IMG/VR virus record: IMGVR_UViG_3300048587_000696
Span: 20,878 to 84,877 of that record
Strand: one strand, 5' to 3'
Origin: a virus
Length of the DNA: 64,000 nucleotides
In this document: in pieces, positions 1 to 64,000 of the stretch
Position numbering within the stretch: position 1 is the stretch's first letter
Layout of the letters: every line of letters starts with the position of its first letter
Translations under genes and position numbers: made by a program
Notes under the pieces: generated by a model
What the model saw: only the letters and a program-made list of their open reading frames with translations
Databases searched by the model: none
Told to the model about the DNA's origin: nothing

Positions 1-410
1 CCGGTCAGATCGGGCACGGTCAGCGTCTGGCCCGAAATGCCCGTGACGGTGGTCTCCAGGCTGCGGCCGCGGTTGAGCAGGTTGGTAGTGCCGTCGTAGA
101 TGTACACATACGGACCAATGCCTCGAGACTGCAGCGAACGACTCTTCAAGCTTTCGAGCCAGCGGTACTGCATCTCGTAGCGTCGCGCCTCGGGTCCGAA
201 GTTGGACCAAATCCAACTGCGGCGGCGCGGGTCGCGGCTCGGCATCTGGACGATCACGCGTCCGTCAGCGGTTTCCACCTGCTCGCCGAGCTCGGTCGAG
301 GGATAGTCCACGCGGGTCGGGGTGGGAAACAGCTCGACTTCGAGGCCCGACTTGGCCCCGTTCTCGTCGGGCATCGCCACCCAGAACCCCTTCTTCAACA
401 CGGTCGTCAT
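1..410 (-). CDS. Distal tail-region protein, partial (runs off left edge)
   Basis: Reads leftward from an ATG at 410 and has no stop before base 1, so at least 136 codons are present. The translated part starts MTTVLKKGFWVAMPDE and continues as an ordinary soluble sequence with no motif I recognise. GGAG sits about 6 bases before the ATG. It is the first gene after the tape measure, where long-tailed phages usually keep distal tail or baseplate-hub genes, so a structural role is inferred from position only. A promoter-like site (534-559) and a terminator-like hairpin (428-463) lie between it and the tape measure. Confidence 0.7.
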   Translation of the reverse strand, partial: MTTVLKKGFWVAMPDENGAKSGLEVELFPTPTRVDYPSTELGEQVETADGRVIVQMPSRDPRRRSWIWSNFGPEARRYEMQYRWLESLKSRSLQSRGIGPYVYIYDGTTNLLNRGRSLETTVTGISGQTLTVPDLT

Positions 411-427
411 GGTCGTCTCCGGATGGC

Positions 428-463
428 AAAACGCTCCCCAACGGCACAGCACGTCGGGGAGCG
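428..463 (-). terminator. Intrinsic terminator / attenuator hairpin
   Basis: On the minus strand CGCTCCCC (463-456 side) pairs with GGGGAGCG, giving an 8-bp GC-rich stem followed by TTTT (431-428). It lies downstream of the tape-measure stop but also downstream of the promoter-like site at 534-559. Transcripts from that promoter must therefore read through it to reach the gene at 410. A second hairpin (GTCACGG/CCGTGAC, 503-529) precedes it. Confidence 0.65.
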
Positions 464-533
464 CTTCGCGCTACTTTGCAGTCCGCCCCAAACAGAAACT
501 CCCCGTGACACTAGTAGGTCGAGTCACGGAGAG

Positions 534-559
534 GTTCGTCGAAGCTAGGGAAACCTTAC
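534..559 (-). promoter_or_regulatory. Phage promoter family GTAAGGT-N15-GAAC, site 1
   Basis: Minus-strand GTAAGGT (559-553), 15 bases, then GAAC (537-534). It is one of nine sites with this exact spacing. The TAA of the tape-measure stop codon (558-556) is part of the GTAAGGT element. It points at the distal-tail gene starting at 410, with a leader of about 120 bases that contains two hairpins. Confidence 0.75.
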
Positions 560-3500
560 GCGCTACGGACGTCGAAGCTGGTGCCACGGCCGCCCAACTG
601 ATCCCGGAGAGCCGTCGCCACCTTGTCAGCAATCACGGCTTCCGACTGCCCCGGGGCGCCGTACACGTTGATCTCGATCGGACGATCCCCGGCCCCTTCC
701 GTGCCCGTGCCGCCCGACCCAAAGGGCTGGAAGCCCGGGACCACAAATCCGGCCGGGACGTTCAGGAACCGGCTGCCCAGCGTCAGCTGCTGGGTCTGCA
801 CTTCAATCGCCTGGATCTGCTCGCGGGTGTTGCGCTCAATGCGCTCCAGGGCCGCCAGCTGGGGCTCGGTCTCCGGCGGCTTGGACTTCCCGAACAGCCC
901 GCCCAATGCCCCGCCAAGGATTCCGCCGACAAACGCGCCGACCGGACCCAGCGGGGTGGCGCCACCGATCAACGCACCGATCGAGGCCCCCTCCTGCCCG
1001 TAGCTGTCCTTGCCGCCGATCGCTCCGCCGATCAGCGCACCGGCCAGCGGCAGGGCGACGTCCGCGGCACGCCCGAACTTGCCCAGCTTGCCGCTTCCGG
1101 CGAAGCTGAACTGCTTGCTGCCCCCGCTCGTCGACGGGGTGGCCGTGAGCAGCGCCGGATCAAGCGCAATGGGCACTCCGCCCGGAATGTCAAGTACCGT
1201 CGGCGTCGGTCCCGTCGGGCCCGTCGAACTCGACGTGCCCCGAGACTTAGCGTACCACGCCACCGCGGTCGTCGCGGCTGCGGCCCCGCCCGCACCGGTC
1301 AGCCCACCGACACTCCCCGTCCCGACCACCGAACCAGCCTGCGCGGCGGCTGCGGAGATTTCCTGCTGGGTCGCGGCCGTCCACGCCGCCACACCCTTTC
1401 GGAAGCCCGCCTCGATGGCGGTCTCCGTGGACAGCGCACCGCTGGCAAACGCGGATGTCAGCTTATCCCCGAGCAGTCCGGTTTCACTGAACACATTCCG
1501 CAAGAACACGTCAACCAGGCGGGACTGCGCGGCCTGAGCCACACCCTCGGCCAGCTGCTGCAGGCCCTGCCCGCTAAAATTACGCGAACTGGACAAGAAC
1601 GTCCGCAGCGGGGCGACGAGCTCCTGCACCAGCTGCGCAGACTCTTCCCGCGGACGCCGCTGCAGCTGCGCATTGGCACCGGACAGCACCCCGAAGCGCG
1701 CCACCAGCGCTTCAGACTGCGCGTTCAACAGGTCTTCGCCCAACTGGTTGTCGATGTCATTCATGCGTGCCGCAAGCTGACCATCGCCCACTTCGAACTG
1801 TTCCGACGCAAGGCGCCGCTGCTCTGCGGCCGTCGCCTCCGCCAGAGCCGACCGCTGCTGCTCGACCAGGGCAATCTGCCCCAGCTGCAAGGTCACCCCT
1901 GCCTGCGGGCGACGCGGGTCCGCCTGCGCCGCCGCCACATCCGCCTGGTTCAGTGCCCCGGTCAGTGCGGTCTGCCGCTGGGCGGCGCCCTGAATTCGCG
2001 TCAGTCGTCGGTTGATTTCCTGAATGCGCTCCTGTCGCTGAATCTCCGGGAGGATGTCCTTCTCCACCGCATCCGTCGCCGCCTTCAGCAATTCGCCCAG
2101 GCCGCCGATCGTGCTCAGGAGCCGTTCCGTCGTCGCCTGGTCCTCAGCATCCCCAAGCTCTCCCAAATCCGCCAGGGACTGCTTCAGCTGCAAGCCGATC
2201 TCTCCCACAGACCCGCCCGCCTTAATCGCCGTGTTCACAAACGCGCCCAGGCCCTCAGTGCTCGCGATCCGCACCTGCTCCTTCAGCAGGTTGATGCGGT
2301 TAAGTGCCCGGTCGCCTTCCGCCTTGGCCCCAGACACTTCGTCCACCAGCGAGCCAATCGCTGCTGCCTCACCCCGGCCCGGCGCCAATTCGTCATCAAC
2401 AATCCGCGCGCCGAACTGCTTCTCGCCTCCGCCGAACTGCCCCTTCGACGCCACAAAGCTCGCCTGCGCGTTAATAAGGTCCCGCTGCAGGGTGATGGGC
2501 AGCGTCCCCAGGTCCTGCAACAGCTGCTGGGCATTGTCCGACCGAGCACGTGTCGCATCGAAAGAGATACCGAACCGGTCCTGCAAATCCGACTGGACGC
2601 GATTCCGCGCGGAGCGCTCCGAAAAGGATACAATCGGAGCAAACAGCCGATCACGCACGCCACCAAGGGCCTGGTTCTTCGTACTCAACTCCGCCAGCTG
2701 GGACGTGCGACCTTGCGCGTCATTCAACGTATTAATGATCCGCTGTGTGCTACTAGTGTCCTGCCCAGCGGTGATCTCCCGCTGCAGCTGGTCGTCCAGT
2801 TTCTCCACGGCCAACTGCAACGCCTGCTTAATTGCTGCGGCGAACGCCGACCCTTCCTCGGACCCCAAAGCGCCGGTCTCATTGGCCAGCATCTGCACGC
2901 GGCCCTGCACATTGATTGCCGGAGCCAGCTGATCAACCAGCGCCTGCGCCACTCGATCCAGGTTCGCAAACCGATAGTTGCTCTCCGTCAAGGACCGCCG
3001 CTGCGGATCGTTAGGGTCGGTAATGCCCCGCTCCGCAATAGCCTGGCGCAGCCGTTCCTGATTGCGGTCCGGCACGACAAACGGTACGTTGGCGTCCAGT
3101 CGCTGGAACAAGCGCAAATCATCGGCACTCAACAGCAACCGCTCGCGTGCGACCTTATCCAACGCCGCCAAGGGGGACTGTCCCGCGTCCGCCGCCTGCT
3201 TGGCAATCTGACTAATCGTTCCTGACGCGCCAAACTGCACGGCGCTGAGGTCACCAATCTTCTGCCCTCGGAAACTCAGCGCAGAGCTGAGCGACTCCAG
3301 AATCGCCTGCCCGGGGTCCCGAGAGAATACCCGAGTCCCTGAATATTCTGTCGCGTCCGAGCTCTGCCCCGCGGCGGATGCCACACTCCGCAGCTGCTTG
3401 CTCAGATTCACAGTGTTCTGCTGAAACTCCGCGACTACGTCTGCGAGATCCGTCCGAGCCTCGCTGAGGTACGTATTGGGAACAGCGAGCTCCAACTTCG

Positions 3501-6500
3501 CCGATTCCTTCAGGAGTCCCGCAGCTGCTGCGATTCGTTCCGATTCGTCGCCAAGCGCAACGAACCCAGGCAGGGCCTTGTCAAAGAATTCTACGAGCCG
3601 ATTATTGGTCTCATTGAAGACCTGATTCCGCGGCAACGCGCCACTCGCCCGGTCCCGCTCCACCGAGGCCAGCACTTCGCCAGCGCCGCGCTGTACGATT
3701 TCCAGCAGCGCTTCCGGCGTCTGCCCGAAGCCCAGCGCGCGCTGCTCATACTCCTTGAAGAACGGACTCTGCTGAAACTGCTCCCGGTCAAACGGCTCGG
3801 CGGTGCGTACCCGCTCACGATCGGAGGCCCGCTGAAACAGCCGAGCGCCAGCTTGAAAGATCCCTACTGCAATTCCAAAAGCCGCCGTGTACGCCCCAAA
3901 GGAGGCCAGCCCGCCGAGAACCGTCGCCCCAAGACCACGGGCGAACGCCGCGCTAGAGTCGAGTCCACGCCGCAGCAAACTCGGGCCTCCAACGCCGACC
4001 ATCCCATTCGCGCGCAGGGCGGCACTCTGTGCTGTTGCCTGCGCAGTTCGTGCCGCAGCTGCGGCATCCGCCTGAGCCGCCGCCGCAGCGGCATCCCTGT
4101 ACGCCGCCCGACGCGCCTGCAGATCCGCCAATCGGCCCTGGCGCTGCTCGGGCGTCCCCCGGCTCTGCCGCTTCCGCCGATACTGGCCCGGCTTAAACGT
4201 CGGCGGATCCTTCGCCCTACGCGCGGCCCCGAGCATGTCCGCACGCGCGAGGCGTGCCGCCTCACGCAGAGGCACGGCTTCTTGTTCCGCGCTCACTGCC
4301 GCCGTCCGCAGTGACCGCAGGCCCTCAACCACCCCCGCCGCCTCCTCAGCACCAGACTCGGCCAGGACAGGAGCCACGCCACGCGACAGTCGCTGCTGCA
4401 GCGCCCGAGACACCAGCGACACCCCGCCCAGAGCCGCGCCGCCTAGCGCCACCGGCAGTCCAGGGTTCGCAGCGACTGCCCCGAACGCCCCCGCCCCGAG
4501 CTTCAGCCCGCCCTTCAGTGCCGCGCCGAGGCCCGTGTCCACGAGCAGCGACGAGGCGAACGCGGTAAACGCGGTGGCAAACTGGGTCAGGCGCGCACTC
4601 ACCGAGTCAAGTCGCAAGCGCACACGATCCTGCGTATCCCCGAATGCCAAGGCGCTGACCTGTGCCGTCTTCAGTGAGTCATTAAACCCGCCCAACAGCG
4701 CGGCCGCCAGGTTGACCTGTCGCGCACCGGCAAAGGTGACCAACAGTTGCTGTGCCCGAACGGTATCGCCGCTGGCGTTCAACTCCTGGAACTTTGCCGC
4801 AATGTCCTGCAAGATGTCCTGCAGGGGCCGCAGCGTGTTGGGCGTGTCTCCCGCCAGGTTGATGCCAAACTCACCCTGCAGCGACCGGGCGACTTCCGGC
4901 GCAGACAGCCGCGAGATCATGAACCGAAGACCCGTGGCAGCCTGATTGCCCGACACCCGCGTGCGCTCGATAATGGTCGTCGACGCGCCGATGATCAGGT
5001 CCAGCGCGTCCACCGCACCGAGCGCCTGCGGTTGTAGCTGTGCGGCGATGGAACCGGCACGCTGAATAGCCGTCGACAGGTCCGACGCGCTCACGGCGTA
5101 CTGCGCCTCAATACGCGCGATGCGGTCGAGAATCTCGAAAGGCCGCACGCGCCCTTCCATGATGTTCTCCACCGCGATCAGGAATTCAGTGGCCTGCTTG
5201 GCGTCAAGATCCGCACCCGTCTGGGCGGCAAGCGACGCTCGAGTCAGATCCACCGTTTCCGTGGAACTGGCACCGGTCTGCGCGAAGAACTTGCTCGACT
5301 GCACCGCCTGACGAAGCGGCACACCGAAGTCAGCGGCTGCCCCAATGACGCCGCGCCCGATATTCTGTGCTTCCCCGCTCGAGCGCGAGCTCAGCACGCC
5401 TTGAATCTGCTTCAAGTCCACTTCAAGACCGACAGCCTCGGTGGCCGCCTGCCGCAGCTGGGACGCCAGCGTGAACACGATTCCGCCCGCAAACACGTAC
5501 GCACTCAGCGACTGCAACTTGGTCTGCAAGCGATCAATAAACTTACCGCCGCTCTTCTCCACCTCCACCGCCGACCGACTCGCCTCACCGAGCAGCTGCC
5601 CCTGCTTCCCCAGCTCCGCGTTCAGCGCGTTGTACTTCTTGGTCACGGCCTCCACATTCGCCGCGTCCTTTGAGGACAACGTGCCGGTGGCCCGCAGGCG
5701 CAGGTAGATCGACTCGGTCTCCTTCAACACAGCGTTCAGCTCAGTCTGAAGCGCTCGCTCCTGGTCAGCGCGCCGACCCTGCAACGCCTTGTTATCCGTT
5801 GGCGCCTTGCTGCGCGCCCCGGCCAGGGCGCTTTCCGTCAACGCACGGCGCGCCTCCAGCTCCTGCAGCTGCGTCAGGTCTCGACCAAGTTCCGTCCGCT
5901 CATTCTGCAGGCCCAACACCGCCGTGGCCGCAGACTTCACTTGCGGGGTGTTGCCCCCAAAGAACCGGGGATTGGCGTCGGCCACCGACAGCGACCGCTC
6001 AGCAAACGACCCGAGCACCGCGTCAAACTGCGCAGACTCCTTGGCCAAGCCGGTACGGATGTTCCCCACTGGCAGACCCGTGGCGAGGTACGACTGTTCC
6101 AGCAGCTGCAAATCGCGCTGCTTCACCGCCGAGCGCTGCAACTGCTTGAAGTCTTCCGTCAGCAACTTGGCCTGCTGCGTCACACTCACCGGCAACGCGG
6201 GCAGCGCGGTGTCCGCGTCGAGACCCACGAACGGCTGAGCCGCCGCAGCCACCCCACCCGTGCCCGGCAAGCCCCCCTTCGTCAGCCGACGATTGATTGC
6301 GGCCAGCTCGCGCTCCTCCTGGACCACACGTTCCTTATCGCTCGCAAACTTGACCCTCGCCGCACGTTCCTGTGCGTCGGTGCCGGTGCGCGTCGCAATC
6401 GACTGGAACTTCTCAAAGGTCACCGCCAACGGCGCAAGCGTCTTCTGCATCTTGTCGAAGGCTTCGATCATCGGGTCGAAGCCCACCTTCGACAACGACT

Positions 6501-9141
6501 CCAGCGTCTTCAGCACCCGCGACAAACTAGTCTCGACCTTGGCCAGGACCTTCTCGAACTCCGCAGCCGTGCGCACTTCCGGCGACAGCGACGCTGCCCC
6601 GTCGGGGCGGTTCAGCACCGGCCCAACCACCTCGGAGATCACACCGCCTCGCCGCGCACGACGGCGCTCCGCCTGCGCCATCAGGACACCGTCGAGGACC
6701 CCACGATCCTTTTCAATCGCCCCCGGCTTGTAATAGGCCCCACCGAACTCGATCTCCTGCTGCATCGCGAGGATGCGCTTCTCGCGAGCCTCACTCGGGT
6801 TCGTCGCAAACTCCGCCTGCGCCGCACCCAGCAGGCGCTGCGTTTCGTCCAAGCGGTCTCGGGTTGCCGGGGCGAAGGTCCCGCCGGAGTCAAACCACGC
6901 CCGCAGCTCGCGCTGCCGCTGCTCCAGCGACTTTTCCGTGCGCACCCGCTGTTCCGCCACCCCGCCGGACGGCCCAATGGGCGTCGTCTCGACCGACAGA
7001 TCAGGATTGAAGTCCGGCCGGTCCGGTTCGCTGCGCGCGCGGGTCTGCTCAAACGCCGTCTTTGCCCCGGTGAAGTCCCGCAAGAACGCAATGATATCGT
7101 CCGCGTTCTCGCCTGCCTTCCGGGCGCTCTTCGGCGTCGCCCCCGTGATCGACGACAGCAGGTCGTTCCGTTGGATTTCCTGCACCAGCTCCTGCGGGAG
7201 GGCCACGCCCTTTTCGTACTGGCGCAGGGCACCGACGTAGCGCTCCAGCGTGCGCTTTACATACGCACCGACTTCTTGCGGGAACAGCACCAGCTCGCGC
7301 TCGATACCCGGGTTCGACTCCTTCAACAGGTCCGCGCGCTGCACCGAGCTCCGGAGCGCCCCCAAACTTCCGCGGTACTGGTCCGGGCTGATCTCATCCG
7401 CGGAGAGCTTCCGCTTGAGTTCGGCTTCGTACTGGGCCGTGCCAGCATTGACCAGCTTGTTCACCCCGGCAAACTGCGCCCCGCGCAGTTCGGCGTCCGC
7501 CGAATACAGTTGACCCGCAAGCTGCTGTGCCTGGCTCTCGAACACCCCGCGCTCGGCGCCCTCGGCGCGCTGGGCCGCCTCGGTCACATCAGCAAGCTGC
7601 TTCTCCAGCTTGCTCCGACGATCCCGCACTTCGCGGTACTCCGGCGCCTGGGTGACCCGACGCGTCGTCAGCGAGGCGGCCAGGTCTGGCGACGCCAGCA
7701 CTCCCGACTCGGTCGCCAGTCGGAACAGCTCCTGGTCGCGCTCCGAGTACCCCGAGAGCACGCGCCCGGCCCGGCGGTTCGCCCAGGCCGTGAGGCCAGT
7801 CGGCTCACGCTCAAATCCTGCCATCGCCGCGTCGCGCTGCTTGGCGCTCACAAACGCTGGACCGCCCTCGCCCCGGGCGCGCTGATCTTCCACCAGCTTA
7901 ATCGTTGCGTTCAGTTGCCCGTCAATGACCGCGAGCGATTCCCGCTTCTCGATAATGTCCTTCTCGACGCGCTTAATCTCCGCAATCGCGGCTTCACGCG
8001 CGGCAAACTGCTTTGGGTTCGCGTTGTCCGACGTGGTGGGAATCACACCGCCGTCCGTCACACCCAGGTCGGCGGCCAGCTCCGCCCGGCGCTCCTGCAA
8101 CTTCTGCAGCTGCAGGCGACCAGCGTCTCGCTCCTCCAGCATGCGATCCCGCTGCTGCTCCCGCGCCGCCAGCGTGATCCCAGGCCCCGACGGGCGCATT
8201 ACCTGCTCGTACTGCCGCGCCTGCCCCTCCGTGACCGGCAGCACCGCGCGACCATTGGGCAGCACCGGGCCCGATGCCGCAGAGCGTGGCACCGCCGCAC
8301 CCCCGCCGCCCGACTGGAACTGCAGCCCAGCCATCGCCTCGGTAATGCCCGCACGCAACGCTTCCCCGAGCTGCTTCGCTCCGGTTTCGAAGGCCAAGGA
8401 GAGTGCCTTGGAGTCGATCGCCATGGTGAGCTCAGCCCCGCCAGGCGTAGCGCGAGCCGACACCGATGCCTTGCCCAGCGCCTTTGACTGCCGAGCCACA
8501 CGCTTCGCCAGCTCCTGCACAATCGTATTTGGGTCGAACAGCCGCGATTCCGCCTCTGCGAAGAAGTCGGGCGCGACTGACTCCCGCGCGGCATCCAGCT
8601 CCTTAACCTTTCGACGGAAGCCCGCAGGCATCTGTCGAGTGATCATCTCGCGCGCTACCGGCGAGAGCGTACCGCTGTCCTTGATCACGCGCTGCGTAGC
8701 GGCCAGAACCTTCTTGGTTTCCTCCAAGGCCGCGGTCGCCGCGATCACCTTCGGATCGGACGGTACCACCGACCGATCGTTGGACCCACCACCCCCGCCG
8801 CCACCGCCCGCCATGGCCCGCAACGCCACCGTGAGGTCGCGAATCTCCTTCTCGAGCCCACCGCCGCTGACCGGACCCGGCTCCGAATACCCGCCGCCCT
8901 CGCCGCCGCCCCCGCCCTTGACGCCCTTACCGTACGCCGGAGCCGCAGTCGCTCCCGACGAGACCGCCTTGGCGACCTGCTCAGAGATCTTCCCCAACGA
9001 CTCGGTCCGCACGCGCACATCAAACTCCGCACCCTTGGTGCTGAGTTCCTGGATGGCGCGAATGGTGTCATAGAGCTGCTGCAAGTCCTTGAGCTGCGTC
9101 ATCTCTACGGCAATGACGTACTCGAGATTGCTCTTTGCCAT
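556..9141 (-). CDS. Tail tape measure protein (TP901-like), 2861 aa
   Basis: Sets tail length and is ejected with the DNA. It is the largest gene in the window. The N-terminal 1,200 residues are Gln/Arg/Ala-rich and strongly coiled-coil-like. From about residue 1230 there is a TP901-type tape-measure core, with stretches such as GAAADFGVPLRQAV, FFAQTGASSTETVDL and GNQAATGLRFMISRLS. Hydrophobic segments occur near residues 1205 (FAGGIVFTLASQL) and 1755 (AYTAAFGIAVGIF), and a Gly/Ala-rich one near the C-terminus (GALIGGATPLGPVGAFVGG). The start at 9141 has AAGG upstream and lies 4 bases after the preceding stop. At roughly 0.15 nm per residue the tail would be about 430 nm. The stop codon is embedded in the promoter-like site at 534-559. 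Confidence 0.95.
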   Translation of the reverse strand: MAKSNLEYVIAVEMTQLKDLQQLYDTIRAIQELSTKGAEFDVRVRTESLGKISEQVAKAVSSGATAAPAYGKGVKGGGGGEGGGYSEPGPVSGGGLEKEIRDLTVALRAMAGGGGGGGGSNDRSVVPSDPKVIAATAALEETKKVLAATQRVIKDSGTLSPVAREMITRQMPAGFRRKVKELDAARESVAPDFFAEAESRLFDPNTIVQELAKRVARQSKALGKASVSARATPGGAELTMAIDSKALSLAFETGAKQLGEALRAGITEAMAGLQFQSGGGGAAVPRSAASGPVLPNGRAVLPVTEGQARQYEQVMRPSGPGITLAAREQQRDRMLEERDAGRLQLQKLQERRAELAADLGVTDGGVIPTTSDNANPKQFAAREAAIAEIKRVEKDIIEKRESLAVIDGQLNATIKLVEDQRARGEGGPAFVSAKQRDAAMAGFEREPTGLTAWANRRAGRVLSGYSERDQELFRLATESGVLASPDLAASLTTRRVTQAPEYREVRDRRSKLEKQLADVTEAAQRAEGAERGVFESQAQQLAGQLYSADAELRGAQFAGVNKLVNAGTAQYEAELKRKLSADEISPDQYRGSLGALRSSVQRADLLKESNPGIERELVLFPQEVGAYVKRTLERYVGALRQYEKGVALPQELVQEIQRNDLLSSITGATPKSARKAGENADDIIAFLRDFTGAKTAFEQTRARSEPDRPDFNPDLSVETTPIGPSGGVAEQRVRTEKSLEQRQRELRAWFDSGGTFAPATRDRLDETQRLLGAAQAEFATNPSEAREKRILAMQQEIEFGGAYYKPGAIEKDRGVLDGVLMAQAERRRARRGGVISEVVGPVLNRPDGAASLSPEVRTAAEFEKVLAKVETSLSRVLKTLESLSKVGFDPMIEAFDKMQKTLAPLAVTFEKFQSIATRTGTDAQERAARVKFASDKERVVQEERELAAINRRLTKGGLPGTGGVAAAAQPFVGLDADTALPALPVSVTQQAKLLTEDFKQLQRSAVKQRDLQLLEQSYLATGLPVGNIRTGLAKESAQFDAVLGSFAERSLSVADANPRFFGGNTPQVKSAATAVLGLQNERTELGRDLTQLQELEARRALTESALAGARSKAPTDNKALQGRRADQERALQTELNAVLKETESIYLRLRATGTLSSKDAANVEAVTKKYNALNAELGKQGQLLGEASRSAVEVEKSGGKFIDRLQTKLQSLSAYVFAGGIVFTLASQLRQAATEAVGLEVDLKQIQGVLSSRSSGEAQNIGRGVIGAAADFGVPLRQAVQSSKFFAQTGASSTETVDLTRASLAAQTGADLDAKQATEFLIAVENIMEGRVRPFEILDRIARIEAQYAVSASDLSTAIQRAGSIAAQLQPQALGAVDALDLIIGASTTIIERTRVSGNQAATGLRFMISRLSAPEVARSLQGEFGINLAGDTPNTLRPLQDILQDIAAKFQELNASGDTVRAQQLLVTFAGARQVNLAAALLGGFNDSLKTAQVSALAFGDTQDRVRLRLDSVSARLTQFATAFTAFASSLLVDTGLGAALKGGLKLGAGAFGAVAANPGLPVALGGAALGGVSLVSRALQQRLSRGVAPVLAESGAEEAAGVVEGLRSLRTAAVSAEQEAVPLREAARLARADMLGAARRAKDPPTFKPGQYRRKRQSRGTPEQRQGRLADLQARRAAYRDAAAAAAQADAAAAARTAQATAQSAALRANGMVGVGGPSLLRRGLDSSAAFARGLGATVLGGLASFGAYTAAFGIAVGIFQAGARLFQRASDRERVRTAEPFDREQFQQSPFFKEYEQRALGFGQTPEALLEIVQRGAGEVLASVERDRASGALPRNQVFNETNNRLVEFFDKALPGFVALGDESERIAAAAGLLKESAKLELAVPNTYLSEARTDLADVVAEFQQNTVNLSKQLRSVASAAGQSSDATEYSGTRVFSRDPGQAILESLSSALSFRGQKIGDLSAVQFGASGTISQIAKQAADAGQSPLAALDKVARERLLLSADDLRLFQRLDANVPFVVPDRNQERLRQAIAERGITDPNDPQRRSLTESNYRFANLDRVAQALVDQLAPAINVQGRVQMLANETGALGSEEGSAFAAAIKQALQLAVEKLDDQLQREITAGQDTSSTQRIINTLNDAQGRTSQLAELSTKNQALGGVRDRLFAPIVSFSERSARNRVQSDLQDRFGISFDATRARSDNAQQLLQDLGTLPITLQRDLINAQASFVASKGQFGGGEKQFGARIVDDELAPGRGEAAAIGSLVDEVSGAKAEGDRALNRINLLKEQVRIASTEGLGAFVNTAIKAGGSVGEIGLQLKQSLADLGELGDAEDQATTERLLSTIGGLGELLKAATDAVEKDILPEIQRQERIQEINRRLTRIQGAAQRQTALTGALNQADVAAAQADPRRPQAGVTLQLGQIALVEQQRSALAEATAAEQRRLASEQFEVGDGQLAARMNDIDNQLGEDLLNAQSEALVARFGVLSGANAQLQRRPREESAQLVQELVAPLRTFLSSSRNFSGQGLQQLAEGVAQAAQSRLVDVFLRNVFSETGLLGDKLTSAFASGALSTETAIEAGFRKGVAAWTAATQQEISAAAAQAGSVVGTGSVGGLTGAGGAAAATTAVAWYAKSRGTSSSTGPTGPTPTVLDIPGGVPIALDPALLTATPSTSGGSKQFSFAGSGKLGKFGRAADVALPLAGALIGGAIGGKDSYGQEGASIGALIGGATPLGPVGAFVGGILGGALGGLFGKSKPPETEPQLAALERIERNTREQIQAIEVQTQQLTLGSRFLNVPAGFVVPGFQPFGSGGTGTEGAGDRPIEINVYGAPGQSEAVIADKVATALRDQLGGRGTSFDVRSA

Positions 9142-9145
9142 GGGG

Positions 9146-10171
9146 TTACCTTGCGTCCGAAGTCAACAGCTGATCGAGCATTTCCACGACGGCTGTGCGC
9201 AGCATGTCCGTGTCTTCCGTGTACATCCCACCCTCAGCCGTGGTGAGCGCGTTCATCGGCTGTGTTCCCGCCAGCAGCAGCCCGAACTTGGGCCGCGGAC
9301 TGTAGTACCACGTCTTCATCGGCCCGACGCCTGGGTTCGCGCCATCCTTGGCCTTACTCCGCCGAATGCCCGTGCCGAACTCCACGTGGCGCCAGAACGA
9401 CCGGTACCGAGACGTGCTCGGGCGGCCCGTAAACGCTTGGGTCGCGGACGGTGTTTCGAGCTGATCGAGGTACGACATCAAGCCCACCCCGATCAGCGCC
9501 CCACCATCGTCCGTCGGAACTTGCGCCACGAAGGACGCTTCCGTCATCAGGCTCAGCAGCGCCATCAGCCGCTTCCGGAACTGGTTGCCCGCCATGTTGC
9601 TCAGGTAGTGCGAGCCCTTCCCGGGCTTCTGCTCCCCACGACGATCCTGCGTCCCACCCAGGCGCTTCCGCAGCGCGTCAGCCATCGCCTGTGCCCGCTT
9701 GCTTGCCCCTTCCACCGCTTCCAAGTCTCCGCTGATCTGTGCCTCGTTCAGGCGCTCCAGTGCCGCGTCGAGCTTGTCCTTCAGCGCGAGGTCCGTCATC
9801 CGCTTGCGCGGCGAGTACAGCGTCTCCTGTCCGTTCTGCGACAAGACTTGCATCTCCAGCGACTTTTCCACATTTGCCAAGAACCGGCGCCGGATCTGCC
9901 GCACCAGCGTGCGAATCACCACCGCCCGGAGCAGGCTCGCCACCGCAGTCTGGTTGACTGCCGACTCCAAACGTGCCGCGGCTTCCTCGAAGCCCACGGT
10001 CTTCATGTTGAACCGCACCTTGATCGTGAACTCCCGCGGCACGTCCCGCGGCAAGGTGGCTCGCATTTTCTCACTGGGCGCCACGTCGTACGCCGCCCCG
10101 GCACTCCCCGCGGGGGAAGTGCCGAGTGCCTCAGCAACCAGCTCGGCGTCCGTCCTACGCTTCCGTGTCAT
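9146..10171 (-). CDS. Tail protein between chaperone and tape measure, 341 aa (HK97 gp10-like features)
   Basis: Basic 341-residue protein. A central charged helical region (about residues 120-190) is followed by a C-terminal half with FWRHVEFGTGIR and YYSPRPKFG, resembling the 'HVEFGT' signature of HK97-gp10-like tail-completion proteins. That resemblance is by eye and weak. The ATG at 10171 overlaps the TGA of the upstream frame (ATGA), showing translational coupling with the tail chaperone reading frame at 10168-10380. In lambda-like phages only G/T lie between tube and tape measure, so an extra gene here is unusual. Confidence 0.7.
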   Translation of the reverse strand: MTRKRRTDAELVAEALGTSPAGSAGAAYDVAPSEKMRATLPRDVPREFTIKVRFNMKTVGFEEAAARLESAVNQTAVASLLRAVVIRTLVRQIRRRFLANVEKSLEMQVLSQNGQETLYSPRKRMTDLALKDKLDAALERLNEAQISGDLEAVEGASKRAQAMADALRKRLGGTQDRRGEQKPGKGSHYLSNMAGNQFRKRLMALLSLMTEASFVAQVPTDDGGALIGVGLMSYLDQLETPSATQAFTGRPSTSRYRSFWRHVEFGTGIRRSKAKDGANPGVGPMKTWYYSPRPKFGLLLAGTQPMNALTTAEGGMYTEDTDMLRTAVVEMLDQLLTSDAR

Positions 10172-10380
10172 CGCCCGCCCTGGTACTGAGGAATCGAGAC
10201 CGGACTGCCTCCGTACGAGGCGCCGTTGCTCTTGGCCGCCTTGCGCGCCTGCTCCCGCGCAAAGTTTTCGTACCAGCTATCCATCGCCGCATCGTCCGCG
10301 ATGATCTTGTCGTCCGGCTTGTCGGTGGGCGACATGTTGTGAATCGCCTCATAGAACCGGCCGTACCCCAGCAGCGTCAG
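10168..10380 (-). CDS. Second tail-chaperone reading frame (T-like), non-ATG start or -1 frameshift product
   Basis: The frame is -1 relative to the 368-residue gene upstream and stops at 10168, where ATGA overlap couples it to the next gene. Between the upstream stop (10379-10377) and the first ATG (10335), codons such as CTG ACG CTG CTG GGG TAC GGC CGG are almost all GC-ending and encode LLGYGRFYEAIHN, so the frame is coded before any ATG. Two explanations fit: a CTG start at 10380 overlapping TGA as CTGA (70 residues), or a -1 ribosomal frameshift joining it to the upstream protein as in lambda G-T. I found no canonical X XXY YYZ slip heptamer. A conventional ATG start would give only 55 residues. 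Confidence 0.6.
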   Translation of the reverse strand: MTLLGYGRFYEAIHNMSPTDKPDDKIIADDAAMDSWYENFAREQARKAAKSNGASYGGSPVSIPQYQGGR

Positions 10381-11483
10381 CTGTCCGTCATCAACGTCAT
10401 AGGCGCACTGGACGCCGAAGAGTCGGGCGCCGTCGCCACCGGCGGATCGGTATCGGGCTTGGAAATCTGCGGAGCGGGCGATTCGTCGGAGTGCCCTGAT
10501 GCCCCAGTCTCCGAGGGATCCGCCGTCTTGGCCTCGTCCGCGGTCAGAAAACCGAACGTCTGCAGGTACTCCCGTGCCTCGTCCGGAATGCCGTTCTGGA
10601 AGAAGTAGGCTTCCACCAGGAGCCACTGGACCAAGCCCTCCGGCAGGTCGTACAAGTCCTGGAACGTCGGCGTCAGCGGCCCAGCGGGCAGCGAGTCCTC
10701 GCCCAGTCGCTCGGCGGTGAAGTACAGCCGGGCCATCTCCTCCGCATTGTCCCGGCGCTGCTCCACCGACTCCGCGAAGATCTTGGCGTGCCGCAGCTGG
10801 AGCTCCGACAGGCGCAGCCGCTCGCGCTGCAGCTTCAGGTACCGGTGCAGCCGCTCCCGCAGATCATCGATCAGGTGCAGGTGCTCTGCGGCCTCCACGT
10901 CCGGCACCGCCTCGAGCAGGCGCTGCATGTCGTAGTCCGGGCTGTACCGCTCCCGGGACTGCGATGCGGCGTGCTCGGTGTCGTAGTCCGCCTGCTCATC
11001 CGACGTGAACTCGAGCCACCGGTTGAACCGCACCAGCAGGGCGTCCCGCGTCTTCTGCTTGGTGACGTGCTCCTCAACCTTGGTGCGGAACGCGGCGGCG
11101 GCTGCCATCAGATCGAGCGACCAGTTGTCCTGCGCGATGCCGTCCGCGAACAACTCGCCCATGGCCTTGTTGGTCGACGCCTGCAGCCGCTCCAGCTCGG
11201 CGCTCATGTCGGTCGTCCACTCGCCACGCTCAGCCACCAGCTTGAGCAGCTGCTCATGGCTCAGGATGTCAGGGTTCTGGAGGTCCCGGTGGTACTGGCG
11301 CTGCACCACTTCCGCGATCTTGCGACGGCGGGCCGGGTTCATGCGCGTAAAGCGGACCAGGCGAATCGTCGCCCCGTCCTCCTGCGCGTCCTGCAGCGAT
11401 GCGGGAACTTCCTTCGTGCGATAGCCGCGACGCAGCTCGTCTTCGAGCACTGCGTCCAGCCGCTTCTGCGTCTCTTGCTCCAT
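10377..11483 (-). CDS. Tail assembly chaperone (G-like), 368 aa
   Basis: Lies between the tail-tube gene and the tape measure, the position of the tail assembly chaperone that coats the tape measure during tail building. The protein is acidic and mostly helical (Glu/Arg/Leu-rich, about residues 20-290). It ends in a Pro/Ser/Thr/Ala/Asp-rich low-complexity tail after about residue 310 that overlaps the T-like frame. GGGGGAG lies just before the ATG at 11483. It is longer than lambda gpG (about 140 residues). Function rests on gene order and the overlapping -1 frame, not on sequence similarity. Confidence 0.65.
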   Translation of the reverse strand: MEQETQKRLDAVLEDELRRGYRTKEVPASLQDAQEDGATIRLVRFTRMNPARRRKIAEVVQRQYHRDLQNPDILSHEQLLKLVAERGEWTTDMSAELERLQASTNKAMGELFADGIAQDNWSLDLMAAAAAFRTKVEEHVTKQKTRDALLVRFNRWLEFTSDEQADYDTEHAASQSRERYSPDYDMQRLLEAVPDVEAAEHLHLIDDLRERLHRYLKLQRERLRLSELQLRHAKIFAESVEQRRDNAEEMARLYFTAERLGEDSLPAGPLTPTFQDLYDLPEGLVQWLLVEAYFFQNGIPDEAREYLQTFGFLTADEAKTADPSETGASGHSDESPAPQISKPDTDPPVATAPDSSASSAPMTLMTDS

Positions 11484-11564
11484 TACTCCCCCGGAAAGCC
11501 GTATAGTCCACCCTCAGAGCGCGATCGCTCCCCATTAAGTCGGCCCCACCAGGGGGCAAACGAA

Positions 11565-11594
11565 AGCGGCTCGTCACCGAAGTGCCGAGCCGCT
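11565..11594 (-). terminator. Intrinsic terminator after tail-tube gene
   Basis: Minus-strand stem AGCGGCTCG / CGAGCCGCT with an inner CAC-TTCG-GTG stem closed by the extra-stable UUCG tetraloop, followed by TTCGTTT. It sits 22 bases past the tail-tube stop. It probably attenuates rather than blocks transcription, since I see no GTAAGGT-type promoter before the chaperone gene at 11483. Confidence 0.75.
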
Positions 11595-11615
11595 CCGCCG
11601 CCCTAGGGTCCGTGG

Positions 11616-12914
11616 TTAGATGTTGAACCCGTTCACGGTCATGGCCGTACCCCGGAAGGTCCAGGTGATCTCACCGCGGCCGCCGACGTTGACCCGGCTG
11701 CCCATCCCGTCGACGCGAACGTCGGGGAAGATCAGCTCCTGGATCTTGGTGCCGTCCTTGGTGAAGTAGTGGATCACCACGGCGAACTCAGTCTTCAGGT
11801 ACTGCGGCGAGAACTCGAACGTGTTGTCGTACACGTCCGGACCGGTGAAGGTCTTGTTCATGACCGCCTGCCAGTCCGCCCAGTCCGTCTCGGTGACCGT
11901 CGCGTTGACCGTCATGTTGAGCGGGAAGGTCGGGGCACGGTGGTAGATCGTGGTGCCCTGGCTGTTGTACGCGATCTGCCGCAGCGCCTCGGTCCGGAAG
12001 TCGACGTTGTAGTCGATCGACTGCACGCGGAGCCACTGCTCGGCCGAGTTCGGCGTGGTGGCGTTGGCCGGGGCGATGTACACGTTCGCCTGGAAGCCGC
12101 GCACACCGTACACTGCCGTCGGACCCGTACCCACGGTATCCGGGGTGTGCACCGTGGCCCAGTTCGTGGTCGGCACCTTGCGATACATGGTTGCCATGGC
12201 AACCACACCCTGCGGCACGGTGTACCCGCCCGACATGGTGATGATCGTGGTCGCGAAGGTCGCGTAGACCGGGTCGGTGTTCTCGGTTCGGTACGGCACC
12301 GAGTCGATCGTCACATACGCCAGCTCCCAATCAGTCGCCGTGTACGCAGGATCAAGCAGGGTCAGCGTGGTGCCCGTGGTCCGCTCGCACGGCACAGTCC
12401 GGACGTCGTGGAACGGCGCCGGGAAGCCGACGACGTAGAGGCCCGACCAGTTGACCGTGTCGCTGGCGGCGCCGTTGGCCTGCACCCGGCCCGCGATCGA
12501 CGTCGGGTAGCAACACGCCAGATACGTCGAGCGGTTGAACGTGAGCTGGTCCGTCTTCTCGTGGAGCACCGCGTCGAACTTCAGGTTCGCCAGGTCGTCC
12601 TGGTCGAACGAGTACCCGTTCACACCCGGAGCGCCCGCCGGATCGTAGGCAAAGCCTTCGAAGGCGTCGGTCCCCGCGTTGAACACGGTCTTGAGGCGCG
12701 CGATCAGGCCCGCGAGGTTGCCGTTGGACGAGAGCTCGAACGAGCCTGAGGTCTCCAGCTCCATCAGCGTCTCGAGACGGGTCGTCCGGCCCAGCTCGAA
12801 CACGTCCTGCGCGTTGAAGTTCGGGGCCCAGTTGAAGTTCTGGACCAGCCCGAGCGCATCAAAGTCGTTGATGCGCAGCGTCTTGTCGGAGCCAAGTACC
12901 TGCAAACCTGCCAT
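11616..12914 (-). CDS. Major tail (tube) protein, 432 aa
   Basis: Polymerises into the tail tube. Evidence is its position directly upstream of the chaperone and tape-measure genes, a beta-rich Thr/Val/Gly/Asn composition, an N-terminus like those of tube proteins (MAGLQVLGSDKTLRINDFDA, then VFELGRTTRLETLMELETSG) and a C-terminus GEITWTFRGTAMTVNGFNI. The ATG at 12914 has an ideal AAGGAG seven bases upstream, as expected for an abundant protein. At 432 residues it is larger than lambda gpV (246), suggesting an extra surface domain, perhaps about residues 140-290 where the sequence is most Thr/Tyr/Val-rich. Confidence 0.75.
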   Translation of the reverse strand: MAGLQVLGSDKTLRINDFDALGLVQNFNWAPNFNAQDVFELGRTTRLETLMELETSGSFELSSNGNLAGLIARLKTVFNAGTDAFEGFAYDPAGAPGVNGYSFDQDDLANLKFDAVLHEKTDQLTFNRSTYLACCYPTSIAGRVQANGAASDTVNWSGLYVVGFPAPFHDVRTVPCERTTGTTLTLLDPAYTATDWELAYVTIDSVPYRTENTDPVYATFATTIITMSGGYTVPQGVVAMATMYRKVPTTNWATVHTPDTVGTGPTAVYGVRGFQANVYIAPANATTPNSAEQWLRVQSIDYNVDFRTEALRQIAYNSQGTTIYHRAPTFPLNMTVNATVTETDWADWQAVMNKTFTGPDVYDNTFEFSPQYLKTEFAVVIHYFTKDGTKIQELIFPDVRVDGMGSRVNVGGRGEITWTFRGTAMTVNGFNI

Positions 12915-12962
12915 CGGAATCTCCTTCGTGACATCCGCGCGTCACGCGACGTGTGAACTGTA

Positions 12963-13592
12963 TTACGCCTCGTAACGGAGGCGCGCGCTCAAAGTGAACT
13001 CAAACACCATGCTGTCAGCCTGCTTGGGGTACTGCTCCGAGGCCACTTCGGTGCGCATGACTTCGGCATGGCCGATCAAGGCGCGTGTCCCCGCATCATG
13101 GTCCCGCACCGGCATGAACTGGGTCTCGTCGAACACCACCCGCAGCAGATCCACCAGGAACCGCTGCTCTCCCCGATCGCGCGCCAACCCCAGCAGCAGC
13201 ACTTCTGCGTACCGAGCCCGCTCTCGCGACCCCAACCCCAACAGCTGGCCATTGAGTCCGTGTGCCACCGCCAATGCCATCGTCGGAACAGGCACATCCT
13301 CCGGCGCGGCCACAGAGCCGTCGGTATTAGGTCGCACAGGAGCCTGTGGAAACGAAAAATCGTCGTCGCGGATTGTGAGGATTCCCCGGGCAGCTGCGAG
13401 CCGTGCCGCCACCGCCTGGTCGGCCAGAATCGCGGCTTGGTTGCCGTAAAAGCCGGGGTAGACCCCATCGGGGGTCTGCAAGGAGTCCGTGGGCAGCCAG
13501 TACAGCAGGTACCCCGCCGTCAGCAGGGCACTGGACAGCGGCTCGGACCAGCTGTTGATCAGATTACTGAGGGTGTACTGACTGAGCGCCAT
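12963..13592 (-). CDS. Putative tail terminator / tail completion protein, 209 aa
   Basis: Immediately upstream of the tail-tube gene, where the tail terminator is usually found. The sequence is mixed alpha/beta, with a conserved-looking FDETQFMPVRDHDAG in the C-terminal half and a final FEFTLSARLRYEA strand typical of proteins whose C-terminal beta strand closes a ring. Start at 13592 is supported by AAGGAG eight bases upstream, even though it overlaps the preceding gene by 29 bases. No motif gives certainty. Confidence 0.55.
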   Translation of the reverse strand: MALSQYTLSNLINSWSEPLSSALLTAGYLLYWLPTDSLQTPDGVYPGFYGNQAAILADQAVAARLAAARGILTIRDDDFSFPQAPVRPNTDGSVAAPEDVPVPTMALAVAHGLNGQLLGLGSRERARYAEVLLLGLARDRGEQRFLVDLLRVVFDETQFMPVRDHDAGTRALIGHAEVMRTEVASEQYPKQADSMVFEFTLSARLRYEA

Positions 13593-13785
13593 AGCGGATA
13601 CACTCCTTCGACATATTCCACAGCTTCCGGATCACCGCGTTGCGCCGAGTATTGAAGGCATGCGGGGAGGACGCCTGCACAGGGTCCATCGCCGCCAAGT
13701 CTTCCATGGTCGCCATCACCAGCTTGATCGTGGCGTTCACTTCCGCCTCAACCACCCGCTGGTACTCGTCTTTGTCGTGTGTCAT
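13564..13785 (-). CDS. Small connector-region protein, 73 aa
   Basis: Unrecognised 73-residue, mostly helical protein (DEYQRVVEAEVNATIKLVMAT near the N-terminus, RRNAVIRKLWNMSKECIRYG near the C-terminus). It starts 2 bases after the upstream stop and its 3' end overlaps the next gene by 29 bases, including that gene's ribosome-binding site, so the two are likely co-translated. Its position suggests a head-tail joining or assembly role. Confidence 0.6.
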   Translation of the reverse strand: MTHDKDEYQRVVEAEVNATIKLVMATMEDLAAMDPVQASSPHAFNTRRNAVIRKLWNMSKECIRYGAQSVHPQ

Positions 13786-13786
13786 A

Positions 13787-14269
13787 TCAGTGCTTGGCCG
13801 CTCCCGTCAGCATCACGTAATACGTGCCTGCGATCGTGCCGCTCGAGGCCAGCTTGCGGACTGCCAGCACCCGGTACTTCCGTCCAGTGACCACCACCGA
13901 CGCTGCACCGTCGAACACAGTGCCCCCGTCAGGCAGGTCCACGTCCTCATCGACCACACGGGCCAGCGCTTCCGTCTCCAGGGCCCACCCGCCCAGCTCG
14001 GCCTGCAGCTTGTCCCGGGAGGTCGAGGCCATCGACCACAGCTCCGTGAACAGACACGGCACCGCGACTTCGGGACGAACCGTTTCGCCCTCGTCGTCGA
14101 CCGGCGCCTGGGGATCAGCCTTGGGGGTCAGGGGCGAGGCGCCCGGCGGCAGCGGAAACACACCGGCAGGTGTCGGCCGCACCAGGGGATAGCGCACGGT
14201 CAACACGTATTCGCTGGTACGAATACGTTCGACGACCCGCTCGCGCACGCGCGCTGCGTGGACGCCCAT
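13787..14269 (-). CDS. Putative head-tail joining / neck protein, 160 aa
   Basis: The longer open frame reaches 14455, but the ATG at 14269 overlaps the TAA of the preceding gene (TAATG), and the upstream extension is Gly/Arg/Pro-rich shadow sequence, so the start is placed at 14269. Residues 1-30 are charged and helical (RVRERVVERIRTSEYVLTV), then a Pro-rich loop, then a beta-rich C-terminal half with VVVTGRKYRVLAVRKL. Position between a gp6-like connector and tail-completion genes suggests a neck or stopper protein. No diagnostic motif was seen. Confidence 0.6.
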   Translation of the reverse strand: MGVHAARVRERVVERIRTSEYVLTVRYPLVRPTPAGVFPLPPGASPLTPKADPQAPVDDEGETVRPEVAVPCLFTELWSMASTSRDKLQAELGGWALETEALARVVDEDVDLPDGGTVFDGAASVVVTGRKYRVLAVRKLASSGTIAGTYYVMLTGAAKH

Positions 14270-14715
14270 TAGTGAATCCGCGCGTTCGCAGATTGCCGCT
14301 GGTACGTGACCAGCAGCTCGTCGCGCTTCAGCTCGAGTCCCTCGAGCATGCCACGGTACGCCTTCTCCGCCTGGATCGAAGACTCTTCCTCCAGCCCTGA
14401 CCGCCAGCTGATACCCAGCTCGCCACGGTCCACGCGCTGGCGGTATGTGGCCCACAGCACGTCCGCCGCCACCGCATAGACCAGGATCATCGCCTGGTCG
14501 TCCGTCGCGCCCTGGAGGCCGTACGTGCCTGGCTGGGCCTTATTGGTGCCCACGGCGATCGTGGAGAACCCAGCCACCTGGCGCACCCCCAGCTCCAAGG
14601 CTGCGTCTCCCGCGGCCTCCAAGAGCTGGGTGTCCGTACGGCGCTCCGCCGCACGGTCCACGTCGGCCACCTTGCGACGGACCATCTTGAGCCACTGCTC
14701 AGTCGTTACCGCCAT
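14269..14715 (-). CDS. Head-tail connector (HK97 gp6-like), 148 aa
   Basis: Helical 148-residue protein just after the capsid genes, with ERRTDTQLLEAAGDAALELG and DDQAMILVYAVAADVLWATY followed by a long C-terminal helix. This layout is characteristic of gp6-like adaptor proteins that ring the portal. GGAGG precedes the ATG at 14715 by five bases. Assigned from position and secondary-structure pattern. Confidence 0.6.
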   Translation of the reverse strand: MAVTTEQWLKMVRRKVADVDRAAERRTDTQLLEAAGDAALELGVRQVAGFSTIAVGTNKAQPGTYGLQGATDDQAMILVYAVAADVLWATYRQRVDRGELGISWRSGLEEESSIQAEKAYRGMLEGLELKRDELLVTYQRQSANARIH

Positions 14716-14736
14716 GTGGCCTCCAAGGCCCTCAGA

Positions 14737-15480
14737 TTAGGCCCGGGCGAGTCGTCCGCCGCGGGGTGCCATCGGAGCTGTTTCCGCGTCCCGGTACTCA
14801 CGCAGCGGGTTCAGTTCATCCAGCCGCTCGTAACACAGCTCTTCGGCGATACGGAACTTGCCGGGGAGGTCGCGCACGGCCTTCCGCGCCTGCTCCGGAT
14901 CGTCCGCGTACTTCTTGCCCAGCTGGAAGACTTCCTCATCGACCGCCTGGATCACCCGGCGCAGAGTCGCCTCAGAGGTCATGGCCGCCACCGCGGCACG
15001 CATGTCTTCCTCGGGCTGGTCGAGGATCCAAGAGCGCGGATTCAGCACCACGTTCTTAGCGGCATCCGGATGCAAATCCTCGGGACGATCGGGCGGGGCC
15101 AGGTTGTCGGCTTCTCCGAGCACCGAGTCGTCCCGGACAATCAGCCCCTCCCCCACGAAGCGACCGGTGCGAAGGGACTGCCAGAAGACGTAGCTGACGA
15201 CCGCCCGCACCTTGGGGTCGTGCGTCCCCGGCACCTCCGCATGCAGCGAAAACTCGACCGGCTTGCCCGTGGAGGTGTCGATCAGGCCCAGCGTGTGGTT
15301 GGAGACATTGCGGATACCCACGACCAGCTGCCCGTGCATCATCGGCGCCCGCGCCGCCACAGCACCCGCCTGGCTCGCCAGGGTGGCTTGGTCACGGCTC
15401 AGCCGCTCAATCGTCTCCAGCGCCGCACGATACCGGGCATCCAGTGCCGCCAACGCTTCCTTCTCTGCCTTCGTTGCCAT
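14737..15480 (-). CDS. Virion-associated protein of unknown function, 247 aa
   Basis: First gene of the operon driven by the promoter-like site at 15520-15545. ATG at 15480 has GGGGAG seven bases upstream. The N-terminal third is a coiled-coil-like helix (KAEKEALAALDARYRAALET), followed by a beta-rich middle with GIRNVSNHTLGLID and VEFSLHAEVPGTHDP, then a helical C-terminus. I do not recognise the family. Its place between the major capsid and connector genes suggests a head or neck component. Confidence 0.6.
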   Translation of the reverse strand: MATKAEKEALAALDARYRAALETIERLSRDQATLASQAGAVAARAPMMHGQLVVGIRNVSNHTLGLIDTSTGKPVEFSLHAEVPGTHDPKVRAVVSYVFWQSLRTGRFVGEGLIVRDDSVLGEADNLAPPDRPEDLHPDAAKNVVLNPRSWILDQPEEDMRAAVAAMTSEATLRRVIQAVDEEVFQLGKKYADDPEQARKAVRDLPGKFRIAEELCYERLDELNPLREYRDAETAPMAPRGGRLARA

Positions 15481-15519
15481 TCGTTCTCCCCGTGCCGAAG
15501 CACTATACAGTTCCCTAGT

Positions 15520-15545
15520 GTTCTGCCCCGCACCAACGACCTTAC
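15520..15545 (-). promoter_or_regulatory. Phage promoter family GTAAGGT-N15-GAAC, site 2
   Basis: Minus-strand GTAAGGT (15545-15539), 15 bases, GAAC (15523-15520), 40 bases before the ATG at 15480. It would give the connector/tail operon its own input downstream of the capsid gene. Confidence 0.8.
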
Positions 15546-15552
15546 AGCAGTA

Positions 15553-15590
15553 GGGGAGGACGCACGGGCGATTGCCCCTGCCCCCTCCCC
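15553..15590 (-). terminator. GC-rich hairpin after major capsid gene
   Basis: Minus-strand GGGGAGG pairs with CCTCCCC across a loop that itself contains GGGC...GCCC. It lies 25 bases past the capsid stop and just before the promoter at 15520-15545. There is no clear U-tract, so termination is plausible but unproven. Confidence 0.4.
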
Positions 15591-15614
15591 TCGCTCACCT
15601 CTCACACCGAAGTC

Positions 15615-16580
15615 TTAGACTTCGATGACCCGGTAGGCGTACGGGTTCCAGACCAGCACGCCGTCTTCGAGACGAATGCCGGTCGTGAAGACCCCGGCAC
15701 GCGCATCGGTCTCGGCGTAGTTCAGGAACGCGACGTCCACATCGGCCATCACGGCGCCCTTGTTGGCCGACGCGATGTAGACACGATCCTTGCGGATGAC
15801 GTGCCCCTGAGCCTTGCGGCTGAAGCGATCGACCATCGTCACGATGGGCGAACCCTGGTAGACGCCGGTGACGCCGCGAGTCTCGAACTCACGGATCCCG
15901 TCCTGCGACCAGCCCGTGAAAGCGCGGATCGCCGGGTAGAGCGCGATGTGCCGCGCGAAGATCGTCGGCGCGTCGCCGTCGTCCTTCAGGCCGTCAAGGG
16001 CCTTCTCGAGATTGGTGGCGCTGAGCCCCGTATACCGCAGGGTCATGCCCGACACCCCGGTGCGGTCGGCCGTGGCCGACGGAACACCCGCGTCGATCGC
16101 GTCGCAGACCATGCCGACACGGTACCGGTTGATCGACTCCGCCATCGTGTTGATGACGTCCGAGACGGCGATGGCGCCCGCGGCGATCTCCTCGAGAGGG
16201 ATCTCCACGGAAAGCTCCTTGTGGGAGGTGCTCATCGAGTACTCGGTCTTGGTCATACGCTGCGAAAGCGCCTTGGTGCCGTAGGCACGCTTGGTCACCT
16301 TCAGGTTCGCGCGCCACTCCTGGAACAGGATCTGGTCGCCGAACCCGTAGTCCTTGCGATCCACCATGAAGGGGATCGGGTCGGTGAGGGCCACCGTGTC
16401 GTCGATCAGCTGAACGATGAGCTCAGCGATCTCGAACTTGTTGGCGTCGAGCTCCTTGAGCCCCTTCGGGTCAATTCGCCCCTTCTTATCCGCCCCAACA
16501 GCCGCCTTGAACATGGCGTCGAGTTCGGTCTTGTGGACTGCGAGCTGATCCGCGGTCCGGCTAGCCACCTTGAACTGCAT
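15615..16580 (-). CDS. Major capsid protein (HK97-fold type), 321 aa
   Basis: Forms the head shell. Assigned from length, gene order (portal, protease, decoration protein, then this gene) and an E/P-loop-style sequence: DPIPFMVDRKDYGFGDQI early, a long spine-like stretch IAVSDVINTMAESINRYR, and the typical ending LVWNPYAYRVIEV. The open frame extends to 16670, but the ATG at 16580 is preceded by GGAGG at seven bases and gives a normal capsid N-terminus with a charged N-arm. There is no obvious delta domain, in agreement with the scaffold-like coiled coil on the protease gene. Confidence 0.8.
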   Translation of the reverse strand: MQFKVASRTADQLAVHKTELDAMFKAAVGADKKGRIDPKGLKELDANKFEIAELIVQLIDDTVALTDPIPFMVDRKDYGFGDQILFQEWRANLKVTKRAYGTKALSQRMTKTEYSMSTSHKELSVEIPLEEIAAGAIAVSDVINTMAESINRYRVGMVCDAIDAGVPSATADRTGVSGMTLRYTGLSATNLEKALDGLKDDGDAPTIFARHIALYPAIRAFTGWSQDGIREFETRGVTGVYQGSPIVTMVDRFSRKAQGHVIRKDRVYIASANKGAVMADVDVAFLNYAETDARAGVFTTGIRLEDGVLVWNPYAYRVIEV

Positions 16581-16614
16581 AATGACATCCTCCAATCGGT
16601 GATCGGTCCGTGGA

Positions 16615-17109
16615 TTAGACCAGCTCGACTCGGACCTTGCCGTTGCCGAGCACCTCGAACACGCGGCCAATCACCGGTGAGATGATGGCACTAACAACAT
16701 CAGCCTTGCAGAACAGGCCGTCCTTGACGCCCAGGGCGTCGCCCGCGACCGGTGCCACACCCGAGCGCGCAGCGTCAAGCGACGCATGCAGCAGCGAGGG
16801 GTCGTACTCGATGATGGCGCCGCGACCGATTTCCATGATCGCATCGCCAGTGGCGATCGCCGTGAGGCGCGTGCCGAAGTCCGCCGGAACCCCGTCCGAA
16901 GACGAGACCTGGAGGGCCTGGTTCGACACCTTCATGGCCACGCCGTACGTGCCCGGCAGGAGGATCGCGGCATCCGCGTCATCCACCACCAGCGCCGTAC
17001 GCTCGCCCGCCGCGTTGTCCAGCTTGATCACGGCACCGAGCGGAATGGCCTCGCCCGCGATGGCGGTACGCCGGGGGGCGTCGTAAAAGTTTGCAATGTG
17101 GAGCAGCAT
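16615..17109 (-). CDS. Capsid decoration / stabilisation protein, 164 aa
   Basis: Small beta-rich protein directly before the major capsid gene, the usual place of a head decoration protein. It shows alternating hydrophobic strands (AIPLGAVIKLDN, AIMEIGRGAIIEYDPSL) and ends in VIGRVFEVLGNGKVRVELV, similar in style to the DUF2190/head-fibre proteins. The ATG at 17109 has an ideal AGGAGGAG upstream, as expected for a highly made structural protein. Confidence 0.6.
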   Translation of the reverse strand: MLLHIANFYDAPRRTAIAGEAIPLGAVIKLDNAAGERTALVVDDADAAILLPGTYGVAMKVSNQALQVSSSDGVPADFGTRLTAIATGDAIMEIGRGAIIEYDPSLLHASLDAARSGVAPVAGDALGVKDGLFCKADVVSAIISPVIGRVFEVLGNGKVRVELV

Positions 17110-17143
17110 GTTTCTCCTCCTGAGTGGTTACCGCAATCGCGGA

Positions 17144-18883
17144 TTAGCTACGGAGCGCCGCCACGCGAGCGCCCAGATCTGCAGCCCCGTCAGTCCCAAC
17201 CGGAAGCTTTCCCTCGTCCTTCGTCAACTGGAGGTAGCTGAGCTTCACATCCGTGAAGCCGACCAGCAGATCGCCAGTGAACTCCGCCCAGTCCTCATCC
17301 GACGCCACGGACCACCGCGAGGTGAACCGCTCCTGCTCCTCGACCGTCCGGCGCGCAAACGCCGTGCGGTACGTCTCCGGAAGGGCGTCGAACCGCGAAG
17401 CCCAGCGGGCCGTGCGCTCCTGCGCTTCCTGGGCCGCGGCAATTTCAGCGAGCTGCGCCGTAGCCGTCTCCAGCTGCGCCGTCACGGCAGTCAGCTGCTC
17501 CGTCGCCAGCGCGAGTTCGGCCTGAAGGGCCTCTCCGCGAAGGCTCGCCTCGTCCGCACGCGCCGTCGCGGCCGCAAGGGCTGCCTCGGCGTTCGCCTGG
17601 GCCATGGTCGCCTGCTCGACCGCGGCATTCGCCGTCTCGATCTGCGCCCTCAGCTGCTCGTTGGCCTCGAGAGTGACCTCAAGCGCCGCCGTCTGCGTCT
17701 CCGTGTTATCCACACCTGCCTCCTTAGTCCGCTGTGCCCGTCGGGCCGTGACCAGTGCCTTCGCCTCGCTGAGCACAGACCGCATGTGTTCGATTCCCTG
17801 CGATCCGACTGCGAGCCACTTGACCTGCGCCACGACTCCCGGCAAATGGGAATCCTCGTGGTGACGCGCCACCCACGCTTCGCGGACCCGAACAGCGAAC
17901 TCTTCAGTTGCCGTCTTCACCGCTCCGCCCCGCTGCGCCACCGGCGCCAGGCGTCGGAACTGTTCGTTACCGCGAACATTTCCAGCCATCTGCCAGATCT
18001 CGGGGTATTCCGTCCGAAGCGCCTGCGCTTCAGCCACCGGAAAGACCGCCCACTGGCTCGTCTTGAGCCCGACCGCCATGGTGTCCCCATGCGTCGGGAA
18101 GTCCGTCGTGCTCCCAGCGCGGGCCGCCATCTCCGACGCCACCGTCGCTTCGAGGTCGTACTGGAGGCTGGCGGTCGCGAGGTCGTAGCTCTGCGCTGCG
18201 GCGATCTCTTCCTCTTCGCCGGACATCTCCACGGCGCCCTTGGCGTCCGGATCGGCAGGTGGCACATTGAGGGCAGAGAGGGTGAAGAACACCGGCTCGA
18301 TCATGACCTCGTTGTAGCCCGAGTCATCGATGTGCAACTCGACACTCTTGGGAATGCACGCCATGGAGAACTCGCAATAGCCCCGCGCCGCTTGCATGGC
18401 CAACATTTCCTGCGCCTGCTCCTGGAACGCCCAGGCCCACACGATGCCCTTCGCCTCAATCCCCAGCGCGCCTTCGCCATTCTTGGCGTCCGGGTCCTGC
18501 TTGGCTTCAGCGGAGTACCACACGCCGATTGCCTTGGGGTCTTCACTCCACGGCAGCACCGCGCCGTGATTCCAGTCCATGGGGAGCAGATTCGGGGAGG
18601 CGATCTTGGCCGCCGCGGCCGCCAGGTCCTCTGCACGGAACGACTGTCCGTTGTTGTTGCGTCCCTCGTGCGCCAGCCAGGCGGTGACCATCAGCTTCGT
18701 GGGCTCGCCGTCCGTGACCATCGGCATCCAGCTCGCGGCACGGACTTCTTGCGCCTTCGACAGACGCTCATCGCCAGACATCGGCTGCACGATCGCCCGC
18801 GCCGTCACGATCCGCACATTCGGCGGCAGTTCCCGAGCGGCGGGCGAGGTGACAGGATCCTGTTCGGCTGGCGTACCTGCCAT
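17144..18883 (-). CDS. Prohead protease with C-terminal scaffold-like coiled coil, about 579 aa
   Basis: Matures the capsid. The N-terminal half (residues about 20-250) contains LPMDWNHGAVLPW, CEFSMACIPKSVELHI and EPVFFTLSALNVPPADP. The last matches the 'EVSxxxxPAxP' end region of HK97-type prohead proteases, and the His in DWNH and the Ser in EFSM are candidate catalytic residues. From about residue 390 to 520 the protein is a long Ala/Gln/Glu/Thr coiled coil resembling a scaffold, so protease and scaffold appear fused. Start is uncertain. ATG 18883 follows GGGGTG. ATG 18944 and an upstream GTG-type start at 19039 are possible, but their leader lacks a good ribosome-binding site. Confidence 0.7.
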   Translation of the reverse strand: MAGTPAEQDPVTSPAARELPPNVRIVTARAIVQPMSGDERLSKAQEVRAASWMPMVTDGEPTKLMVTAWLAHEGRNNNGQSFRAEDLAAAAAKIASPNLLPMDWNHGAVLPWSEDPKAIGVWYSAEAKQDPDAKNGEGALGIEAKGIVWAWAFQEQAQEMLAMQAARGYCEFSMACIPKSVELHIDDSGYNEVMIEPVFFTLSALNVPPADPDAKGAVEMSGEEEEIAAAQSYDLATASLQYDLEATVASEMAARAGSTTDFPTHGDTMAVGLKTSQWAVFPVAEAQALRTEYPEIWQMAGNVRGNEQFRRLAPVAQRGGAVKTATEEFAVRVREAWVARHHEDSHLPGVVAQVKWLAVGSQGIEHMRSVLSEAKALVTARRAQRTKEAGVDNTETQTAALEVTLEANEQLRAQIETANAAVEQATMAQANAEAALAAATARADEASLRGEALQAELALATEQLTAVTAQLETATAQLAEIAAAQEAQERTARWASRFDALPETYRTAFARRTVEEQERFTSRWSVASDEDWAEFTGDLLVGFTDVKLSYLQLTKDEGKLPVGTDGAADLGARVAALRS

Positions 18884-18960
18884 GAGCACCCCAAATGCGA
18901 AAGTCGTGGACAGAGACCCCGTCCACGAATCAGTCGTTGTCATGTGTGGGGAAACGCAGC

Positions 18961-18985
18961 GGGGAGAGCCACTTAGGCCCTCCCC
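18961..18985 (-). terminator. Hairpin between homing endonuclease and protease genes
   Basis: Minus-strand GGGGAGGGCC-TAAG-TGGCTCTCCCC folds into a GC-rich hairpin without a U-tract. A second small hairpin, GCGGGT-AAAAA-ACCCGC (19079-19063), spans the stop codon of the endonuclease gene. Together they fill the roughly 190-base gap at 18884-19071, which otherwise shows no gene. Confidence 0.35.
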
Positions 18986-19071
18986 GGTTCGCCCCGCTAA
19001 CGTGTGCCCGCCCCCGTATGCGCGGCGGCGAGTCCGCAACCCCGCATTCTGCCTACGGTTGCGCGGGTTTT

Positions 19072-19497
19072 TTACCCGCCCAAGCCGTACGGGACCTCGG
19101 TCAGAGGCGGCAGCGGAAATCGGTCGTACAACTCCGGCGCACGCGATTCCGCGAAGTACCGTTCCTCAATACTTGAGATCGTACGCTGTCGCCGTGGGCT
19201 CATGTACGGCTGCATCCGCTTCATCAATTGCAAGGCCACCCGCCCGGACACCGCCATGCGATACGTCACCGAAACGTCAGTGCGATTGTCCCGCCGATCG
19301 CGCCGGGAGTAGCTCCGGCGCAGCAGCGCCGCAATGCGCGCGATGACCTGTTCGTCCTTCATTTCCACTTCAATCCGCGGCCGACCTCCGGTGTATCCAA
19401 AATACCCTTCACCCTCGAGCAGTCCGACCAACCAGAAGAAGGTGTGGGAGTCGTCGACAATGGCCCGCCGCGCTCCCACCGCCAGCCCCGCCTCCAA
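19072..19497 (-). CDS. Free-standing LAGLIDADG homing endonuclease, 141 aa
   Basis: Site-specific DNA endonuclease of the single-motif LAGLIDADG type, which normally works as a dimer. The motif is FFWLVGLLEGEGYFGYTGG, with the acidic Glu at the end of helix 1. It is followed by the expected strands (RPRIEVEMKDEQVIARIAAL) and a C-terminal VALQLMKRMQPYMSPRRQRTI, typical of the family. It starts with TTG at 19497, eight bases after GGAGG contained in the last codons of the portal gene, and only three bases past the portal stop, so it is translationally coupled to the portal. There is no intron or intein around it. Confidence 0.8.
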   Translation of the reverse strand: MEAGLAVGARRAIVDDSHTFFWLVGLLEGEGYFGYTGGRPRIEVEMKDEQVIARIAALLRRSYSRRDRRDNRTDVSVTYRMAVSGRVALQLMKRMQPYMSPRRQRTISSIEERYFAESRAPELYDRFPLPPLTEVPYGLGG

Positions 19498-19500
19498 GAC

Positions 19501-21231
19501 CTACTCCTCCCTCGGCGCGCGGCCCGCGCCAGGGTCCTTCCCGTCGCCCTGCCCACGGACGCCGCCATCCGCCTGTCCCTGCAGCCCCTGCGGCGGCCGG
19601 AACGCCTCCTCGTACGTAGTGGACTCCGGCGGCAGCCCCTGCTCCAAGCACCGCTGCTGAAACTCAGCCTCCGGATCCCGTCCCGCACCGGCAATCATCG
19701 AACGAATGGACAAGAGTCCCAGGGCGTAGTCCGAGCGGTTCGCCGAGCGCATGGTCTTCAGATCCGTCATGATCGAAGCATCGAATTCCCACACCAGGTC
19801 GATGTCGGCGAACCCATTCTCCACGGCGATGCGCTCCCCGAGAGAGGTCAGCACCGTCCCGAAGGAGTTGGCCAGCTCCTGAATCTGCGCCGACGCCCCG
19901 ATCACCGAAGCCCAGTCCGCCGTCGCGCCGTCCCCGGCCTCGCCGAGCAGCAAGGCGTCCGGCAGGCCGAGGGCACTCTTGATCTTCGTGTCTCCAATAG
20001 CAAACCGCCCGTCCAGCGCGAGGATGGCGTCTTGTGAGCCGACATCCGTGACCTCCACGTCGTCGCCCTGCCACACCAGCACCATGCTGGGTGACACTTC
20101 CTCGAAGAACGACTGCATCAGCGCCGCTCGCGCAGCCGCCACATCGGCCTTGGAATACGGCGACTTCGGATCCGCCGAGCCCACCTGAACGATGGTCAGG
20201 CGGTTGATGACGTTCTCCATGCTGACCAGGTCGATCGCGGTGATGGCGCGCCCGTACCGAATGCCCAGCTTGGCCGGTTCGATGATCGACTCACCGACCG
20301 CGTCGGTAGCAAAGCCCCGATGCTTCACGTGCATCAGCAGCGCAGGGGACAGGAGCACCCGACGGTTCTTCTTGAGTTCCGCCAGGGTCTTGGTGTCAAT
20401 CAAGTTCTTCACCACGTCCGCGACGGCTTTCTCCGCAGGCTTGGACCCCGTCAGCAGGTTCATGAGCTCAGCATCGGGCGTCCAATACCACAGCTCGCCC
20501 AAACCCGCCAACGCCAGCACCGGGGTGAGCGTGGTCATGGACATCGTCTGGATCGTCATGGGCAGACTGAAGGCGCCCACATCGCTTCCCAGGTTGACCT
20601 TGGCCCACTGCTGACGCGCCAGCCAATCCCCCTCCACCAGGGCCTGCCGGGCTCCCGTGTGCAGCATCGCCTTGACGCCCCGCTCACTGGTAATCACGCC
20701 ACCAAGCGCTGACGCGTTCACGTTCTTGGTGAAGTAATCCAGGGCCGCCTGCAGTTGCTCCACCGCCTTCCGCTGCTTACCCTTCTTGGCTCGACGCACC
20801 CGGAAGCTGCCGCCCACGCCGACCAGGGCCGCCACCTTGTTCACGGCGTTGTTGATCAGCCCTTCGTTGCGGTAGATCTCCTTGTACTGCCGGACACGCT
20901 GCTGCAGGTTCGTCGTCGGCTTGAAGCCCAGGTTCGAGAAGTCCGCGATGTCCTGCAGGTAGTTGTTCGTGCTGCCCGGGTCCCGGCTCAGCGCCGCCAG
21001 CGCCAGAATCTCGTGCCGCCCGTCTTCGAGGGTGCGCGTCTGGATTTTGAGCTCCTTCTTGGAGCCCGATCGCGTGTAGACCCCGGTCTGCACGATCTCG
21101 TCGCGCAGGTCCTTGTAGTCCTTGCCCGGGAACAAGTCCTCCAGCATCATCTGCCCCGACACCGGCACCGGCATCACCGGCAAGTCGAGCTCCGCCGTCA
21201 CCAGCGCCGCCACGTCCGTTCCTGTCTTCAT
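19501..21231 (-). CDS. Portal protein, 576 aa
   Basis: Dodecameric DNA gate at the capsid vertex. It follows terminase directly and precedes protease and capsid genes. The sequence has portal-like features: an N-terminal helix-rich region (QQRVRQYKEIYRNEGLINNA, then VNKVAALVGVGGSFRV), a central WLARQQWAKVN and LWYWTPDAELMNLL, a stem/clip region around residues 290-400 and a Gln/Gly/Pro-rich disordered C-terminal tail (about residues 530-576). The length is typical of lambda/HK97-type and large portals. Confidence 0.8.
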   Translation of the reverse strand: MKTGTDVAALVTAELDLPVMPVPVSGQMMLEDLFPGKDYKDLRDEIVQTGVYTRSGSKKELKIQTRTLEDGRHEILALAALSRDPGSTNNYLQDIADFSNLGFKPTTNLQQRVRQYKEIYRNEGLINNAVNKVAALVGVGGSFRVRRAKKGKQRKAVEQLQAALDYFTKNVNASALGGVITSERGVKAMLHTGARQALVEGDWLARQQWAKVNLGSDVGAFSLPMTIQTMSMTTLTPVLALAGLGELWYWTPDAELMNLLTGSKPAEKAVADVVKNLIDTKTLAELKKNRRVLLSPALLMHVKHRGFATDAVGESIIEPAKLGIRYGRAITAIDLVSMENVINRLTIVQVGSADPKSPYSKADVAAARAALMQSFFEEVSPSMVLVWQGDDVEVTDVGSQDAILALDGRFAIGDTKIKSALGLPDALLLGEAGDGATADWASVIGASAQIQELANSFGTVLTSLGERIAVENGFADIDLVWEFDASIMTDLKTMRSANRSDYALGLLSIRSMIAGAGRDPEAEFQQRCLEQGLPPESTTYEEAFRPPQGLQGQADGGVRGQGDGKDPGAGRAPREE

Positions 21232-21246
21232 GTACGACCTGCCTTG

Positions 21247-21417
21247 TTAGATGCCAAGAAGGAACGGCGTATCCTGCGAAGCCTTGCGCATCGCCTCAGC
21301 CCGCGCTTCATCCGTCTCCGGCTCCTCCGCGGCTGCGGGCTCCGGCACCTGCTCACTCTTTGGAAGCGGCTGCCCGCAGTGCGGGCACAGCTCCTCAGAA
21401 GAAACGACGTCGTCCAT
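21247..21417 (-). CDS. Small zinc-knuckle protein between terminase and portal, 56 aa
   Basis: A 56-codon gene: ATG at 21417, stop TAA at 21247. GGAGGGGG lies just before the ATG inside the last codons of terminase, which it overlaps by 23 bases. It encodes MDDVVSSEELCPHCGQPLP, with one CPHC pair, followed by an acidic Glu/Pro/Ala stretch. One Cys pair could bind zinc only as a dimer or with a partner. It is conserved-looking in codon use (mostly GC-ending). Function unknown, possibly packaging or portal assembly. Confidence 0.65.
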   Translation of the reverse strand: MDDVVSSEELCPHCGQPLPKSEQVPEPAAAEEPETDEARAEAMRKASQDTPFLLGI

Positions 21418-23497
21418 TAGTTCCCCCTCCTACACGAGTCACCACCGCGCCAATTGGCGGAGGCGTATCTTCGATCATCCGTTGCCGAATGGTATGGGCC
21501 CGCATCTGTTTGGCGGCGTAGATGTAGGCCGCCCACAAGTCCTTCTTGTTCCCGCTCTGCTCCACGTCACCCTTCATGTAGAAGGTGCGGAAGTTCTTCG
21601 TCGGTTTCTGCTGCAGCGCGCGCAGCTGGTGCGCCAGGATCTTCGCCCCACCGAACCCCACGTCCAGCTTGACATCGAACGGGCGCTCCGACTCCGGGAT
21701 ATCCTTCGGCAGATACAGCAGCTTCTGCGTCATCTGACTCAACGTGAATTCGACCAGTCGGTCGTTCAGCTGGTCCGTCGGATAAATGGCGTCCAGCATC
21801 GGCCGGGCGCGTGGATCCGTCGCAAAGGCTTGCACCCGCTCGTCCGCATCCAGCGGGTCGTAGATGCGATACTCCTCCGGCGCCAGCAGTTCACGGTTCA
21901 GGTGAATCAACTCGTCGCGAACGCCTGACCCGCCGCCCCGCATGTCCAGACCAATGGCGCGACACAGCTTCCACGTGTCGGTCTCATATGGGTCGTGGTG
22001 GAACGCCAGGTTGTAGCGATCGGACAGCTCCCAGATCTTCGCGGCCACGTCGGCGTGGCTGGTCATCCGGTGCTGCTCCGCCCAGACCACATTGCTCCAA
22101 GGCGTCTTGCCCAGCCCGGTGATCGGGTTGAACTCACCCTCGGCGCAGGGGCCCACCCGCATCACGACCAGGGCCGAGAAGTCGCGGCTTCCTGGGGCGT
22201 AGTCCACCCCCAGCACGCAGGGGTCCGGACAGCTCCACATGACCGTCGGGGCATAATGGATCTCCGTGTCCGGGTACTTCTTCGCCCACTCCGGTCCGCA
22301 GTCTTCTCGGGAGATCGCGTACCGCGCTCCCTTGCACGCGGCCGCGTCGACCACAAAGTGCGGGTACACATCTCCCGTCGAGGTGTCGACCACATTGCGC
22401 TGCTCCGACAGCCAGATCGCTTCCGGGGTCTCACCGGACAGGAGCTTATCTTCCACGTTCCGATTGATCGGGTACGTGCTGATGATCTCCATCGGCCGGG
22501 CTTCCATCCGCATCCGACCCTTCGTCCCGCGCCGCGTGAACGGAATACCACGGGGATCCCGACGGAATCGGCGCGTCTTGTCCGGCCACGTGACCTCGAG
22601 CTTCCGCCCGTCACGGGTCAAGACATGGCGCCGCACCAGCGTGTCGGTGTAGTCAAACGACACGTACATCGTCTGCAGCAGGCCCTTCTTGTTCAGTGCA
22701 TCGAACGCTTCGATGTCCCCGGCGCGTCGCGCCTCGAGGGCCGACAGATCCCGCGCCATCCCGTCGTACGCCGCGGTCGCGGTGCGCTGGAAGTCCCGCC
22801 AGCCGTAGTCGATCGTCGTGGTGTAGAACACGCAATTGCTCGCCGCATTCTCGCCACCCGTCTTGAAGTCCCCCAGCACGTTCAGGAAGCTCAGCGCCAC
22901 CTTGTCCATCAGCTCGAAGTCCGTGAAGTTCGCTTCGTCGATGTACAAGTCGTGCCCACGGATGCCGCGAATCTTCTCCGGGTCATTCGTCGGCACGGTC
23001 ATCAGCGACGAGGCCGAGGTCAGATCGATCTGCCAGAAGTTCTGCTGCCGCAGGATGATCTTCTCGTAGACCACACTTCGCCGGATGAACTCGAGCCCCG
23101 ACTCCTGGTCGGCCCAGGCTCCCTGAATCCACTTCTCAGCGTCGTTGTACAGCAGCTGGCCGCCTCGGAACCCTCCTGCGGACAGGGTCACACCCTTGCG
23201 CTTTGGGAAGAACAATCCCCGGTACACGGCCCCCAGCACGTCCACCACCGCGGACTTGGAGGTGCCTCGGCTGCACACAAACACCGTGCTCGGCGCGCTC
23301 AGGTGCATGGCGTACAGCATCAGCCGCTGGTGCGGGGGGATGAAGATGCCCGACAGCGAACGCAACGTGATATCGGGCCATTGGCGCCACCGGAGCAGCG
23401 GCTTGTAGATCACCTCAGCGGCGATCTTCTCTTCAGCCGTCTGCGCCGTAGCCAGGATCTGGTCCAAGGGCCTCGTCCACGTGCTAATCGCGAGCAT
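21395..23497 (-). CDS. terL: Terminase large subunit, 700 aa
   Basis: DNA-packaging motor: N-terminal ATPase plus C-terminal RNase H-like nuclease. Walker A-like VCSRGTSKSAVVD lies near residue 75 and Walker B HDLYIDEANF near residue 190. The nuclease domain starts at VLGVDYAPGSRDFSALVV (catalytic Asp near residue 433), with further acidic residues in FHHDPYETDTW and FDVKLDVGFGG. ATG at 23497 follows GAGGGGG and overlaps the small-subunit-like gene by 14 bases. The longer frame to 23572 only adds an Arg-rich shadow. Confidence 0.93.
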   Translation of the reverse strand: MLAISTWTRPLDQILATAQTAEEKIAAEVIYKPLLRWRQWPDITLRSLSGIFIPPHQRLMLYAMHLSAPSTVFVCSRGTSKSAVVDVLGAVYRGLFFPKRKGVTLSAGGFRGGQLLYNDAEKWIQGAWADQESGLEFIRRSVVYEKIILRQQNFWQIDLTSASSLMTVPTNDPEKIRGIRGHDLYIDEANFTDFELMDKVALSFLNVLGDFKTGGENAASNCVFYTTTIDYGWRDFQRTATAAYDGMARDLSALEARRAGDIEAFDALNKKGLLQTMYVSFDYTDTLVRRHVLTRDGRKLEVTWPDKTRRFRRDPRGIPFTRRGTKGRMRMEARPMEIISTYPINRNVEDKLLSGETPEAIWLSEQRNVVDTSTGDVYPHFVVDAAACKGARYAISREDCGPEWAKKYPDTEIHYAPTVMWSCPDPCVLGVDYAPGSRDFSALVVMRVGPCAEGEFNPITGLGKTPWSNVVWAEQHRMTSHADVAAKIWELSDRYNLAFHHDPYETDTWKLCRAIGLDMRGGGSGVRDELIHLNRELLAPEEYRIYDPLDADERVQAFATDPRARPMLDAIYPTDQLNDRLVEFTLSQMTQKLLYLPKDIPESERPFDVKLDVGFGGAKILAHQLRALQQKPTKNFRTFYMKGDVEQSGNKKDLWAAYIYAAKQMRAHTIRQRMIEDTPPPIGAVVTRVGGGTNGRRRFF

Positions 23498-24569
23498 CGT
23501 CCCCCTCGACCGCCTCCGGCTCCGCGGCCTCCGCGGCCTCCGCCTCGTCGTCCGTCTCAGGCGGCTCGTCATTAGGCACTTCCCGCAAGAAGCCCTTCTC
23601 GCCCAGCCAAGTCTCGATCTCCTCGACCTTCAGGCCCGCGTAATTCTTCGTCCCACACGTGGCACAGCTACAGGTGCGGCACCGGGTCAGCCCGAACAAG
23701 CCCACCTCGTCCAGCTGGTGCCCGCCCATGTTGTGGCGCGGACTCGGCGTGTGGTACATCTGGAAGAGCACCAGCAGCTCTTCCGCGAACCACCGCTCCC
23801 GCAGCTCGATTGGATGGGCCTCGTCCAGACGCCGCACCGCCTCGCCGATCGTGCCGCCCTCCTTGTCCTTCGCCTGCTTGGCCAGCTGGTCCGGGTGGAT
23901 GTTCAACGCCTTTTCCAGCTCCACGATCTGCTTGGTCAGCGCCTGCATTTGCAGCTCGGTGGCCTTGTCCTTGTCGTTCTTCGCCTGACGGAACCGCATG
24001 CGGTCCAGCATCAGGGTCAGATCCAGCAGCATGTCCAGCTTGGACTCGGACGCCACCGACCGCAGCTGCGGGAAGTCCTGCAGATAGGCTGCCTTCAACG
24101 ACTCGCGCCGCTCGAGCTCCTTGGTCGTGAAGAACACGAGCGGGTCGTCCCCATAGGTCGCCTCGCCCGCGAGCTGCTTGCGGTACTCCACCGGCAGGTT
24201 CTTGTCGACCTTGGCCTTGTCCGCCCGGACCTTCGCGAGTTCCTTCTCGCGCTCTTTGCGCGCCTTCCGCTTTTCGTCCGTTGTGACCAGCGGCTGCATC
24301 TTGTTCAGGTCAAACCGACACGCCGATCGCACCCGACTGTTCAAGGTCGCCGTCGCCATCGTGGTCCACGGCGTCACACCGTCAGAGAGTTTGACCCCCC
24401 GCAGGCAGCAATCCAGGGCGTACTTCGCCGCCGCCACCGGCTCATCCGTCTTGCGGATCTTGGCGAACCAGTCCGCGATCGCCAGGATCGCCGCGTTGTA
24501 GCGCTCCGGAGAAATGTCCGGGCCCACCTCATAGGTGGTCATGCTCGGCACCAGTACTGACTTAGCCAC
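23484..24569 (-). CDS. Putative terminase small subunit, 361 aa
   Basis: Located directly before and overlapping terL, as small terminase subunits usually are. The start is GTG at 24569 with GGAGGGGGAG upstream. The protein is mostly helical with a highly charged Lys/Glu coiled-coil region (about residues 95-130), a second helix bundle (about 150-250) and a C-terminal Cys cluster CRTCSCATCG near residue 300 that may bind zinc, ending in an acidic tail. It is larger than typical TerS proteins (140-200 residues), so another DNA-recognition or packaging role is possible. Confidence 0.55.
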   Translation of the reverse strand: MAKSVLVPSMTTYEVGPDISPERYNAAILAIADWFAKIRKTDEPVAAAKYALDCCLRGVKLSDGVTPWTTMATATLNSRVRSACRFDLNKMQPLVTTDEKRKARKEREKELAKVRADKAKVDKNLPVEYRKQLAGEATYGDDPLVFFTTKELERRESLKAAYLQDFPQLRSVASESKLDMLLDLTLMLDRMRFRQAKNDKDKATELQMQALTKQIVELEKALNIHPDQLAKQAKDKEGGTIGEAVRRLDEAHPIELRERWFAEELLVLFQMYHTPSPRHNMGGHQLDEVGLFGLTRCRTCSCATCGTKNYAGLKVEEIETWLGEKGFLREVPNDEPPETDDEAEAAEAAEPEAVEGDDARD

Positions 24570-24571
24570 GC

Positions 24572-24961
24572 TTACTCCCCCTCCACCCCGTCATCGTCGC
24601 GCTCCGCCACCCGCCGTGGGACCGCCACACGACCTCGGGTGTAGTTCATCACCAGGGCGAGTTCCCCAGGCGCGCGTTCGACGATTTCTTCCCCCACTTC
24701 CATGCGAGCATCCAGCGACTCCGTTGACGACAGCTTTTCTTTGCGCAAGAAGTCGATCATGCGGAACTTCACCGACTGGCGGATGAAAGCGTCCGGATTG
24801 TCCCGGGCCAGCCTGGGCTGGCAATTCCACAAAGCGACCAGGCCCTCCTGGTACAAGTCCTCAACCAGGGCGTCGTTCGTCATCGCCAGCTTGCGCGCGA
24901 TGGCGCGAATGACCGACTTGTACTTCGGGTAGTACGTGGCTTCAAATTCTTCATTGGTCAT
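24572..24961 (-). CDS. Sigma factor region 2 subunit (split phage sigma), 129 aa
   Basis: Resembles only region 2 of sigma-70/ECF factors, the part that binds the polymerase clamp and melts the -10 element. Residues about 8-75 carry YYPKYKSVIRAIARKLA, NDALVEDLYQEGLVALW (region 2.2, DLYQEG core) and DAFIRQSVKFRMIDFLRKEK (regions 2.3-2.4). Region 4 is absent, and the last 50 residues are an acidic/basic tail. The neighbouring upstream gene looks like region 4. Start is placed at ATG 24961 after GGGGAG. An upstream TTG (25018) would add codons rich in rare AT-ending triplets and has no ribosome-binding site. It stops 2 bases before the terminase operon's GTG. Confidence 0.8.
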   Translation of the reverse strand: MTNEEFEATYYPKYKSVIRAIARKLAMTNDALVEDLYQEGLVALWNCQPRLARDNPDAFIRQSVKFRMIDFLRKEKLSSTESLDARMEVGEEIVERAPGELALVMNYTRGRVAVPRRVAERDDDGVEGE

Positions 24962-25045
24962 CCGCTCCCCAGCCTTCTGCGCCTGTATTAGGTCGTGCGC
25001 ATACCATTTCTGCCGCAATCCAGACGATTCCGGTGGATTAAGTGG

Positions 25046-25309
25046 TCAATCGGAGTGCAATGCGGCCAGTTTACGAAGCGCCGCAGCACTGATGTAGCGA
25101 ATGGCGGCTTCTGAGAGGGGCTTGCCGCGGAATCGCGAGCCCACGTACCAGCCGACCGAGGCATACGTCGGAGGCCAGCGCTGGTCAGGCCACGGCCAAT
25201 CGGTCGGGCGGTAGATGCCATAGACCAGCTCGAGGACCAGGCGATGCTCCGGGCCCAGCTGCGCCAAGAGCTGCTCCACCGCCACCCGGTTCAACACGAC
25301 GTCTTCCAT
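25046..25309 (-). CDS. Sigma factor region 4-like DNA-binding subunit (split phage sigma), 87 aa
   Basis: Looks like a lone sigma region 4. VEQLLAQLGPEHRLVLELVYG (residues about 11-31) matches the first helices, which normally read 'L..LP...R.vl.L.y'. PTYASVGWYVGSRFRGKPLS followed by EAAIRYISAAALRKLA forms the helix-turn-helix that reads the -35 element. A Trp/Pro-rich insert (YRPTDWPWPDQRW) separates them. ATG 25309 overlaps the RuvC-like gene's stop (TGATG) and has GGAGG upstream. Paired with the region-2 gene 85 bases downstream, it is best explained as half of a two-subunit sigma, comparable to SPO1 gp33/gp34, T4 gp33/gp55 or Bacillus SigO/RsoA. Confidence 0.72.
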   Translation of the reverse strand: MEDVVLNRVAVEQLLAQLGPEHRLVLELVYGIYRPTDWPWPDQRWPPTYASVGWYVGSRFRGKPLSEAAIRYISAAALRKLAALHSD

Positions 25310-25989
25310 CACGCAGCCTCCTCCGCCGTGGGGGCCTCGTGGCTGCGGTACAACACGTGCCAGGCCCAGTTCAGCGCGATCGCGTCTGCGTCATCGTCGT
25401 CGCTGAACTGCTTCTTGGTGTCGTTACCCTCAAAGCGCAGGCGAAGGCCGAAGGTCTTGTTGACCAGGGCCACCACGATCTTCTTGTTGTCTTCGTGAGA
25501 GCGGCCGCGCGTGGCCTTGATCGCCTTCTTGACCAGGTGCGCAGCCACCGCGCACTCCTTCTCGATCTCCAGCCCATAGTGCGCGAAATGCGCCGCCTCG
25601 ATCACCCCGACGTACCGTGTCAGGATGCCGAAGGTGTGACGCATGCGTCCCTGGTAGGGCGCCTCGTACACCACCACGTGCGGCGCCCACTGGTGGAACA
25701 TCGCGAGCAGCCAACTCCGAAACGCGTTCAGCCGCTCGCCGTGTCCCTTCCCCTCCTGGAGATACCGCCCGTAGGCGACCAAGTGTCCGTCGTCAAACAC
25801 CGCCCAGCCACACGCCTTGGAGCTCGAGTCCAGTGACAGCACCCGCTCGGCGATTCCGACCCCCACGAACGCTGCCGTTGGAGCCGGGCGCTTCGACACT
25901 CGCTTCCGCTTCGCCTTGGCCCGTGGCGGCGTGGCCACCTCGGGGCGCAGTTTCAGCCGCTCCTTCTTGCCCTTACGCCGGGTCGGCAT
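25309..25989 (-). CDS. RuvC-like Holliday junction resolvase, 226 aa
   Basis: RNase H-fold nuclease that would cut branched DNA before packaging. The three acidic motifs are visible: VLSLDSSSKACGWAVFDDG near residue 50, VVVYEAPYQG near 107, and the cluster DDDDADAIAL near 200. A very basic N-terminal tail (residues 1-40) may hold DNA. It lies directly upstream of the sigma-like genes and terminase, so it belongs to the late/packaging block. Confidence 0.82.
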   Translation of the reverse strand: MPTRRKGKKERLKLRPEVATPPRAKAKRKRVSKRPAPTAAFVGVGIAERVLSLDSSSKACGWAVFDDGHLVAYGRYLQEGKGHGERLNAFRSWLLAMFHQWAPHVVVYEAPYQGRMRHTFGILTRYVGVIEAAHFAHYGLEIEKECAVAAHLVKKAIKATRGRSHEDNKKIVVALVNKTFGLRLRFEGNDTKKQFSDDDDADAIALNWAWHVLYRSHEAPTAEEAA

Positions 25990-26019
25990 TCCGGCTCGAC
26001 GCGACGAGGACAGGGATAC

Positions 26020-26493
26020 TCAACTGAGCAGCACCACGCGCGGGGCGGGCAGGGACTTCTCTGCCAGGACCAGCAGCCCATCGAGGCGCGTCTGCATGTC
26101 GTCCAGCGACGTTTCCGCCTGCTGCCGGGTCTCCGGCGGGACCGTGCCGAGGTGCAGCTCCAGGTCGAGACTGGTGCGCATCTGCAGCTGCTCGCGACGG
26201 ATGTTGGAGTAGGTCTCCAGCCGCGCCAAATGCGCGTGGAAGCGCTCGATTGCGGTGTCGATATCGCTCGCGCCGGTGCGCTCCGTCAGCAGCGTTTCCA
26301 GCGCCGCGCGCTGGGTCCCGAGCTGTGTGACCGACGCGGCCAGCTGGGTCCGCTGCTCCTCCGTGACGTCCGGGTTTGCCGCCGTCGATGCCTGATAGGC
26401 CGAGACCTGCGCGTACTTCCCGCTCATCTGCTCGTACAGGTCCACGAGGGCCTTGAGTTCCTCGACCCGCGCGATGTATTGCTGCAGCCTCAT
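26020..26493 (-). CDS. Helical coiled-coil protein, 157 aa
   Basis: Unrecognised, almost entirely helical protein with heptad-like Leu spacing (LQQYIARVEELKALVDLYEQ, LETYSNIRREQLQMRTSLDL). The frame is open to 26613, but ATG 26493 has GGAG eight bases upstream, and the upstream part crosses the hairpin at 26563-26580, so the shorter start is used. It lies between the TM/histone-like gene and the resolvase. Confidence 0.6.
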   Translation of the reverse strand: MRLQQYIARVEELKALVDLYEQMSGKYAQVSAYQASTAANPDVTEEQRTQLAASVTQLGTQRAALETLLTERTGASDIDTAIERFHAHLARLETYSNIRREQLQMRTSLDLELHLGTVPPETRQQAETSLDDMQTRLDGLLVLAEKSLPAPRVVLLS

Positions 26494-26562
26494 GTAAGTC
26501 AGCTCCGACGTCTCAATGTGTGTAAGCACCCCGCCCATGGTGCGGGCGAGATTCTTCGGGGT

Positions 26563-26580
26563 GGGGGGCCGAAGCCCCCC
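26563..26580 (-). terminator. Perfect GC hairpin with TTCG tetraloop
   Basis: Minus-strand GGGGGGC-TTCG-GCCCCCC, a 7-bp perfect stem closed by a UUCG loop, lies between the gene ending at 26664 and the one starting at 26493. There is no U-tract, so it may be an RNA-stability or attenuation element. The gap 26494-26663 contains no gene. Confidence 0.5.
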
Positions 26581-26663
26581 TGGAGGACCACTTTTGCGCA
26601 TTGGATTGCCCACGTGAGTTGAGACCTAGCAGGCCCATCCGTGCGGCCTGAGAGCGGACCGCC

Positions 26664-27107
26664 CTATTCGGGCGAGCCCTTGCGCTTCGTGGTCGTTCGC
26701 TTCTTCGTCGTCTTCGGCTTCGCGGCCTTGACCGCCTTCACCGCCGCCCGCGCCTTGGCCGGTGCCACCGTCACCTTGGCCTTGCTCTTGGGAGCGGCCT
26801 TCTTGGGTGTCGTCGACGCCTTGCGCGCACGCGCCCGCGTCTTCGTCACCCCGGCCTCCGCCACTTCGTCAGGCGCCGCGGGCACCTTGCCCCACGGCTC
26901 CTTGCCTTCGCCCGCAGGGGGCGGCGGCGGGGGCGGAGGCGTCGCAGGCCCCGGAACCACCGGCGGGTTCGGCACGGGATCCCCGGTGCCGGGGTTCGTC
27001 GCGCGATAGCGCTCGCGGAGCAGTTCGGCCTCCGACTTCGTGCGCGGCCGAAAGGTCAAATACAGCCCCACCCCTCCGATAACGATCAGCGCAAGTGCTT
27101 CAATCAT
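26664..27107 (-). CDS. Membrane-anchored protein with histone H1-like basic tail, 147 aa
   Basis: An N-terminal membrane segment (IEALALIVIGGVGLYLTF, residues 2-19) is followed by a charged linker, a Pro/Gly-rich stretch with eight prolines in a row (about residues 55-65) and a Lys/Ala/Thr/Arg-rich tail (about 90-147, for example KASTTPKKAAPKSKAKV) like histone H1 or AlgP-type tails. Start ATG 27107 overlaps the previous gene as ATGA. A membrane-tethered DNA- or RNA-binding protein is inferred, perhaps anchoring phage DNA at the membrane. No family recognised. Confidence 0.7.
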   Translation of the reverse strand: MIEALALIVIGGVGLYLTFRPRTKSEAELLRERYRATNPGTGDPVPNPPVVPGPATPPPPPPPPAGEGKEPWGKVPAAPDEVAEAGVTKTRARARKASTTPKKAAPKSKAKVTVAPAKARAAVKAVKAAKPKTTKKRTTTKRKGSPE

Positions 27108-27298
27108 TCGACAAACTCCTCTTCGCCTTTCGGCGCCCGTAGTGACTTCTGTCGTCCAGCCCCGGCGCGCGCGTCCAGCACCGCGTCCGGCTCCCATCGT
27201 GCCCCGCAGTCGCCGCAGCGCAGCACCACCCAGCTGCCTCCCACGGGCACCGCATCCGTACTTCCGCAGAGGGGACAATCCTCGACCTGGGATTCCAC
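27104..27298 (-). CDS. Zinc-ribbon protein, 64 aa
   Basis: Two CxxC pairs, CPLCGS (residues 8-11) and CGDCGARW (about 28-31), form a zinc ribbon, with a basic C-terminal half. The start is GTG at 27298. It is the first gene after the promoter-like site at 27395-27420, with a leader of about 95 bases containing a small hairpin (GACGC/GCGTC). Such mini zinc ribbons often contact nucleic acid or RNA polymerase, but the role is unknown. Confidence 0.65.
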   Translation of the reverse strand: MESQVEDCPLCGSTDAVPVGGSWVVLRCGDCGARWEPDAVLDARAGAGRQKSLRAPKGEEEFVE

Positions 27299-27394
27299 GC
27301 GTGCTCTCGTCAGTTAGCGCCTTGACGCGCGATGCGTCGTTAGCTACCTTTATTGTGGGTCATCCTAGCCCACACCGGCAGCGTATACAGCAAC

Positions 27395-27420
27395 ATTCCC
27401 CGACCTTCCCGAGACCTTAC
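27395..27420 (-). promoter_or_regulatory. Phage promoter family GTAAGGT-N15-GAAT, site 3
   Basis: Minus-strand GTAAGGT (27420-27414), 15 bases, GAAT (27398-27395). The TAA stop of the upstream gene (27419-27417) is inside GTAAGGT. Downstream lie the zinc-ribbon, TM/basic, coiled-coil, RuvC-like, sigma-like and terminase genes, so this site could autoactivate the split sigma. Confidence 0.8.
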
Positions 27421-27695
27421 AAGTCGATGATCCGAAACTGGATGCCGCAATCCAGGCAGTGCAGCTCGCCCTCCCCGTCGTACGCCTCCTCGTCCAGCAT
27501 GACATGCACGCTCAGGCAGGCCAGGCACACCGGAGTTTCCGCAGGAACGTAGATCAATTCGCTGACGTACTTGGTCTCATCGTACATCCGCCGCACCAGT
27601 CGTCGTTCCCACACCCGCGGGTCCTTCTCGGACCGGCGCCAGATCATGGTCTGGCGCGCCTCGCCTCCCTGCGGCCCGAACGGGCCGGGCGTCAT
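27417..27695 (-). CDS. Zinc-binding protein downstream of DNA polymerase, 92 aa
   Basis: ATG 27695 overlaps the polymerase stop (ATGA). C-terminal Cys pairs CLACLSVHV and HCLDCG near residues 60-85 suggest a zinc ribbon. The N-terminal part is Arg/Trp-rich (MIWRRSEKDPRVWERRLVRR). Function unknown. Coupling to the polymerase suggests a replication accessory role. Its stop codon lies in the promoter at 27395-27420. Confidence 0.65.
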   Translation of the reverse strand: MTPGPFGPQGGEARQTMIWRRSEKDPRVWERRLVRRMYDETKYVSELIYVPAETPVCLACLSVHVMLDEEAYDGEGELHCLDCGIQFRIIDL

Positions 27696-30031
27696 GCGAC
27701 CTCTTTCATCCAGTACGGCACCACCCCATTCGAGCCCTTCGGGAACTCCGCCACCACCGGCACGTCGGGACAGTAGAACTTCCCCGCTTCCTCCATGCAG
27801 TGGCGCATCACGCCCGCCATTTCTTCGGCGATCGCGTCGTCCACTTCCGCCACGATTTCGTCGTGGACCATGTTCACAATGAACGCCTGGTCCTGCCACC
27901 CGCGATCGTCAATCTCCCGCTGGATCAAGCACGCGGCAGCCTTGGTCATCGTTGCCGAACCGCCCTGAATCGGCGCATTTGCGCCTTCGGTGTACGTCCC
28001 CTTCGCGTCCTCAGGAAAGAAGCGCAGCCGCCCGCACGGGGCGCGCACCCAGCTCACGGATCCGCCCGCCACCTGGTCCCAAATCTTGGGTCCCTTCCCC
28101 TTCGGGTCGGCCGCGTCAGAGCAGGCGTTCTGGAACTCCAGGATCCGCTCGTGGACCTCGAAGAACCGCTTGTGCATCTTGCGCGCGTCCTCCATGGTCG
28201 GCGCAGGAACGTGTCCCGCCACGATCGCGTCCACCATGCCCAGCGTGAGCTGGTCCCGGAGCTTCGGGACGCCCGATCGATACGCCATGGAGAGCACGAT
28301 GGCCTTGAAGTACTGGCGCTCGAGCTTACCCTCCGGGGTCGACAGGTCCGGGCGATGGCCCAGCATGGCCTCGGCCACGGCGAGGTACAGGTCGTCGTTG
28401 TCCAGGTACGTCCGCAAATACGTCGGATCCTTGGACAGCTGGGCGAGCAGTCGGGGCTCCTGCTGGGAATAGTCAGCGATCACGTAGCTCCGCCCCGGCG
28501 CGGGCCGGAAACACGCACGGTACCGGGGGTCCCCAGGGATCTGCTGCAGATTCGGGCTCATGCTGAGCCGCCCCGTATTGGTCGTGGCCTGGTGCACTTC
28601 CGTGTGCACACGGCCAGTGTCTGACCGCACATTCTTGCGCAGCCACTCAATACCAAACGACGACACGCGCTGGTCGAACTTGGAGTACCGAATCAACAGA
28701 TCCACGAGGTCCACCGGGAGCTGTCCGCGCGCCTTCCGCAGCTGCAGCGACTTCTTGTCCGCATCCGTCAGGATGCAGAACCGGTCTTCCGGCAGCACCC
28801 AGTCCGGAATCTGCTCAGGACTGACCTTCCGTCCCCGGGAGGCCTGAGCTTCCACCCACTCCGAGCCGTGCCCCTGCTTCAGGCGCAGCAGCTCGTCCGT
28901 GTCGGCGACGATCTGGTGCTCCCAGCCGATCTGCCCGCAGTGCCCCTTGATTGCCCATCGGATCTGCTCCGAGCTGGAGTAGTTGACCGGCTTCGCCAGT
29001 CGGGGGTACAGCGGGCGCGCCTTATGCTCGTCCGTGTCGAACAAATCGACCTGGTGGGTCAGCGGGCGCACGAACTCGTCCAGCGCCTGCTCGGTCTTGG
29101 CCAGCTCGGAAATGGCTTCCTGGTACAAGGCCCGCCAGGCGGCACGATCGATCCCGATGCCCTGGTGCTCGAGCTCCCCCAAGACCGGGATCAGGTCCAT
29201 CTCCACCTTGATCACCCCCCGCAGCCCGCGCTCCTCGATCAGCTTCCGCTGCGCGGCCGCGATCACGAAGGGGTACACCACGTCCGTCGCCGCGTAGGCG
29301 ATCTGGCGCAGCGTGTGCTCGCCTGGCGGCGTGGCGTAGAACGACACCCGCAAGTCCTTGTCCTTGTCGATGTCCAGTCCGGTATACCGATCCATCAGCG
29401 ACCACATCGAGCACAGCTTGTAGGCCGAGCGCTCTTCCCCCTTCCCCGGCGCGGACCCCTTCGGGGAGAGCAGTCCAGCGCGGATGACCATCTCGGCCAC
29501 CTGCGTGTCCGCCAACTGCCGCGCGCGTACACCGTACTGCGCCCGCAGGAAACGGTATTCGAATCGAATGTTCTGGCCCAGCTTGGTCACGGCCCGCGAT
29601 TCGATGACCGCGAAGATCGCGGCCAGATCGTCCGCGGTGAAGCAACGCACGTCCAGCACCACCGCGTGTGGGTCGCCCTCGGCCGGTCGCTCAACGCCCA
29701 GCTGAAGCGTGGCAATCTTGGCGTCCAGGGCGTTCAGCCCCGACGTTTCCAAGTCCAAGGCGACCACGCGGTGCTTCAGCACCCACGCCAGCACCGCAGG
29801 CAATTCCACGGGACGCGTGACGTACCAGTACCGCACATCCGCGCGGGTCTCGGTCGAGAGCGGCAAGTCGAGCCACAACTGCAACGGGGTCGTGTCCCCG
29901 GCAGGCTCCACCCGCTGGCAGACGTGCCCGTGCGCGGCGAGATCCGCCCGCTGGGCGTCGAGGTCAAAAGTCAGTGAGAGGATGGGTTTCTCCAGCGAAA
30001 AGGTCAGACGGCACGGCCCGCTGCATGGCAT
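27692..30031 (-). CDS. Family A DNA polymerase with 3'-5' exonuclease, about 779 aa
   Basis: Replicative polymerase. The DEDD exonuclease motif ExoI VVALDLETSGLN and the ExoIII-like YAATDVVYPFVI lie in the first 270 residues. Polymerase motif A is YVIADYSQQEPRLLAQL, motif B QYFKAIVLSMAYRSG, motif C VNMVHDEIVAEV. There is no 5'-3' nuclease domain, so the length is similar to T7-type polymerases (704). The start is uncertain. ATG 30031 overlaps the primase-helicase gene by 68 bases, and GTG 29911 would remove the first 40 residues without touching the exonuclease motifs. It is co-transcribed with the primase-helicase. Confidence 0.9.
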   Translation of the reverse strand: MPCSGPCRLTFSLEKPILSLTFDLDAQRADLAAHGHVCQRVEPAGDTTPLQLWLDLPLSTETRADVRYWYVTRPVELPAVLAWVLKHRVVALDLETSGLNALDAKIATLQLGVERPAEGDPHAVVLDVRCFTADDLAAIFAVIESRAVTKLGQNIRFEYRFLRAQYGVRARQLADTQVAEMVIRAGLLSPKGSAPGKGEERSAYKLCSMWSLMDRYTGLDIDKDKDLRVSFYATPPGEHTLRQIAYAATDVVYPFVIAAAQRKLIEERGLRGVIKVEMDLIPVLGELEHQGIGIDRAAWRALYQEAISELAKTEQALDEFVRPLTHQVDLFDTDEHKARPLYPRLAKPVNYSSSEQIRWAIKGHCGQIGWEHQIVADTDELLRLKQGHGSEWVEAQASRGRKVSPEQIPDWVLPEDRFCILTDADKKSLQLRKARGQLPVDLVDLLIRYSKFDQRVSSFGIEWLRKNVRSDTGRVHTEVHQATTNTGRLSMSPNLQQIPGDPRYRACFRPAPGRSYVIADYSQQEPRLLAQLSKDPTYLRTYLDNDDLYLAVAEAMLGHRPDLSTPEGKLERQYFKAIVLSMAYRSGVPKLRDQLTLGMVDAIVAGHVPAPTMEDARKMHKRFFEVHERILEFQNACSDAADPKGKGPKIWDQVAGGSVSWVRAPCGRLRFFPEDAKGTYTEGANAPIQGGSATMTKAAACLIQREIDDRGWQDQAFIVNMVHDEIVAEVDDAIAEEMAGVMRHCMEEAGKFYCPDVPVVAEFPKGSNGVVPYWMKEVA

Positions 30032-32012
30032 CAGGCGCGACTTCAAAGCGCGACACGGCTTGGTGCAGCAGCAGGTCGATCGCCACTCCGGCTTCGCCCT
30101 CCCGCTGCTTCACGATGGTCAGCTTGCGTTGCGACACAGCGCCGGGGGTGCGCTCGCCCGTCAGGATCAGCGCCACGTCTGCATCCGCCTCGATGCGCCC
30201 CGTGCCCTTGAACCAGTTGATGGCCGGTTCGTCATTGGCTTCTTTGTTCCGCGACACCTGGGAGAACAACACCACCGACTGGCGCAGCACCTTGGCCATG
30301 TACTTGAACTCGGCGGACAGCCGGGTCAGGCGGTCATAGTCACTGGCGCCCTCAACCCCGGTCGAAGTAGCGAACTGCAGGTAGTCCATGAACACGACCA
30401 TCGGCTGCGCCAGCGCCAGGCGCTCACGCAGGATCGTGTCCTCCAGCAGATTCATGATCAGGTCCGGTTGGGCCGCGGAGTAGTGCGTGTAGATCGGCAG
30501 CCCGGTCAGCCGCGCCGCAGCGGCCGTCACCTCCGCGTCCTCCTCCGGCGTCAACGGCATTGGGTGCCCTGCCCACATCCGCTCGCCGCGAATCGCTCGC
30601 GAATCCACGCCGGACATCCGCGCCAACAGGCGCTCCTCGAAGCCCTCCTGGCCGGTCTCGGCGCTGAACAGCAGCACCGGCACGCCCCGCTCGGCCAAGG
30701 ACACGGCCGCATCGACCATCAAGGAGGTCTTGCCGATCGAGGGCAACGAGCCCACCACCGTCAACTCCTTCGGACGCAGTCGCGTGTACCGGTCCAGTCC
30801 CGCGATGCCCCACGTCGCTCCCGTAGGCACTTCGCCCCGGTTCCGCCGCCGCATCCGGTCCAGCGATCCAGCGTAGTTGGAGTGGATCATGGGTTCGTTG
30901 GTGTCCTGCACCAGCGACAGCAGATCCGGGTTCCCTCGGTGGTACGGCGCCCCGCTCGGGCACGCCTTGCATGCCTTCGAGGGGAAGTGCTCGCGGATGT
31001 ACGCACAGCCCACGGGCGAGTGCCGCAGGGCTTGCGTGAACTTGTCGTCCGTTTCCTTGGGGGAGTAGGAGGGGTGGCCTTGGCTCACCAAGTGCGCCGC
31101 CTCGCGCCCGTGCTGGAAGCACGTGAGCTGCTGGATAGCCGCATACCACTCGGGTTCCTTCAGCCGGTGCTGTTCCGTAAACGCGTGCGCCATGAAGCTG
31201 CACCCGAAGTCCGAAATGAGCTTCAGCACCCCACGCTGCGGGTTCGCTGGGCGCCCGCGCGGTTCAGTTTCGCCCCACTCCACGACTTCACGCGGGGCCT
31301 CGTCGTACAGGCGCGTTTCAGTCGGCTGCTTCGCCTCGGGGGGAATCGCCCGCACCAAGACGTTGATCATCTCCCGGGTGTTCAGGTACACCTGGGCGCA
31401 AAAGTCCTCGGGATCCAGCGGTTCGAAGGTGTCACGGTGGAGAAAAACACTCGCCCCTCCTGGCACCCCCGGACCCAGCGCGCTGGCCCATCCCGCCGGG
31501 GCCTGAGCCCCGAAAAACGGCAGCGCAATCAGATTCCCGTAGGGCTTGGTCTCGCTCACGGTGGTCTGGACAGGGTACATCCGGTCGAAGCTCTCCGCGT
31601 CCAGCAACAGCGGCCGCAGCGCCCGCCGCACGTCCACCGCCGGGACGGGCTGGTCGAAAAACCCCCAAATGTGCAACCCACGGCCCGAACGGGACTGCTC
31701 GAGATAGCATTGCAGTCCGGCGGATTCAAAGGCGTCGAGCTGCTTTGACGCCTGATCCAGCACGTCGGTGCCGTCGCTGTCCGTGTCAAAGTCCAGCGCA
31801 AACCACCACACCGTCGAGTCCGGCAAGAGCTGGTAGCGCCCGAGCAGCTGCTCTCCTGCGAGGTGCCCACGGACGGCCTCGGCGGTCAGACCATCCTTCA
31901 CCAGGACGTACCCCACCTTGCCGTTCACGCTGTCCTTCTTCGGGAACGCGCGCGCGTACACCTCGGTACGTCCGTTGAACAGTCGCAGGGTTGACTCAAT
32001 CAGCTCTGACAC
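29964..32012 (-). CDS. Primase (AEP-like)-DnaB-type helicase fusion, about 682 aa
   Basis: Opens DNA and primes synthesis at the fork. The N-terminal 230 residues resemble archaeo-eukaryotic primase/prim-pol domains: WWFALDFDTDSDGTD (metal-binding DxD), YLEQSRSGRGLHIWGFF (SxxH-type) and KPYGNLIALPFFG. Cys/His residues in the middle (CAYIREHFPSKACKACP) could form a zinc site. The C-terminal RecA-like helicase domain has Walker A VGSLPSIGKTSLM and Walker B MVVFMDYLQFA, then SQVSRNKEAND and RIEADADVALIL, as in DnaB. GTG 32012 after GGGGGC is preferred to the ORF end at 32063 because the promoter site lies at 32043-32068. Confidence 0.85.
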   Translation of the reverse strand: MSELIESTLRLFNGRTEVYARAFPKKDSVNGKVGYVLVKDGLTAEAVRGHLAGEQLLGRYQLLPDSTVWWFALDFDTDSDGTDVLDQASKQLDAFESAGLQCYLEQSRSGRGLHIWGFFDQPVPAVDVRRALRPLLLDAESFDRMYPVQTTVSETKPYGNLIALPFFGAQAPAGWASALGPGVPGGASVFLHRDTFEPLDPEDFCAQVYLNTREMINVLVRAIPPEAKQPTETRLYDEAPREVVEWGETEPRGRPANPQRGVLKLISDFGCSFMAHAFTEQHRLKEPEWYAAIQQLTCFQHGREAAHLVSQGHPSYSPKETDDKFTQALRHSPVGCAYIREHFPSKACKACPSGAPYHRGNPDLLSLVQDTNEPMIHSNYAGSLDRMRRRNRGEVPTGATWGIAGLDRYTRLRPKELTVVGSLPSIGKTSLMVDAAVSLAERGVPVLLFSAETGQEGFEERLLARMSGVDSRAIRGERMWAGHPMPLTPEEDAEVTAAAARLTGLPIYTHYSAAQPDLIMNLLEDTILRERLALAQPMVVFMDYLQFATSTGVEGASDYDRLTRLSAEFKYMAKVLRQSVVLFSQVSRNKEANDEPAINWFKGTGRIEADADVALILTGERTPGAVSQRKLTIVKQREGEAGVAIDLLLHQAVSRFEVAPDAMQRAVPSDLFAGETHPLTDF

Positions 32013-32042
32013 ATGCCCCCAAGCAGAAGTGGCCCACCTCGC

Positions 32043-32068
32043 GTTCCGCGAAGTGGACCACACCTTAC
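32043..32068 (-). promoter_or_regulatory. Phage promoter family GTAAGGT-N15-GAAC, site 4
   Basis: Minus-strand GTAAGGT (32068-32062), 15 bases, GAAC (32046-32043), 31 bases before the GTG of the primase-helicase gene. It drives the primase-helicase/polymerase operon. Confidence 0.82.
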
Positions 32069-32086
32069 CCCGGGACCAGCGGCCGG

Positions 32087-32542
32087 TTAGATCGGCGCTG
32101 TCACCCGCACCACAAGGCTGTCTGCGCCAGGCACCACCAGATCATCGATCTTCATCCAGAACGCGCGACTCTTGGGGTTCTTCGTCTCCCACGTGTTGAT
32201 GCGCGTCCACGCCGTCGCCACCACCTGCACCGAGTCTCCGTACGCGCCCGTCCACACAATCTTTGCTTCCTTGCCGTTCGGCACGGGCACCGGCTGGCCG
32301 CCGAGGGTGATCACCCAGCGACAGCTGTTCACCGACGGATTGGCCGCCTGCCACGCCGCCGTGCCGCAGTCAATCGAGCGAGCCACCGTGGTGTCCGCCG
32401 CCGTCAGCATCGCACGCACCGGAAGCTCCGGCGTGTTCGGGACCACGACCGGCACCGGCTTGGGCGTCGGCTCAGGACGGGCTGCGCCCGTACAGCCGAT
32501 GACCAGCGCCGCGACCGCGAAGTACGAGAAAAACTTACGCAT
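32087..32542 (-). CDS. Phage lipoprotein, 151 aa
   Basis: N-terminal MRKFFSYFAVAALVIGCTG is a signal sequence with a lipobox ending at Cys17, followed by a Pro-rich spacer and a beta-rich outer domain with two further Cys (CGTAAW, SCRW). It should be exported and lipid-anchored. It is encoded directly after the holin-like gene (TAATG overlap), so an outer-membrane spanin or a superinfection-exclusion lipoprotein is plausible. I see no inner-membrane spanin partner. Confidence 0.75.
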   Translation of the reverse strand: MRKFFSYFAVAALVIGCTGAARPEPTPKPVPVVVPNTPELPVRAMLTAADTTVARSIDCGTAAWQAANPSVNSCRWVITLGGQPVPVPNGKEAKIVWTGAYGDSVQVVATAWTRINTWETKNPKSRAFWMKIDDLVVPGADSLVVRVTAPI

Positions 32543-33063
32543 TACAGCTTCCCCTTTCGTGAAAATGAGCTCAGACTACCGGGCTGAGCGTTCGGCTGCG
32601 TCCGGGACAGCCGGAACGCCAGCGCCGTCGGGCCGGAGGCCGCCACAGCGCCCACCAGCAGAGCCGCGCCCATCTCGAGCAACTCAGGGCTCGCCTCGCC
32701 GCCAATCCACCGCACAGCTGCCAGGACGATCGCTGCCGCCAAAGCGTTCAGGCCGCGCTTCGACCAATCTCCCAGAGCCGCCACAGGGCGAATAAAGGAC
32801 GCCAGGTACACCAGCACCGTCGCGAGCGCCGCAGCAATCGGATACTGGTACTTGATGAACAGCGCCTGCAACTGCTCCTGGAAGCTCAGGGCGGGCAGCA
32901 CAGCCCCTGCGCTGTCCGCGGCGGCCGCAACGATGACCGTGTCCTGGGCGGACAGCAGTGTCGGAATCCCCGCCGCTGTGGCCAACACCACGCACACCGC
33001 CAGCACCCCGGCCACCAGCAAGGCCTTCTTCATGGCGATCAGCGCCTGCAGATTACGGGTCAT
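32542..33063 (-). CDS. Holin-like membrane protein, 173 aa
   Basis: Start ATG 33063 with AAGGAG five bases upstream. Three or four hydrophobic segments: ALLVAGVLAVCVVLATAAGI (residues about 14-33, possibly a cleaved signal), YPIAAALATVLVYLASFI, LNALAAAIVLAAVRWI and LLEMGAALLVGAVAASG. The C-terminus is basic (FSRKGKL). Size, topology and the adjacent lipoprotein suggest a holin, although the endolysin gene is 16 kb upstream. A membrane tail-fibre accessory protein cannot be excluded. Confidence 0.6.
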   Translation of the reverse strand: MTRNLQALIAMKKALLVAGVLAVCVVLATAAGIPTLLSAQDTVIVAAAADSAGAVLPALSFQEQLQALFIKYQYPIAAALATVLVYLASFIRPVAALGDWSKRGLNALAAAIVLAAVRWIGGEASPELLEMGAALLVGAVAASGPTALAFRLSRTQPNAQPGSLSSFSRKGKL

Positions 33064-33093
33064 ACACACTCCTTCGAGTAGGGTCCCAATAGC

Positions 33094-33119
33094 GTCCCTC
33101 GAGTAGACAAGGACCTTAC
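33094..33119 (-). promoter_or_regulatory. Phage promoter family GTAAGGT-N15-GGAC, site 5
   Basis: Minus-strand GTAAGGT (33119-33113), 15 bases, GGAC (33097-33094), 31 bases before the holin-like gene. It is the only one of the nine with GG instead of GA in the downstream box, so it may be weaker. Confidence 0.75.
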
Positions 33120-33166
33120 GTCCACTCCCATAGGTCGGCAGCAACAGGTACCAATCGCACGCCCGC

Positions 33167-33838
33167 CTACGGCCGGACCGCAATAGTCGCCCCCAACACC
33201 CAGCCGGTGCCTGTACGAGAAAACGTGTCCACGTCGAACGCCGCGACTTCGCTCTCCGCCGCGGCCGCCGCGACGCCGATGTTGACCCCGCCCTGTGAGA
33301 CCTGGTACAACGGACAATTCGCGGGGTACGCGCTGACCGTGTCGCTGCCATTTGCCCAGGCGTAGGCCGCGACCCAGAGCGTCTTCTCCACATCCCACCC
33401 CGCCGGGTTAAACGACGGCAGGTTCAGATCGCTATTGAAGTTGTCAAATTGCCCCGTCGTGACAGCAACGTCCGACAGCGTCCCGCCCCAGCTAGTGATC
33501 CGATGCGCGACATAGGCGACACGCGCCCCGGCGCTCAGCGTCAACCCGACCGTCCCTCCCTCACCTCCCGTAGCCACCCGCGCGTACACGGTCAGTTGCA
33601 CCACTGAGTTGCTGTTCCAGGTGACCAGTTGTGTCCAGTCCGCGACCGTTGCCGTGGCCGTCCCAGCGTTCGCGATGATCAGCAGCAGCAGCTGCCCGGA
33701 GGCAATGCCTGACGGCAGGTCAAGGGTGTGCGACGTCAGCCCCGCAGATTCGTAATCGGACACCGACGCCGCGACCAGCGGGAAACCACTGCCCACCGGC
33801 GCCCCCGCACCCCACCCGAACGCCTGAATCCCGAGCAT
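33167..33838 (-). CDS. Fibre-cluster beta-sandwich protein, paralogue A, 223 aa
   Basis: Begins at ATG 33838 overlapping the TAA of the preceding fibre gene (TAATG). The Thr/Ser/Val/Gly-rich sequence has a 'HTLDLPSGIASGQLLLLIIA' strand pair followed by W-containing strands and ends GWVLGATIAVRP. The same outline (LPSGIVTGELLLLAF...W..) occurs in the genes at 34483-35163 and 37872-38537. All three encode likely beta-sandwich virion surface domains, possibly carbohydrate binding. Exact function unknown. Confidence 0.6.
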   Translation of the reverse strand: MLGIQAFGWGAGAPVGSGFPLVAASVSDYESAGLTSHTLDLPSGIASGQLLLLIIANAGTATATVADWTQLVTWNSNSVVQLTVYARVATGGEGGTVGLTLSAGARVAYVAHRITSWGGTLSDVAVTTGQFDNFNSDLNLPSFNPAGWDVEKTLWVAAYAWANGSDTVSAYPANCPLYQVSQGGVNIGVAAAAAESEVAAFDVDTFSRTGTGWVLGATIAVRP

Positions 33839-34416
33839 TACGACTGGCTCAGGTAGCTGACATACCACGTGGCACCCGCCACCAGCGACACGAGGTTGTA
33901 GATCCGCACTTCCCCGCTCGGGATCGGGACCGCAGGGGCACCCGCCGCCATGTAATTCGCATTCGTGATTGCGAACGTCGCCGTGCCATTTCCCGTCACC
34001 ACCACGGTCAGGCGCGCACCCCGCCCCGAGGCGGGCGGGTTCGTCACGGTCATCGTCGCGTTGCCCGTCAGGGTACAGGTCGCGACGTTGCCGAGCGTGT
34101 AGTCCGCGTTGAAGGCCCCCGTGACGTTTCCGATCGCGTTGACCTTTTCCGCGTAGTCGGTGAGATACGCACGGGACAGTTCATTGTCCTGCAGCGCCGC
34201 CGTACCGCTCACCGTCAATCCGACCAGCGTACCCACGCTCGTGAGCGACGACGCCGTCACGCCCGCCGCCAGCGTGGCACCAGTGAGGGCGCCCGCATCA
34301 CCAGCCGCCACGAGCTTGATCCAAGCCCCGCGCGCTGTACTGTACGCCCACGTCGCGCCATTGGCGGTATAGGTCTGCCCATTGGTGGGCGCGGACGGAA
34401 AATCAAGAACAGCCAT
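33838..34416 (-). CDS. Short tail-fibre protein, 192 aa
   Basis: N-terminus MAVLDFPSAPTNGQTYTANG then TWAYSTARGAW, a motif found at the start of many phage fibre proteins and shared with the 765-residue fibre at 35160-37457. The middle ALTGATLAAGVTASSLTSVG is also shared. It lacks the long repeat body, so it looks like a minimal version of the large fibres. It ends in a beta-rich tip. Confidence 0.65.
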   Translation of the reverse strand: MAVLDFPSAPTNGQTYTANGATWAYSTARGAWIKLVAAGDAGALTGATLAAGVTASSLTSVGTLVGLTVSGTAALQDNELSRAYLTDYAEKVNAIGNVTGAFNADYTLGNVATCTLTGNATMTVTNPPASGRGARLTVVVTGNGTATFAITNANYMAAGAPAVPIPSGEVRIYNLVSLVAGATWYVSYLSQS

Positions 34417-34482
34417 ACAGTCTCCTCACAGTTGTCCCGCGCTCCACACACCCGCCATGCCCGCACAAGCCGACCCTCGGGG

Positions 34483-35163
34483 CTACGGTCCTACCCCAAG
34501 CGTGCACGCCACCCACGAGTCACCCGTCCCCGTCGTGAACGCAGTCGGATTCTGACTTGCCGCCGTCGCCGTTCGCGTAGCCCAGGCCAAACACACGCCT
34601 TGCGCGTTGTTATCCTCTACTGTGCCCGTGCTGACGAAATCCGTCGGGAACGCGGTCAACGCTCGACCGGAAGTGCCGTCGTCCTTGGCGGCGAACGCGA
34701 ACCACAGCGTCTGCTGCGTGCCCCACGTGGGGGTCAGCGATGGGGGGTCCGCCGATGTGCCACTGCCTGTTGTGATTGCCCCCTCGACCGACGACAAGCT
34801 CAGCCCACCGGAGGGGCGACTGATCCGATACACGCGAAACGCGTTTCGCTCGGAAGCGGAGGTCGTGACACTCACCGCTGCCCCCTCCGACCCATCCGCA
34901 ATACGCTTCAGCACCGTCAGCCGCACGGCCGACTCGCTCCCCGCTGAGACCGCTTCAGTCCATCCAGTGGCCGTCGCCGTCGCGTCGCCGTCGTTCGCGA
35001 AAGCAAGCAGGAGCAACTCACCTGTCACGATGCCGGACGGCAACGTGACCGAGTGGGTCGTACCGAACGTGAGCGCGGCGCTTTGCGGCGTCCCCTCCAC
35101 CACCGGAGGGCCCGTCGGCGCCGCAGCGTTTCGGTACGCCGCTAGTCGTCCGATACCGATCAC
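34483..35163 (-). CDS. Fibre-cluster beta-sandwich protein, paralogue B, 226 aa
   Basis: Start ATG 35163 overlaps the end of the large fibre gene by 4 bases. It shares the outline 'VTLPSGIVTGELLLLAFAND' plus a following TGWTEAV strand with the neighbouring paralogues. Cys-poor and Thr/Ser/Gly-rich, it is likely an adsorption or fibre-tip protein translated together with the fibre. Confidence 0.6.
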   Translation of the reverse strand: MIGIGRLAAYRNAAAPTGPPVVEGTPQSAALTFGTTHSVTLPSGIVTGELLLLAFANDGDATATATGWTEAVSAGSESAVRLTVLKRIADGSEGAAVSVTTSASERNAFRVYRISRPSGGLSLSSVEGAITTGSGTSADPPSLTPTWGTQQTLWFAFAAKDDGTSGRALTAFPTDFVSTGTVEDNNAQGVCLAWATRTATAASQNPTAFTTGTGDSWVACTLGVGP

Positions 35164-37457
35164 GTGTACGGTCCGCTATACGACCCGAGCCACACCGTCC
35201 CACCATCGACGCTGATCAGTGTGACCAAGGTGACCTGATTCGCCGTCCCCAAGGAGGGCGGCGTACCGCCCACCCACTTCACAGACCCGGGCCACGCGAT
35301 CGTCCGCCCTCCGGTAGCGTCCTGCGTGACATACACACTGAGGGTCGCCGCCCGGCCGGAGGCCGGTGGGTTCGACAAGGTCAGCGAGGTGATGTTGCCC
35401 GACAGCGTGCACGTCACCACGTTGCCCAGCGAGTAGTCGAACGTTTGCGCGCCGCTGATCGACCCGCGCGCATTCAGCTTTTCGGCGTAGTCCGCAAGGA
35501 GGGGCCGCGTCAGCTCGTTGTCCTGGAGTGCGACCGTGCCGCCGACCGTCAAGCTCGTCAGCGTGCCCACGCTCGTGAGCGACGACGCCGTCACGCCCGC
35601 CGCCAGCGTGGCGCCGGTCAGCCCACCCGCCGCCGCGTCCACCGTAATGTTCGCGCTGCCGTTGAACGACACCCCGTTGATCGTGCGCGCGGTCTGGAGC
35701 ACCGTGGCGCTGCCCGCATTGCCGGTCACCGTGGTCTGGTCGCCCGTGTTCGTCCCCGACACCGTCGCCGTGGCCGAGACCGTCAGGGTCGCGCCGTTCG
35801 CGATCGTCAACGTCGCGCTGGTCGCCGGGGCGGTGATCGCCACCTTGTTGATCGAGGTCGCCGTCGCCACCCCGAGCACCGGAGTCACCAGCGTCGGGGT
35901 CGTCGCGAACACCAGCACGCCGGTGCCCGTCTTGTCAGACATCACGCCCGCGAGCTGCGCGCTCGTGGTCGGGGCAAACTGCGCCAGCGTGCCAGAGGTC
36001 AGGGCGTCGCCACCACCCCCGATGGGCTGCCAGGTGTTGTCGCCCCGCAAGAACGTGGTCGAATTCGCCGTGCCGGTGCCCAGACGCGCCGTGCCCACCG
36101 TCCCCGTCGTCAGGTTGCTGGCGTTCAGTGCCGTCAGGGCCGCACCGCTGAGAGCGGGCAGCGCCGAGCCACTCAGCGTCTCTGCCGCCGCCGTGACCGT
36201 AATGTTCGCGCTGCCGTTGAACGACACCCCGTTGATCGTGCGCGCGGTCTGCAGCACCGTGGCGCTGCCCGCATTGCCGGTCACCGTGGTCTGGTCACCC
36301 GTGTTCGTCCCCGACACCGTCGCCGTGGCCGAGACCGTCAGGGTCGCGCCGTTCGCGATCGTCAACGTCGCGCTGGTCGCCGGGGCGGTGATCGCCACCT
36401 TGTTGATCGAGGTCGCCGTCGCCACCCCGAGCACCGGAGTCACCAGCGTCGGGGTCGTCGCGAACACCAGCACGCCGGTGCCCGTCTTGTCAGACATCAC
36501 GCCCGCGAGCTGCGCGCTCGTGGTCGGGGCAAACTGCGCCAGCGTGCCAGAGGTCAGGGCGTCGCCACCGCTTCCGCTCGAGCCACCGCCGTTGGTGTCC
36601 ACCCACTGCGAGGTATTAGCGTCCGCGAAGTAGATTCGCAGCGACCCGGACTCGCTGTCCCACCACAAATCCCCGGCCGTCGGACTGCCTGGCGCCGTCG
36701 TGCCCACCGAGACGCTGGCGCCACCACCTCCGCCCGTCGCCGCGATCGTGATCGACCCTGCACCCGGGGTAATGGTGACGTTCGCTCCCGCCACCAGGCT
36801 CGCCAGGGTGTACCCCGTGCCGTTGCCGATCAGCAGCTGGCCGTTGGTGGGCGTCGCCGTCAGGCCGGTGCCCCCCTTGGCGACCGTGACCGTGGCCAGC
36901 TTGGTGGCCGCAATGGCCGCCCCCGCGCTGATGTCCGCATCCACGATGCTGTTCGTGAGCGCCAGCTTGCTGTACGCAATCGCGGCCGAGGCCGACACCT
37001 TGGCGTTCGTGATCGCCAGGTTGTCAATCGTCCAGGTCGCCCCCGACCCCGAGACCGTGATGTCGCCCTTGTCGCCATCCGCGACACCGCCAGAACCCAA
37101 CGGTCCCACGGTGGATCCGTTGGCGCGGTAGTACACCCCCGCGCTCGTCATCCACACATCGCCGTTCGTTGGCGCCGACGGCGCCGTTCCCTGCGGCAAG
37201 CGGAATCCCGAGCCGCCCACCGCAGAGGCTGCGGTCAACAACAGCCCCGACAGTGTCAGCGATGCCAGCGTGCCCACGCTGGTCAGAGAGGACGACAACA
37301 CCCCGGCCGCCAACGTCGCACCCGTCAAGGCCCCCGCATCCCCCGCCGCAATCAGCGGTTGCCAGGCCCCACGCGCAGTGCTGAACACCCACGTCGAACC
37401 GTTGGCCGAGTAGGTCTGCCCATTGGTCGGACTGGTAGGGAAATCAAGGGCTGCCAT
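35160..37457 (-). CDS. Large repeat-containing tail fibre, 765 aa
   Basis: Fibre N-terminus MAALDFPTSPTNGQTYSANG, then low-complexity Thr/Ala/Ser/Gly beta repeats: VAKGGTGLTATPTNGQLLIG and TLASLVAGANVTITPGAGS, and a module LAGVMSDKTGTGVLVFATTP that occurs twice and is nearly identical at DNA level (35640-36010 and 36192-36567). The C-terminal domain (ADYAEKLNARGS, GGRTIAWPGSVKWVGG) is the likely receptor-binding or trimerisation tip. A sister fibre is at 38537-40840. Confidence 0.8.
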   Translation of the reverse strand: MAALDFPTSPTNGQTYSANGSTWVFSTARGAWQPLIAAGDAGALTGATLAAGVLSSSLTSVGTLASLTLSGLLLTAASAVGGSGFRLPQGTAPSAPTNGDVWMTSAGVYYRANGSTVGPLGSGGVADGDKGDITVSGSGATWTIDNLAITNAKVSASAAIAYSKLALTNSIVDADISAGAAIAATKLATVTVAKGGTGLTATPTNGQLLIGNGTGYTLASLVAGANVTITPGAGSITIAATGGGGGASVSVGTTAPGSPTAGDLWWDSESGSLRIYFADANTSQWVDTNGGGSSGSGGDALTSGTLAQFAPTTSAQLAGVMSDKTGTGVLVFATTPTLVTPVLGVATATSINKVAITAPATSATLTIANGATLTVSATATVSGTNTGDQTTVTGNAGSATVLQTARTINGVSFNGSANITVTAAAETLSGSALPALSGAALTALNASNLTTGTVGTARLGTGTANSTTFLRGDNTWQPIGGGGDALTSGTLAQFAPTTSAQLAGVMSDKTGTGVLVFATTPTLVTPVLGVATATSINKVAITAPATSATLTIANGATLTVSATATVSGTNTGDQTTVTGNAGSATVLQTARTINGVSFNGSANITVDAAAGGLTGATLAAGVTASSLTSVGTLTSLTVGGTVALQDNELTRPLLADYAEKLNARGSISGAQTFDYSLGNVVTCTLSGNITSLTLSNPPASGRAATLSVYVTQDATGGRTIAWPGSVKWVGGTPPSLGTANQVTLVTLISVDGGTVWLGSYSGPYT
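35640..36010. repeat. Fibre direct repeat, copy 1
   Basis: About 370 bases nearly identical to 36192-36567 and 39020-39366. I see only scattered single-base changes, for example tggtcgcccg versus tggtcacccg. It encodes SDKTGTGVLVFATTPTLVTP, SATLTIANGATLTVSATATV and related stretches. Such repeats allow recombination between and within fibre genes. Confidence 0.85.
36192..36567. repeat. Fibre direct repeat, copy 2
   Basis: Second copy in the same 765-residue fibre gene, offset 552 bases from copy 1. An in-frame recombination between them would shorten the fibre by 184 residues. Confidence 0.85.
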
Positions 37458-37529
37458 ACATCACTCCTCCGCGTCACTACGAGAGTCCAGTCCGCTATCG
37501 GCTACCGCACTCGCGGGCCGCGGCACCTG

Positions 37530-37862
37530 CTACGGAGCCACACCGTCCGGGTCGGCGACATAGATGAGCCCCAAGGCCAGTGCAGGGGGGACCAGACTGT
37601 CAACCGCCGCCTGCAGTGCCGCGTCTCCCGCGGGGTCGTCTACAAGCGCAGCGGGATTGAGTGACGGATCAATTGCCAGAGCCCGAACGATCGTCTCCAC
37701 ATTCCGCCTGTCGCCCCGGATGGCAAGTTTGGCAAACGCGTCCTTCCCTGCGTGGCGGGTCGCGCCGACGATCTGGGCCCGCGCCCAGCGCATGATCGCC
37801 ACGCGCACGCGGGCAACGAACCCCTCGTCCTTCAATGTCTGGTCAACGGCAGTGAGGCTCAC
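37530..37862 (-). CDS. Small helical fibre-region protein, 110 aa
   Basis: Mostly helical, Ala/Val/Arg-rich protein (DEGFVARVRVAIMRWARAQI, then DRRNVETIVRALAIDPSL) between two fibre modules. This size and style recur among small virion proteins of unknown function in long-tailed phages. There is a near-promoter site with mismatches 120 bases downstream (37485-37510), which I do not count. Confidence 0.55.
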   Translation of the reverse strand: MSLTAVDQTLKDEGFVARVRVAIMRWARAQIVGATRHAGKDAFAKLAIRGDRRNVETIVRALAIDPSLNPAALVDDPAGDAALQAAVDSLVPPALALGLIYVADPDGVAP

Positions 37863-37871
37863 CTGATGCTC

Positions 37872-38537
37872 CTATGCTGGATTGATTGCGATGATGGCGA
37901 CGACGCCGCTCATACCCGCGCTGTAGGTGATGTCCTCGCCGCCGTAGCTACCTGCCGCCGTCGCTTCCTTTGACCACACAAGCAAGCTGTTCGCTGCTGG
38001 CTCTGACTGGATTACCAACGTGTACCCGGAAGGTCCGGACGTCAGGTCAGGCGAAGGCGACCCCGAAAACGCAAGCAGTAGCGCCCCGCCCTCGGTCGTG
38101 CTGATACTCGGCAGCACATGGGGGTTAGTGGTGTTTGCTCCCACTGCGGCGCCGACGTCGTACGGGGTGCCCGCGTCGTGTCCTGAGATGCGGAGTACAG
38201 CAGCCTGCGACCCGGTAGTTGGCGAGCCGCTAAAGGTCACGGTCAGTGTGTCGTCGGCAAGCCCATCTGCGATGCGTGTCGCAACGCCAAGGCGAATGTT
38301 GCCGAACCCATTAGAGGTGTGCAGGCGTGCATCCCACCCCGCCGACACGGTCTGCCCATTGGCATTCTCGTTGATGCAGATGGACACCAACAGGTCGCCC
38401 ACCGAGCCGCTCGGGGTGGTCGGGGTGTTGGTCCCGACAGCCCCCTCGATGTTGACCGCGCCGGGAGTGATCGTCCAACCGCCGCCGCCACCGCCCGCCT
38501 GCTTGGCAAACCAACCGAATCGCGACGCCCCGCGCAT
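37872..38537 (-). CDS. Fibre-cluster beta-sandwich protein, paralogue C, 221 aa
   Basis: ATG 38537 overlaps the fibre stop (TAATG). An N-terminal Gly-rich linker (AKQAGGGGGGWTITPG) is followed by beta strands with TTPSGSVGDLLVSICINENA and a C-terminal GMSGVVAIIAINPA, the same scheme as paralogues A and B. Each of the three follows a fibre gene directly. Confidence 0.6.
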   Translation of the reverse strand: MRGASRFGWFAKQAGGGGGGWTITPGAVNIEGAVGTNTPTTPSGSVGDLLVSICINENANGQTVSAGWDARLHTSNGFGNIRLGVATRIADGLADDTLTVTFSGSPTTGSQAAVLRISGHDAGTPYDVGAAVGANTTNPHVLPSISTTEGGALLLAFSGSPSPDLTSGPSGYTLVIQSEPAANSLLVWSKEATAAGSYGGEDITYSAGMSGVVAIIAINPA

Positions 38538-40840
38538 TACGCGTGCCCTGCCTTCCACGCCCCATAGATGTTCGCACCGCCGTCCGTCGTGAGCAGCGTG
38601 ATGATGCGCAGCTTGCTCGCCACGCCTGCGGCAGGTGGGCCGTCGTCGCCCCAATCCACCGCCGCAGGCCAACCTGCCAACGTTCGCCCACCGGTCGCAT
38701 CGTCCAGCAGGAACAGCGTCATCGCTCCGAGACGGCCCGCTGCAGGCCAGTTGGAGAGCGTAATGCCGGTGATGTTCCCCGTCAGCGTCATCGTCTTGTG
38801 TGTGCCCGCCGCCGCCGCGTAGTCAAAGGTTGGGGTCGCGCTGAACGACATCGCCTCAACCTTTTCTGACACGTCGACAAACACCGGCCGCGTCAGCTCA
38901 TTGTCCTGCAGCGCGACCGTGCCGCCGACCGTCAAGCTCGTCAGCGTACCCACGCTCGTGAGCGACGACGCCGTCACGCCCGCCGCCAGCGTGGCGCCGG
39001 TCAGCCCACCCGCCGCCGCGTCTACCGTAATGTTCGCGCTGCCGTTGAACGACACCCCGTTGATCGTGCGCGCGGTCTGCAGCACCGTGGCGCTGCCCGC
39101 ATTGCCGGTCACCGTGGTCTGGTCGCCCGTGTTCGTCCCCGACACCGTCGCCGTGGCCGAGACCGTCAGGGTCGCGCCGTTCGCGATCGTCAGCGTCGCG
39201 CTGGTCGCCGGGGCGGTGATCGCCACCTTGTTGATCGAGGTCGCCGTCGCCACCCCGAGCACCGGGGTCACCAGCGTCGGGGTCGTCGCGAACACCAGCA
39301 CGCCGGTGCCCGTCTTGTCGGACATCACGCCCGCGAGCTGCGCGCTCGTGGTCGGGGCAAACTGCGACAAGGGGTTGGCCGTGAGCGCATCGCCCGCGCC
39401 GCCCGCGCCCGGCCCAACGCCGCCATTAGTGTCCACCCACTGCGAGCTGGTGCCGTCGCTGTAGTAGATCCGGAGCGCGCCCGCTTCGCTGTCCCACCAC
39501 AAATCCCCAGCCGTCGGACTACCTGGCGCCGTCGTGCCCACCGAGACGCTGGCGCCACCGCCACCGCCCGTCGCGGCGATCGTGATCGACCCCGCACCCG
39601 GCGTAATGGTGACGTTCGCGCCCGCCACCAGGCTCGCCAAGGTGTAGCCCGTGCCGTTGCCGATCAACAGCTGGCCGTTGGTGGGCGTCGCCGTCAGGCC
39701 GGTGCCCCCCTTGGCGACCGTGACCGTGGCCAGCTTCGACGGGGAAATCGCAGCCGCGGAGTTGATGTCCGCGTTCATGATCCCATCGGTCAGCGCCAGC
39801 TTGCTGTAGGCGATGGCGGCGTCTGCGGCGACCTTGCCGTTATTGATCACCCCAGCATCAATCGTCCAGGTTGCCCCCGACGCCGAGACCGTGATGTCGC
39901 CCTTGTCGCCGTCGGCCACCCCGCCCGACCCCGCTGCTGCGATCGTGATCGACCCCGAGCCGGGAGTGATCGTGACGTTCGCGCCCGCCACCAGGCTCGC
40001 CAGGGTGTAGCCCGTGCCATTGCCGATCAACAGCTGGCCGTTGGTGGGCGTCGCCGTCAGCCCGGTGCCGCCCTTGGCCACCGTGACCGTGGCCAGCTTG
40101 GTGGCCGCGATGTTCGCGCCCGCGGCGATCTTGGCGTCCGTCACCGCGCCAGCGTCAATCGTCCAGGTTGCCCCCGACGCCGAGACCGTGATGTCACCCT
40201 TGTCGCCGTCGGCCACCCCGCCCGACCCCGCCGCTGCGATCGTAATCGATCCTGCACCGGGGGTGATCGTAACGTTCGCGCCCGCCACCAGGCTCGCCAG
40301 GGTATAACCGGACCCGTTGCCGATCAGCAGCTGGCCGTTGGTGGGCGTCGCCGTCAGGCCGGTGCCGCCCTTGGCCACCGTGACCGTGGCCAGCTTCGTG
40401 GCGGCGATGGCCGCCCCCGCGCTGATGTCCGCATCCACGATGCTGTTCGTGAGCGCCAGCTTGCTGTACGCAATCGCTGCGGAGGCCGACACCTTGGCGT
40501 TCGTGATCGCCAGGTTGTCGATCGTCCAGGTCGCGCCCGATCCCGACACCGTGATGTCGCCCTTGTCGCCGTCCGACGCCTCGGGTGGGACAGCCCATAC
40601 TCCATCGCCGCGGAGGAAAACGGTCGCGTTTGCCGTGCCCGTCCCGAGGCGCGCGGTGGGCACTGTCCCGACCGCAAGCTGGGCCGCGCTCAGCCCAGTG
40701 AGCCCCGCCCCGCCGCCTACAAACGCCGTCGCGGTGACCGTGCCTGCCGTAAAGTCGCCGCTCGGATCTCGAGCGACGACCGCGCTGGCGGTGTTCGCGT
40801 TGGTGGCGTTTGCAATGTTCCGTGCGTTGCTCATTCCCAC
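38537..40840 (-). CDS. Large repeat-containing tail fibre, 767 aa
   Basis: Sister of the 765-residue fibre, with a different N-terminus (MGMSNARNIANATNANTASA), hence a different attachment or position. The module VAKGGTGLTATPTNGQLLIG...TLASLVAGANVTITPG occurs three times, alternating with GVADGDKGDITVSASGATWT. The SDKTGTGVLVFATTP module occurs once. The C-terminal tip (PVFVDVSEKVEAMSFSATPT to TTDGGANIYGAWKAGHA) is unlike that of the sister fibre, so host recognition may differ. Confidence 0.8.
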   Translation of the reverse strand: MGMSNARNIANATNANTASAVVARDPSGDFTAGTVTATAFVGGGAGLTGLSAAQLAVGTVPTARLGTGTANATVFLRGDGVWAVPPEASDGDKGDITVSGSGATWTIDNLAITNAKVSASAAIAYSKLALTNSIVDADISAGAAIAATKLATVTVAKGGTGLTATPTNGQLLIGNGSGYTLASLVAGANVTITPGAGSITIAAAGSGGVADGDKGDITVSASGATWTIDAGAVTDAKIAAGANIAATKLATVTVAKGGTGLTATPTNGQLLIGNGTGYTLASLVAGANVTITPGSGSITIAAAGSGGVADGDKGDITVSASGATWTIDAGVINNGKVAADAAIAYSKLALTDGIMNADINSAAAISPSKLATVTVAKGGTGLTATPTNGQLLIGNGTGYTLASLVAGANVTITPGAGSITIAATGGGGGASVSVGTTAPGSPTAGDLWWDSEAGALRIYYSDGTSSQWVDTNGGVGPGAGGAGDALTANPLSQFAPTTSAQLAGVMSDKTGTGVLVFATTPTLVTPVLGVATATSINKVAITAPATSATLTIANGATLTVSATATVSGTNTGDQTTVTGNAGSATVLQTARTINGVSFNGSANITVDAAAGGLTGATLAAGVTASSLTSVGTLTSLTVGGTVALQDNELTRPVFVDVSEKVEAMSFSATPTFDYAAAAGTHKTMTLTGNITGITLSNWPAAGRLGAMTLFLLDDATGGRTLAGWPAAVDWGDDGPPAAGVASKLRIITLLTTDGGANIYGAWKAGHA
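39020..39366. repeat. Fibre direct repeat, copy 3
   Basis: Third copy of the 370-base block, here in the 767-residue fibre gene. The flanking 120 bases (38901-39020) also match 35518-35640, so the total shared segment with copy 1 is about 470 bases. Confidence 0.82.
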
Positions 40841-40864
40841 CCCGCGCTAGGGGACAGCAGCGTT

Positions 40865-40897
40865 CGACCCTCCTGGTAAGTCGTGCCAGGAGGGTCG
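40865..40897 (-). terminator. Perfect 12-bp hairpin upstream of large fibre
   Basis: Minus-strand CGACCCTCCTGG-N9-CCAGGAGGGTCG, with no U-tract, lies between the 37-residue gene and the 767-residue fibre. It could be a terminator, an RNA processing or stability element, or a dyad operator. Confidence 0.5.
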
Positions 40898-40913
40898 GTT
40901 CAGCAGGCGTGGG

Positions 40914-41027
40914 CTAAAACAGCTGGAAGAAGGCCACCCAGCGAGTGGTGGGCACCTCCGGCGGCGCGAGGCCCCCGAAGTCGATATCAAACCCGCTCCG
41001 GGTTTGCAGCGCAATATCGAAGCTCAT
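40914..41027 (-). CDS. Tiny fibre-cluster protein, 37 aa
   Basis: ATG 41027 lies 4 bases after the stop of the 651-residue gene and the frame ends TAG at 40914. It encodes MSFDIALQTRSGFDIDFGGL and ends WVAFFQLF, with mostly GC-ending codons. Small proteins of this form ending in aromatic residues are common beside fibre genes. Function unknown. Confidence 0.5.
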   Translation of the reverse strand: MSFDIALQTRSGFDIDFGGLAPPEVPTTRWVAFFQLF

Positions 41028-41030
41028 CGA

Positions 41031-42986
41031 CTACACCGCCGACGCATAACCACTCGCAGAGCGGCCAATCAGCGTGTCGGACTCGTGAGCGGTGACGTAC
41101 ACCTTCTCCGTGTCATCGTACCACGTGAACGCAAAGGCGCCGTTACCCGAGCGGGTCGTCGTCTTGACCACCTCGTTCGTGCTATCGCGATGCAAGTGCA
41201 GGGTGACGGTGCCTCCCGCGCTGTTCGTGATCGCCCCCGCCACCTCCCACTGCACGATACTGTGATAGGTCGCCAGCGTGTACAGGCCGTTCGAACAGGT
41301 CGTCGTCGTGAACAAGCGGTAGTCCCGGGACACGCCGAAGTCCAGACGCTGTTCGTCCGCGTCGCCCGGCCACCGCTGGAACACGTCGCGTCCGCGCATG
41401 AACACGATGGTACAGCCGCGCTCCGCGTCGGACTGGAAGGCGTCGGCGTACAAATCTTCGTACCCCGCGCCCTTCGACTCCCCCGACAGCACCTCCACAT
41501 CGAACGTCACGGCCTGCGACAACGTGGACACCCACATGATGAACACGAAGCCGAACGACACGACCCAAAAGTCGGTTTCGGGAATCGTGACCGCGTAATT
41601 GTTGATCCGGTTGCGGTCGGTCAGGGCCGCGTCCCACTGCAACAGGTTCCACCACACCGTGTGGTTGTGCGACCCCACGCCCGTCGTGGCGATGTCCGAC
41701 GAGTAATTCAGGAGCAAGTACCCGCTCACGTTCGTCATCTGGTCCGTGGTGTCGGTCGTGTACATATCCAGCGTGAACGTGTTGCGCCCGCGGGCCAGCG
41801 TCATCCCTGCGCCCTGCACGCCGCCCGCGTCCACCCGCTGCTGCAGGTTCCACATCCCGCACACGCCGGGGTTTGCTGCGCCCGTGTGTGTGTAGGTCCG
41901 GTAGGCCTGCGCACCCGCCCGAACGTTGATGCCGCTGACCTGTGCCCCGACGTTGTAGTGCACACGCACCGCCGAGTGCAAGAGCGTGATCGTGCCGGGT
42001 TCGGCGACGAACAGGTCCCGCCGAAAACGACTCGCCTCGGCCGCCGTGGTGACCCCGATGGGGCTCGCCAGCTCCATGGGAATCACCACCGACTGCACCG
42101 CCCGCGAGCTCAGGCTCGGCACATACTCAAACGTGACGACCAAATGGGCCGAGAGATTGTGAAACAGCGACACCGCCCCGCCCATCGAGCCCGTCACGGG
42201 ATGGCTCACGGAGGTGTCCGGGATTGCGTGCTTCTCGCTCCCGACGAGCCTCCACCACCGCGACGACGCCAGCGCACTTTCGATAGGCCCGCTCTGCCGC
42301 CACGCCTCCGCATTCAACTTGTAGAAGAATCCCGAGGAGTCGGTCGTGCTTGTGTTGGCATCGTTCCCCTCGAAGACCAGATACCAATCACGCACCACCA
42401 CGCTGGCGAGCCCTTCCAGAAACCCTCCAGCCCCCGTCAACTGCGGTACGGTGTCGATCACCGCACCGAGGCTGGTCGCCATCGAGTTGACCCGGCTGTC
42501 AAAGGGAATACGCACGGTCTGGGCGTGTGTCGTCTGGGTGTCATCGTACTCGTACGTGAGGCGCAAGATCGCCGTGACGTTCGTCATCCCCTGCGTGGTG
42601 CCTGTGCTCTGGTCGAAGTAGACCCCCAGATCCCACGTCTTGCTGGTCCCGCTCGTCCAGTTGGCGACGAAGTGTGCGGTGAAGTTGAACGGCCCGATCG
42701 CCCCGGACATATTCTCGCCCGTGTTGGCGATGTCGTCCAGTTCGGTGATCGTCGTCGCTCCGGCACCGCCGATGGACAGCGCCACGCGATGCTCGGTGAT
42801 CGTCCCGCCGGTGGCGGTGATGACATCCCCGAAGCCCACCTCGACCGTGCAGGACTTCCACGTCACCGTGCCGGACATTTCCGGGCAGTAGATCGTCTGC
42901 TGTGGAAAGTTGTAGATCACGGCGTCGGTCGTGGTGCCCGTGTACATGGGCATCGCGTATTCGATCGTCTTCAGCCGAGTTGCCAT
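41031..42986 (-). CDS. Virion surface/adsorption protein of unknown family, 651 aa
   Basis: Beta-rich Thr/Ser/Val/Asn protein without signal peptide or repeats. Recurrent strand patterns such as TVTWKSCTVEVGFGDVITAT, SGYLLLNYSSDIATTG and LVVTFEYVPSLSSRAVQSVV suggest several similar beta-sandwich domains. It sits between the subtilase and the fibre genes, so a fibre or tail-tip protein is inferred. I do not recognise a family. Confidence 0.6.
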   Translation of the reverse strand: MATRLKTIEYAMPMYTGTTTDAVIYNFPQQTIYCPEMSGTVTWKSCTVEVGFGDVITATGGTITEHRVALSIGGAGATTITELDDIANTGENMSGAIGPFNFTAHFVANWTSGTSKTWDLGVYFDQSTGTTQGMTNVTAILRLTYEYDDTQTTHAQTVRIPFDSRVNSMATSLGAVIDTVPQLTGAGGFLEGLASVVVRDWYLVFEGNDANTSTTDSSGFFYKLNAEAWRQSGPIESALASSRWWRLVGSEKHAIPDTSVSHPVTGSMGGAVSLFHNLSAHLVVTFEYVPSLSSRAVQSVVIPMELASPIGVTTAAEASRFRRDLFVAEPGTITLLHSAVRVHYNVGAQVSGINVRAGAQAYRTYTHTGAANPGVCGMWNLQQRVDAGGVQGAGMTLARGRNTFTLDMYTTDTTDQMTNVSGYLLLNYSSDIATTGVGSHNHTVWWNLLQWDAALTDRNRINNYAVTIPETDFWVVSFGFVFIMWVSTLSQAVTFDVEVLSGESKGAGYEDLYADAFQSDAERGCTIVFMRGRDVFQRWPGDADEQRLDFGVSRDYRLFTTTTCSNGLYTLATYHSIVQWEVAGAITNSAGGTVTLHLHRDSTNEVVKTTTRSGNGAFAFTWYDDTEKVYVTAHESDTLIGRSASGYASAV

Positions 42987-43010
42987 AGCGGTGCGTTCCT
43001 GACCAGCGCC

Positions 43011-44447
43011 TTAGGGCACCGTCGTGAGAATCGTGGAGACCTTCGGGAAGGGCCCCGTCATGCCGGTCCAGTAGTAGGTCAGCTGCAGCGCCGACTTGCC
43101 CAAGAGCTTCGACACGAAGATGTTCGCCTCGGGCGCTGCCCACTTCCATCCCCACGGGTCCACGACCGCCGTGACGTACACCGTGTCGACAGACGGCCGA
43201 CTATCGTAGGCCACCACAACCTCGGCCTGCGTAAACCGCACCGGCGGTGCGCGCCAGCCCGGGTTCGCCACCAGAAACGAATCGGCAGCAAACGCGTCCA
43301 CATGTCCAAACCCCTGCTGAGCGCTGCGCCCCTCGCTCGGCTTGCTCTTCGCCGTCAGGCGCAGCAACTCGTGGAAATCGTACACACCGAGCTCGGGGCG
43401 GCGCGCCAGCACCAGTGCCGCCACCCCCGCCACGTGCGGCGAAGCCATGGACGTGCCCGACTTGCTGCCCGTACCGCCGCTCGGCATCGTGCTGGTGATG
43501 CCACTCCCCGGCGCCATGAAGTCCAGCCCCACGCCGTACTGGGAGAAGCTCGAGCGACTCCCACTCGACGTCAGTGACCCCACCGCCGTACCGTAGTCGT
43601 AGCAGCCGGGGCAGCTGACCGTATTGCCGCCGGAATTTCCCGACGAGCCGACGAAGATGCCGCCAGCCTTCGCGTAGCTCTCGATCGCGAGCATGTAGGA
43701 GCCCGCCGCCGAGCCACCAATGCTGGCGTTCAGGACGCGAATACCGTTCGCCTGCGCCCACTGAATGGCCGCCATCTGGTGCGAAGACCACGCCAGGCAC
43801 TTCAGCGCCGCCGGATCCGTGACACTCCCCATCGCCGAGAACACCTTGAGCGCGTACACCCGTGCACCAGGGGCCACGCCATAGTCGGTCTTGGCGGCGA
43901 CCGTCCCTGCGACATGCGTCCCGTGCCCGTTGCACTGCGGCACGTTGTCGGTCCAGTCTTTCACATCCCCGCCGTTGAAGTTTCGGCCACCGGCGATGTC
44001 CAAGAGGGGGTGCGGCATGATCCCTGAGTCGATAATGCCGACAACCACACCCTGCCCGGTGTTCCCTGCCGCCCAGGTCTGCGGCGCGCGGACGTAGTTG
44101 ATCCCCCACGGCGGCGCCGCAGCACCGGAGTGGTGGATCGTACTGGGCGCGATCAACTCGTCGAGGTCCAGCGTCGTCCGGCCAGGCACGGCCCACACGC
44201 TGTCGAAGGCGGCGGTCGGCAGCACGGCCGGGTCATACAGGACCAGGACCCAGATCGTCGGAGACAACGCTTTGTGGGGCACGGACCAGCGGGTCAGCGA
44301 CGCCGCAACCGCGGCGCTGTCTGGTGCACGCGCGGCATCCAGCAGCAGCACATACCGACCAGGGATCGGAGGAACCACCGATTGCGCCGCCACGGGACTC
44401 GCAAGCGCCAAGGCCACTGCCCAGCCGACCAACATGCGCTTTACCAC
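43011..44447 (-). CDS. Secreted subtilisin-like serine protease (S8), 478 aa
   Basis: Subtilase with all catalytic motifs: Asp in VVVGIIDSGIMPHPL (about residue 138), His in CNGHGTHVAGTVAA (about 171), oxyanion Asn in VGSSGNSGGN and Ser in SKSGTSMASPHVAGVAAL (about 337). The N-terminus MVKRMLVGWAVALALASPVA followed by AQ is a Sec signal peptide, then an I9-like pro-region (about 25-110). GTG 44447 follows AGGGGGAG. It is embedded in a fibre operon, so it is either a phage-borne exoprotease or a host-derived cargo gene. The extra C-terminal 80 residues have no recognised domain. Confidence 0.9.
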   Translation of the reverse strand: MVKRMLVGWAVALALASPVAAQSVVPPIPGRYVLLLDAARAPDSAAVAASLTRWSVPHKALSPTIWVLVLYDPAVLPTAAFDSVWAVPGRTTLDLDELIAPSTIHHSGAAAPPWGINYVRAPQTWAAGNTGQGVVVGIIDSGIMPHPLLDIAGGRNFNGGDVKDWTDNVPQCNGHGTHVAGTVAAKTDYGVAPGARVYALKVFSAMGSVTDPAALKCLAWSSHQMAAIQWAQANGIRVLNASIGGSAAGSYMLAIESYAKAGGIFVGSSGNSGGNTVSCPGCYDYGTAVGSLTSSGSRSSFSQYGVGLDFMAPGSGITSTMPSGGTGSKSGTSMASPHVAGVAALVLARRPELGVYDFHELLRLTAKSKPSEGRSAQQGFGHVDAFAADSFLVANPGWRAPPVRFTQAEVVVAYDSRPSVDTVYVTAVVDPWGWKWAAPEANIFVSKLLGKSALQLTYYWTGMTGPFPKVSTILTTVP

Positions 44448-44461
44448 GACTCCCCCTTGGC

Positions 44462-45091
44462 TTAGTACCCTGTGGCGATCGCTACCATGTCATAGGTCGA
44501 ACTCACGGACCGGTAGACGAACCCCACCCGACTCAGCTCGCCGGGGTCCTCGCCAATGTTCGCGGCGAGCAGCTCGGTTGGGATCCGCACCGACCCAGGC
44601 CACGCGACGGTGTGCCCGCCCGTACCATCTTGCAGCAGCTCGAGCAACAGCTTCTGTCCGTCCGCCGCGTCGCTGAACGTGAACGTGGTGTCGCCGGTCA
44701 GCGTCACCCGCGCGACGTCCTTCCCGCCCCAGTTCACCGGCAACGTGCTCGACCATGTCAGCGCCAACACCCGCGGCGTGACTTCCCCCTGGAAGGTCAC
44801 GTTGCCGGACACCGTCAAGCTGGTCAACGTCCCCACCGCCGTGACGCCCGTATAGGCCCCCGCCACCCGGTCGCTGTGCAGCGTGCCACTGGTCAGGTCC
44901 GTCGCCGCGTGCGTGTGCGTGGTCGCCGCCGCCCCGCCTGGGGGGACCAGCTGCAGCACGGCCCCGCCCGACGACCGGGTGTAGACCGCTCCACTGACCG
45001 CATTGATCGCCAACTCGCCGACGACCAGATCCGCCAGTAGCGGAATCGCGTCGGGCGTCGTGGACTGCTTCAGAACAATGCGGTTGGCCAT
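44462..45091 (-). CDS. Tail fibre protein, 209 aa
   Basis: N-terminus MANRIVLKQSTTPDAIPLLA then LVVGELAINAVSGAVYTRSS, the 'xLxxGElAvNxxdgkly' motif common in phage fibre proteins. It then has a THTHAATDLTSGTLHSDRVA segment and a C-terminal head with GGHTVAWPGSVRIPTE. It shares its N-terminal module with the 505-residue gene at 45488-47005. Confidence 0.7.
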   Translation of the reverse strand: MANRIVLKQSTTPDAIPLLADLVVGELAINAVSGAVYTRSSGGAVLQLVPPGGAAATTHTHAATDLTSGTLHSDRVAGAYTGVTAVGTLTSLTVSGNVTFQGEVTPRVLALTWSSTLPVNWGGKDVARVTLTGDTTFTFSDAADGQKLLLELLQDGTGGHTVAWPGSVRIPTELLAANIGEDPGELSRVGFVYRSVSSTYDMVAIATGY

Positions 45092-45146
45092 GGCGTCTCA
45101 ACTCTGCAAAAGGGTGCCGAAAGCATTCGCGCTCACCAAGCCGAGG

Positions 45147-45485
45147 TTACGCCGGGGGCACCGGCCACTCGCCCTTCCAGCAGGTAGGCAGGTCCCGCAG
45201 CGCTTGTCGATACGCCGCCCACGCCTTCCGCTGGCTCCGCGACACCGGGGCATCCCCGAGTTGCGTCCAATCCGAATCCACCAGGCGCCGCGCCCGCTCC
45301 CGCAGGAACGCCGCCGCGTGACGGGCCTCCGGGTCGTCCGCGTCGACCACCCCGAGCGGCAGATAGTAGCGGTAATCGCCCTCCGCCGTCGGCCCAATGC
45401 GCCCCGTCAGGTCGCGCGGATGCGCACGCACGGCCCCGTGGTCCGGGTGCCCCGGCCGCTCCACCCGATACAAGTACATCGGCAT
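45147..45485 (-). CDS. Tail fibre assembly chaperone, 112 aa
   Basis: C-terminal DWTQLGDAPVSRSQRKAWAA followed by YRQALRDLP matches the hallmark of the phage tail-fibre assembly/chaperone family ('DWtqlpD.p.....wa.YRqaLRdlp'). The N-terminal MPMYLYRVERPGHPDHGAV part is variable. It starts 3 bases after the fibre gene at 45488 ends and would help fold or trimerise neighbouring fibres. Confidence 0.72.
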   Translation of the reverse strand: MPMYLYRVERPGHPDHGAVRAHPRDLTGRIGPTAEGDYRYYLPLGVVDADDPEARHAAAFLRERARRLVDSDWTQLGDAPVSRSQRKAWAAYRQALRDLPTCWKGEWPVPPA

Positions 45486-45487
45486 GC

Positions 45488-47005
45488 TTACCCGACCTTC
45501 ATCAGCGTCAACGTCGTGTGGGCGGCCAACGTCAGGTTGGTGCCGCCGTAATACGTCGGATTCGTACTGGACAGGTCGTCGGTGACGTACGTTTGGAGTT
45601 CAATGGTGGCCCCAGCGGCCAACGTGAACGCCCCCACCAGCGCGTCCTGCGCCGCAGGCGTCGTCCCGGCAGGTACCGCCAACCGCCCACCGGTGCTCAC
45701 GGCCAGGTCCACCGAATTGGTGACATCACGCACGCGCGTGGCGTAGCGCACCACGCCTTCATTGCCGCCATCCGCCTGCACCGTCCCGACCGCCCACACC
45801 AAGTACGTGCCGGGGACCAGCGTGACCTGGCTCCCCGCCAACGACGCCATCCCGGGGGCCGCCAGCACCGTCGCGTCCAGCACCCGTTGGGTGTGCGCGC
45901 CCGCCACCAGCGTGGTCGCGGTGCCGCCGCGGAACACGGCCACCGTCGTGCTCGCCGCGCCGCTGTACACCACCACGTCGAGCAGGTCGCCCAGCAGCGT
46001 CGGCGCCGCCAACACCACCGTGGTCCCACCGCTGGCGGTGAAGTCCACGTTGGCGACCAAACGAATGCCGTTCAGGTACACGTCGGCGAAACCCGCCGCG
46101 TAGGCCTCACCCACCGTGATCACCGTCTGCCCGTCGAAGCCGGTCGCACTCGTCACCGCCCGGGTGACTTCACTCGTCGGGTCATAGGCGACGACATCGA
46201 GTCGATCGCCCAGCGCTGCCGGAGCGGTCAGGGTCACGGTCACCCCGCCCGGCGCGGAGTAGTCGAGCGTTTCCACCAGGCGCACACCGTTCAAGTGGAC
46301 ATCGACGTAGCCCGCGGTGTAGTTGGGGACCACGATCGCTGTCTGCCCTGCCGTCGCCGTGCTCGAGGTGACCGCACGCACGACCCCACCGGCCTGGCTG
46401 TAGCTCACGGCCTCGAGCAGATCCCCCGCCACGGCCGGATCGGACAGCGTCACGGACGTGCTGCTGGTCAACGCGTAGTCCACCCCGTCCACCAGGCGCA
46501 CCCCGTTGAGGTACACATCCAAGTATCCTGCCGTGTATTCCGGCACCACGACCAGGGTTTGTCCGCCAGTCAACGGCACGGCCGAGCTTGCGCGGTCGAT
46601 CCCGCCGACCGGGGTCTCGCCACCGCCCCCACCGCCCGTGGACGCCAGCAGCAGCGCCGCGCCCGTGTCGGTGATCGTCATGCCCGTGCCCGCGGCCAGC
46701 GTGCGCAGCGCATACACGCCGCCCACTTGCCCCACGAGCAGCTGCAGGGCGCCCGGTGCGGTCCCCAGCCCCGTCCCCCCGCGCGCCAACGCCAATTCGC
46801 CACTCACCACCGCGGACGCCGCATGGGTATGCGCCGCCGCGGCCGCCCCACCCGGTGGGACCAGCGTCAACACCACACCGCCGGTGGAACGCGTGTACAG
46901 CGCTCCATCGGCGGTATTCAGGGCCAGTTCGCCCACGACCAGCTCGCCCGCGGCGGGGGCCAACCCCGCCGTGGCGGTGCGCTTCAGAACAATGCGATTC
47001 GCCAT
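45488..47005 (-). CDS. Tail fibre protein with triple internal repeat, 505 aa
   Basis: Fibre N-terminus MANRIVLKRTATAGLAPAAG then ELVVGELALNTADGALYTRS. Three successive modules contain GQT(L/A/V)(V/I)VxxxYTAGY(L/V)DVxLNGVRLV (about residues 150, 225 and 297), a known short-fibre repeat. The C-terminus (TYVTDDLSSTNPTYYGGTNL) is a beta head. It is co-transcribed with the chaperone downstream. Confidence 0.78.
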   Translation of the reverse strand: MANRIVLKRTATAGLAPAAGELVVGELALNTADGALYTRSTGGVVLTLVPPGGAAAAAHTHAASAVVSGELALARGGTGLGTAPGALQLLVGQVGGVYALRTLAAGTGMTITDTGAALLLASTGGGGGGETPVGGIDRASSAVPLTGGQTLVVVPEYTAGYLDVYLNGVRLVDGVDYALTSSTSVTLSDPAVAGDLLEAVSYSQAGGVVRAVTSSTATAGQTAIVVPNYTAGYVDVHLNGVRLVETLDYSAPGGVTVTLTAPAALGDRLDVVAYDPTSEVTRAVTSATGFDGQTVITVGEAYAAGFADVYLNGIRLVANVDFTASGGTTVVLAAPTLLGDLLDVVVYSGAASTTVAVFRGGTATTLVAGAHTQRVLDATVLAAPGMASLAGSQVTLVPGTYLVWAVGTVQADGGNEGVVRYATRVRDVTNSVDLAVSTGGRLAVPAGTTPAAQDALVGAFTLAAGATIELQTYVTDDLSSTNPTYYGGTNLTLAAHTTLTLMKVG

Positions 47006-47011
47006 CGCGGC

Positions 47012-48328
47012 TTAGAACGTCCCGCCCACCAGCGTCGACTGGTCGTTCAGGTAGTCGACGTGCACCGTGGCCACGTCGAGGCCGCCCGCGGTCTTCTTGT
47101 ACAGCGCGCCATTGGCGTCGCCGGACAGGTCACGCCCGGTGCCGCCGTACGCCATGCCCACCACCGACGCCTGCCAGGTACCCGTGCCCACCGTACCCAG
47201 CGTGGTCAAGGAGGTCTGGCCTGCCCAGGTGGTCTTGATGCGCAGGGCGTTCGCGTTCAGCTCGATCGTGGCGTCGTCGACGTTCACGTTCAGCGTGCTG
47301 CCCGCCATCGACAACCCGTCGCCTGCGGACACCGCCCCGGCTCCCGCGAACTGCACAAACGCCACCGCGGTGGAACCGAGCGTGCCGCCCTGGTCCACGG
47401 TGCAGACGTACCCGATATCCGCGTTCGCCGTGCCCTCTTCCACGAACACGAACGCCGACACCAGCTTCGCCCAGGTGTTCGCGTCGGCCGCGCGCGCCCA
47501 GGCGCCAGCCGCCGCCACGTAGATACCATTGTCCGCCGCCGCGCCCTGGTTGAGCACCAGCACGCGATCGCCTGCGATGACCGACACCCCGTCGATGGTC
47601 TGCGCGCCGGAGAGCGTGATCGCGCCGGTGGTGGCCGCGCGCACCGACTGCTTCGGGTCCAGGCCCTGCGTCAGCAGGTCCACGTAGTTCTTGGTGGCCG
47701 CGTCCTGGGCCGATACCGGGTCAGCGAGCCCCGTCAAGAGCTGCCCGTTCATGGCCATCGCCGTCGTCGGCGCGGCCAGCTGGTCGAGACGCGAGGTCCG
47801 TACCTGGGTGTCGAAGTCCGAAATTTTCGCGGCGGTCAGCGTCGGGATGTCCGACGCCGCGAGCAGCGCTCCCACCGTGACCCGTCCCTTGGCGTCGGTG
47901 GTGACCTTGGTGTACGTGCCAGGCGTGCCGACCGAGGCCAGGGTGAGCGTGATCGCGGTCGTGCCCGAGCCCGAGGCGTCGCCGGACACCGTGATCGACT
48001 GGTTCGCAGAGAGGTAGTTCTGCCCCTTCACGAACGCGGTGGTCGCCACCTTGGTCGAGTTGTCCCCCAGCGCGAGCGTGCCGCTGATCGTCGGCACGGC
48101 CGAGAAGTCTTTCACGCCGGTGACGGTCTGCGCGCCGCTCAACGCCAAAAATGCGCCCGAGCCCGCTACCGCCTTCACCGACGTGGCGTTGCCGCCGCCG
48201 TCGTCCCCGAACCCGATGTACAGCGTATCGTCGGCTTCGTTGTGCGCGAGCTCCGCGGACGACAGCGCGGCGGGGGCGCCTGCCGCCCCGCCTCCGGCGC
48301 GCCGCTTGATGCGAATCACATTGGCCAT
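47012..48328 (-). CDS. Tail fibre protein with phage fibre repeats, 438 aa
   Basis: It contains ALGDNSTKVATTAFVKGQNY and VSAQDAATKNYVDLLTQGLD, the 'TkaAtt.YVd' motif of phage tail-fibre repeat families. It then has LDPKQSVRAATTGAITLSGA and NGIYVAAAGAWARAADANTW modules. The N-terminus MANVIRIKRRAGGGAAGAPA with LSSAELAHNEADDTLYIGFG is an attachment module related to the neighbouring fibres. Confidence 0.8.
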   Translation of the reverse strand: MANVIRIKRRAGGGAAGAPAALSSAELAHNEADDTLYIGFGDDGGGNATSVKAVAGSGAFLALSGAQTVTGVKDFSAVPTISGTLALGDNSTKVATTAFVKGQNYLSANQSITVSGDASGSGTTAITLTLASVGTPGTYTKVTTDAKGRVTVGALLAASDIPTLTAAKISDFDTQVRTSRLDQLAAPTTAMAMNGQLLTGLADPVSAQDAATKNYVDLLTQGLDPKQSVRAATTGAITLSGAQTIDGVSVIAGDRVLVLNQGAAADNGIYVAAAGAWARAADANTWAKLVSAFVFVEEGTANADIGYVCTVDQGGTLGSTAVAFVQFAGAGAVSAGDGLSMAGSTLNVNVDDATIELNANALRIKTTWAGQTSLTTLGTVGTGTWQASVVGMAYGGTGRDLSGDANGALYKKTAGGLDVATVHVDYLNDQSTLVGGTF

Positions 48329-48340
48329 CTGGACTGCCTC

Positions 48341-48658
48341 CTAGAAATTTCCGCCATCGAGCGACAAGTCGACGACCTTGGTGATTCGCAACGCCTTGGT
48401 GCCCGCGTCGTAGGTGAAGTAATCAAGGTCCGCTCCGAACCCCCCAGCGGCGCCGTAGAACACGGCAGTGTCGCTGCCCGGCGGCGCCGACGCCGCGCCG
48501 GGGGCTCCTTGGGGGCCCTGCGGTCCGGGAATGCCCGCCGGACCTTGCGTCCCCACCGACACCACGCGCACGTCCCCCGTGACCACCGTGACCCGCGTCG
48601 ACGAGGAGTCGTCAACCGTGACCGAATGCAGCACCGGCGTGACGACCACCGAGGTCAT
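48341..48658 (-). CDS. Collagen-like fibre linker protein, 105 aa
   Basis: Central Gly-X-Y repeat GTQGPAGIPGPQGPQGAPGA (residues about 36-56) flanked by a beta N-terminal part and a GDTAVFYGAAGG-like C-terminal segment. Phage collagen-like segments form trimeric rods. Start overlaps the stop of the 115-residue gene by 4 bases. Confidence 0.7.
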   Translation of the reverse strand: MTSVVVTPVLHSVTVDDSSSTRVTVVTGDVRVVSVGTQGPAGIPGPQGPQGAPGAASAPPGSDTAVFYGAAGGFGADLDYFTYDAGTKALRITKVVDLSLDGGNF

Positions 48659-49002
48659 CGCGTCACCTCGGGGGTGATGGTGCAGCTGCCTTCAAGCAAT
48701 CGCGTCACGTCCGTCGGCGAAAAGACCACTTCCAAGTCCCACACACCGCGCCCGGCCACCAGCCCCGCCGTAGTGACCGCGTCGATCTCGAGCGTGATCG
48801 TCCCCGCGGTGCCACCCAGCGTCAGCCGCCCATTTTCGGTGGTGCATTCGAGCCAGGTGGTAGTGGATTTGTGGGTCGCGCGGATGTGCATGCGCGCCGT
48901 GAGCCCGGTGAGGTCGATCGGAACGTCGTTCTCGTCCGCCCACGTGAACACGCGGCGGAAGGTCGCCCCCTGCTCGATCACCAGCGCATAGGTCCCAGCC
49001 AT
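48655..49002 (-). CDS. Small virion-associated beta protein, 115 aa
   Basis: It has the widespread phage sequence IEQGATFRRVFTWADENDVP followed by IDLTGLTARMHIR, as found in small structural proteins of many lambda-like phages. It is coupled by overlaps to the endolysin gene upstream and the collagen-like gene downstream. Probably a tail or fibre base component. Confidence 0.65.
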   Translation of the reverse strand: MAGTYALVIEQGATFRRVFTWADENDVPIDLTGLTARMHIRATHKSTTTWLECTTENGRLTLGGTAGTITLEIDAVTTAGLVAGRGVWDLEVVFSPTDVTRLLEGSCTITPEVTR

Positions 49003-49436
49003 TAGCCGCGCGCCGGGTTATCGACGGCGATCCAGATCCGCGGCGACGGGCGGGTGGTTTCCGTGCGGTCCAGGTGCAAGGACCCCCCAGGGTACAACCC
49101 AATGCGCGTACAGCCGAGCGCGAGCGCGGCCTCGATGATCTTGAACCGCGAATAGTTCCAGTTCGGATCGCCCTTGTGCGGGCGGCGCCCGATGTCGATC
49201 GAATTACACGGCCAATCGGAGTGGGCCGAGTTCTGCGACCCACCCACCGCAGCGTTCCGCGCCGGGGAGCGGTAGTCACTGGTGGGAGTCATGGCTACGC
49301 CTGCGCGATCCCGCACCTCGTCCAGCCACTGCATGAACTCGACGCCCATCGCTTCAGGGACGTTGAACTCATCGGCGCTGAAGTGCTGCAGTGCCGCCCA
49401 ATCGGCCGGGAGCATGGTGCGGGTGGAAAACGACAT
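49002..49436 (-). CDS. Peptidase M15-type endolysin, 144 aa
   Basis: Zinc L-alanyl-D-glutamate or D-Ala-D-Ala-type peptidase that would cut peptidoglycan crosslinks at lysis. The M15 pattern is visible: SDYRSPARNAAVGGSQNSAHSD with zinc His, then NSIDIG (zinc Asp) and SLHLDRTE (catalytic and zinc His). Short single-domain size fits phage endolysins. There is no signal peptide, so it would depend on a holin, probably the gene at 32542-33063. Confidence 0.85.
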   Translation of the reverse strand: MSFSTRTMLPADWAALQHFSADEFNVPEAMGVEFMQWLDEVRDRAGVAMTPTSDYRSPARNAAVGGSQNSAHSDWPCNSIDIGRRPHKGDPNWNYSRFKIIEAALALGCTRIGLYPGGSLHLDRTETTRPSPRIWIAVDNPARG

Positions 49437-49451
49437 CGGCGTTCCTTTCGG

Positions 49452-49955
49452 TTACGTGCGCAACACCCCACCAGTGACCACGGCCAACCAGGTGTCGCCG
49501 TGCTTTGGTTCCCGCCACTGCTTTTCGAACTCCGCTCGCGACACCCACCGCAGGTTCGTGCCGACGCGAGGGTCGGGATCGAAGACCCGCACGCGCTTGT
49601 CATCCAGGTCGATCAGCACCACGGCGTGGTACTCGTCCTGGTCGGCGACGTACACCCCGGCGATCGGCCACCGCCCGCGCCCAAGGGTGAGCGACACGTG
49701 CCGCCACGCCGCCTTGGAGCGCACCCGCAGCCGCCAGGGCTCGCCCGGATTCAGCGCCGCACTCGCCCCGCGCAGCATGCGGCGCATCGCCGCCGTGGAG
49801 CTGCCGTCCCGTACCACCGGCTCCGCCGGGGTGGAGCCCAGCACCGCGAGGGCTGACTCCGAGATGCGCACCCCGAATTGGTGGTGCAGCACCGTCCGGA
49901 TGGCAGCCACGGCGCACGTGCTCGTGCGTTGCTGGCGGTGCAGTACGTTCGACAT
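49452..49955 (-). CDS. C39-like papain-fold peptidase, 167 aa
   Basis: Papain-like cysteine peptidase resembling the C39 bacteriocin-processing family: HRQQRTSTCAVAAIRTVLHH with catalytic Cys and preceding Gln (about residues 8-15), EYHAVVLIDLDDKRVRVFDP with the His and Asp. ATG 49955 is preferred. An upstream GTG at 50015 would run through the hairpin at 49976-50011. It sits directly before the endolysin gene. Candidate roles are virion protein processing, peptidoglycan digestion or cleavage of a host peptide. Confidence 0.72.
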   Translation of the reverse strand: MSNVLHRQQRTSTCAVAAIRTVLHHQFGVRISESALAVLGSTPAEPVVRDGSSTAAMRRMLRGASAALNPGEPWRLRVRSKAAWRHVSLTLGRGRWPIAGVYVADQDEYHAVVLIDLDDKRVRVFDPDPRVGTNLRWVSRAEFEKQWREPKHGDTWLAVVTGGVLRT

Positions 49956-49975
49956 GTCCAGGGTAAGTCGAAAGC

Positions 49976-50011
49976 AAAAGGCGCCGTCCGCACATGTGCG
50001 AACAACGCCTT
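49976..50011 (-). terminator. Intrinsic terminator before lysis/fibre region
   Basis: Minus-strand AAGGCG ... CGCCTTTT closes a loop that itself contains the palindrome CGCACATGTGCG. A T-run (CTTTTG) follows the stem. It lies 60 bases past the 98-residue gene and separates the replication block from the peptidase/fibre block. Confidence 0.6.
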
Positions 50012-50070
50012 CCACCGTGGTCCACCACCCACGTACCCCGCTGCTCGACGTGGGCCGAGCGTTCCCCTAC

Positions 50071-50367
50071 CTACTCGAGCCAGTTGACGCTGTACTCGTC
50101 CGCCCCCGACCAACTCATCCACCCCAACCAGTCCTGGTCCGTCTGAAGCCACTCCAACAGGTCTTCCACCACCTCGGCCACGGGTCGCACCTGTGGGGCG
50201 ACCGTCACTTCGGCCGAGTACCGCAGCACGGACACGTCGTCCACGCCGTCCCATCCCGCCAGCTCCGCGTGCAGATACCGGTACGGCTCGGCCGTCACCG
50301 GCCCGAGCGCGTGATCCCAAGACACCTGCACGACCGTGGGCCCTACCGTCCGAACTTCTACCCGCAT
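50071..50367 (-). CDS. Unrecognised 98-aa protein after promoter
   Basis: ATG 50367 with GGGGGA upstream, 32 bases downstream of the promoter-like site at 50399-50424. A beta-rich N-terminal half (MRVEVRTVGPTVVQVSWDHA) is followed by an acidic, Trp-rich C-terminus (EWLQTDQDWLGWMSWSGADE). The acidic aromatic-rich surface is reminiscent of DNA-mimic or tail proteins, but nothing specific is recognised. Confidence 0.6.
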   Translation of the reverse strand: MRVEVRTVGPTVVQVSWDHALGPVTAEPYRYLHAELAGWDGVDDVSVLRYSAEVTVAPQVRPVAEVVEDLLEWLQTDQDWLGWMSWSGADEYSVNWLE

Positions 50368-50398
50368 ACGCTGTCCCCCAGAAAGCCCTCCAGGCACT

Positions 50399-50424
50399 GT
50401 TCTGGGACCCTCGCGAAACCTTAC
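50399..50424 (-). promoter_or_regulatory. Phage promoter family GTAAGGT-N15-GAAC, site 6
   Basis: Minus-strand GTAAGGT (50424-50418), 15 bases, GAAC (50402-50399), 32 bases before ATG 50367. The TAA stop of the helicase-loader gene (50423-50421) forms part of GTAAGGT. Confidence 0.82.
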
Positions 50425-51017
50425 ACGCGCAGCCGGTAGCCTTCGCTGGACTCCCACATCCGCCGGGCCAGCTGGGCCCCCACCGTTTCCACCAGGGTGG
50501 CGTGGGGGTCCGGGCCGATCTCGACATTGCCGGTCCAGCAGGTCGGCAATCCCCGGTCGAACCGGGTAAACGCAATTTCGGTCAGCACCCCCATCTGCCA
50601 GGTGCCCTCCTTGACCATGCCGAAGTCGTCCAGCACCAGCCACGGCACGACCTTCCACGCTTCGATCTGGGCGTCGGTCGCCGCGGCATACCGATTCCGC
50701 TCGAACCGCGACAACGCCACCGGACAGTCACACCAGCCCACCGGGATCAGGGCCGCGTCCCGAATGCGGGTGGCCAGCAGCGCGGCCGCATAACTTTTGT
50801 ACCGCCCCGGCGCGCCCAGCAGCAGCGGCGCCACCCCCGAGCTGGCCTGCTCGAAAAACGCCCGCCCGTACCGCGCCACCAGCTCCCGCAGGTTGGCGTG
50901 CGGAATGGTCACCAGCTGCGCCCCCTCGAACTGCGAGGGCACCGGGTTCGGCGGCAGCAACCCCGCGTGGGGGAGCATGGCCTCCAGCAGCCACGGGGCA
51001 ATGGCGTCCATGGTCAT
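50421..51017 (-). CDS. DnaC-like helicase loader (AAA+ ATPase), 198 aa
   Basis: Loads the replicative helicase. Walker A LGAPGRYKSYAAALL near residue 70, Walker B WLVLDDFGM near 125 and a sensor-like CWTGNVEIG near 158 are as in DnaC/IstB-type ATPases, though the N-terminal helicase-interaction domain is short. Start ATG 51017 overlaps the upstream stop (ATGA). A longer frame reaching 51602 is shadow sequence. Its likely client is the DnaB-type domain of the gene at 29964-32012. Confidence 0.8.
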   Translation of the reverse strand: MTMDAIAPWLLEAMLPHAGLLPPNPVPSQFEGAQLVTIPHANLRELVARYGRAFFEQASSGVAPLLLGAPGRYKSYAAALLATRIRDAALIPVGWCDCPVALSRFERNRYAAATDAQIEAWKVVPWLVLDDFGMVKEGTWQMGVLTEIAFTRFDRGLPTCWTGNVEIGPDPHATLVETVGAQLARRMWESSEGYRLRV

Positions 51018-51505
51018 GCCGGGTGCGCGCTGGCCGCGGACCACACCACCCGCCCCTGCAGTCCCAGCCCCAGCCGCACCCGCTGCTCGAGCACCCGCAG
51101 GGCCGCCCCGTCCGCCGGGTGCTCCGTGACCACGAAGTCGAACACTTGCTCGAGCAGTTGGCGCTGCTCCTGCGAAAGGGTCCCAACCGACGCGCGCTGC
51201 AGCAAGCTGCTCAACACCGCCAGCCCATGAGCCACTTCCACGGCGCTCAACGACGGCACCAACCCGTTGTGCAGCACGCCCTTGGTCATCAGATTCTCGA
51301 CCGCGTCCAAATCTTCGGTGAGCAGCGGTTGCGCGACTTCCTCGCTGGCCAAGGCCGTGGCCGCGGCCACCACCTGCGCCGCGTGAGCTTGCGCCACCGC
51401 CACGTGCAGTTCCAGCAACCGGCGCCGGTGGCCCGCGCTCGTCGCGTGCTCCAGCGCGGCCGCCACCGCCTCCACGTGTTCCAACGTGACCCAGGTCAGG
51501 TGCAC
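51014..51505 (-). CDS. Unrecognised helical protein upstream of helicase loader, 163 aa
   Basis: GTG 51505 with GAGGAG five bases upstream, overlapping the nuclease-like gene by 10 bases. Almost all helical and Ala/Leu/Val-rich (TLEHVEAVAAALEHATSAGH, LLEQVFDFVVTEHPADGAAL). It is coupled at both ends to replication genes, so a loader partner or replisome adaptor is possible. Confidence 0.6.
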   Translation of the reverse strand: MHLTWVTLEHVEAVAAALEHATSAGHRRRLLELHVAVAQAHAAQVVAAATALASEEVAQPLLTEDLDAVENLMTKGVLHNGLVPSLSAVEVAHGLAVLSSLLQRASVGTLSQEQRQLLEQVFDFVVTEHPADGAALRVLEQRVRLGLGLQGRVVWSAASAHPA

Positions 51506-52071
51506 ACCAGCTCCTCGTAGTCCCACTGCCAGTCCAGGCGCAGCGGTGGCAGGGGATGCGTTTGGGGCGCAGGCAACACGTAGGCGCCTGCAAAGGGACC
51601 ACTGCTGGCCGGAGCCGCAGGCAAATCGTCGCTCGTGGCCCAGCCGAGCAGGGCCACCTCGCCGGTGTCCGCCACGTTCGGGTGCGCCAACGCCAGCACG
51701 TACACCGTGCCGACCCGGTATTCTCGCGGCCGCACCAACAGCCGGTACGCCCACGGATCGGGGGAGTGCCGCATCAACGAGCATTTGACGTCCACGTTGG
51801 TCGCCAGCAAGTCCGAACCCTCGTCCCCCTGGTGCGGGTTGGCGTCGCGCACCGCGCGGGTGAGCGCATACAGCAACGGCGCGACCCCGAGGTACCGGGC
51901 CAACGCCAACTCCCCGAACTGCCCGACCAGCTGGTCCTGCGACAGGGTGGCCGCGCGGGCCGTTTTCGCCCGCACCGCGCTCGCCCCACCGAGTTCCGCC
52001 CGCTGGGCCGCGTCCCGGGCCAACGCCACGTCTTCCGGGCTCAACTGCACCCAGTGCGGGCTACGCGCCAC
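51496..52071 (-). CDS. Putative PD-(D/E)XK nuclease, 191 aa
   Basis: Core residues of the restriction-endonuclease fold can be lined up: Glu in QFGELALARYLG (about residue 53), Asp in GDEGSDLLATN (about 85) and VDVKCSLMRH (D-x-K, about 93), followed by strands TVYVLALAHP. An N-terminal helical part precedes. Position in the replication block suggests recombination, end processing or host DNA degradation. No further homology is claimed. Confidence 0.55.
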   Translation of the reverse strand: MARSPHWVQLSPEDVALARDAAQRAELGGASAVRAKTARAATLSQDQLVGQFGELALARYLGVAPLLYALTRAVRDANPHQGDEGSDLLATNVDVKCSLMRHSPDPWAYRLLVRPREYRVGTVYVLALAHPNVADTGEVALLGWATSDDLPAAPASSGPFAGAYVLPAPQTHPLPPLRLDWQWDYEELVCT

Positions 52072-52231
52072 ACTTGGCCAGGTACTGCTCCACGTCTTCC
52101 GGCCGGTAGCGAAACACCCGGGCGCTCAAGCGCACCCGCGGCACCGGCAATTGATACAGCTTCCGCACGCTCACCCCGAACTTGGCCGCCACGAGCTTGG
52201 GGCGAAGCAGGGGTTCTGTCGAGGGTTGCAT
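52061..52231 (-). CDS. Small excisionase/MerR-like HTH protein, 56 aa
   Basis: ATG 52231 with AAAGGA upstream. LLRPKLVAAKFGVSVRKLYQ is a helix-turn-helix, followed by VFRYRPEDVEQYLAKCG, the 'R....dve.yl' ending typical of excisionase/AlpA-type winged HTH domains. It is first in the operon behind the promoter at 52264-52289 and may regulate transcription or load a replication protein. Confidence 0.75.
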   Translation of the reverse strand: MQPSTEPLLRPKLVAAKFGVSVRKLYQLPVPRVRLSARVFRYRPEDVEQYLAKCGA

Positions 52232-52263
52232 TCGAGTCCTTTGAAAGGGTGTGTACAACACCC

Positions 52264-52289
52264 ATTCGCCGGACCCGACGCAACCTTAC
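52264..52289 (-). promoter_or_regulatory. Phage promoter family GTAAGGT-N15-GAAT, site 7
   Basis: Minus-strand GTAAGGT (52289-52283), 15 bases, GAAT (52267-52264), 33 bases before ATG 52231. It begins 2 bases after the stop codon of the initiator-like gene. Confidence 0.82.
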
Positions 52290-52291
52290 AC

Positions 52292-53266
52292 CTAGAACTC
52301 CATCGATTCGTACTCCGCCCCCGGGGCGTAGCCGCGGCCGAGCGGGTCGTGCGTCGACTTGACCTGGGACAGCTCCTTGACCCGGGAGGGGGCCTTGAAG
52401 AATTGCACCGCGGTGCCCTTCCCCCGCCAGTACGGGTCCAGGGTCGCGGCCTTCACGGCACGCTTGACCTGGTCCACGGTCATGCCTTCTTCCGACAGCA
52501 GCATGCGCACCGGCACGTACACATCGTAGGTCGGCGACACCGCGCGCTTGGTGTGGCGCGTCCACTCGGCCAGCACGTCCACCACCTGGTCAAAGTACGC
52601 GTCGCGCCGCAGCACTTCATGGCTGCGTCCCCACAAGGCTTGGCTCGTCACGGCCGGAGGGGCCGCCAAGTCCGCGCGGCGCTTCACCACCTTGCCCCGA
52701 GACAACAGTTTGGGGGACGCCCCCAGCCCGTACCAGTCCAACTGGGCCGTGTAGCATTCTGGGCCGATCGCCACGGTGAACTCGGTGGACGGCTCCGGAC
52801 GCGCCATGCTCAGATACCCCATCCCAGACTCCACCCCCCAGGGCACCGCCCCGAACCCCCACACCAAATGTTCTTCGGTCAGGTCCCGCAGCAGCACCGC
52901 CGCGACGTCCACCTGGGCGCGACGGAGATCCTCATGGCCAGTGCGCTCCAGCAGCGACTGCAGCTCTTCGTCGTGCATGGCCCCCTGGAGCAGATCCTCG
53001 ACGAAGGTCAGCTTGGGCAGCTCGTGCAGGGTCGGGCCCTCGAGCAGTCCCCACCGCTCCAGGACTTTGACCACCTGGAACACCGACGGCTGGGACATGC
53101 CCAGCGAATTGCCCAGATCCACCCGCGACCGCTTGGGCACCCCGAGCAGCACGTCGGTCAGCAGCCGCCGATACAACGGCAGCACCGTCGGCTTGCCACA
53201 GAGCTGCATTCCGGCCGCAAGGCTCGCCAATTGATAGCTATGGATGGGTGGGCTATCGTCAGACAT
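52292..53266 (-). CDS. Winged-helix replication initiator-like protein, 324 aa
   Basis: N-terminal winged helix: SRVDLGNSLGMSQPSVFQVV followed by KVLERWGLLEGP (residues about 47-78), as in phage replisome-organiser proteins. The C-terminal third contains TVDQVKRAVKAATLDPYWRG, resembling a DnaD/replication-protein tail ('..AI..a..d.fW.gkn'). It lies beside an AT-rich 480-base intergenic region that could be the origin it binds. ATG 53266 follows TTGGGAG. Confidence 0.68.
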   Translation of the reverse strand: MSDDSPPIHSYQLASLAAGMQLCGKPTVLPLYRRLLTDVLLGVPKRSRVDLGNSLGMSQPSVFQVVKVLERWGLLEGPTLHELPKLTFVEDLLQGAMHDEELQSLLERTGHEDLRRAQVDVAAVLLRDLTEEHLVWGFGAVPWGVESGMGYLSMARPEPSTEFTVAIGPECYTAQLDWYGLGASPKLLSRGKVVKRRADLAAPPAVTSQALWGRSHEVLRRDAYFDQVVDVLAEWTRHTKRAVSPTYDVYVPVRMLLSEEGMTVDQVKRAVKAATLDPYWRGKGTAVQFFKAPSRVKELSQVKSTHDPLGRGYAPGAEYESMEF

Positions 53267-53310
53267 ACGGTGCTCCCAAAGAGGTGGTAATGCGTGAGTG
53301 ATTTGGGAGT

Positions 53311-53336
53311 GTTCGTGGGGGTGAGTTAAACCTTAC
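53311..53336 (-). promoter_or_regulatory. Phage promoter family GTAAGGT-N15-GAAC, site 8
   Basis: Minus-strand GTAAGGT (53336-53330), 15 bases, GAAC (53314-53311), 45 bases before the initiator-like gene. Confidence 0.82.
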
Positions 53337-53820
53337 ACGTGCGGACTATGAACCATGCGCGCGCGGCCATGTCCGAAGAGTGTGGACGCCTGGCGAGGGA
53401 CCACGGCGCGGTCGGTTGGCGTGGGAGGGGGGCCGACGCCGCGGGGGTGGGCAGCAGCTCGAGTCGACGTGGTGGACTGCTCGAGCCCAGGGTCCTGATG
53501 GGACGAAGGCGGGCTGTTTCGCGCTGGCGTTCTGCGTGTGGAAAACTGGGTCCGAAAAGACTAAAGACTATGAGGCGTAGTTCCTTCTTAAATGTTGAAA
53601 TAGTATGTTAGTAATACAGACCAAGTAGTTGTTAACCTCTTACAGCGCTTCTTAGTGTTTAGGGTCGGGGCGAAACACTTAGAATACTTATAGTACAGGC
53701 GCCTGCGGCACCCCTATTCCGCCCCTTCAAGGCGTGTGGGCCCTGAAAGCCCACGAACACCACGAAACCCTCCCGATTCCAATGGATTCGAGAGGGTTTC
53801 TTTGCGCAACTTCCTAGGTT
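53337..53820. other. AT-richer intergenic region with inverted repeats (candidate origin/regulatory hub)
   Basis: No convincing gene. The stretch 53560-53700 is clearly more AT-rich than the rest of the window. It contains an inverted repeat AGTGTTT-N12-AAACACT (53654-53679), a perfect palindrome CAGGCGCCTG (53696-53705), a hairpin GTGGGC-N7-GCCCAC (53736-53754) and a long stem-loop (53764-53800). Beside an initiator-like gene, this pattern suits a replication origin or operator cluster. Confidence 0.5.
53764..53803. terminator. Long stem-loop terminator (probably bidirectional)
   Basis: GAAACCCTC ... GAGGGTTTC, a 9-bp outer stem with an inner CGATTCC/GGATTCG stem (one mismatch). TTTCTTT follows on the plus strand and GTTTCG on the minus strand. 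It lies 18 bases past the stop of the 190-residue gene. Confidence 0.65.
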
Positions 53821-54393
53821 CTAGCGGATTCCAACGCGCAAAAAGGCGTCATGTGCGAGCTCGAGGTACCGCTCAAAGCTCAGTTCTTCGTGCACGTCGA
53901 GGGCGATCGAGCGCGCCAGGTCCCTGGACTTCGACACCCGAACAATTGAGCGCATCTGCTCGAAGGTGTAATTGATCGCGGTCGAGTTTTCGCCGAACTT
54001 GTGGAACGCGGTGTAGGCGAAGGGGTTCGCCTCGCGGTCTGGGCCGGGTCGATATGGGAAGGGCACTTCCCGTCCCAGGTGCCGGACCTCACGGATCGAG
54101 AGCAGCAGCTTCGAGACGTCCACCAGTCCCAGCTTGCAACGTACCAGCCCAGGGGAGTTCCATCCGAACCGGGGGAACCCCTTGTCGGTCTTGCCCTCCT
54201 GCGGGGCGATCTCGAGGAACAATCCTTGGTTCTTCGGGCGGACGAAATACCCCGATCCGGCGTCCCCGTCCACCCACTCTGGGCTGAGCCGGAGGTGCAG
54301 CTTCAGCGCCTGCCCACTCCCCGACTTGCTGGGCTTGTACACCAAGAACGGTGCCGGGGAAAATTCGGTCTGCTGCAGTCGCTCCAAGCCCAT
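53821..54393 (-). CDS. Early leftward protein, possibly ssDNA-binding, 190 aa
   Basis: First gene of the leftward arm. ATG 54393 has GGGAG eight bases upstream and lies 29 bases past the -10-like box of the promoter at 54422-54447. An earlier ATG (54423) would fall inside that promoter. The beta-rich middle (YFVRPKNQGLFLEIAPQEGK, RFGWNSPGLVRCKLGLVDVS) with basic patches and TAINYTFEQMRSIVRVSK recalls Whirly/PC4-type ssDNA-binding proteins, a resemblance by eye only. Confidence 0.6.
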   Translation of the reverse strand: MGLERLQQTEFSPAPFLVYKPSKSGSGQALKLHLRLSPEWVDGDAGSGYFVRPKNQGLFLEIAPQEGKTDKGFPRFGWNSPGLVRCKLGLVDVSKLLLSIREVRHLGREVPFPYRPGPDREANPFAYTAFHKFGENSTAINYTFEQMRSIVRVSKSRDLARSIALDVHEELSFERYLELAHDAFLRVGIR

Positions 54394-54421
54394 CGACGAG
54401 CTCCCGTGAGGGTGTGAAAGC

Positions 54422-54447
54422 ATTCCCCCAGGTCACCCAGACCTTAC
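54422..54447 (-). promoter_or_regulatory. Phage promoter family GTAAGGT-N15-GAAT, site 9
   Basis: Minus-strand GTAAGGT (54447-54441), 15 bases, GAAT (54425-54422). It is the most rightward site and starts the leftward half of the genome. If transcription begins 6-8 bases past GAAT, the leader of the 190-residue gene is only about 20 bases. Confidence 0.82.
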
Positions 54448-54833
54448 ACCCACCCCGAATTTTTTCGACCAAAGCCAACCCCTGCAAGCACTTAGCGCCG
54501 ACTAAAACCCCCTAAGCCCCCCTAGGGGGTCGCGGGAGATAGAGGCACGGAGGTACCCCCTTGGGCACCTGCGCGCTAAGTCGTTGCCCCAGACTGGGTT
54601 AGGCCGGAAAATCTGCCCGTTTTCGCGTACGGTTACCCAGGGCAACAGAAAAAACTACGAACGGATAGTCAACAAGCCCCCTTGCCCAACACGTTGCTGT
54701 AGACGCGCTTACGGAATGCCCCTAACCGGTAGTTAGAGGCACTTCGGAGGCAGGCTTCGCTAAGTCCTTCCGCTACATGAAGTTACGTCACACTGTAGGA
54801 TCCATGCAACACACCACTCACAAGGAGCTCCAA
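54448..54833. other. Divergent control region between leftward and rightward arms
   Basis: No gene seen. It contains the palindrome CCCCCTAGGGGG (54518-54529), the near-perfect dyad GTTACCCAGGGCAAC (54632-54646), related half-sites GTTGCCC (54583-54589) and TTGCCC (about 54683), and CTAAC-N5-GTTAG (54722-54736). Rightward genes begin at 54834, so host-type promoters and repressor operators are expected here. I cannot place a convincing sigma-70 promoter. Confidence 0.5.
54632..54646. promoter_or_regulatory. Operator-like dyad GTTACCCAGGGCAAC
   Basis: Fifteen-base dyad with 12 of 14 arm positions symmetric, in the divergent region. A related GTTGCCC half-site lies 45 bases to the left. Candidate binding site for a phage or host regulator of the rightward arm. 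Confidence 0.4.
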
Positions 54834-55166
54834 ATGTACACCGCATCTCAGATCACCACCGCGTTCGCTGTCATCACCGCCATCCGCACTGCGCTGCAGT
54901 ACGGCGGCTTCGCCGCGGCGACGTTCGTCGACCTCCGCACGGCGCTGGAGGATCTCATCCACGCCCGGAAGGTCGCGGTCACGACGGTGGACATCTGCGC
55001 AGCGGGCGCGGCTGAGGTCGACGAGGACCTCGACACCCTGCGGGCGGAGCTCGCCCGGCGTTTCCCGCGGGACTGGGCGATCTACACGGCGCTCCGCACG
55101 ACGGGCGTCGAGGTCACGCCGCTGGCGGGTGGCCGCTACCGGATCTCTGACTCCCGCTTCATCTAA
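54834..55166 (+). CDS. First rightward early-arm protein, 110 aa
   Basis: ATG 54834 follows AAGGAGCTCCAA, a leader repeated almost exactly before the next gene (CTCAAGGAGCTCCAA). Ala-rich helices (SQITTAFAVITAIRTALQYG) and a short beta C-terminus (GVEVTPLAGGRYRISDSRFI). Unknown, probably an early host-interaction protein because it is the first gene of this arm. Confidence 0.65.
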   Translation: MYTASQITTAFAVITAIRTALQYGGFAAATFVDLRTALEDLIHARKVAVTTVDICAAGAAEVDEDLDTLRAELARRFPRDWAIYTALRTTGVEVTPLAGGRYRISDSRFI

Positions 55167-55192
55167 CCCCACACACTCTCAAGGAGCTCCAA

Positions 55193-55477
55193 ATGCACAC
55201 CACCGTCCTGAGTAACGCACGTGCCTTCATCGCCAGCGGCCGGTCCCTGATGGGCTATGACCACGCGCAGCTGAAGCAGCTCCGCGAGCGCCTGCAGGCT
55301 GCGCTCCTCTCGCTCCGCGTCGACGTGCGCGACCCGGCCATCGCCGACGTGATGCCGCTGTTCTACGAGCTGGAGCGTCGGGAGCACTGCCGGTGGCTCA
55401 TGGAGCAGTTCCCTGGCACGGCGATGGCCGACCGCGCGCTCACGGAGCTCGAGAAGCTGGCGCTCGCAAAGAACTGA
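55193..55477 (+). CDS. Small helical early-arm protein, 94 aa
   Basis: Same leader and ribosome-binding site as the previous gene. Nearly all helical (HAQLKQLRERLQAALLSLRV, EREHCRWLMEQFPG-type C-terminal helices). A strong terminator follows. Unknown function. Confidence 0.65.
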   Translation: MHTTVLSNARAFIASGRSLMGYDHAQLKQLRERLQAALLSLRVDVRDPAIADVMPLFYELERREHCRWLMEQFPGTAMADRALTELEKLALAKN

Positions 55478-55494
55478 GCAGGTGCAGGTGCAGC

Positions 55495-55523
55495 GCCCCC
55501 GGTCGCCTGACCGGGGGCTTTTT
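55495..55523 (+). terminator. Strong intrinsic terminator
   Basis: GCCCCCGGT-N6-ACCGGGGGC followed by TTTTT. It ends the first two-gene transcript of the rightward arm and implies another promoter, or antitermination, for the genes that follow. Confidence 0.9.
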
Positions 55524-55550
55524 CATGTCCGAACCACAAAGGAACTCCCA

Positions 55551-56159
55551 ATGAACCCGATCAAGCAGGCCGTACTCGACTTGTTGCTCACCGACGCGCT
55601 CACCGTGCTTGGTGAGCTCCGCCCGGACGCTGTCCTGGGCGTGGAGCTGTCGGCGTATAGCCGACGGCTGTGGAACGCGGACACGCTCTACGCCGCGGCG
55701 GTCGCCGACCGCGCGGCGGCGGTGGACGCGGCGCACGCCGACGCCACCGCACGCTGGGAGCGCCGGGTACACGCCGCGATGCGTGCGCGGTACACGGCGC
55801 TCGTCGAGGGCGGTGTGGCGCTGCTGGAGCAGGTGGCGCGGCACCCCGCGCTGCCCAGCGACCTGGGTCGCTGGGGCCTTCGCCAAGTGGCGAAGGCGCG
55901 GGCCGCAGGCACGCCGAGCGGGTGGGCCGTGGCCTACGCGGTGCTGCTGCTCCAGTCGAGCATCGACTGGGAGCTGGCGCACAGCGACGCCGACGACGCA
56001 GCGGACGAGCTGTACGGCGAGGCGCTGCACGACGACCAGGCACGCTTCGTCGCCTGGGCGGAGCTCGCGCCGGACGCGTACGCGGGGCTCAACGAGCTCC
56101 GCAGCGTGACCTTCGACCTTGCTCCACCCCATGCCGGTGCCGCGTACGCGGCACCCTGA
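55551..56159 (+). CDS. Early-arm helical protein, family 1 copy A, 202 aa
   Basis: ATG 55551 with AAAGGA upstream. All-helical, Ala-rich. VLGVELSAYSRRLWNADTLY and GWAVAYAVLLLQSSIDWELA align with the product of the gene at 58251-58946 (VLGFTSTRLSRALPDF, YAVVYALLLLDSVVEWERD). The two are diverged paralogues. Unknown function. Confidence 0.7.
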   Translation: MNPIKQAVLDLLLTDALTVLGELRPDAVLGVELSAYSRRLWNADTLYAAAVADRAAAVDAAHADATARWERRVHAAMRARYTALVEGGVALLEQVARHPALPSDLGRWGLRQVAKARAAGTPSGWAVAYAVLLLQSSIDWELAHSDADDAADELYGEALHDDQARFVAWAELAPDAYAGLNELRSVTFDLAPPHAGAAYAAP

Positions 56160-56180
56160 ACCAACCCACCAGTAAGTCAC

Positions 56181-56215
56181 CTCCACGGCGCTCTCAAGTG
56201 TGAGAGCACCGCGGA
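56181..56215 (+). terminator. Imperfect long hairpin without U-tract
   Basis: CTCCaCGGcGCTCTC ... GAGAGCaCCGcGGAG forms an interrupted 13-bp stem between the two genes. It may be an RNA stability element or a weak terminator. Confidence 0.45.
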
Positions 56216-56281
56216 GCTTCCCTCCCGTACCAAAACGAACCCAACCAGCTGCGCAAGCGCAGCCCCACAAGGAGCTACACC

Positions 56282-56695
56282 ATGCGTGTACTGAGCCTGC
56301 AGGACGTCGTCGTGATCACCCGCACTGCCAAGTCGAGCAAGGCGCGTACGCGCCGCCAGGCCTGGTTCCTCCTCGCCCTGACGGACGAGCGGTTGAAGCA
56401 GGCGGCGCGCGGCGAGCTCGCGCTCGCCCCGGCGGTCAAGCTGCCGCTCGCCGCGGTGGTGGCGCTGCTGTGGCGCATTCGCAAGGTCGCCCTTGCCCAG
56501 TGGAACGCGGCGAGCACGCCGCACGCTCGCGCCGCCGCCGAGACGCAAGCAGTGACGGCGGGGGTTGGGGGCGAGCTGTACTACGCCCCCAACCCGGGTG
56601 CGGACCACGAAGAGTGGGCCGCGGCCAAGGCCGCTGCCAAGTCCGCGCTCTTCGAGGCCGAGTACGACGAGTGGATCAACGACCAGGGCTACTGA
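56282..56695 (+). CDS. Early-arm protein, family 2 copy A, 137 aa
   Basis: ATG 56282 after AAGGAG. A conserved core shared with the gene at 57406-57786: RTAKSSKARTRR, then LPLAAVVALLWRIRKVALAQ and W-AAS, so the two are paralogues about 1.1 kb apart. A basic N-terminal half suggests nucleic-acid binding. The C-terminal part (ELYYAPNPGADHEEWAAAKA) is unique to this copy. Confidence 0.7.
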   Translation: MRVLSLQDVVVITRTAKSSKARTRRQAWFLLALTDERLKQAARGELALAPAVKLPLAAVVALLWRIRKVALAQWNAASTPHARAAAETQAVTAGVGGELYYAPNPGADHEEWAAAKAAAKSALFEAEYDEWINDQGY

Positions 56696-56716
56696 GCCCT
56701 TTCCCCCGAGCTCACC

Positions 56717-56745
56717 GCGGGGCCCTTCGAAATCGAAGGCCCCGC
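56717..56745 (+). repeat. Duplicated 29-base hairpin, copy 1
   Basis: GCGGGGCCCTTCGA then AATCGAAGGCCCCGC: a perfect long inverted repeat (terminator-like, no U-tract) found with identical sequence at 57329-57357. It follows the family 2 copy A gene. Confidence 0.85.
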
Positions 56746-56788
56746 AGTCAGCTCTCGTTCCAACCTGTTTCCAAAGGAGTACCGATCC

Positions 56789-57037
56789 ATGTCCTGGGAT
56801 TGCGATCACTGTTCCGCCCCGTTGGCCGTTGACGAAGCACACTGGGTCGTGTTGCCCCGACCCAGCGACCCGGCGGAGCTGGTGCCGGTGCTGGTGTGCT
56901 GCCCGGGCTGCGAGCCCGCGCGCCCGCTCACGGCGAGCTGCGGGGTTGGCACCCGCGCCGCGTTGCACGACCAGTTCGAGGCCGTCGGCCACGAGCTGGG
57001 CTTCTGCTGGCTCACGCTTCCGCTCGGGGAGGACTGA
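56789..57037 (+). CDS. Zinc-finger-like early-arm protein, 82 aa
   Basis: ATG 56789 after AAAGGAG. Cys pairs CDHC (residues 5-8) and CCPGC (about 38-42) can form one zinc site. Also TASCGVGTRAALHDQFEAVG. Such minimal zinc proteins in early arms often bind host proteins. Role unknown. Confidence 0.65.
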   Translation: MSWDCDHCSAPLAVDEAHWVVLPRPSDPAELVPVLVCCPGCEPARPLTASCGVGTRAALHDQFEAVGHELGFCWLTLPLGED

Positions 57038-57041
57038 CCCC

Positions 57042-57314
57042 ATGGCCGTCCACCCGTTGGTTCGAGCGCGGCAGTTCGCCGCGGCCGCCCGCTGTAAGCG
57101 GGCGGTGGAGTACGCGCGCGACGACTCGTTTGCGCGCTACTCCGCACCGGTGTGCGCGGGCCTCTTTGCACGGCTCCGCGCCTCCGTGGCGGAGCTCGAG
57201 CGCAGCCACGCGCCCGAACACCTGCTGTTGGTGAAGCGTTGCGTGCCGGTGCTGCAAGCACTGGCCGCGGCGTCGCAGCCCCCACGTTCCGTTGCCCAAC
57301 CCACCCTCACCTGA
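57042..57314 (+). CDS. Small helical early-arm protein, 90 aa
   Basis: ATG 57042 lies 4 bases after the previous stop, with GGGGAGGAC in the preceding codons as ribosome-binding site. All-helical Arg/Ala-rich sequence (RQFAAAARCKRAVEYARDDS, then GLFARLRASVAELERSH). Unknown. Confidence 0.6.
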   Translation: MAVHPLVRARQFAAAARCKRAVEYARDDSFARYSAPVCAGLFARLRASVAELERSHAPEHLLLVKRCVPVLQALAAASQPPRSVAQPTLT

Positions 57315-57328
57315 CCCCGACGTGCCCC

Positions 57329-57357
57329 GCGGGGCCCTTCGAAATCGAAGGCCCCGC
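57329..57357 (+). repeat. Duplicated 29-base hairpin, copy 2
   Basis: Identical to 56717-56745, located before the family 2 copy B gene. Exact identity despite diverged flanking genes suggests selection for the structure or a recent copy event. Confidence 0.85.
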
Positions 57358-57405
57358 AGGTCACTCTCGTAGTACCCAACAACCCACTCCGAAGGAGTAC
57401 GTACC

Positions 57406-57786
57406 ATGTCCGCCAAGAAGCAGCTCACCGCCAGTGACGTCACGATCATCGCCCGCACCGCCAAGTCCTCGAAGGCGCGCACGCGCCGCGAGGGCTGGTA
57501 CCTGCAGCAGCTCGCCACCGAGCGGATCAAGCAGCTCGGCGACGGGTCCCTGCAGCTCGCCTCCGACGTCCGGCTCCCGCAGGACGCCGTCGTGAAGCTG
57601 CTGTGGCGCATTCGCAAGGTGGCGCTCGCGCAGTGGCAGGCGGCCAGCGACGCCGAGAAGGCCAACGTCGAGTTCCTCGACGACTTCCAGGCACGCGCCG
57701 ACGTCGACGGCAATGTGACCTTCGAGCCGAAGCCGGTGAAGGCGGAAACGCCCGCCGAGGCCGCCACGGCCGCCGCGGGCGCGTAA
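57406..57786 (+). CDS. Early-arm protein, family 2 copy B, 126 aa
   Basis: ATG 57406 after GAAGGAG. Core RTAKSSKARTRREGWYLQQL and VVKLLWRIRKVALAQWQAAS shared with the gene at 56282-56695. The C-terminus is instead acidic then Ala-rich (ETPAEAATAAAGA). Unknown, possibly nucleic-acid or host-protein binding. Confidence 0.7.
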   Translation: MSAKKQLTASDVTIIARTAKSSKARTRREGWYLQQLATERIKQLGDGSLQLASDVRLPQDAVVKLLWRIRKVALAQWQAASDAEKANVEFLDDFQARADVDGNVTFEPKPVKAETPAEAATAAAGA

Positions 57787-57793
57787 CCACCCC

Positions 57794-57825
57794 GCCCCGG
57801 TGCCGAGCGTCGCTCGGGCCGGGGC
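57794..57825 (+). terminator. GC-rich hairpin after family 2 copy B
   Basis: GCCCCGG-tg-CCGAGCG-tc-GCTCGG-g-CCGGGGC: two stacked stems, then CAGTTG. It lacks a full U-tract, so it may be a partial terminator. Confidence 0.55.
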
Positions 57826-57856
57826 CAGTTGTAACCTCGACCTGAAAGGTTGACCC

Positions 57857-58234
57857 ATGCAGCACAACAGCCGGTGGTGCATGCCAAACCGCCAGCGCGT
57901 GGTCGTGACCGGTGGCCGCGACTACGCGGACACCGCGGCCGTGGAGCGCACGCTCCAGGCCGTGTTCGCCCGGCACCGCGGCGCGACCTTGGTCGACAGC
58001 GGCGCCACGGGCGCCGAAGCATTGGCCCGCGCCTGGGCCGAGCGCACCGGCGTGCCGGTGAAGACCATTCGTCCCGACTGGGACGACGACGGCCGGAGCG
58101 CCGGGTATCGGCGCACCGAACGGGTGTTGCGCCACACCCAAGTGGTAGAACTCGTTGCCTTCCCCGGCGACGGCGTGGTCGCACACGCCGTAGCCACCGC
58201 CGAACAGTTCGGCGTCGATGTCACGCACGGATAA
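57857..58234 (+). CDS. SLOG-family (DUF2493/YspA-like) protein 1, 125 aa
   Basis: Rossmann-like SLOG domain that binds nucleotides or related ligands: RVVVTGGRDYADTAAVERTL (glycine loop), ATLVDSGATGAEALARAWAE (second Gly motif) and RPDWDDDGRSAGYRRTERVL. It matches the small phage DUF2493 proteins. ATG 57857 is used. MPNRQRV (57881) is an alternative start. A paralogue lies at 61983-62330. SLOG proteins have been linked to nucleotide-signal sensing. The phage role is unknown. Confidence 0.8.
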   Translation: MQHNSRWCMPNRQRVVVTGGRDYADTAAVERTLQAVFARHRGATLVDSGATGAEALARAWAERTGVPVKTIRPDWDDDGRSAGYRRTERVLRHTQVVELVAFPGDGVVAHAVATAEQFGVDVTHG

Positions 58235-58250
58235 CCCGAAGGAGCATCCA

Positions 58251-58946
58251 ATGTCCGCAGTCGACACGATCGTCCACGCGGTCTTCGCCCTGCTGGGTGA
58301 AGTCGTGGACCGCCGCCTGGCGCAGCTGGCGCCGGACGAAGTGCTGGGCTTCACCAGCACGCGCTTGTCGCGGGCGCTGCCTGACTTCGACCGGCGCTAC
58401 GCGCTGGCCGTGGCCGAGCGCGCGCCGCACGTCGCGGCCGAACACGCTGCAGCGGTGACGGCCCACGAGCGCTACCGCGAGCACCGCATACGCCAGCTGT
58501 ACCTCGCGACGCTGAAGCGCGGGGTGTACGGGGTGCGCGAGCACGTCGCGGAGCTGCAGCGGCTGCTGGCGGCGCAGGCCAAGCTGGGCCCGGCGGGCGA
58601 CCCGCCCGAGGGCTTGGCCACCTTGGCAAGCTTGCACCGCTGGGCCAAGCGCCAGCTGGCCAAGCTCGAGGCGGCGCCGACGCCGAACCCGTACGCCGTG
58701 GTGTACGCGCTGCTGCTCCTCGACTCGGTCGTCGAGTGGGAGCGCGACCAGCTCGATCCGGACGACGAGGAGCAGCTCCTCGGTCCGGCGGTGCTCGCCG
58801 AGATGGCGCAGTACCAGGAGTACGCGGCCGAGGGCCTCGACGACGGCGCCTTCGACGGCCTGCCGATCGACGCGCCGGTCGGGTTCGCCCCGGAGCACGC
58901 GGGCAAGCCCGCGCCGCACGCCCCAGCCTACGTCGAAGCGGCGTAG
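58251..58946 (+). CDS. Early-arm helical protein, family 1 copy B, 231 aa
   Basis: ATG 58251 after GAAGGAG. Paralogue of the gene at 55551-56159 with an insertion (HVAELQRLLAAQAKLGPAGD) and a longer acidic C-terminus (LDPDDEEQLLGP, EGLDDGAFDG). All-helical. Together with the family 2 pair it shows that a block of this arm was duplicated. Confidence 0.7.
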   Translation: MSAVDTIVHAVFALLGEVVDRRLAQLAPDEVLGFTSTRLSRALPDFDRRYALAVAERAPHVAAEHAAAVTAHERYREHRIRQLYLATLKRGVYGVREHVAELQRLLAAQAKLGPAGDPPEGLATLASLHRWAKRQLAKLEAAPTPNPYAVVYALLLLDSVVEWERDQLDPDDEEQLLGPAVLAEMAQYQEYAAEGLDDGAFDGLPIDAPVGFAPEHAGKPAPHAPAYVEAA

Positions 58947-58954
58947 GCTCCCCG

Positions 58955-58977
58955 CCCCGGCGCCACCGGCGCCGGGG
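58955..58977 (+). terminator. Perfect 10-bp terminator-like hairpin
   Basis: CCCCGGCGCC-acc-GGCGCCGGGG followed by TTG, a very stable stem with a short U-run, 9 bases past the family 1 copy B stop. Confidence 0.6.
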
Positions 58978-59157
58978 TTGCCCCGCAGCCAACAGCTGCC
59001 GGGCCCCCACATTCACCCCACTCGTTGGCTTCGGGCCAGGCGCAGTGGGGCGTGTCCACAATCGCCGGTCCCAGACCGGCTCGGAGTGTACTCATGGTCG
59101 CCCTGGAATTGGTGCGCGCGGCGGAACCTGCGCCACCCCCGTCGGTTCTGTGAGGAC

Positions 59158-59280
59158 GTGCTTCGGTTCGCCCGGCGCATCGAAGCCCAAGCCGAACGGC
59201 TGCCACCCATGGACAACAGTCGCCTGGCGCTCCGCGTCGCAGCCTCCCAGCTGCGTACCTACTTGGGCCAACAGCTGTAA
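59158..59280 (+). CDS. Possible short protein, 40 aa
   Basis: The frame ending at 59280 looks coded only in its 3' part (FARRIEAQAERLPPMDNSRL, then LRVAASQLRTYLGQQL). GTG 59158 with GAGG upstream gives 40 residues. An overlapping ATG at 59094 opens a 19-codon frame ending at 59153, so the region could also be a decayed or frameshifted small gene. The roughly 115 bases 58979-59093 hold nothing I recognise. Confidence 0.4.
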   Translation: MLRFARRIEAQAERLPPMDNSRLALRVAASQLRTYLGQQL

Positions 59281-59304
59281 GGTCTGGCCGCCAAGGAGAA
59301 ACAG

Positions 59305-59487
59305 ATGTCAACAGCAGTGCCGATGTGCTGCTGGTGCGGCCAACACGAAGTCCAAGGCCGCTACCAGCTGTTCCGTGACGGGGACGGGTGTTGCAGTACC
59401 CCGTGCTTTCTGGCCGCTCGCGCGGCCCTGGCCCCGGCACCAACGCCGCAGGCCGAGTACATGCGTCCCCGAGGAGTATTGACGTGA
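59305..59487 (+). CDS. Small Cys-rich (zinc) protein, 60 aa
   Basis: ATG 59305 with AAGGAG upstream. MCCWCGQHEVQGRYQLFRDG followed by CCSTPC gives two Cys clusters about 22 residues apart, the layout of a small zinc ribbon. Its stop overlaps the GTG of the next gene (GTGA). Function unknown. Confidence 0.6.
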   Translation: MSTAVPMCCWCGQHEVQGRYQLFRDGDGCCSTPCFLAARAALAPAPTPQAEYMRPRGVLT

Positions 59488-59795
59488 TCACGCTACATGC
59501 CGAGTACGTGCGCCGCGTGGCGCAGTCCTACAAGCTGTTGCGCAGCCCGCAGCACGTGGGACCACGCGAGCTGTTGCAGCTGCTGGCGGCGACGACCCGC
59601 TGTCAGCGGGCGATCGCCGAGCAGGCGTTGCGCCTGGCGCCGGACGTGCTGCTGCCGTTCCCGCAGGTGGAGCAGCTGCTCCAGAAGGTCGAGCTGCAGA
59701 TCCGCGACCGCCTGCGGGCGCTGCCCGAGCCCGAGCCGGTGGCCCAGCCTCAGTGGTGGGAGCGCATGCTGTCGCGGTTCCTGGTCCGGCGGTAA
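59484..59795 (+). CDS. Small helical protein, 103 aa
   Basis: GTG 59484 with GAGGAG upstream. Helical throughout (AEYVRRVAQSYKLLRSPQHV, VEQLLQKVELQIRDRLRALP). It ends 2 bases before the tandem array begins, and is probably co-transcribed with it. Confidence 0.6.
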   Translation: MITLHAEYVRRVAQSYKLLRSPQHVGPRELLQLLAATTRCQRAIAEQALRLAPDVLLPFPQVEQLLQKVELQIRDRLRALPEPEPVAQPQWWERMLSRFLVRR

Positions 59796-59797
59796 GC

Positions 59798-60082
59798 GTG
59801 TCGACGCCGCGTGTGACCCACATCGAATGTATCACCCCGACCTTCGTCCGCGTGTTTTTCGACGACCGCGCGGTAGTGTGCTGCAATATGCTGGGCCGTG
59901 CACCGCAAGGTCCGTGGCGCACCAGTCTGCTGGCGGACGCGCCGGTGCGGTCGGAGCATCGCGCCGCAGCCGCTGCGGCCTGGGACCGCTATGCCGCAGA
60001 AGCGGCCGCGATGGGCCCGGGCGTGCGTGTGCAAGTGGACCCGCCCACGTTCCTGGACCACTTGCAGGCGGTGCTGCAATGA
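59798..60082 (+). CDS. Tandem paralogue array member 1, 94 aa
   Basis: GTG 59798 two bases after the previous stop. It shows the three features that define the array: an N-terminal strand pair FVRVFFDDRAVVC, a central HRAAAAAAW helix and the C-terminal VDPPTFLDHLQAVLQ. Its stop overlaps the next ATG (ATGA). Family not recognised. The short V-x-V-x-F-x-D-G-x-V-V hairpin could be a protein-interaction surface. Confidence 0.72.
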   Translation: MSTPRVTHIECITPTFVRVFFDDRAVVCCNMLGRAPQGPWRTSLLADAPVRSEHRAAAAAAWDRYAAEAAAMGPGVRVQVDPPTFLDHLQAVLQ

Positions 60083-60354
60083 CCTTCCGCGTCGTGCGCC
60101 TTGAGCGCGCCACAAAGCGCCTGCGCCGCGTGTATTTCAGTGACGGTGCCGTCGCGTGCAGCGCCTGGGATGCCCATGACAACGCGCCGTTCTGGACCAC
60201 CAGCGGCAAGTCCAACAGGCGGCTGACGCGGGATCACCAACGCGCCGCAGCCTTCGCCTGGTCAGACGATGACCCACGCCTGGCAATGACAGGCGCCGTG
60301 GTTGACGTCCAGCCCCCGAACTTTCTCGCGCACCTGCAGGAGGTGCTCACGTGA
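60079..60354 (+). CDS. Tandem paralogue array member 2, 91 aa
   Basis: LRRVYFSDGAVACS, then FWTTSGKSNRRL, central HQRAAAFAW and C-terminal VQPPNFLAHLQEVLT. ATGA overlap at its start and GTGA overlap at its end. Closest in motif layout to member 1. Confidence 0.72.
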   Translation: MTFRVVRLERATKRLRRVYFSDGAVACSAWDAHDNAPFWTTSGKSNRRLTRDHQRAAAFAWSDDDPRLAMTGAVVDVQPPNFLAHLQEVLT

Positions 60355-60635
60355 CTCCCACCCTACTCGAACGCACGGTCTCGTACTGGCGCGTGCGCTT
60401 CGACGACGGTGCGGTGCTGGTGTGCCACCGCGCCCAGGACCCGGAGGTGTACTACTACTGGGCCACCAGCGGGTACAGCACCACGGCACCTTCGCGCAGC
60501 CACCATTACGCTGCAGCGGCCGCATGGCAGGCCCACCACGCGCATTTGCCTGCCACGGTGCCCGCGAAGCTGGACCTCGCCGCCCCGACCGCGGGCCGAG
60601 CATTCGTGAACTACCTGCAAGGACTGCTGCAATGA
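60351..60635 (+). CDS. Tandem paralogue array member 3, 94 aa
   Basis: GTG start in the GTGA overlap. YWRVRFDDGAVLVCH, then YYYWATSGYSTTA (same W-x-T-S-G position as member 2), HHYAAAAAW and the ending FVNYLQGLLQ. Confidence 0.72.
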   Translation: MTPTLLERTVSYWRVRFDDGAVLVCHRAQDPEVYYYWATSGYSTTAPSRSHHYAAAAAWQAHHAHLPATVPAKLDLAAPTAGRAFVNYLQGLLQ

Positions 60636-60904
60636 CCCCCATCGCCTATTCCCGCATGATCGCCACGGTGCGTGTCGAGTTTGACGACGGCATGGTGCTG
60701 TGGTGCCCGCTCGACAGCGTGCAGTACCGCGCGGAGTGGGCTATCAGCCAAGGTTCGCACTCGTACCAACACGTGACCGAAGCGCATTTCCGCGCGGCCA
60801 TGGCGATCGCCCGGTCGGTGCCGCCTCCGGCGTACTGGAGCACGACCTACTTGCCGGTCAAGCCGCCGACGTTCGTTGACGCCTTGCAGGAGGTGCTGGG
60901 ATGA
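60632..60904 (+). CDS. Tandem paralogue array member 4, 90 aa
   Basis: ATVRVEFDDGMVLWC, AEWAISQGSHSYQ, AHFRAAMAIA and the ending VKPPTFVDALQEVLG. ATGA overlaps at both ends. Confidence 0.72.
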   Translation: MTPIAYSRMIATVRVEFDDGMVLWCPLDSVQYRAEWAISQGSHSYQHVTEAHFRAAMAIARSVPPPAYWSTTYLPVKPPTFVDALQEVLG

Positions 60905-61170
60905 CGCCCACCCGACTCGGCAAAAGCACGGACTGGTGGGTCGTACACTTCGACGACGCCGTTGTCGTCGCGGCACTCGCCGACACGCCGCGGAGATGGC
61001 AACGAAGCTTTGCCAGTGAGCGTACGCCGACACAGGCCCACTACACGCTCGCCGAGCGCGTCGTGCAGCACTACCTGGCGGGGACGCCGTCGAGCGGGTA
61101 CGACTCGATCCCGCACCCGCCGGTGGGTCCGCAGGACTTCCTGACCGTGGTGACGCAGGCCCTGCAATGA
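60901..61170 (+). CDS. Tandem paralogue array member 5, 89 aa
   Basis: WWVVHFDDAVVVAAL replaces the usual DG by DA. WQRSFASERTPTQ and HYTLAERVVQHYL are in the middle and VGPQDFLTVVTQALQ at the end. It is more diverged but keeps every motif in order. Confidence 0.7.
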   Translation: MTPTRLGKSTDWWVVHFDDAVVVAALADTPRRWQRSFASERTPTQAHYTLAERVVQHYLAGTPSSGYDSIPHPPVGPQDFLTVVTQALQ

Positions 61171-61451
61171 ACCCCCAACCCACTCACCTGCAAGGCGCCT
61201 ACGGCGTCTGGGCGATCCAATTCGCGGACGGCGCGATTGTTGGTCGAAAGCCCGACGACGCGCATTGGCGCACGAGCTGGCTGGGGGCAACGCCCGCGAG
61301 CTGCGGGCATTACCACGAAGCCGAGCGGGCGCTCGCCGCGTACCTGCGCGACCACCCGGACGCCGACCCGTCGGGCACGCCCTTCCGCGTCAACCTGCTG
61401 GACGCGGCCCCACGCGACCTGCTGTCGGCGGTCCAGGCGGTGCTGCAATGA
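61167..61451 (+). CDS. Tandem paralogue array member 6, 94 aa
   Basis: GVWAIQFADGAIVGR, HWRTSWLGATPASC, HYHEAERALAAYL and the ending APRDLLSAVQAVLQ. The central helix resembles member 5 (HY.-AER), suggesting a local duplication of the 5/6 pair. Confidence 0.72.
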   Translation: MNPQPTHLQGAYGVWAIQFADGAIVGRKPDDAHWRTSWLGATPASCGHYHEAERALAAYLRDHPDADPSGTPFRVNLLDAAPRDLLSAVQAVLQ

Positions 61452-61726
61452 CCCCGCACGTGGTACGCGTCACACGTAGCGCGGTCATGGTGCGGGTGTT
61501 CTTCGCCGACGGCGTGGCGGTGTGGGCCTTCTACAACAAGCGACACGACCTCACCCGGTGGCACCAAAGCATGTACGGCGAGGGGGTGCCCACCATGGAG
61601 CATTGCCTCGCTGCCGTGCGGGTGGTCGGCGACCATGCCGAGGCGTTGTCCGTCATGCACACCGTGGTGGAATTGCCGGTGACACCGACCACCCTGCTTG
61701 GCACACTCCAGGAGCTGTTGCGATGA
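61448..61726 (+). CDS. Tandem paralogue array member 7, 92 aa
   Basis: VMVRVFFADGVAVWA, RWHQSMYGEGVPT, EHCLAAVRVV and the ending VTPTTLLGTLQELLR. ATGA overlaps at both ends. Confidence 0.72.
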   Translation: MTPHVVRVTRSAVMVRVFFADGVAVWAFYNKRHDLTRWHQSMYGEGVPTMEHCLAAVRVVGDHAEALSVMHTVVELPVTPTTLLGTLQELLR

Positions 61727-61986
61727 CCTATCCGACCAAGCTGACCTTCGAGCGCAACTTGCTGCGCGTGTACTTCAGCGACGGCGTGGTGCTGGCGCGG
61801 TCCGTGTACGGCTGCTGGATCCCGTCCTCCACGAGCCGCAACCCCGGCGCAGAAACGCCGGAACACTACCAGCAAGCCGAGCAGGTCGAGCGGGACCACG
61901 GTCCCTTGCCGCACTACAAGGGCGAGTGGGCGCTGCCTGCGCCGGAGCACACCCTGATCAGCGCACTCGAAAGGCTCTTGCAATGA
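61723..61986 (+). CDS. Tandem paralogue array member 8, 87 aa
   Basis: LLRVYFSDGVVLARS, PEHYQQAEQVERD and the ending PEHTLISALERLLQ. It is the shortest member and the last clear one. Its stop overlaps the SLOG gene ATG (ATGA). Confidence 0.72.
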   Translation: MTYPTKLTFERNLLRVYFSDGVVLARSVYGCWIPSSTSRNPGAETPEHYQQAEQVERDHGPLPHYKGEWALPAPEHTLISALERLLQ

Positions 61987-62330
61987 GCGGACGCGTGGTG
62001 GTCACCGGTGGCCGTACATACGCCGACCGCGATCGCCTGTACGCCGTGCTCAGCGCGGTGTGGTCGCGGTACCCAGGCTGCACGCTGGTCGAGGGCGGCG
62101 CCTTGGGCGCCGATCGCCTGGCGCGCGAGTGGGCACGCGCCAACGCCGTCGCGGTGGAAACGGTGGTCGCCAACTGGGCGACCCATGGCAAAAGTGCGGG
62201 CCCCCGACGCAATCGCGAGATGCTCGAGCTGCCCGGCGTGCGCCTGGTGGTGGCCTTTCCCGGCGGGCGCGGCACCGCGCACGCCGTGGCGACAGCCAAG
62301 GGGCTGGGACTGAAAGTGAGGCACGCGTGA
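61983..62330 (+). CDS. SLOG-family (DUF2493/YspA-like) protein 2, 115 aa
   Basis: GRVVVTGGRTYADRDRLYAV, CTLVEGGALGADRLAREWAR and VANWATHGKSAGPRRNREML are the SLOG motifs and align with SLOG protein 1 at 57857-58234. It is placed in the same overlapping operon as the tandem array, so the array and a nucleotide-binding domain are co-translated. Confidence 0.82.
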   Translation: MSGRVVVTGGRTYADRDRLYAVLSAVWSRYPGCTLVEGGALGADRLAREWARANAVAVETVVANWATHGKSAGPRRNREMLELPGVRLVVAFPGGRGTAHAVATAKGLGLKVRHA

Positions 62331-62650
62331 ACATTCCTGCAGGCTACTTCCAGTGTCACGTCAGCGGCACCGTGGGCCACTGGTTCCGCGACGAGCGCCA
62401 CCAGTTGCGCCGCGTGTTTGCGTACCACCACGCGGCGGACGACCTCGGGGCCTGGCGGCAGTCGTCCCACGAAGGCACGAAACGCTGGCAACCCGACGAG
62501 CTGGCGCAGCACTGCCGCGAAGCACACCGCCGCTGGGCCGCCTTGCCGACGCGCGATCTCCCCAACGGGCCCGCCGTGCCGGACGGGAGCGCCTGCCGGG
62601 ATTTGCTCAGCACGTTACACCACACCTTGGGAGTCGCACATGCCGATTGA
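62327..62650 (+). CDS. Possible divergent array member after SLOG gene, 107 aa
   Basis: GTG 62327 in a GTGA overlap. It has HWFRDERHQLRRVFAY in place of the strand pair, WRQSSHEGTKRWQ, a central HCREAHRRW helix and an ending CRDLLSTLHHTLG. It is similar in plan to the array but too diverged to be sure. Overlaps the next gene by 11 bases. Confidence 0.6.
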   Translation: MNIPAGYFQCHVSGTVGHWFRDERHQLRRVFAYHHAADDLGAWRQSSHEGTKRWQPDELAQHCREAHRRWAALPTRDLPNGPAVPDGSACRDLLSTLHHTLGVAHAD

Positions 62651-62888
62651 CATTCACGAAGAGCCCGCCCACGGCGCCACCCGCCAATTCACCGTCGACA
62701 CGGGCAGGGGGGAGTGGCTGAGCCGCTTTGCCCCCGCGAAGTTCCGCACGGACCGCGGGCAGGTGCTGGTGTACGGCGAAGGGGTGGTGGAAGTGCACGA
62801 GTCCTTTCTGGACCAGGGGTGGACGCTGCAGCGGGTGGTGCGCGACGACGGCGTGACGCTGTATCCGGCGGCACAGTGTACTACCTAG
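62640..62888 (+). CDS. Unrecognised small protein, 82 aa
   Basis: ATG 62640 overlaps the previous gene by 11 bases. Beta-rich (ATRQFTVDTGRGEWLSRFAP, VLVYGEGVVEVHESF) with a final CTT. No motif recognised. Confidence 0.55.
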   Translation: MPIDIHEEPAHGATRQFTVDTGRGEWLSRFAPAKFRTDRGQVLVYGEGVVEVHESFLDQGWTLQRVVRDDGVTLYPAAQCTT

Positions 62889-63007
62889 GGCTGCTGGCCG
62901 TGGTGCTGCTCGTGGGCCTGGCCGGATGGCGATGGCTCACCGCCTTCGATTGGGACGCGGACGACCGCGACCCCGAACAGGTGGACCAACATGGGGAGGG
63001 GCGATGA
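62876..63007 (+). CDS. Single-pass membrane mini-protein, 43 aa
   Basis: GTG 62876 overlaps the previous gene. The product has one membrane helix, YYLGLLAVVLLVGLAGW, right after the start, followed by an acidic tail (FDWDADDRDPEQVDQH). It could be a membrane-acting host-takeover or exclusion peptide. Confidence 0.55.
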   Translation: MYYLGLLAVVLLVGLAGWRWLTAFDWDADDRDPEQVDQHGEGR

Positions 63008-63528
63008 GCGAGCAGGAGATCACGGCGGAGGCGTTGGACGACTACGCCCGTGGGGAGGGTGTACTCCGTCGGTACCTCGGGGAGAGCAACTTCCGCCGCG
63101 CTGCCCGTACGATCCGGCGGCTGGAGGGGGAGGTGGCGCACTGGCGTGACGCAGCGGCGGCGAGGTCCGAGCGGGAAGGTGACGCCGAGCTGGGCAGTCT
63201 GGTCCGCCGGATTCGGGAGCACCCGGAATTGAAGGGCCACCTGCTGATGTTGTCGTGGTCCACGGCCCTTACCAACTACGTCGCCAACGCGCCCACACTC
63301 ACGGCGCTTGTCAACGACCTCGACACCCTCGCCCAGCGCCGCGCCGCCGATGAGGGGGAGCGGGCGCCGAGTGGGCGGCGGTTCCGCAGCGAGGCCGACG
63401 GGTCGTTGTCGGCTCAGTGGGATAGCAACGACCCGTGGTCCAAGGCGGTGCGCGTGGATGTGGTTGACGTGTCCTTCGTGGCCGAGCTTCTGGAGCGCGT
63501 GCGGAAGGGGGTGCCCCGTGGCGAGTGA
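63004..63528 (+). CDS. Helical early-arm protein, 174 aa
   Basis: ATG 63004 overlaps the previous stop (ATGA). Charged helices in the N-terminal 90 residues (SNFRRAARTIRRLEGEVAHW) and a C-terminal part with WSKAVRVDVVDVSFVAELLE. Unknown. Confidence 0.6.
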   Translation: MSEQEITAEALDDYARGEGVLRRYLGESNFRRAARTIRRLEGEVAHWRDAAAARSEREGDAELGSLVRRIREHPELKGHLLMLSWSTALTNYVANAPTLTALVNDLDTLAQRRAADEGERAPSGRRFRSEADGSLSAQWDSNDPWSKAVRVDVVDVSFVAELLERVRKGVPRGE

Positions 63529-63886
63529 GCGCGTGGAGTTGGCGAGGCCGTTCGCGGTGGTGGATCGGGTCGGTGGGGTCAGCTATTACGAGTTTGAACA
63601 AAGCGCGCACATCAAGGCGAAGGAGCTGGCAGTCACACTACCGGAGTATTCGCCCTACATCGTCGTCCGCCTGACCGCCGAGCGGGTGGAGGAGCCGATC
63701 CCCGAGGCCAAGAGCGGGTGGGAGTGGAGGGCCATCAGGACCGATTGCGGCGTGCGCTTGGATCGCGGCGAGTGGGGCCTGTGGGTCGAGTACCAGAACA
63801 TGCGGTATGCGTGGCGGCAGAATGTCCCGCCAGTTGACCACGCGCACGTGGAAGCGTTGCTGAAGCGAGAAGGGGTGGACCCATGA
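63518..63886 (+). CDS. Early-arm protein, 122 aa
   Basis: GTG 63518 overlaps the previous gene by 11 bases. Beta-rich start (RPFAVVDRVGGVSYYEFEQS), then ALT-type helix and a Trp/Glu-rich C-terminal half (SGWEWRAIRTDCGVRLDRGE). Unknown. Confidence 0.55.
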   Translation: MASERVELARPFAVVDRVGGVSYYEFEQSAHIKAKELAVTLPEYSPYIVVRLTAERVEEPIPEAKSGWEWRAIRTDCGVRLDRGEWGLWVEYQNMRYAWRQNVPPVDHAHVEALLKREGVDP

Positions 63887-64000
63887 CGCCCCCGACCCTG
63901 AGCGCGGATGAGAGGACTACGCTGCTCAATGCCTGGGCCGACTCCCTGATGGGGACACGGACCCCCGTGTTGGCTGACCAGTTGGCCGAATCCATCCTCG
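63883..64000 (+). CDS. Partial early-arm gene (runs off right edge)
   Basis: ATG 63883 in an ATGA overlap. 39 codons are visible, starting MTPPTLSADERTTLLNAWAD, and open to the window edge. No domain visible yet. Confidence 0.55.
   Translation, partial: MTPPTLSADERTTLLNAWADSLMGTRTPVLADQLAESIL

Follow-up and report, generated by a model that had tools for sequence, protein, structure and literature searches.

A tandem array of diverged small phage proteins with a shared terminal helix, a candidate docking tag

The internal proteins of bacteriophage T4 carry a capsid-targeting leader, ride in the head, are injected and block different restriction enzymes (PMC3012670, PMC12373910). Ip1-3 have only the packaging leader in common, and each inhibits a different GmrSD restriction enzyme (PMC12373910, PMC3012670); the 76-residue IPI* folds into a compact alpha/beta structure (PMC3012670, PMC12373910). 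In T4 under selection, the inhibitor gene tifA is amplified in tandem (PMC9391042). Homogeneous polyimmunity loci (of SUKH and other families) are made of tandem, distant small paralogs in an operon without toxins (PMC3482391), while the encapsulation peptides of bacterial microcompartments are terminal amphipathic helices attached to the cargo by a disordered linker (PMC12339742). Expansion of one small-protein family within one phage is exemplified by the approximately 35 zinc-ribbon copies of Bacillus phage G (PMC7824862).

The locus described here shares traits with each of these systems. As in T4, several small proteins with unrelated or highly diverged bodies have a common short terminal peptide. 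The T4 leader is N-terminal, whereas the array tags are C-terminal and N-terminal versions occur only on other proteins of the phage; moreover, the array consists of nine tandem paralogs, and across the phage, some families bear the tag at the C-terminus and others at the N-terminus. The likeness to the T4 leader is one of description, and packaging in the present phage is putative. As in polyimmunity loci, tandem paralogs lie in one operon without an associated toxin; in contrast to them, the array is phage-borne, matches no immunity family and has an extra shared tail. The encapsulation peptides are typically 18 residues long, compared with about 11-13 for the phage tag, and shell protein genes for microcompartments were absent among the phage proteins scanned. 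Unlike the copies in the large-phage expansions, those of the array are contiguous, joined by 4-base overlaps and equipped with a shared tag.

Organization, relatedness and predicted fold of the array

The window, i.e., the whole stretch of DNA analyzed (64,000 nucleotides), runs from base 20878 to base 84877 of a virus record 84,877 bases long, and the array is therefore located near the right end of the record, which cuts off within an operon. An earlier note on this DNA had proposed eight end-to-end paralogs of 87-94 codons connected by 4-base overlaps. All eight open reading frames are present on the plus strand at the proposed starts: t1 (59798..60082, GTG start), t2 (60079..60354), t3 (60351..60635, GTG start), t4 (60632..60904), t5 (60901..61170), t6 (61167..61451), t7 (61448..61726), and t8 (61723..61986). 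They encode 94, 91, 94, 90, 89, 94, 92, and 87 amino acids, respectively, and each shares ATGA or GTGA with the next reading frame. Four-base overlaps also join other genes of the same phage.

The proposed paralogy was upheld by a leave-one-out test, in which each member was scored against a profile built from the other seven: the scores (60.9, 55.0, 63.4, 47.9, 45.9, 40.3, 63.1, and 28.5 bits for t1-t8) range from 28.5 to 63.4 bits, while 2,000 shuffles per sequence gave at most 14.3 bits. Seven columns are invariant (Phe19, Asp21, Trp38, Ser41, His52, Ala56, and Leu91 in t7 numbering). Pairwise identity averages 28% and is slightly higher between adjacent copies (31%, Mantel p 0.046); the tree is approximately a star with a small excess of likeness between neighbors, a pattern that, as far as the sequences tell, is as expected from an old tandem duplication. 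Net charges of the array proteins range from -3 to +3. As these are near zero, DNA mimicry and strong DNA binding are disfavored, and both roles were rejected.

A ninth, very diverged member (62327..62650, plus strand, 107 aa) is placed after the SLOG gene that follows t8. It matches the last two thirds of the array profile, with an E-value of 0.006 in a whole-phage profile search, 13.8 bits compared with no more than 10.0 bits in 2,000 shuffles, and an hhalign probability of 71.9%. The neighbors at 59305, 59484, and 62640 and the SLOG protein showed no relation to the array profile when scored in the same way with shuffles. The family and its ninth copy are thus directly supported, and it is virtually certain that t1-t8 and the copy at 62327 constitute one family.

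The SLOG gene (61983..62330, plus strand), stated earlier to be next in the operon, is indeed there and overlaps t8 by ATGA. Its product belongs to the YAcAr/YspA family (PF10686, Pfam E-value 2e-20, 72.8 bits against a curated cut-off of 28.2; PHROG 289, E-value 7e-24). A second SLOG paralog, 48% identical, is encoded away from the array (57857..58234, plus strand). Both are ordinary members of PF10686, to which the array proteins are not homologous: no array member matches PF10686, and the SLOG protein at 61983 scores 1.2 bits against the array profile. Since YAcAr SLOG genes are common in phages, since none of 58 SLOG-bearing viral loci searched with the profile contains the array family, and since the second SLOG gene lies off the array, the association is weak evidence and probably ordinary. 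Co-translation with t8 fits a host-interaction operon, without identifying the function of the array.

Two members, t2 and t7, were modeled with AlphaFold from the eight-sequence alignment. The t7 model has a mean pLDDT of 90.6 and a pTM of 0.79, with residues 1-70 at about 96 and the last 20 at about 65; the t2 model has a mean pLDDT of 79.2 and a pTM of 0.70. In each, three strands are followed by a helix and then by a C-terminal one, and the uncertain portion comprises the final 20-30 residues. The predicted protein hence has a compact beta-beta-beta-alpha core, relative to which the C-terminal helix is positioned only loosely, and in the models the low confidence of the last 20 residues is as expected for a linker and tail. 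Prediction of single members, recommended in the earlier note as a check, thus yielded a common order of elements and not unrelated folds; together with the profile scores, it bears out the view that the copies are one family, multiplied and diversified in tandem. Foldseek returned nothing significant in PDB for the two models (best E-values 0.3-0.5) or in BFVD for t2 (best E-value 0.065). The RCC1-repeat and polo-box entries recurring in the fold look-ups were rejected (query TM-scores below 0.35).

No described family had come to mind on first reading, and none emerged: neither the array proteins nor the profile built from them, as had been suggested, has a credible match in Pfam, PHROGs, NCBIfam, PADLOC or PDB sequences. 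The best PHROGs E-value, 0.012, is not reliable; the PADLOC profiles gave zero matches; and with no match in Pfam or NCBIfam no array protein is a member of a recognized immunity-protein family. Searching 50,697 records of phages and 72,556 of plasmids by tblastn with single and joined proteins yielded nothing credible. Nor was a family member detected by the profile in a sample of 398 Pseudomonadota genomes or in whole contigs of related phages, by scans of viral contigs (t2 and t3 as queries) and of genome contigs (t7), which require an exact short peptide, or at the 83 viral-contig loci where the pattern of two spaced CTGCAATGA junctions occurs. Absence from contig scans and sampled genomes is not proof of absence; the family is without precedent in the collections searched.

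The phage and its other tandem families

An IMG/VR contig, G001, is 99.99-100% identical to the record across 56.7 kb, by which it is taken to be the same phage, and reaches 36.8 kb further left. The two diverge within a tRNA-Pro gene adjoining a tyrosine recombinase. We take the left end of the record to be where a prophage joins its host, and the corresponding site in G001 to be the attachment site of the phage itself; on this ground the phage is probably temperate, with a length of at least 121 kb. An assembly error at the join is unlikely, because two related contigs, G002 (about 67% identity) and, where it overlaps, G003, keep the gene order across the integrase region. G001 stops before the array, and G002 and G003 (about 67% identity) likewise fall short of the locus.

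The array sits in a plus-strand region of small genes, on the strand opposite to the structural genes. The region is labeled early by gene layout, and it presumably continues in the first 36 kb of G001; this other early region is situated on the overlapping contig, a gap apart from the right end of the window. Besides the array, three duplicated families are found nearby on the plus strand: the SLOG pair, orphan family D (55551..56159 and 58251..58946, 42% identical), and orphan family R (56282..56695 and 57406..57786, 50% identical). No relatives came up in scans that used family D, family R or a protein near 51 kb as the query. The left part of G001 encodes about six further tandem sets of small proteins, and tandem families are a habit of this phage region. 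Large genes in the left part of G001 are kept in G002, while most of the intervening small genes are not.

A terminal helix shared with unrelated proteins

The C-terminal end of the array proteins forms an amphipathic helix with the pattern [DTN][LF][LV]xx[LV][QRH]xxL[GQ], preceded by a usually proline-rich linker (PPTFLDHLQAVLQ, PPNFLAHLQEVLT, GRAFVNYLQGLLQ, PPTFVDALQEVLG, PQDFLTVVTQALQ, PRDLLSAVQAVLQ, PTTLLGTLQELLR, and EHTLISALERLLQ in t1-t8, and CRDLLSTLHHTLG in the ninth copy). The hydrophobic moment is 0.35-0.65 for most C-terminal tags and lower for a few. On first reading, this conserved end was taken to belong to the fold; as it recurs on unrelated proteins, a portable tag is the better explanation. 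When the array profile was aligned by hhalign with other tandem families of the phage, three aligned solely over their last 13-15 residues, each alignment alone being too short for a confident score. The families, all from the left part of G001, are b (e.g., PRDLVGALRAVLHG and PTDLLSALNQLLHS), c (PLTFLEALHATLG and PTNLLDALRLTLN), and d, the DUF6878 proteins (PADLLGAVHQALG and PLTLEQVLRQTLG); a distant relationship between c and d is possible.

Enrichment of the tag was assessed with a scoring matrix trained solely on the eight array tails, at a threshold of 8. That score was reached by 7 of 185 plus-strand reading frames in the left part of G001, compared with 9 of 11,686 background frames (p 2e-9, or 7e-4 when collapsed to three families), and on the minus strand of the same part none of 191 frames attained even a score of 5. 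Among 52 early genes, called before the tag had been noticed, four reached the threshold, compared with one of 2,092 gene-like background proteins (p 1.5e-6, or 1.7e-3 counted as two families); the background set was composed of the longest reading frames chosen greedily, a way of calling that was not used for the high-GC early region, where antisense frames won. Families are not independent draws, and the significance on collapse is therefore about 1e-3 or slightly lower; the independent tagged families are few (three to five C-terminal, three to four N-terminal). By these sequence scores, the enrichment is significant and confined to the early strand.

Versions of the tag are found at the N-termini of at least three other proteins in the left part of G001 (e.g., MTFLNAIHNALG, MTDLLTTMHATLGG, and MTDLVQAVSNALNPKP). 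Scored with a matrix from the C-terminal tags, N-termini reached 20.3, 18.1, and 12.8, compared with a maximum of 12.4 in 6,649 background frames; when only the array tails were used to build the matrix, the highest-scoring N-terminus reached 12.2, near the top of the background but below its maximum of 12.5. A family at L022:2402-3510 starts with a similar MxELYAxLGL, as judged by eye only. The tail of the DUF6878 proteins offers a comparison with cellular homologs: matches were found in 4 of 101 genomes, and the three cellular proteins retained (the fourth, read in a wrong frame, was excluded) stop shortly past the domain without a tail, whereas those of the phage and of its relative G002 run on via a linker into the tag (G002 tail: FPLDVTTVLRSTLGIT).

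In some copies, the codons of the Q-x-V-L segment of the array tag double as a Shine-Dalgarno-like AGGAGG or AGGCGG for the next gene. Tag conservation within the array is consequently confounded in part and could be partly translational. This leads to an explanation in which the helix-coding 3' end, bearing the ribosome-binding site of the next gene, was copied in tandem and shared as a gene-end cassette with little function of its own. The presence of AGGAGG/AGGCGG within the C-terminal codons of several members is in keeping with it, as are junctions slightly above synonymous expectation overall (p 0.002, mostly from one junction). However, the tags ending at 5839, 6305, and 11978 of G001 have no overlapping start, no strong internal Shine-Dalgarno sequence and different codons; tags also occur at N-termini; and the tail is retained in the DUF6878 protein of G002. 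Such a cassette is accordingly the least probable of the explanations considered. The tag itself, like the common predicted fold, is directly supported; it appears to be an add-on selected at the protein level, and sharing at that level is very likely.

Possible roles of the tag and of the diversified cores

A short amphipathic helix, flexibly linked and attached at either terminus to unrelated bodies within one phage, is like targeting and docking peptides, and for this reason the array most likely represents diversified cores with a common tag. What we infer beyond this concerns the function of the tag, the identity of its partner, packaging and counter-defence. Local duplication would have amplified the family in the early plus-strand accessory region, and the copies would have diverged almost past recognition. 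Each consists of a predicted core with the conserved Phe, Asp, Trp, Ser, His, and Ala, joined by the usually proline-rich linker to the C-terminal amphipathic helix, and unrelated proteins of the phage bear the same helix at one end or the other. Through the tag, all carrier proteins would attach to a single shared partner; the targets of the diversified cores would differ from one another and belong to the host or to competitors, with counter-defense the most likely function. The reading as a whole, in which an accessory family was multiplied locally and a portable tag brings its diverged cores to a shared partner, is given a probability of roughly 0.4. Its parts differ in strength. Docking of the tag to a common partner is favored. 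By analogy with T4, the array cores probably act against host defenses, although as a statement about the array a counter-defense role is put forward tentatively, at somewhat less than even confidence. Packaging and injection of the tagged proteins seem rather unlikely: the array genes are on the early strand, opposite to the structural genes, which is a point against the analogy, and the scan of the structural proteins, most of which match nothing, recognized no prohead protease or scaffold.

Other explanations account for part of the same evidence. The array may encode, in tandem, a battery of small early proteins acting as inhibitors or decoys, each directed against a different host defense component or signal, with the helix merely structural. 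A compact early operon in which divergent paralogs accompany a SLOG gene would be in line with this, and so would the variation of small-gene intervals between relatives, but PADLOC revealed no defense-linked homolog, SLOG genes are common elsewhere without the array family, and recurrence of the conserved helix on unrelated proteins is hard to reconcile with a structural part; the battery is therefore an unlikely, though serious, alternative. That recurrence also weighs against a hetero-oligomer, in which eight co-translated paralogs made in balanced amounts would build a ring or filament via their C-terminal helices. The strict order, 4-base overlaps and similar lengths suit such an assembly, as does the low confidence with which the C-terminal helix is placed on its own core in the t2 and t7 models; yet the overlaps are found between other genes of the phage as well, and the assembly is considered improbable. 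Diverged immunity proteins that shield the lysogen from toxins of competitors would explain why the locus resembles homogeneous polyimmunity loci, tandem arrays of distant paralogs without toxins (PMC3482391), and would suit a temperate phage. Nevertheless, no array member matches an immunity family, no toxin was recognized nearby, and the array lies inside a long plus-strand region, not adjoining the attachment site, all of which leaves this explanation with very little probability, only marginally above that of the gene-end cassette.

Diversified cores with a common docking tag thus remain the preferred reading. The tag carriers in the phage comprise the nine array members and about a dozen other proteins, DUF6878 proteins included. 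In its broadest form, the portable helix would serve as an address label of general use, attached to many unrelated early proteins at one end or the other and bringing an evolving set of tandem-amplified host-interaction modules to one phage or virion hub, i.e., a previously undescribed targeting system; this extension is possible but doubtful. If it is true, counter-defense genes could be found by their tag. Most phage biologists would not expect to meet one and the same terminal helix at the N-termini of some proteins and the C-termini of others that are unrelated. Few phage operons show so clearly how a gene was multiplied in tandem and its copies then drifted far apart, and the array permits a direct test of whether paralogs have split their targets. 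Should the tag serve as a signal for docking or packaging, unknown host-interaction proteins of phages may become findable by their ends and not by their unrecognizable bodies, just as the T4 leader served as a handle for finding internal proteins.

Tandem families and a ThiF/E1-like gene with its overlapping neighbour

About six more sets of small paralogous proteins lie in tandem in the left part of G001, another contig of the same phage (L022:2402-3510, 5354-6305, 10997-14325 and 17170-17989; L023:204-2667); most have no known relatives, and several carry the terminal helix of the array. Close to the C-terminus of a small protein (L023:569-760), about ten lysines form an unbroken run. Overlapping genes encode a ThiF/E1-like protein (L022:6321-7010) and an unknown 510-residue protein (L022:7003-8535), whose N-terminus consists of a tag-like helix followed by a proline-alanine linker (MSDLSADIKGLLSPAAKPPAS).

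Minus-strand genes and an intein-like insert

On the minus strand of the window, the product of 24572-25018 has a weak PHROG match (E 1e-4) to sigma factors of phage RNA polymerase and is possibly an activator of late genes. The large repeated genes at 33167-40840 on this strand, which include close paralogues at 35160 and 38537, are probably tail-fibre genes. An HNH endonuclease gene (19072-19497, also minus strand) has structural genes on both sides. In G001, a class II ribonucleotide reductase (L023:11687-14692) is split by an intein-like insert bearing LAGLIDADG.

The tRNA-Pro junction

A tRNA-Pro adjoins a tyrosine recombinase (L002:45-118 and 263-1447; L023:16824). Two contigs of the same phage part within this tRNA, as expected if one represents the host junction and the other the phage attachment site.
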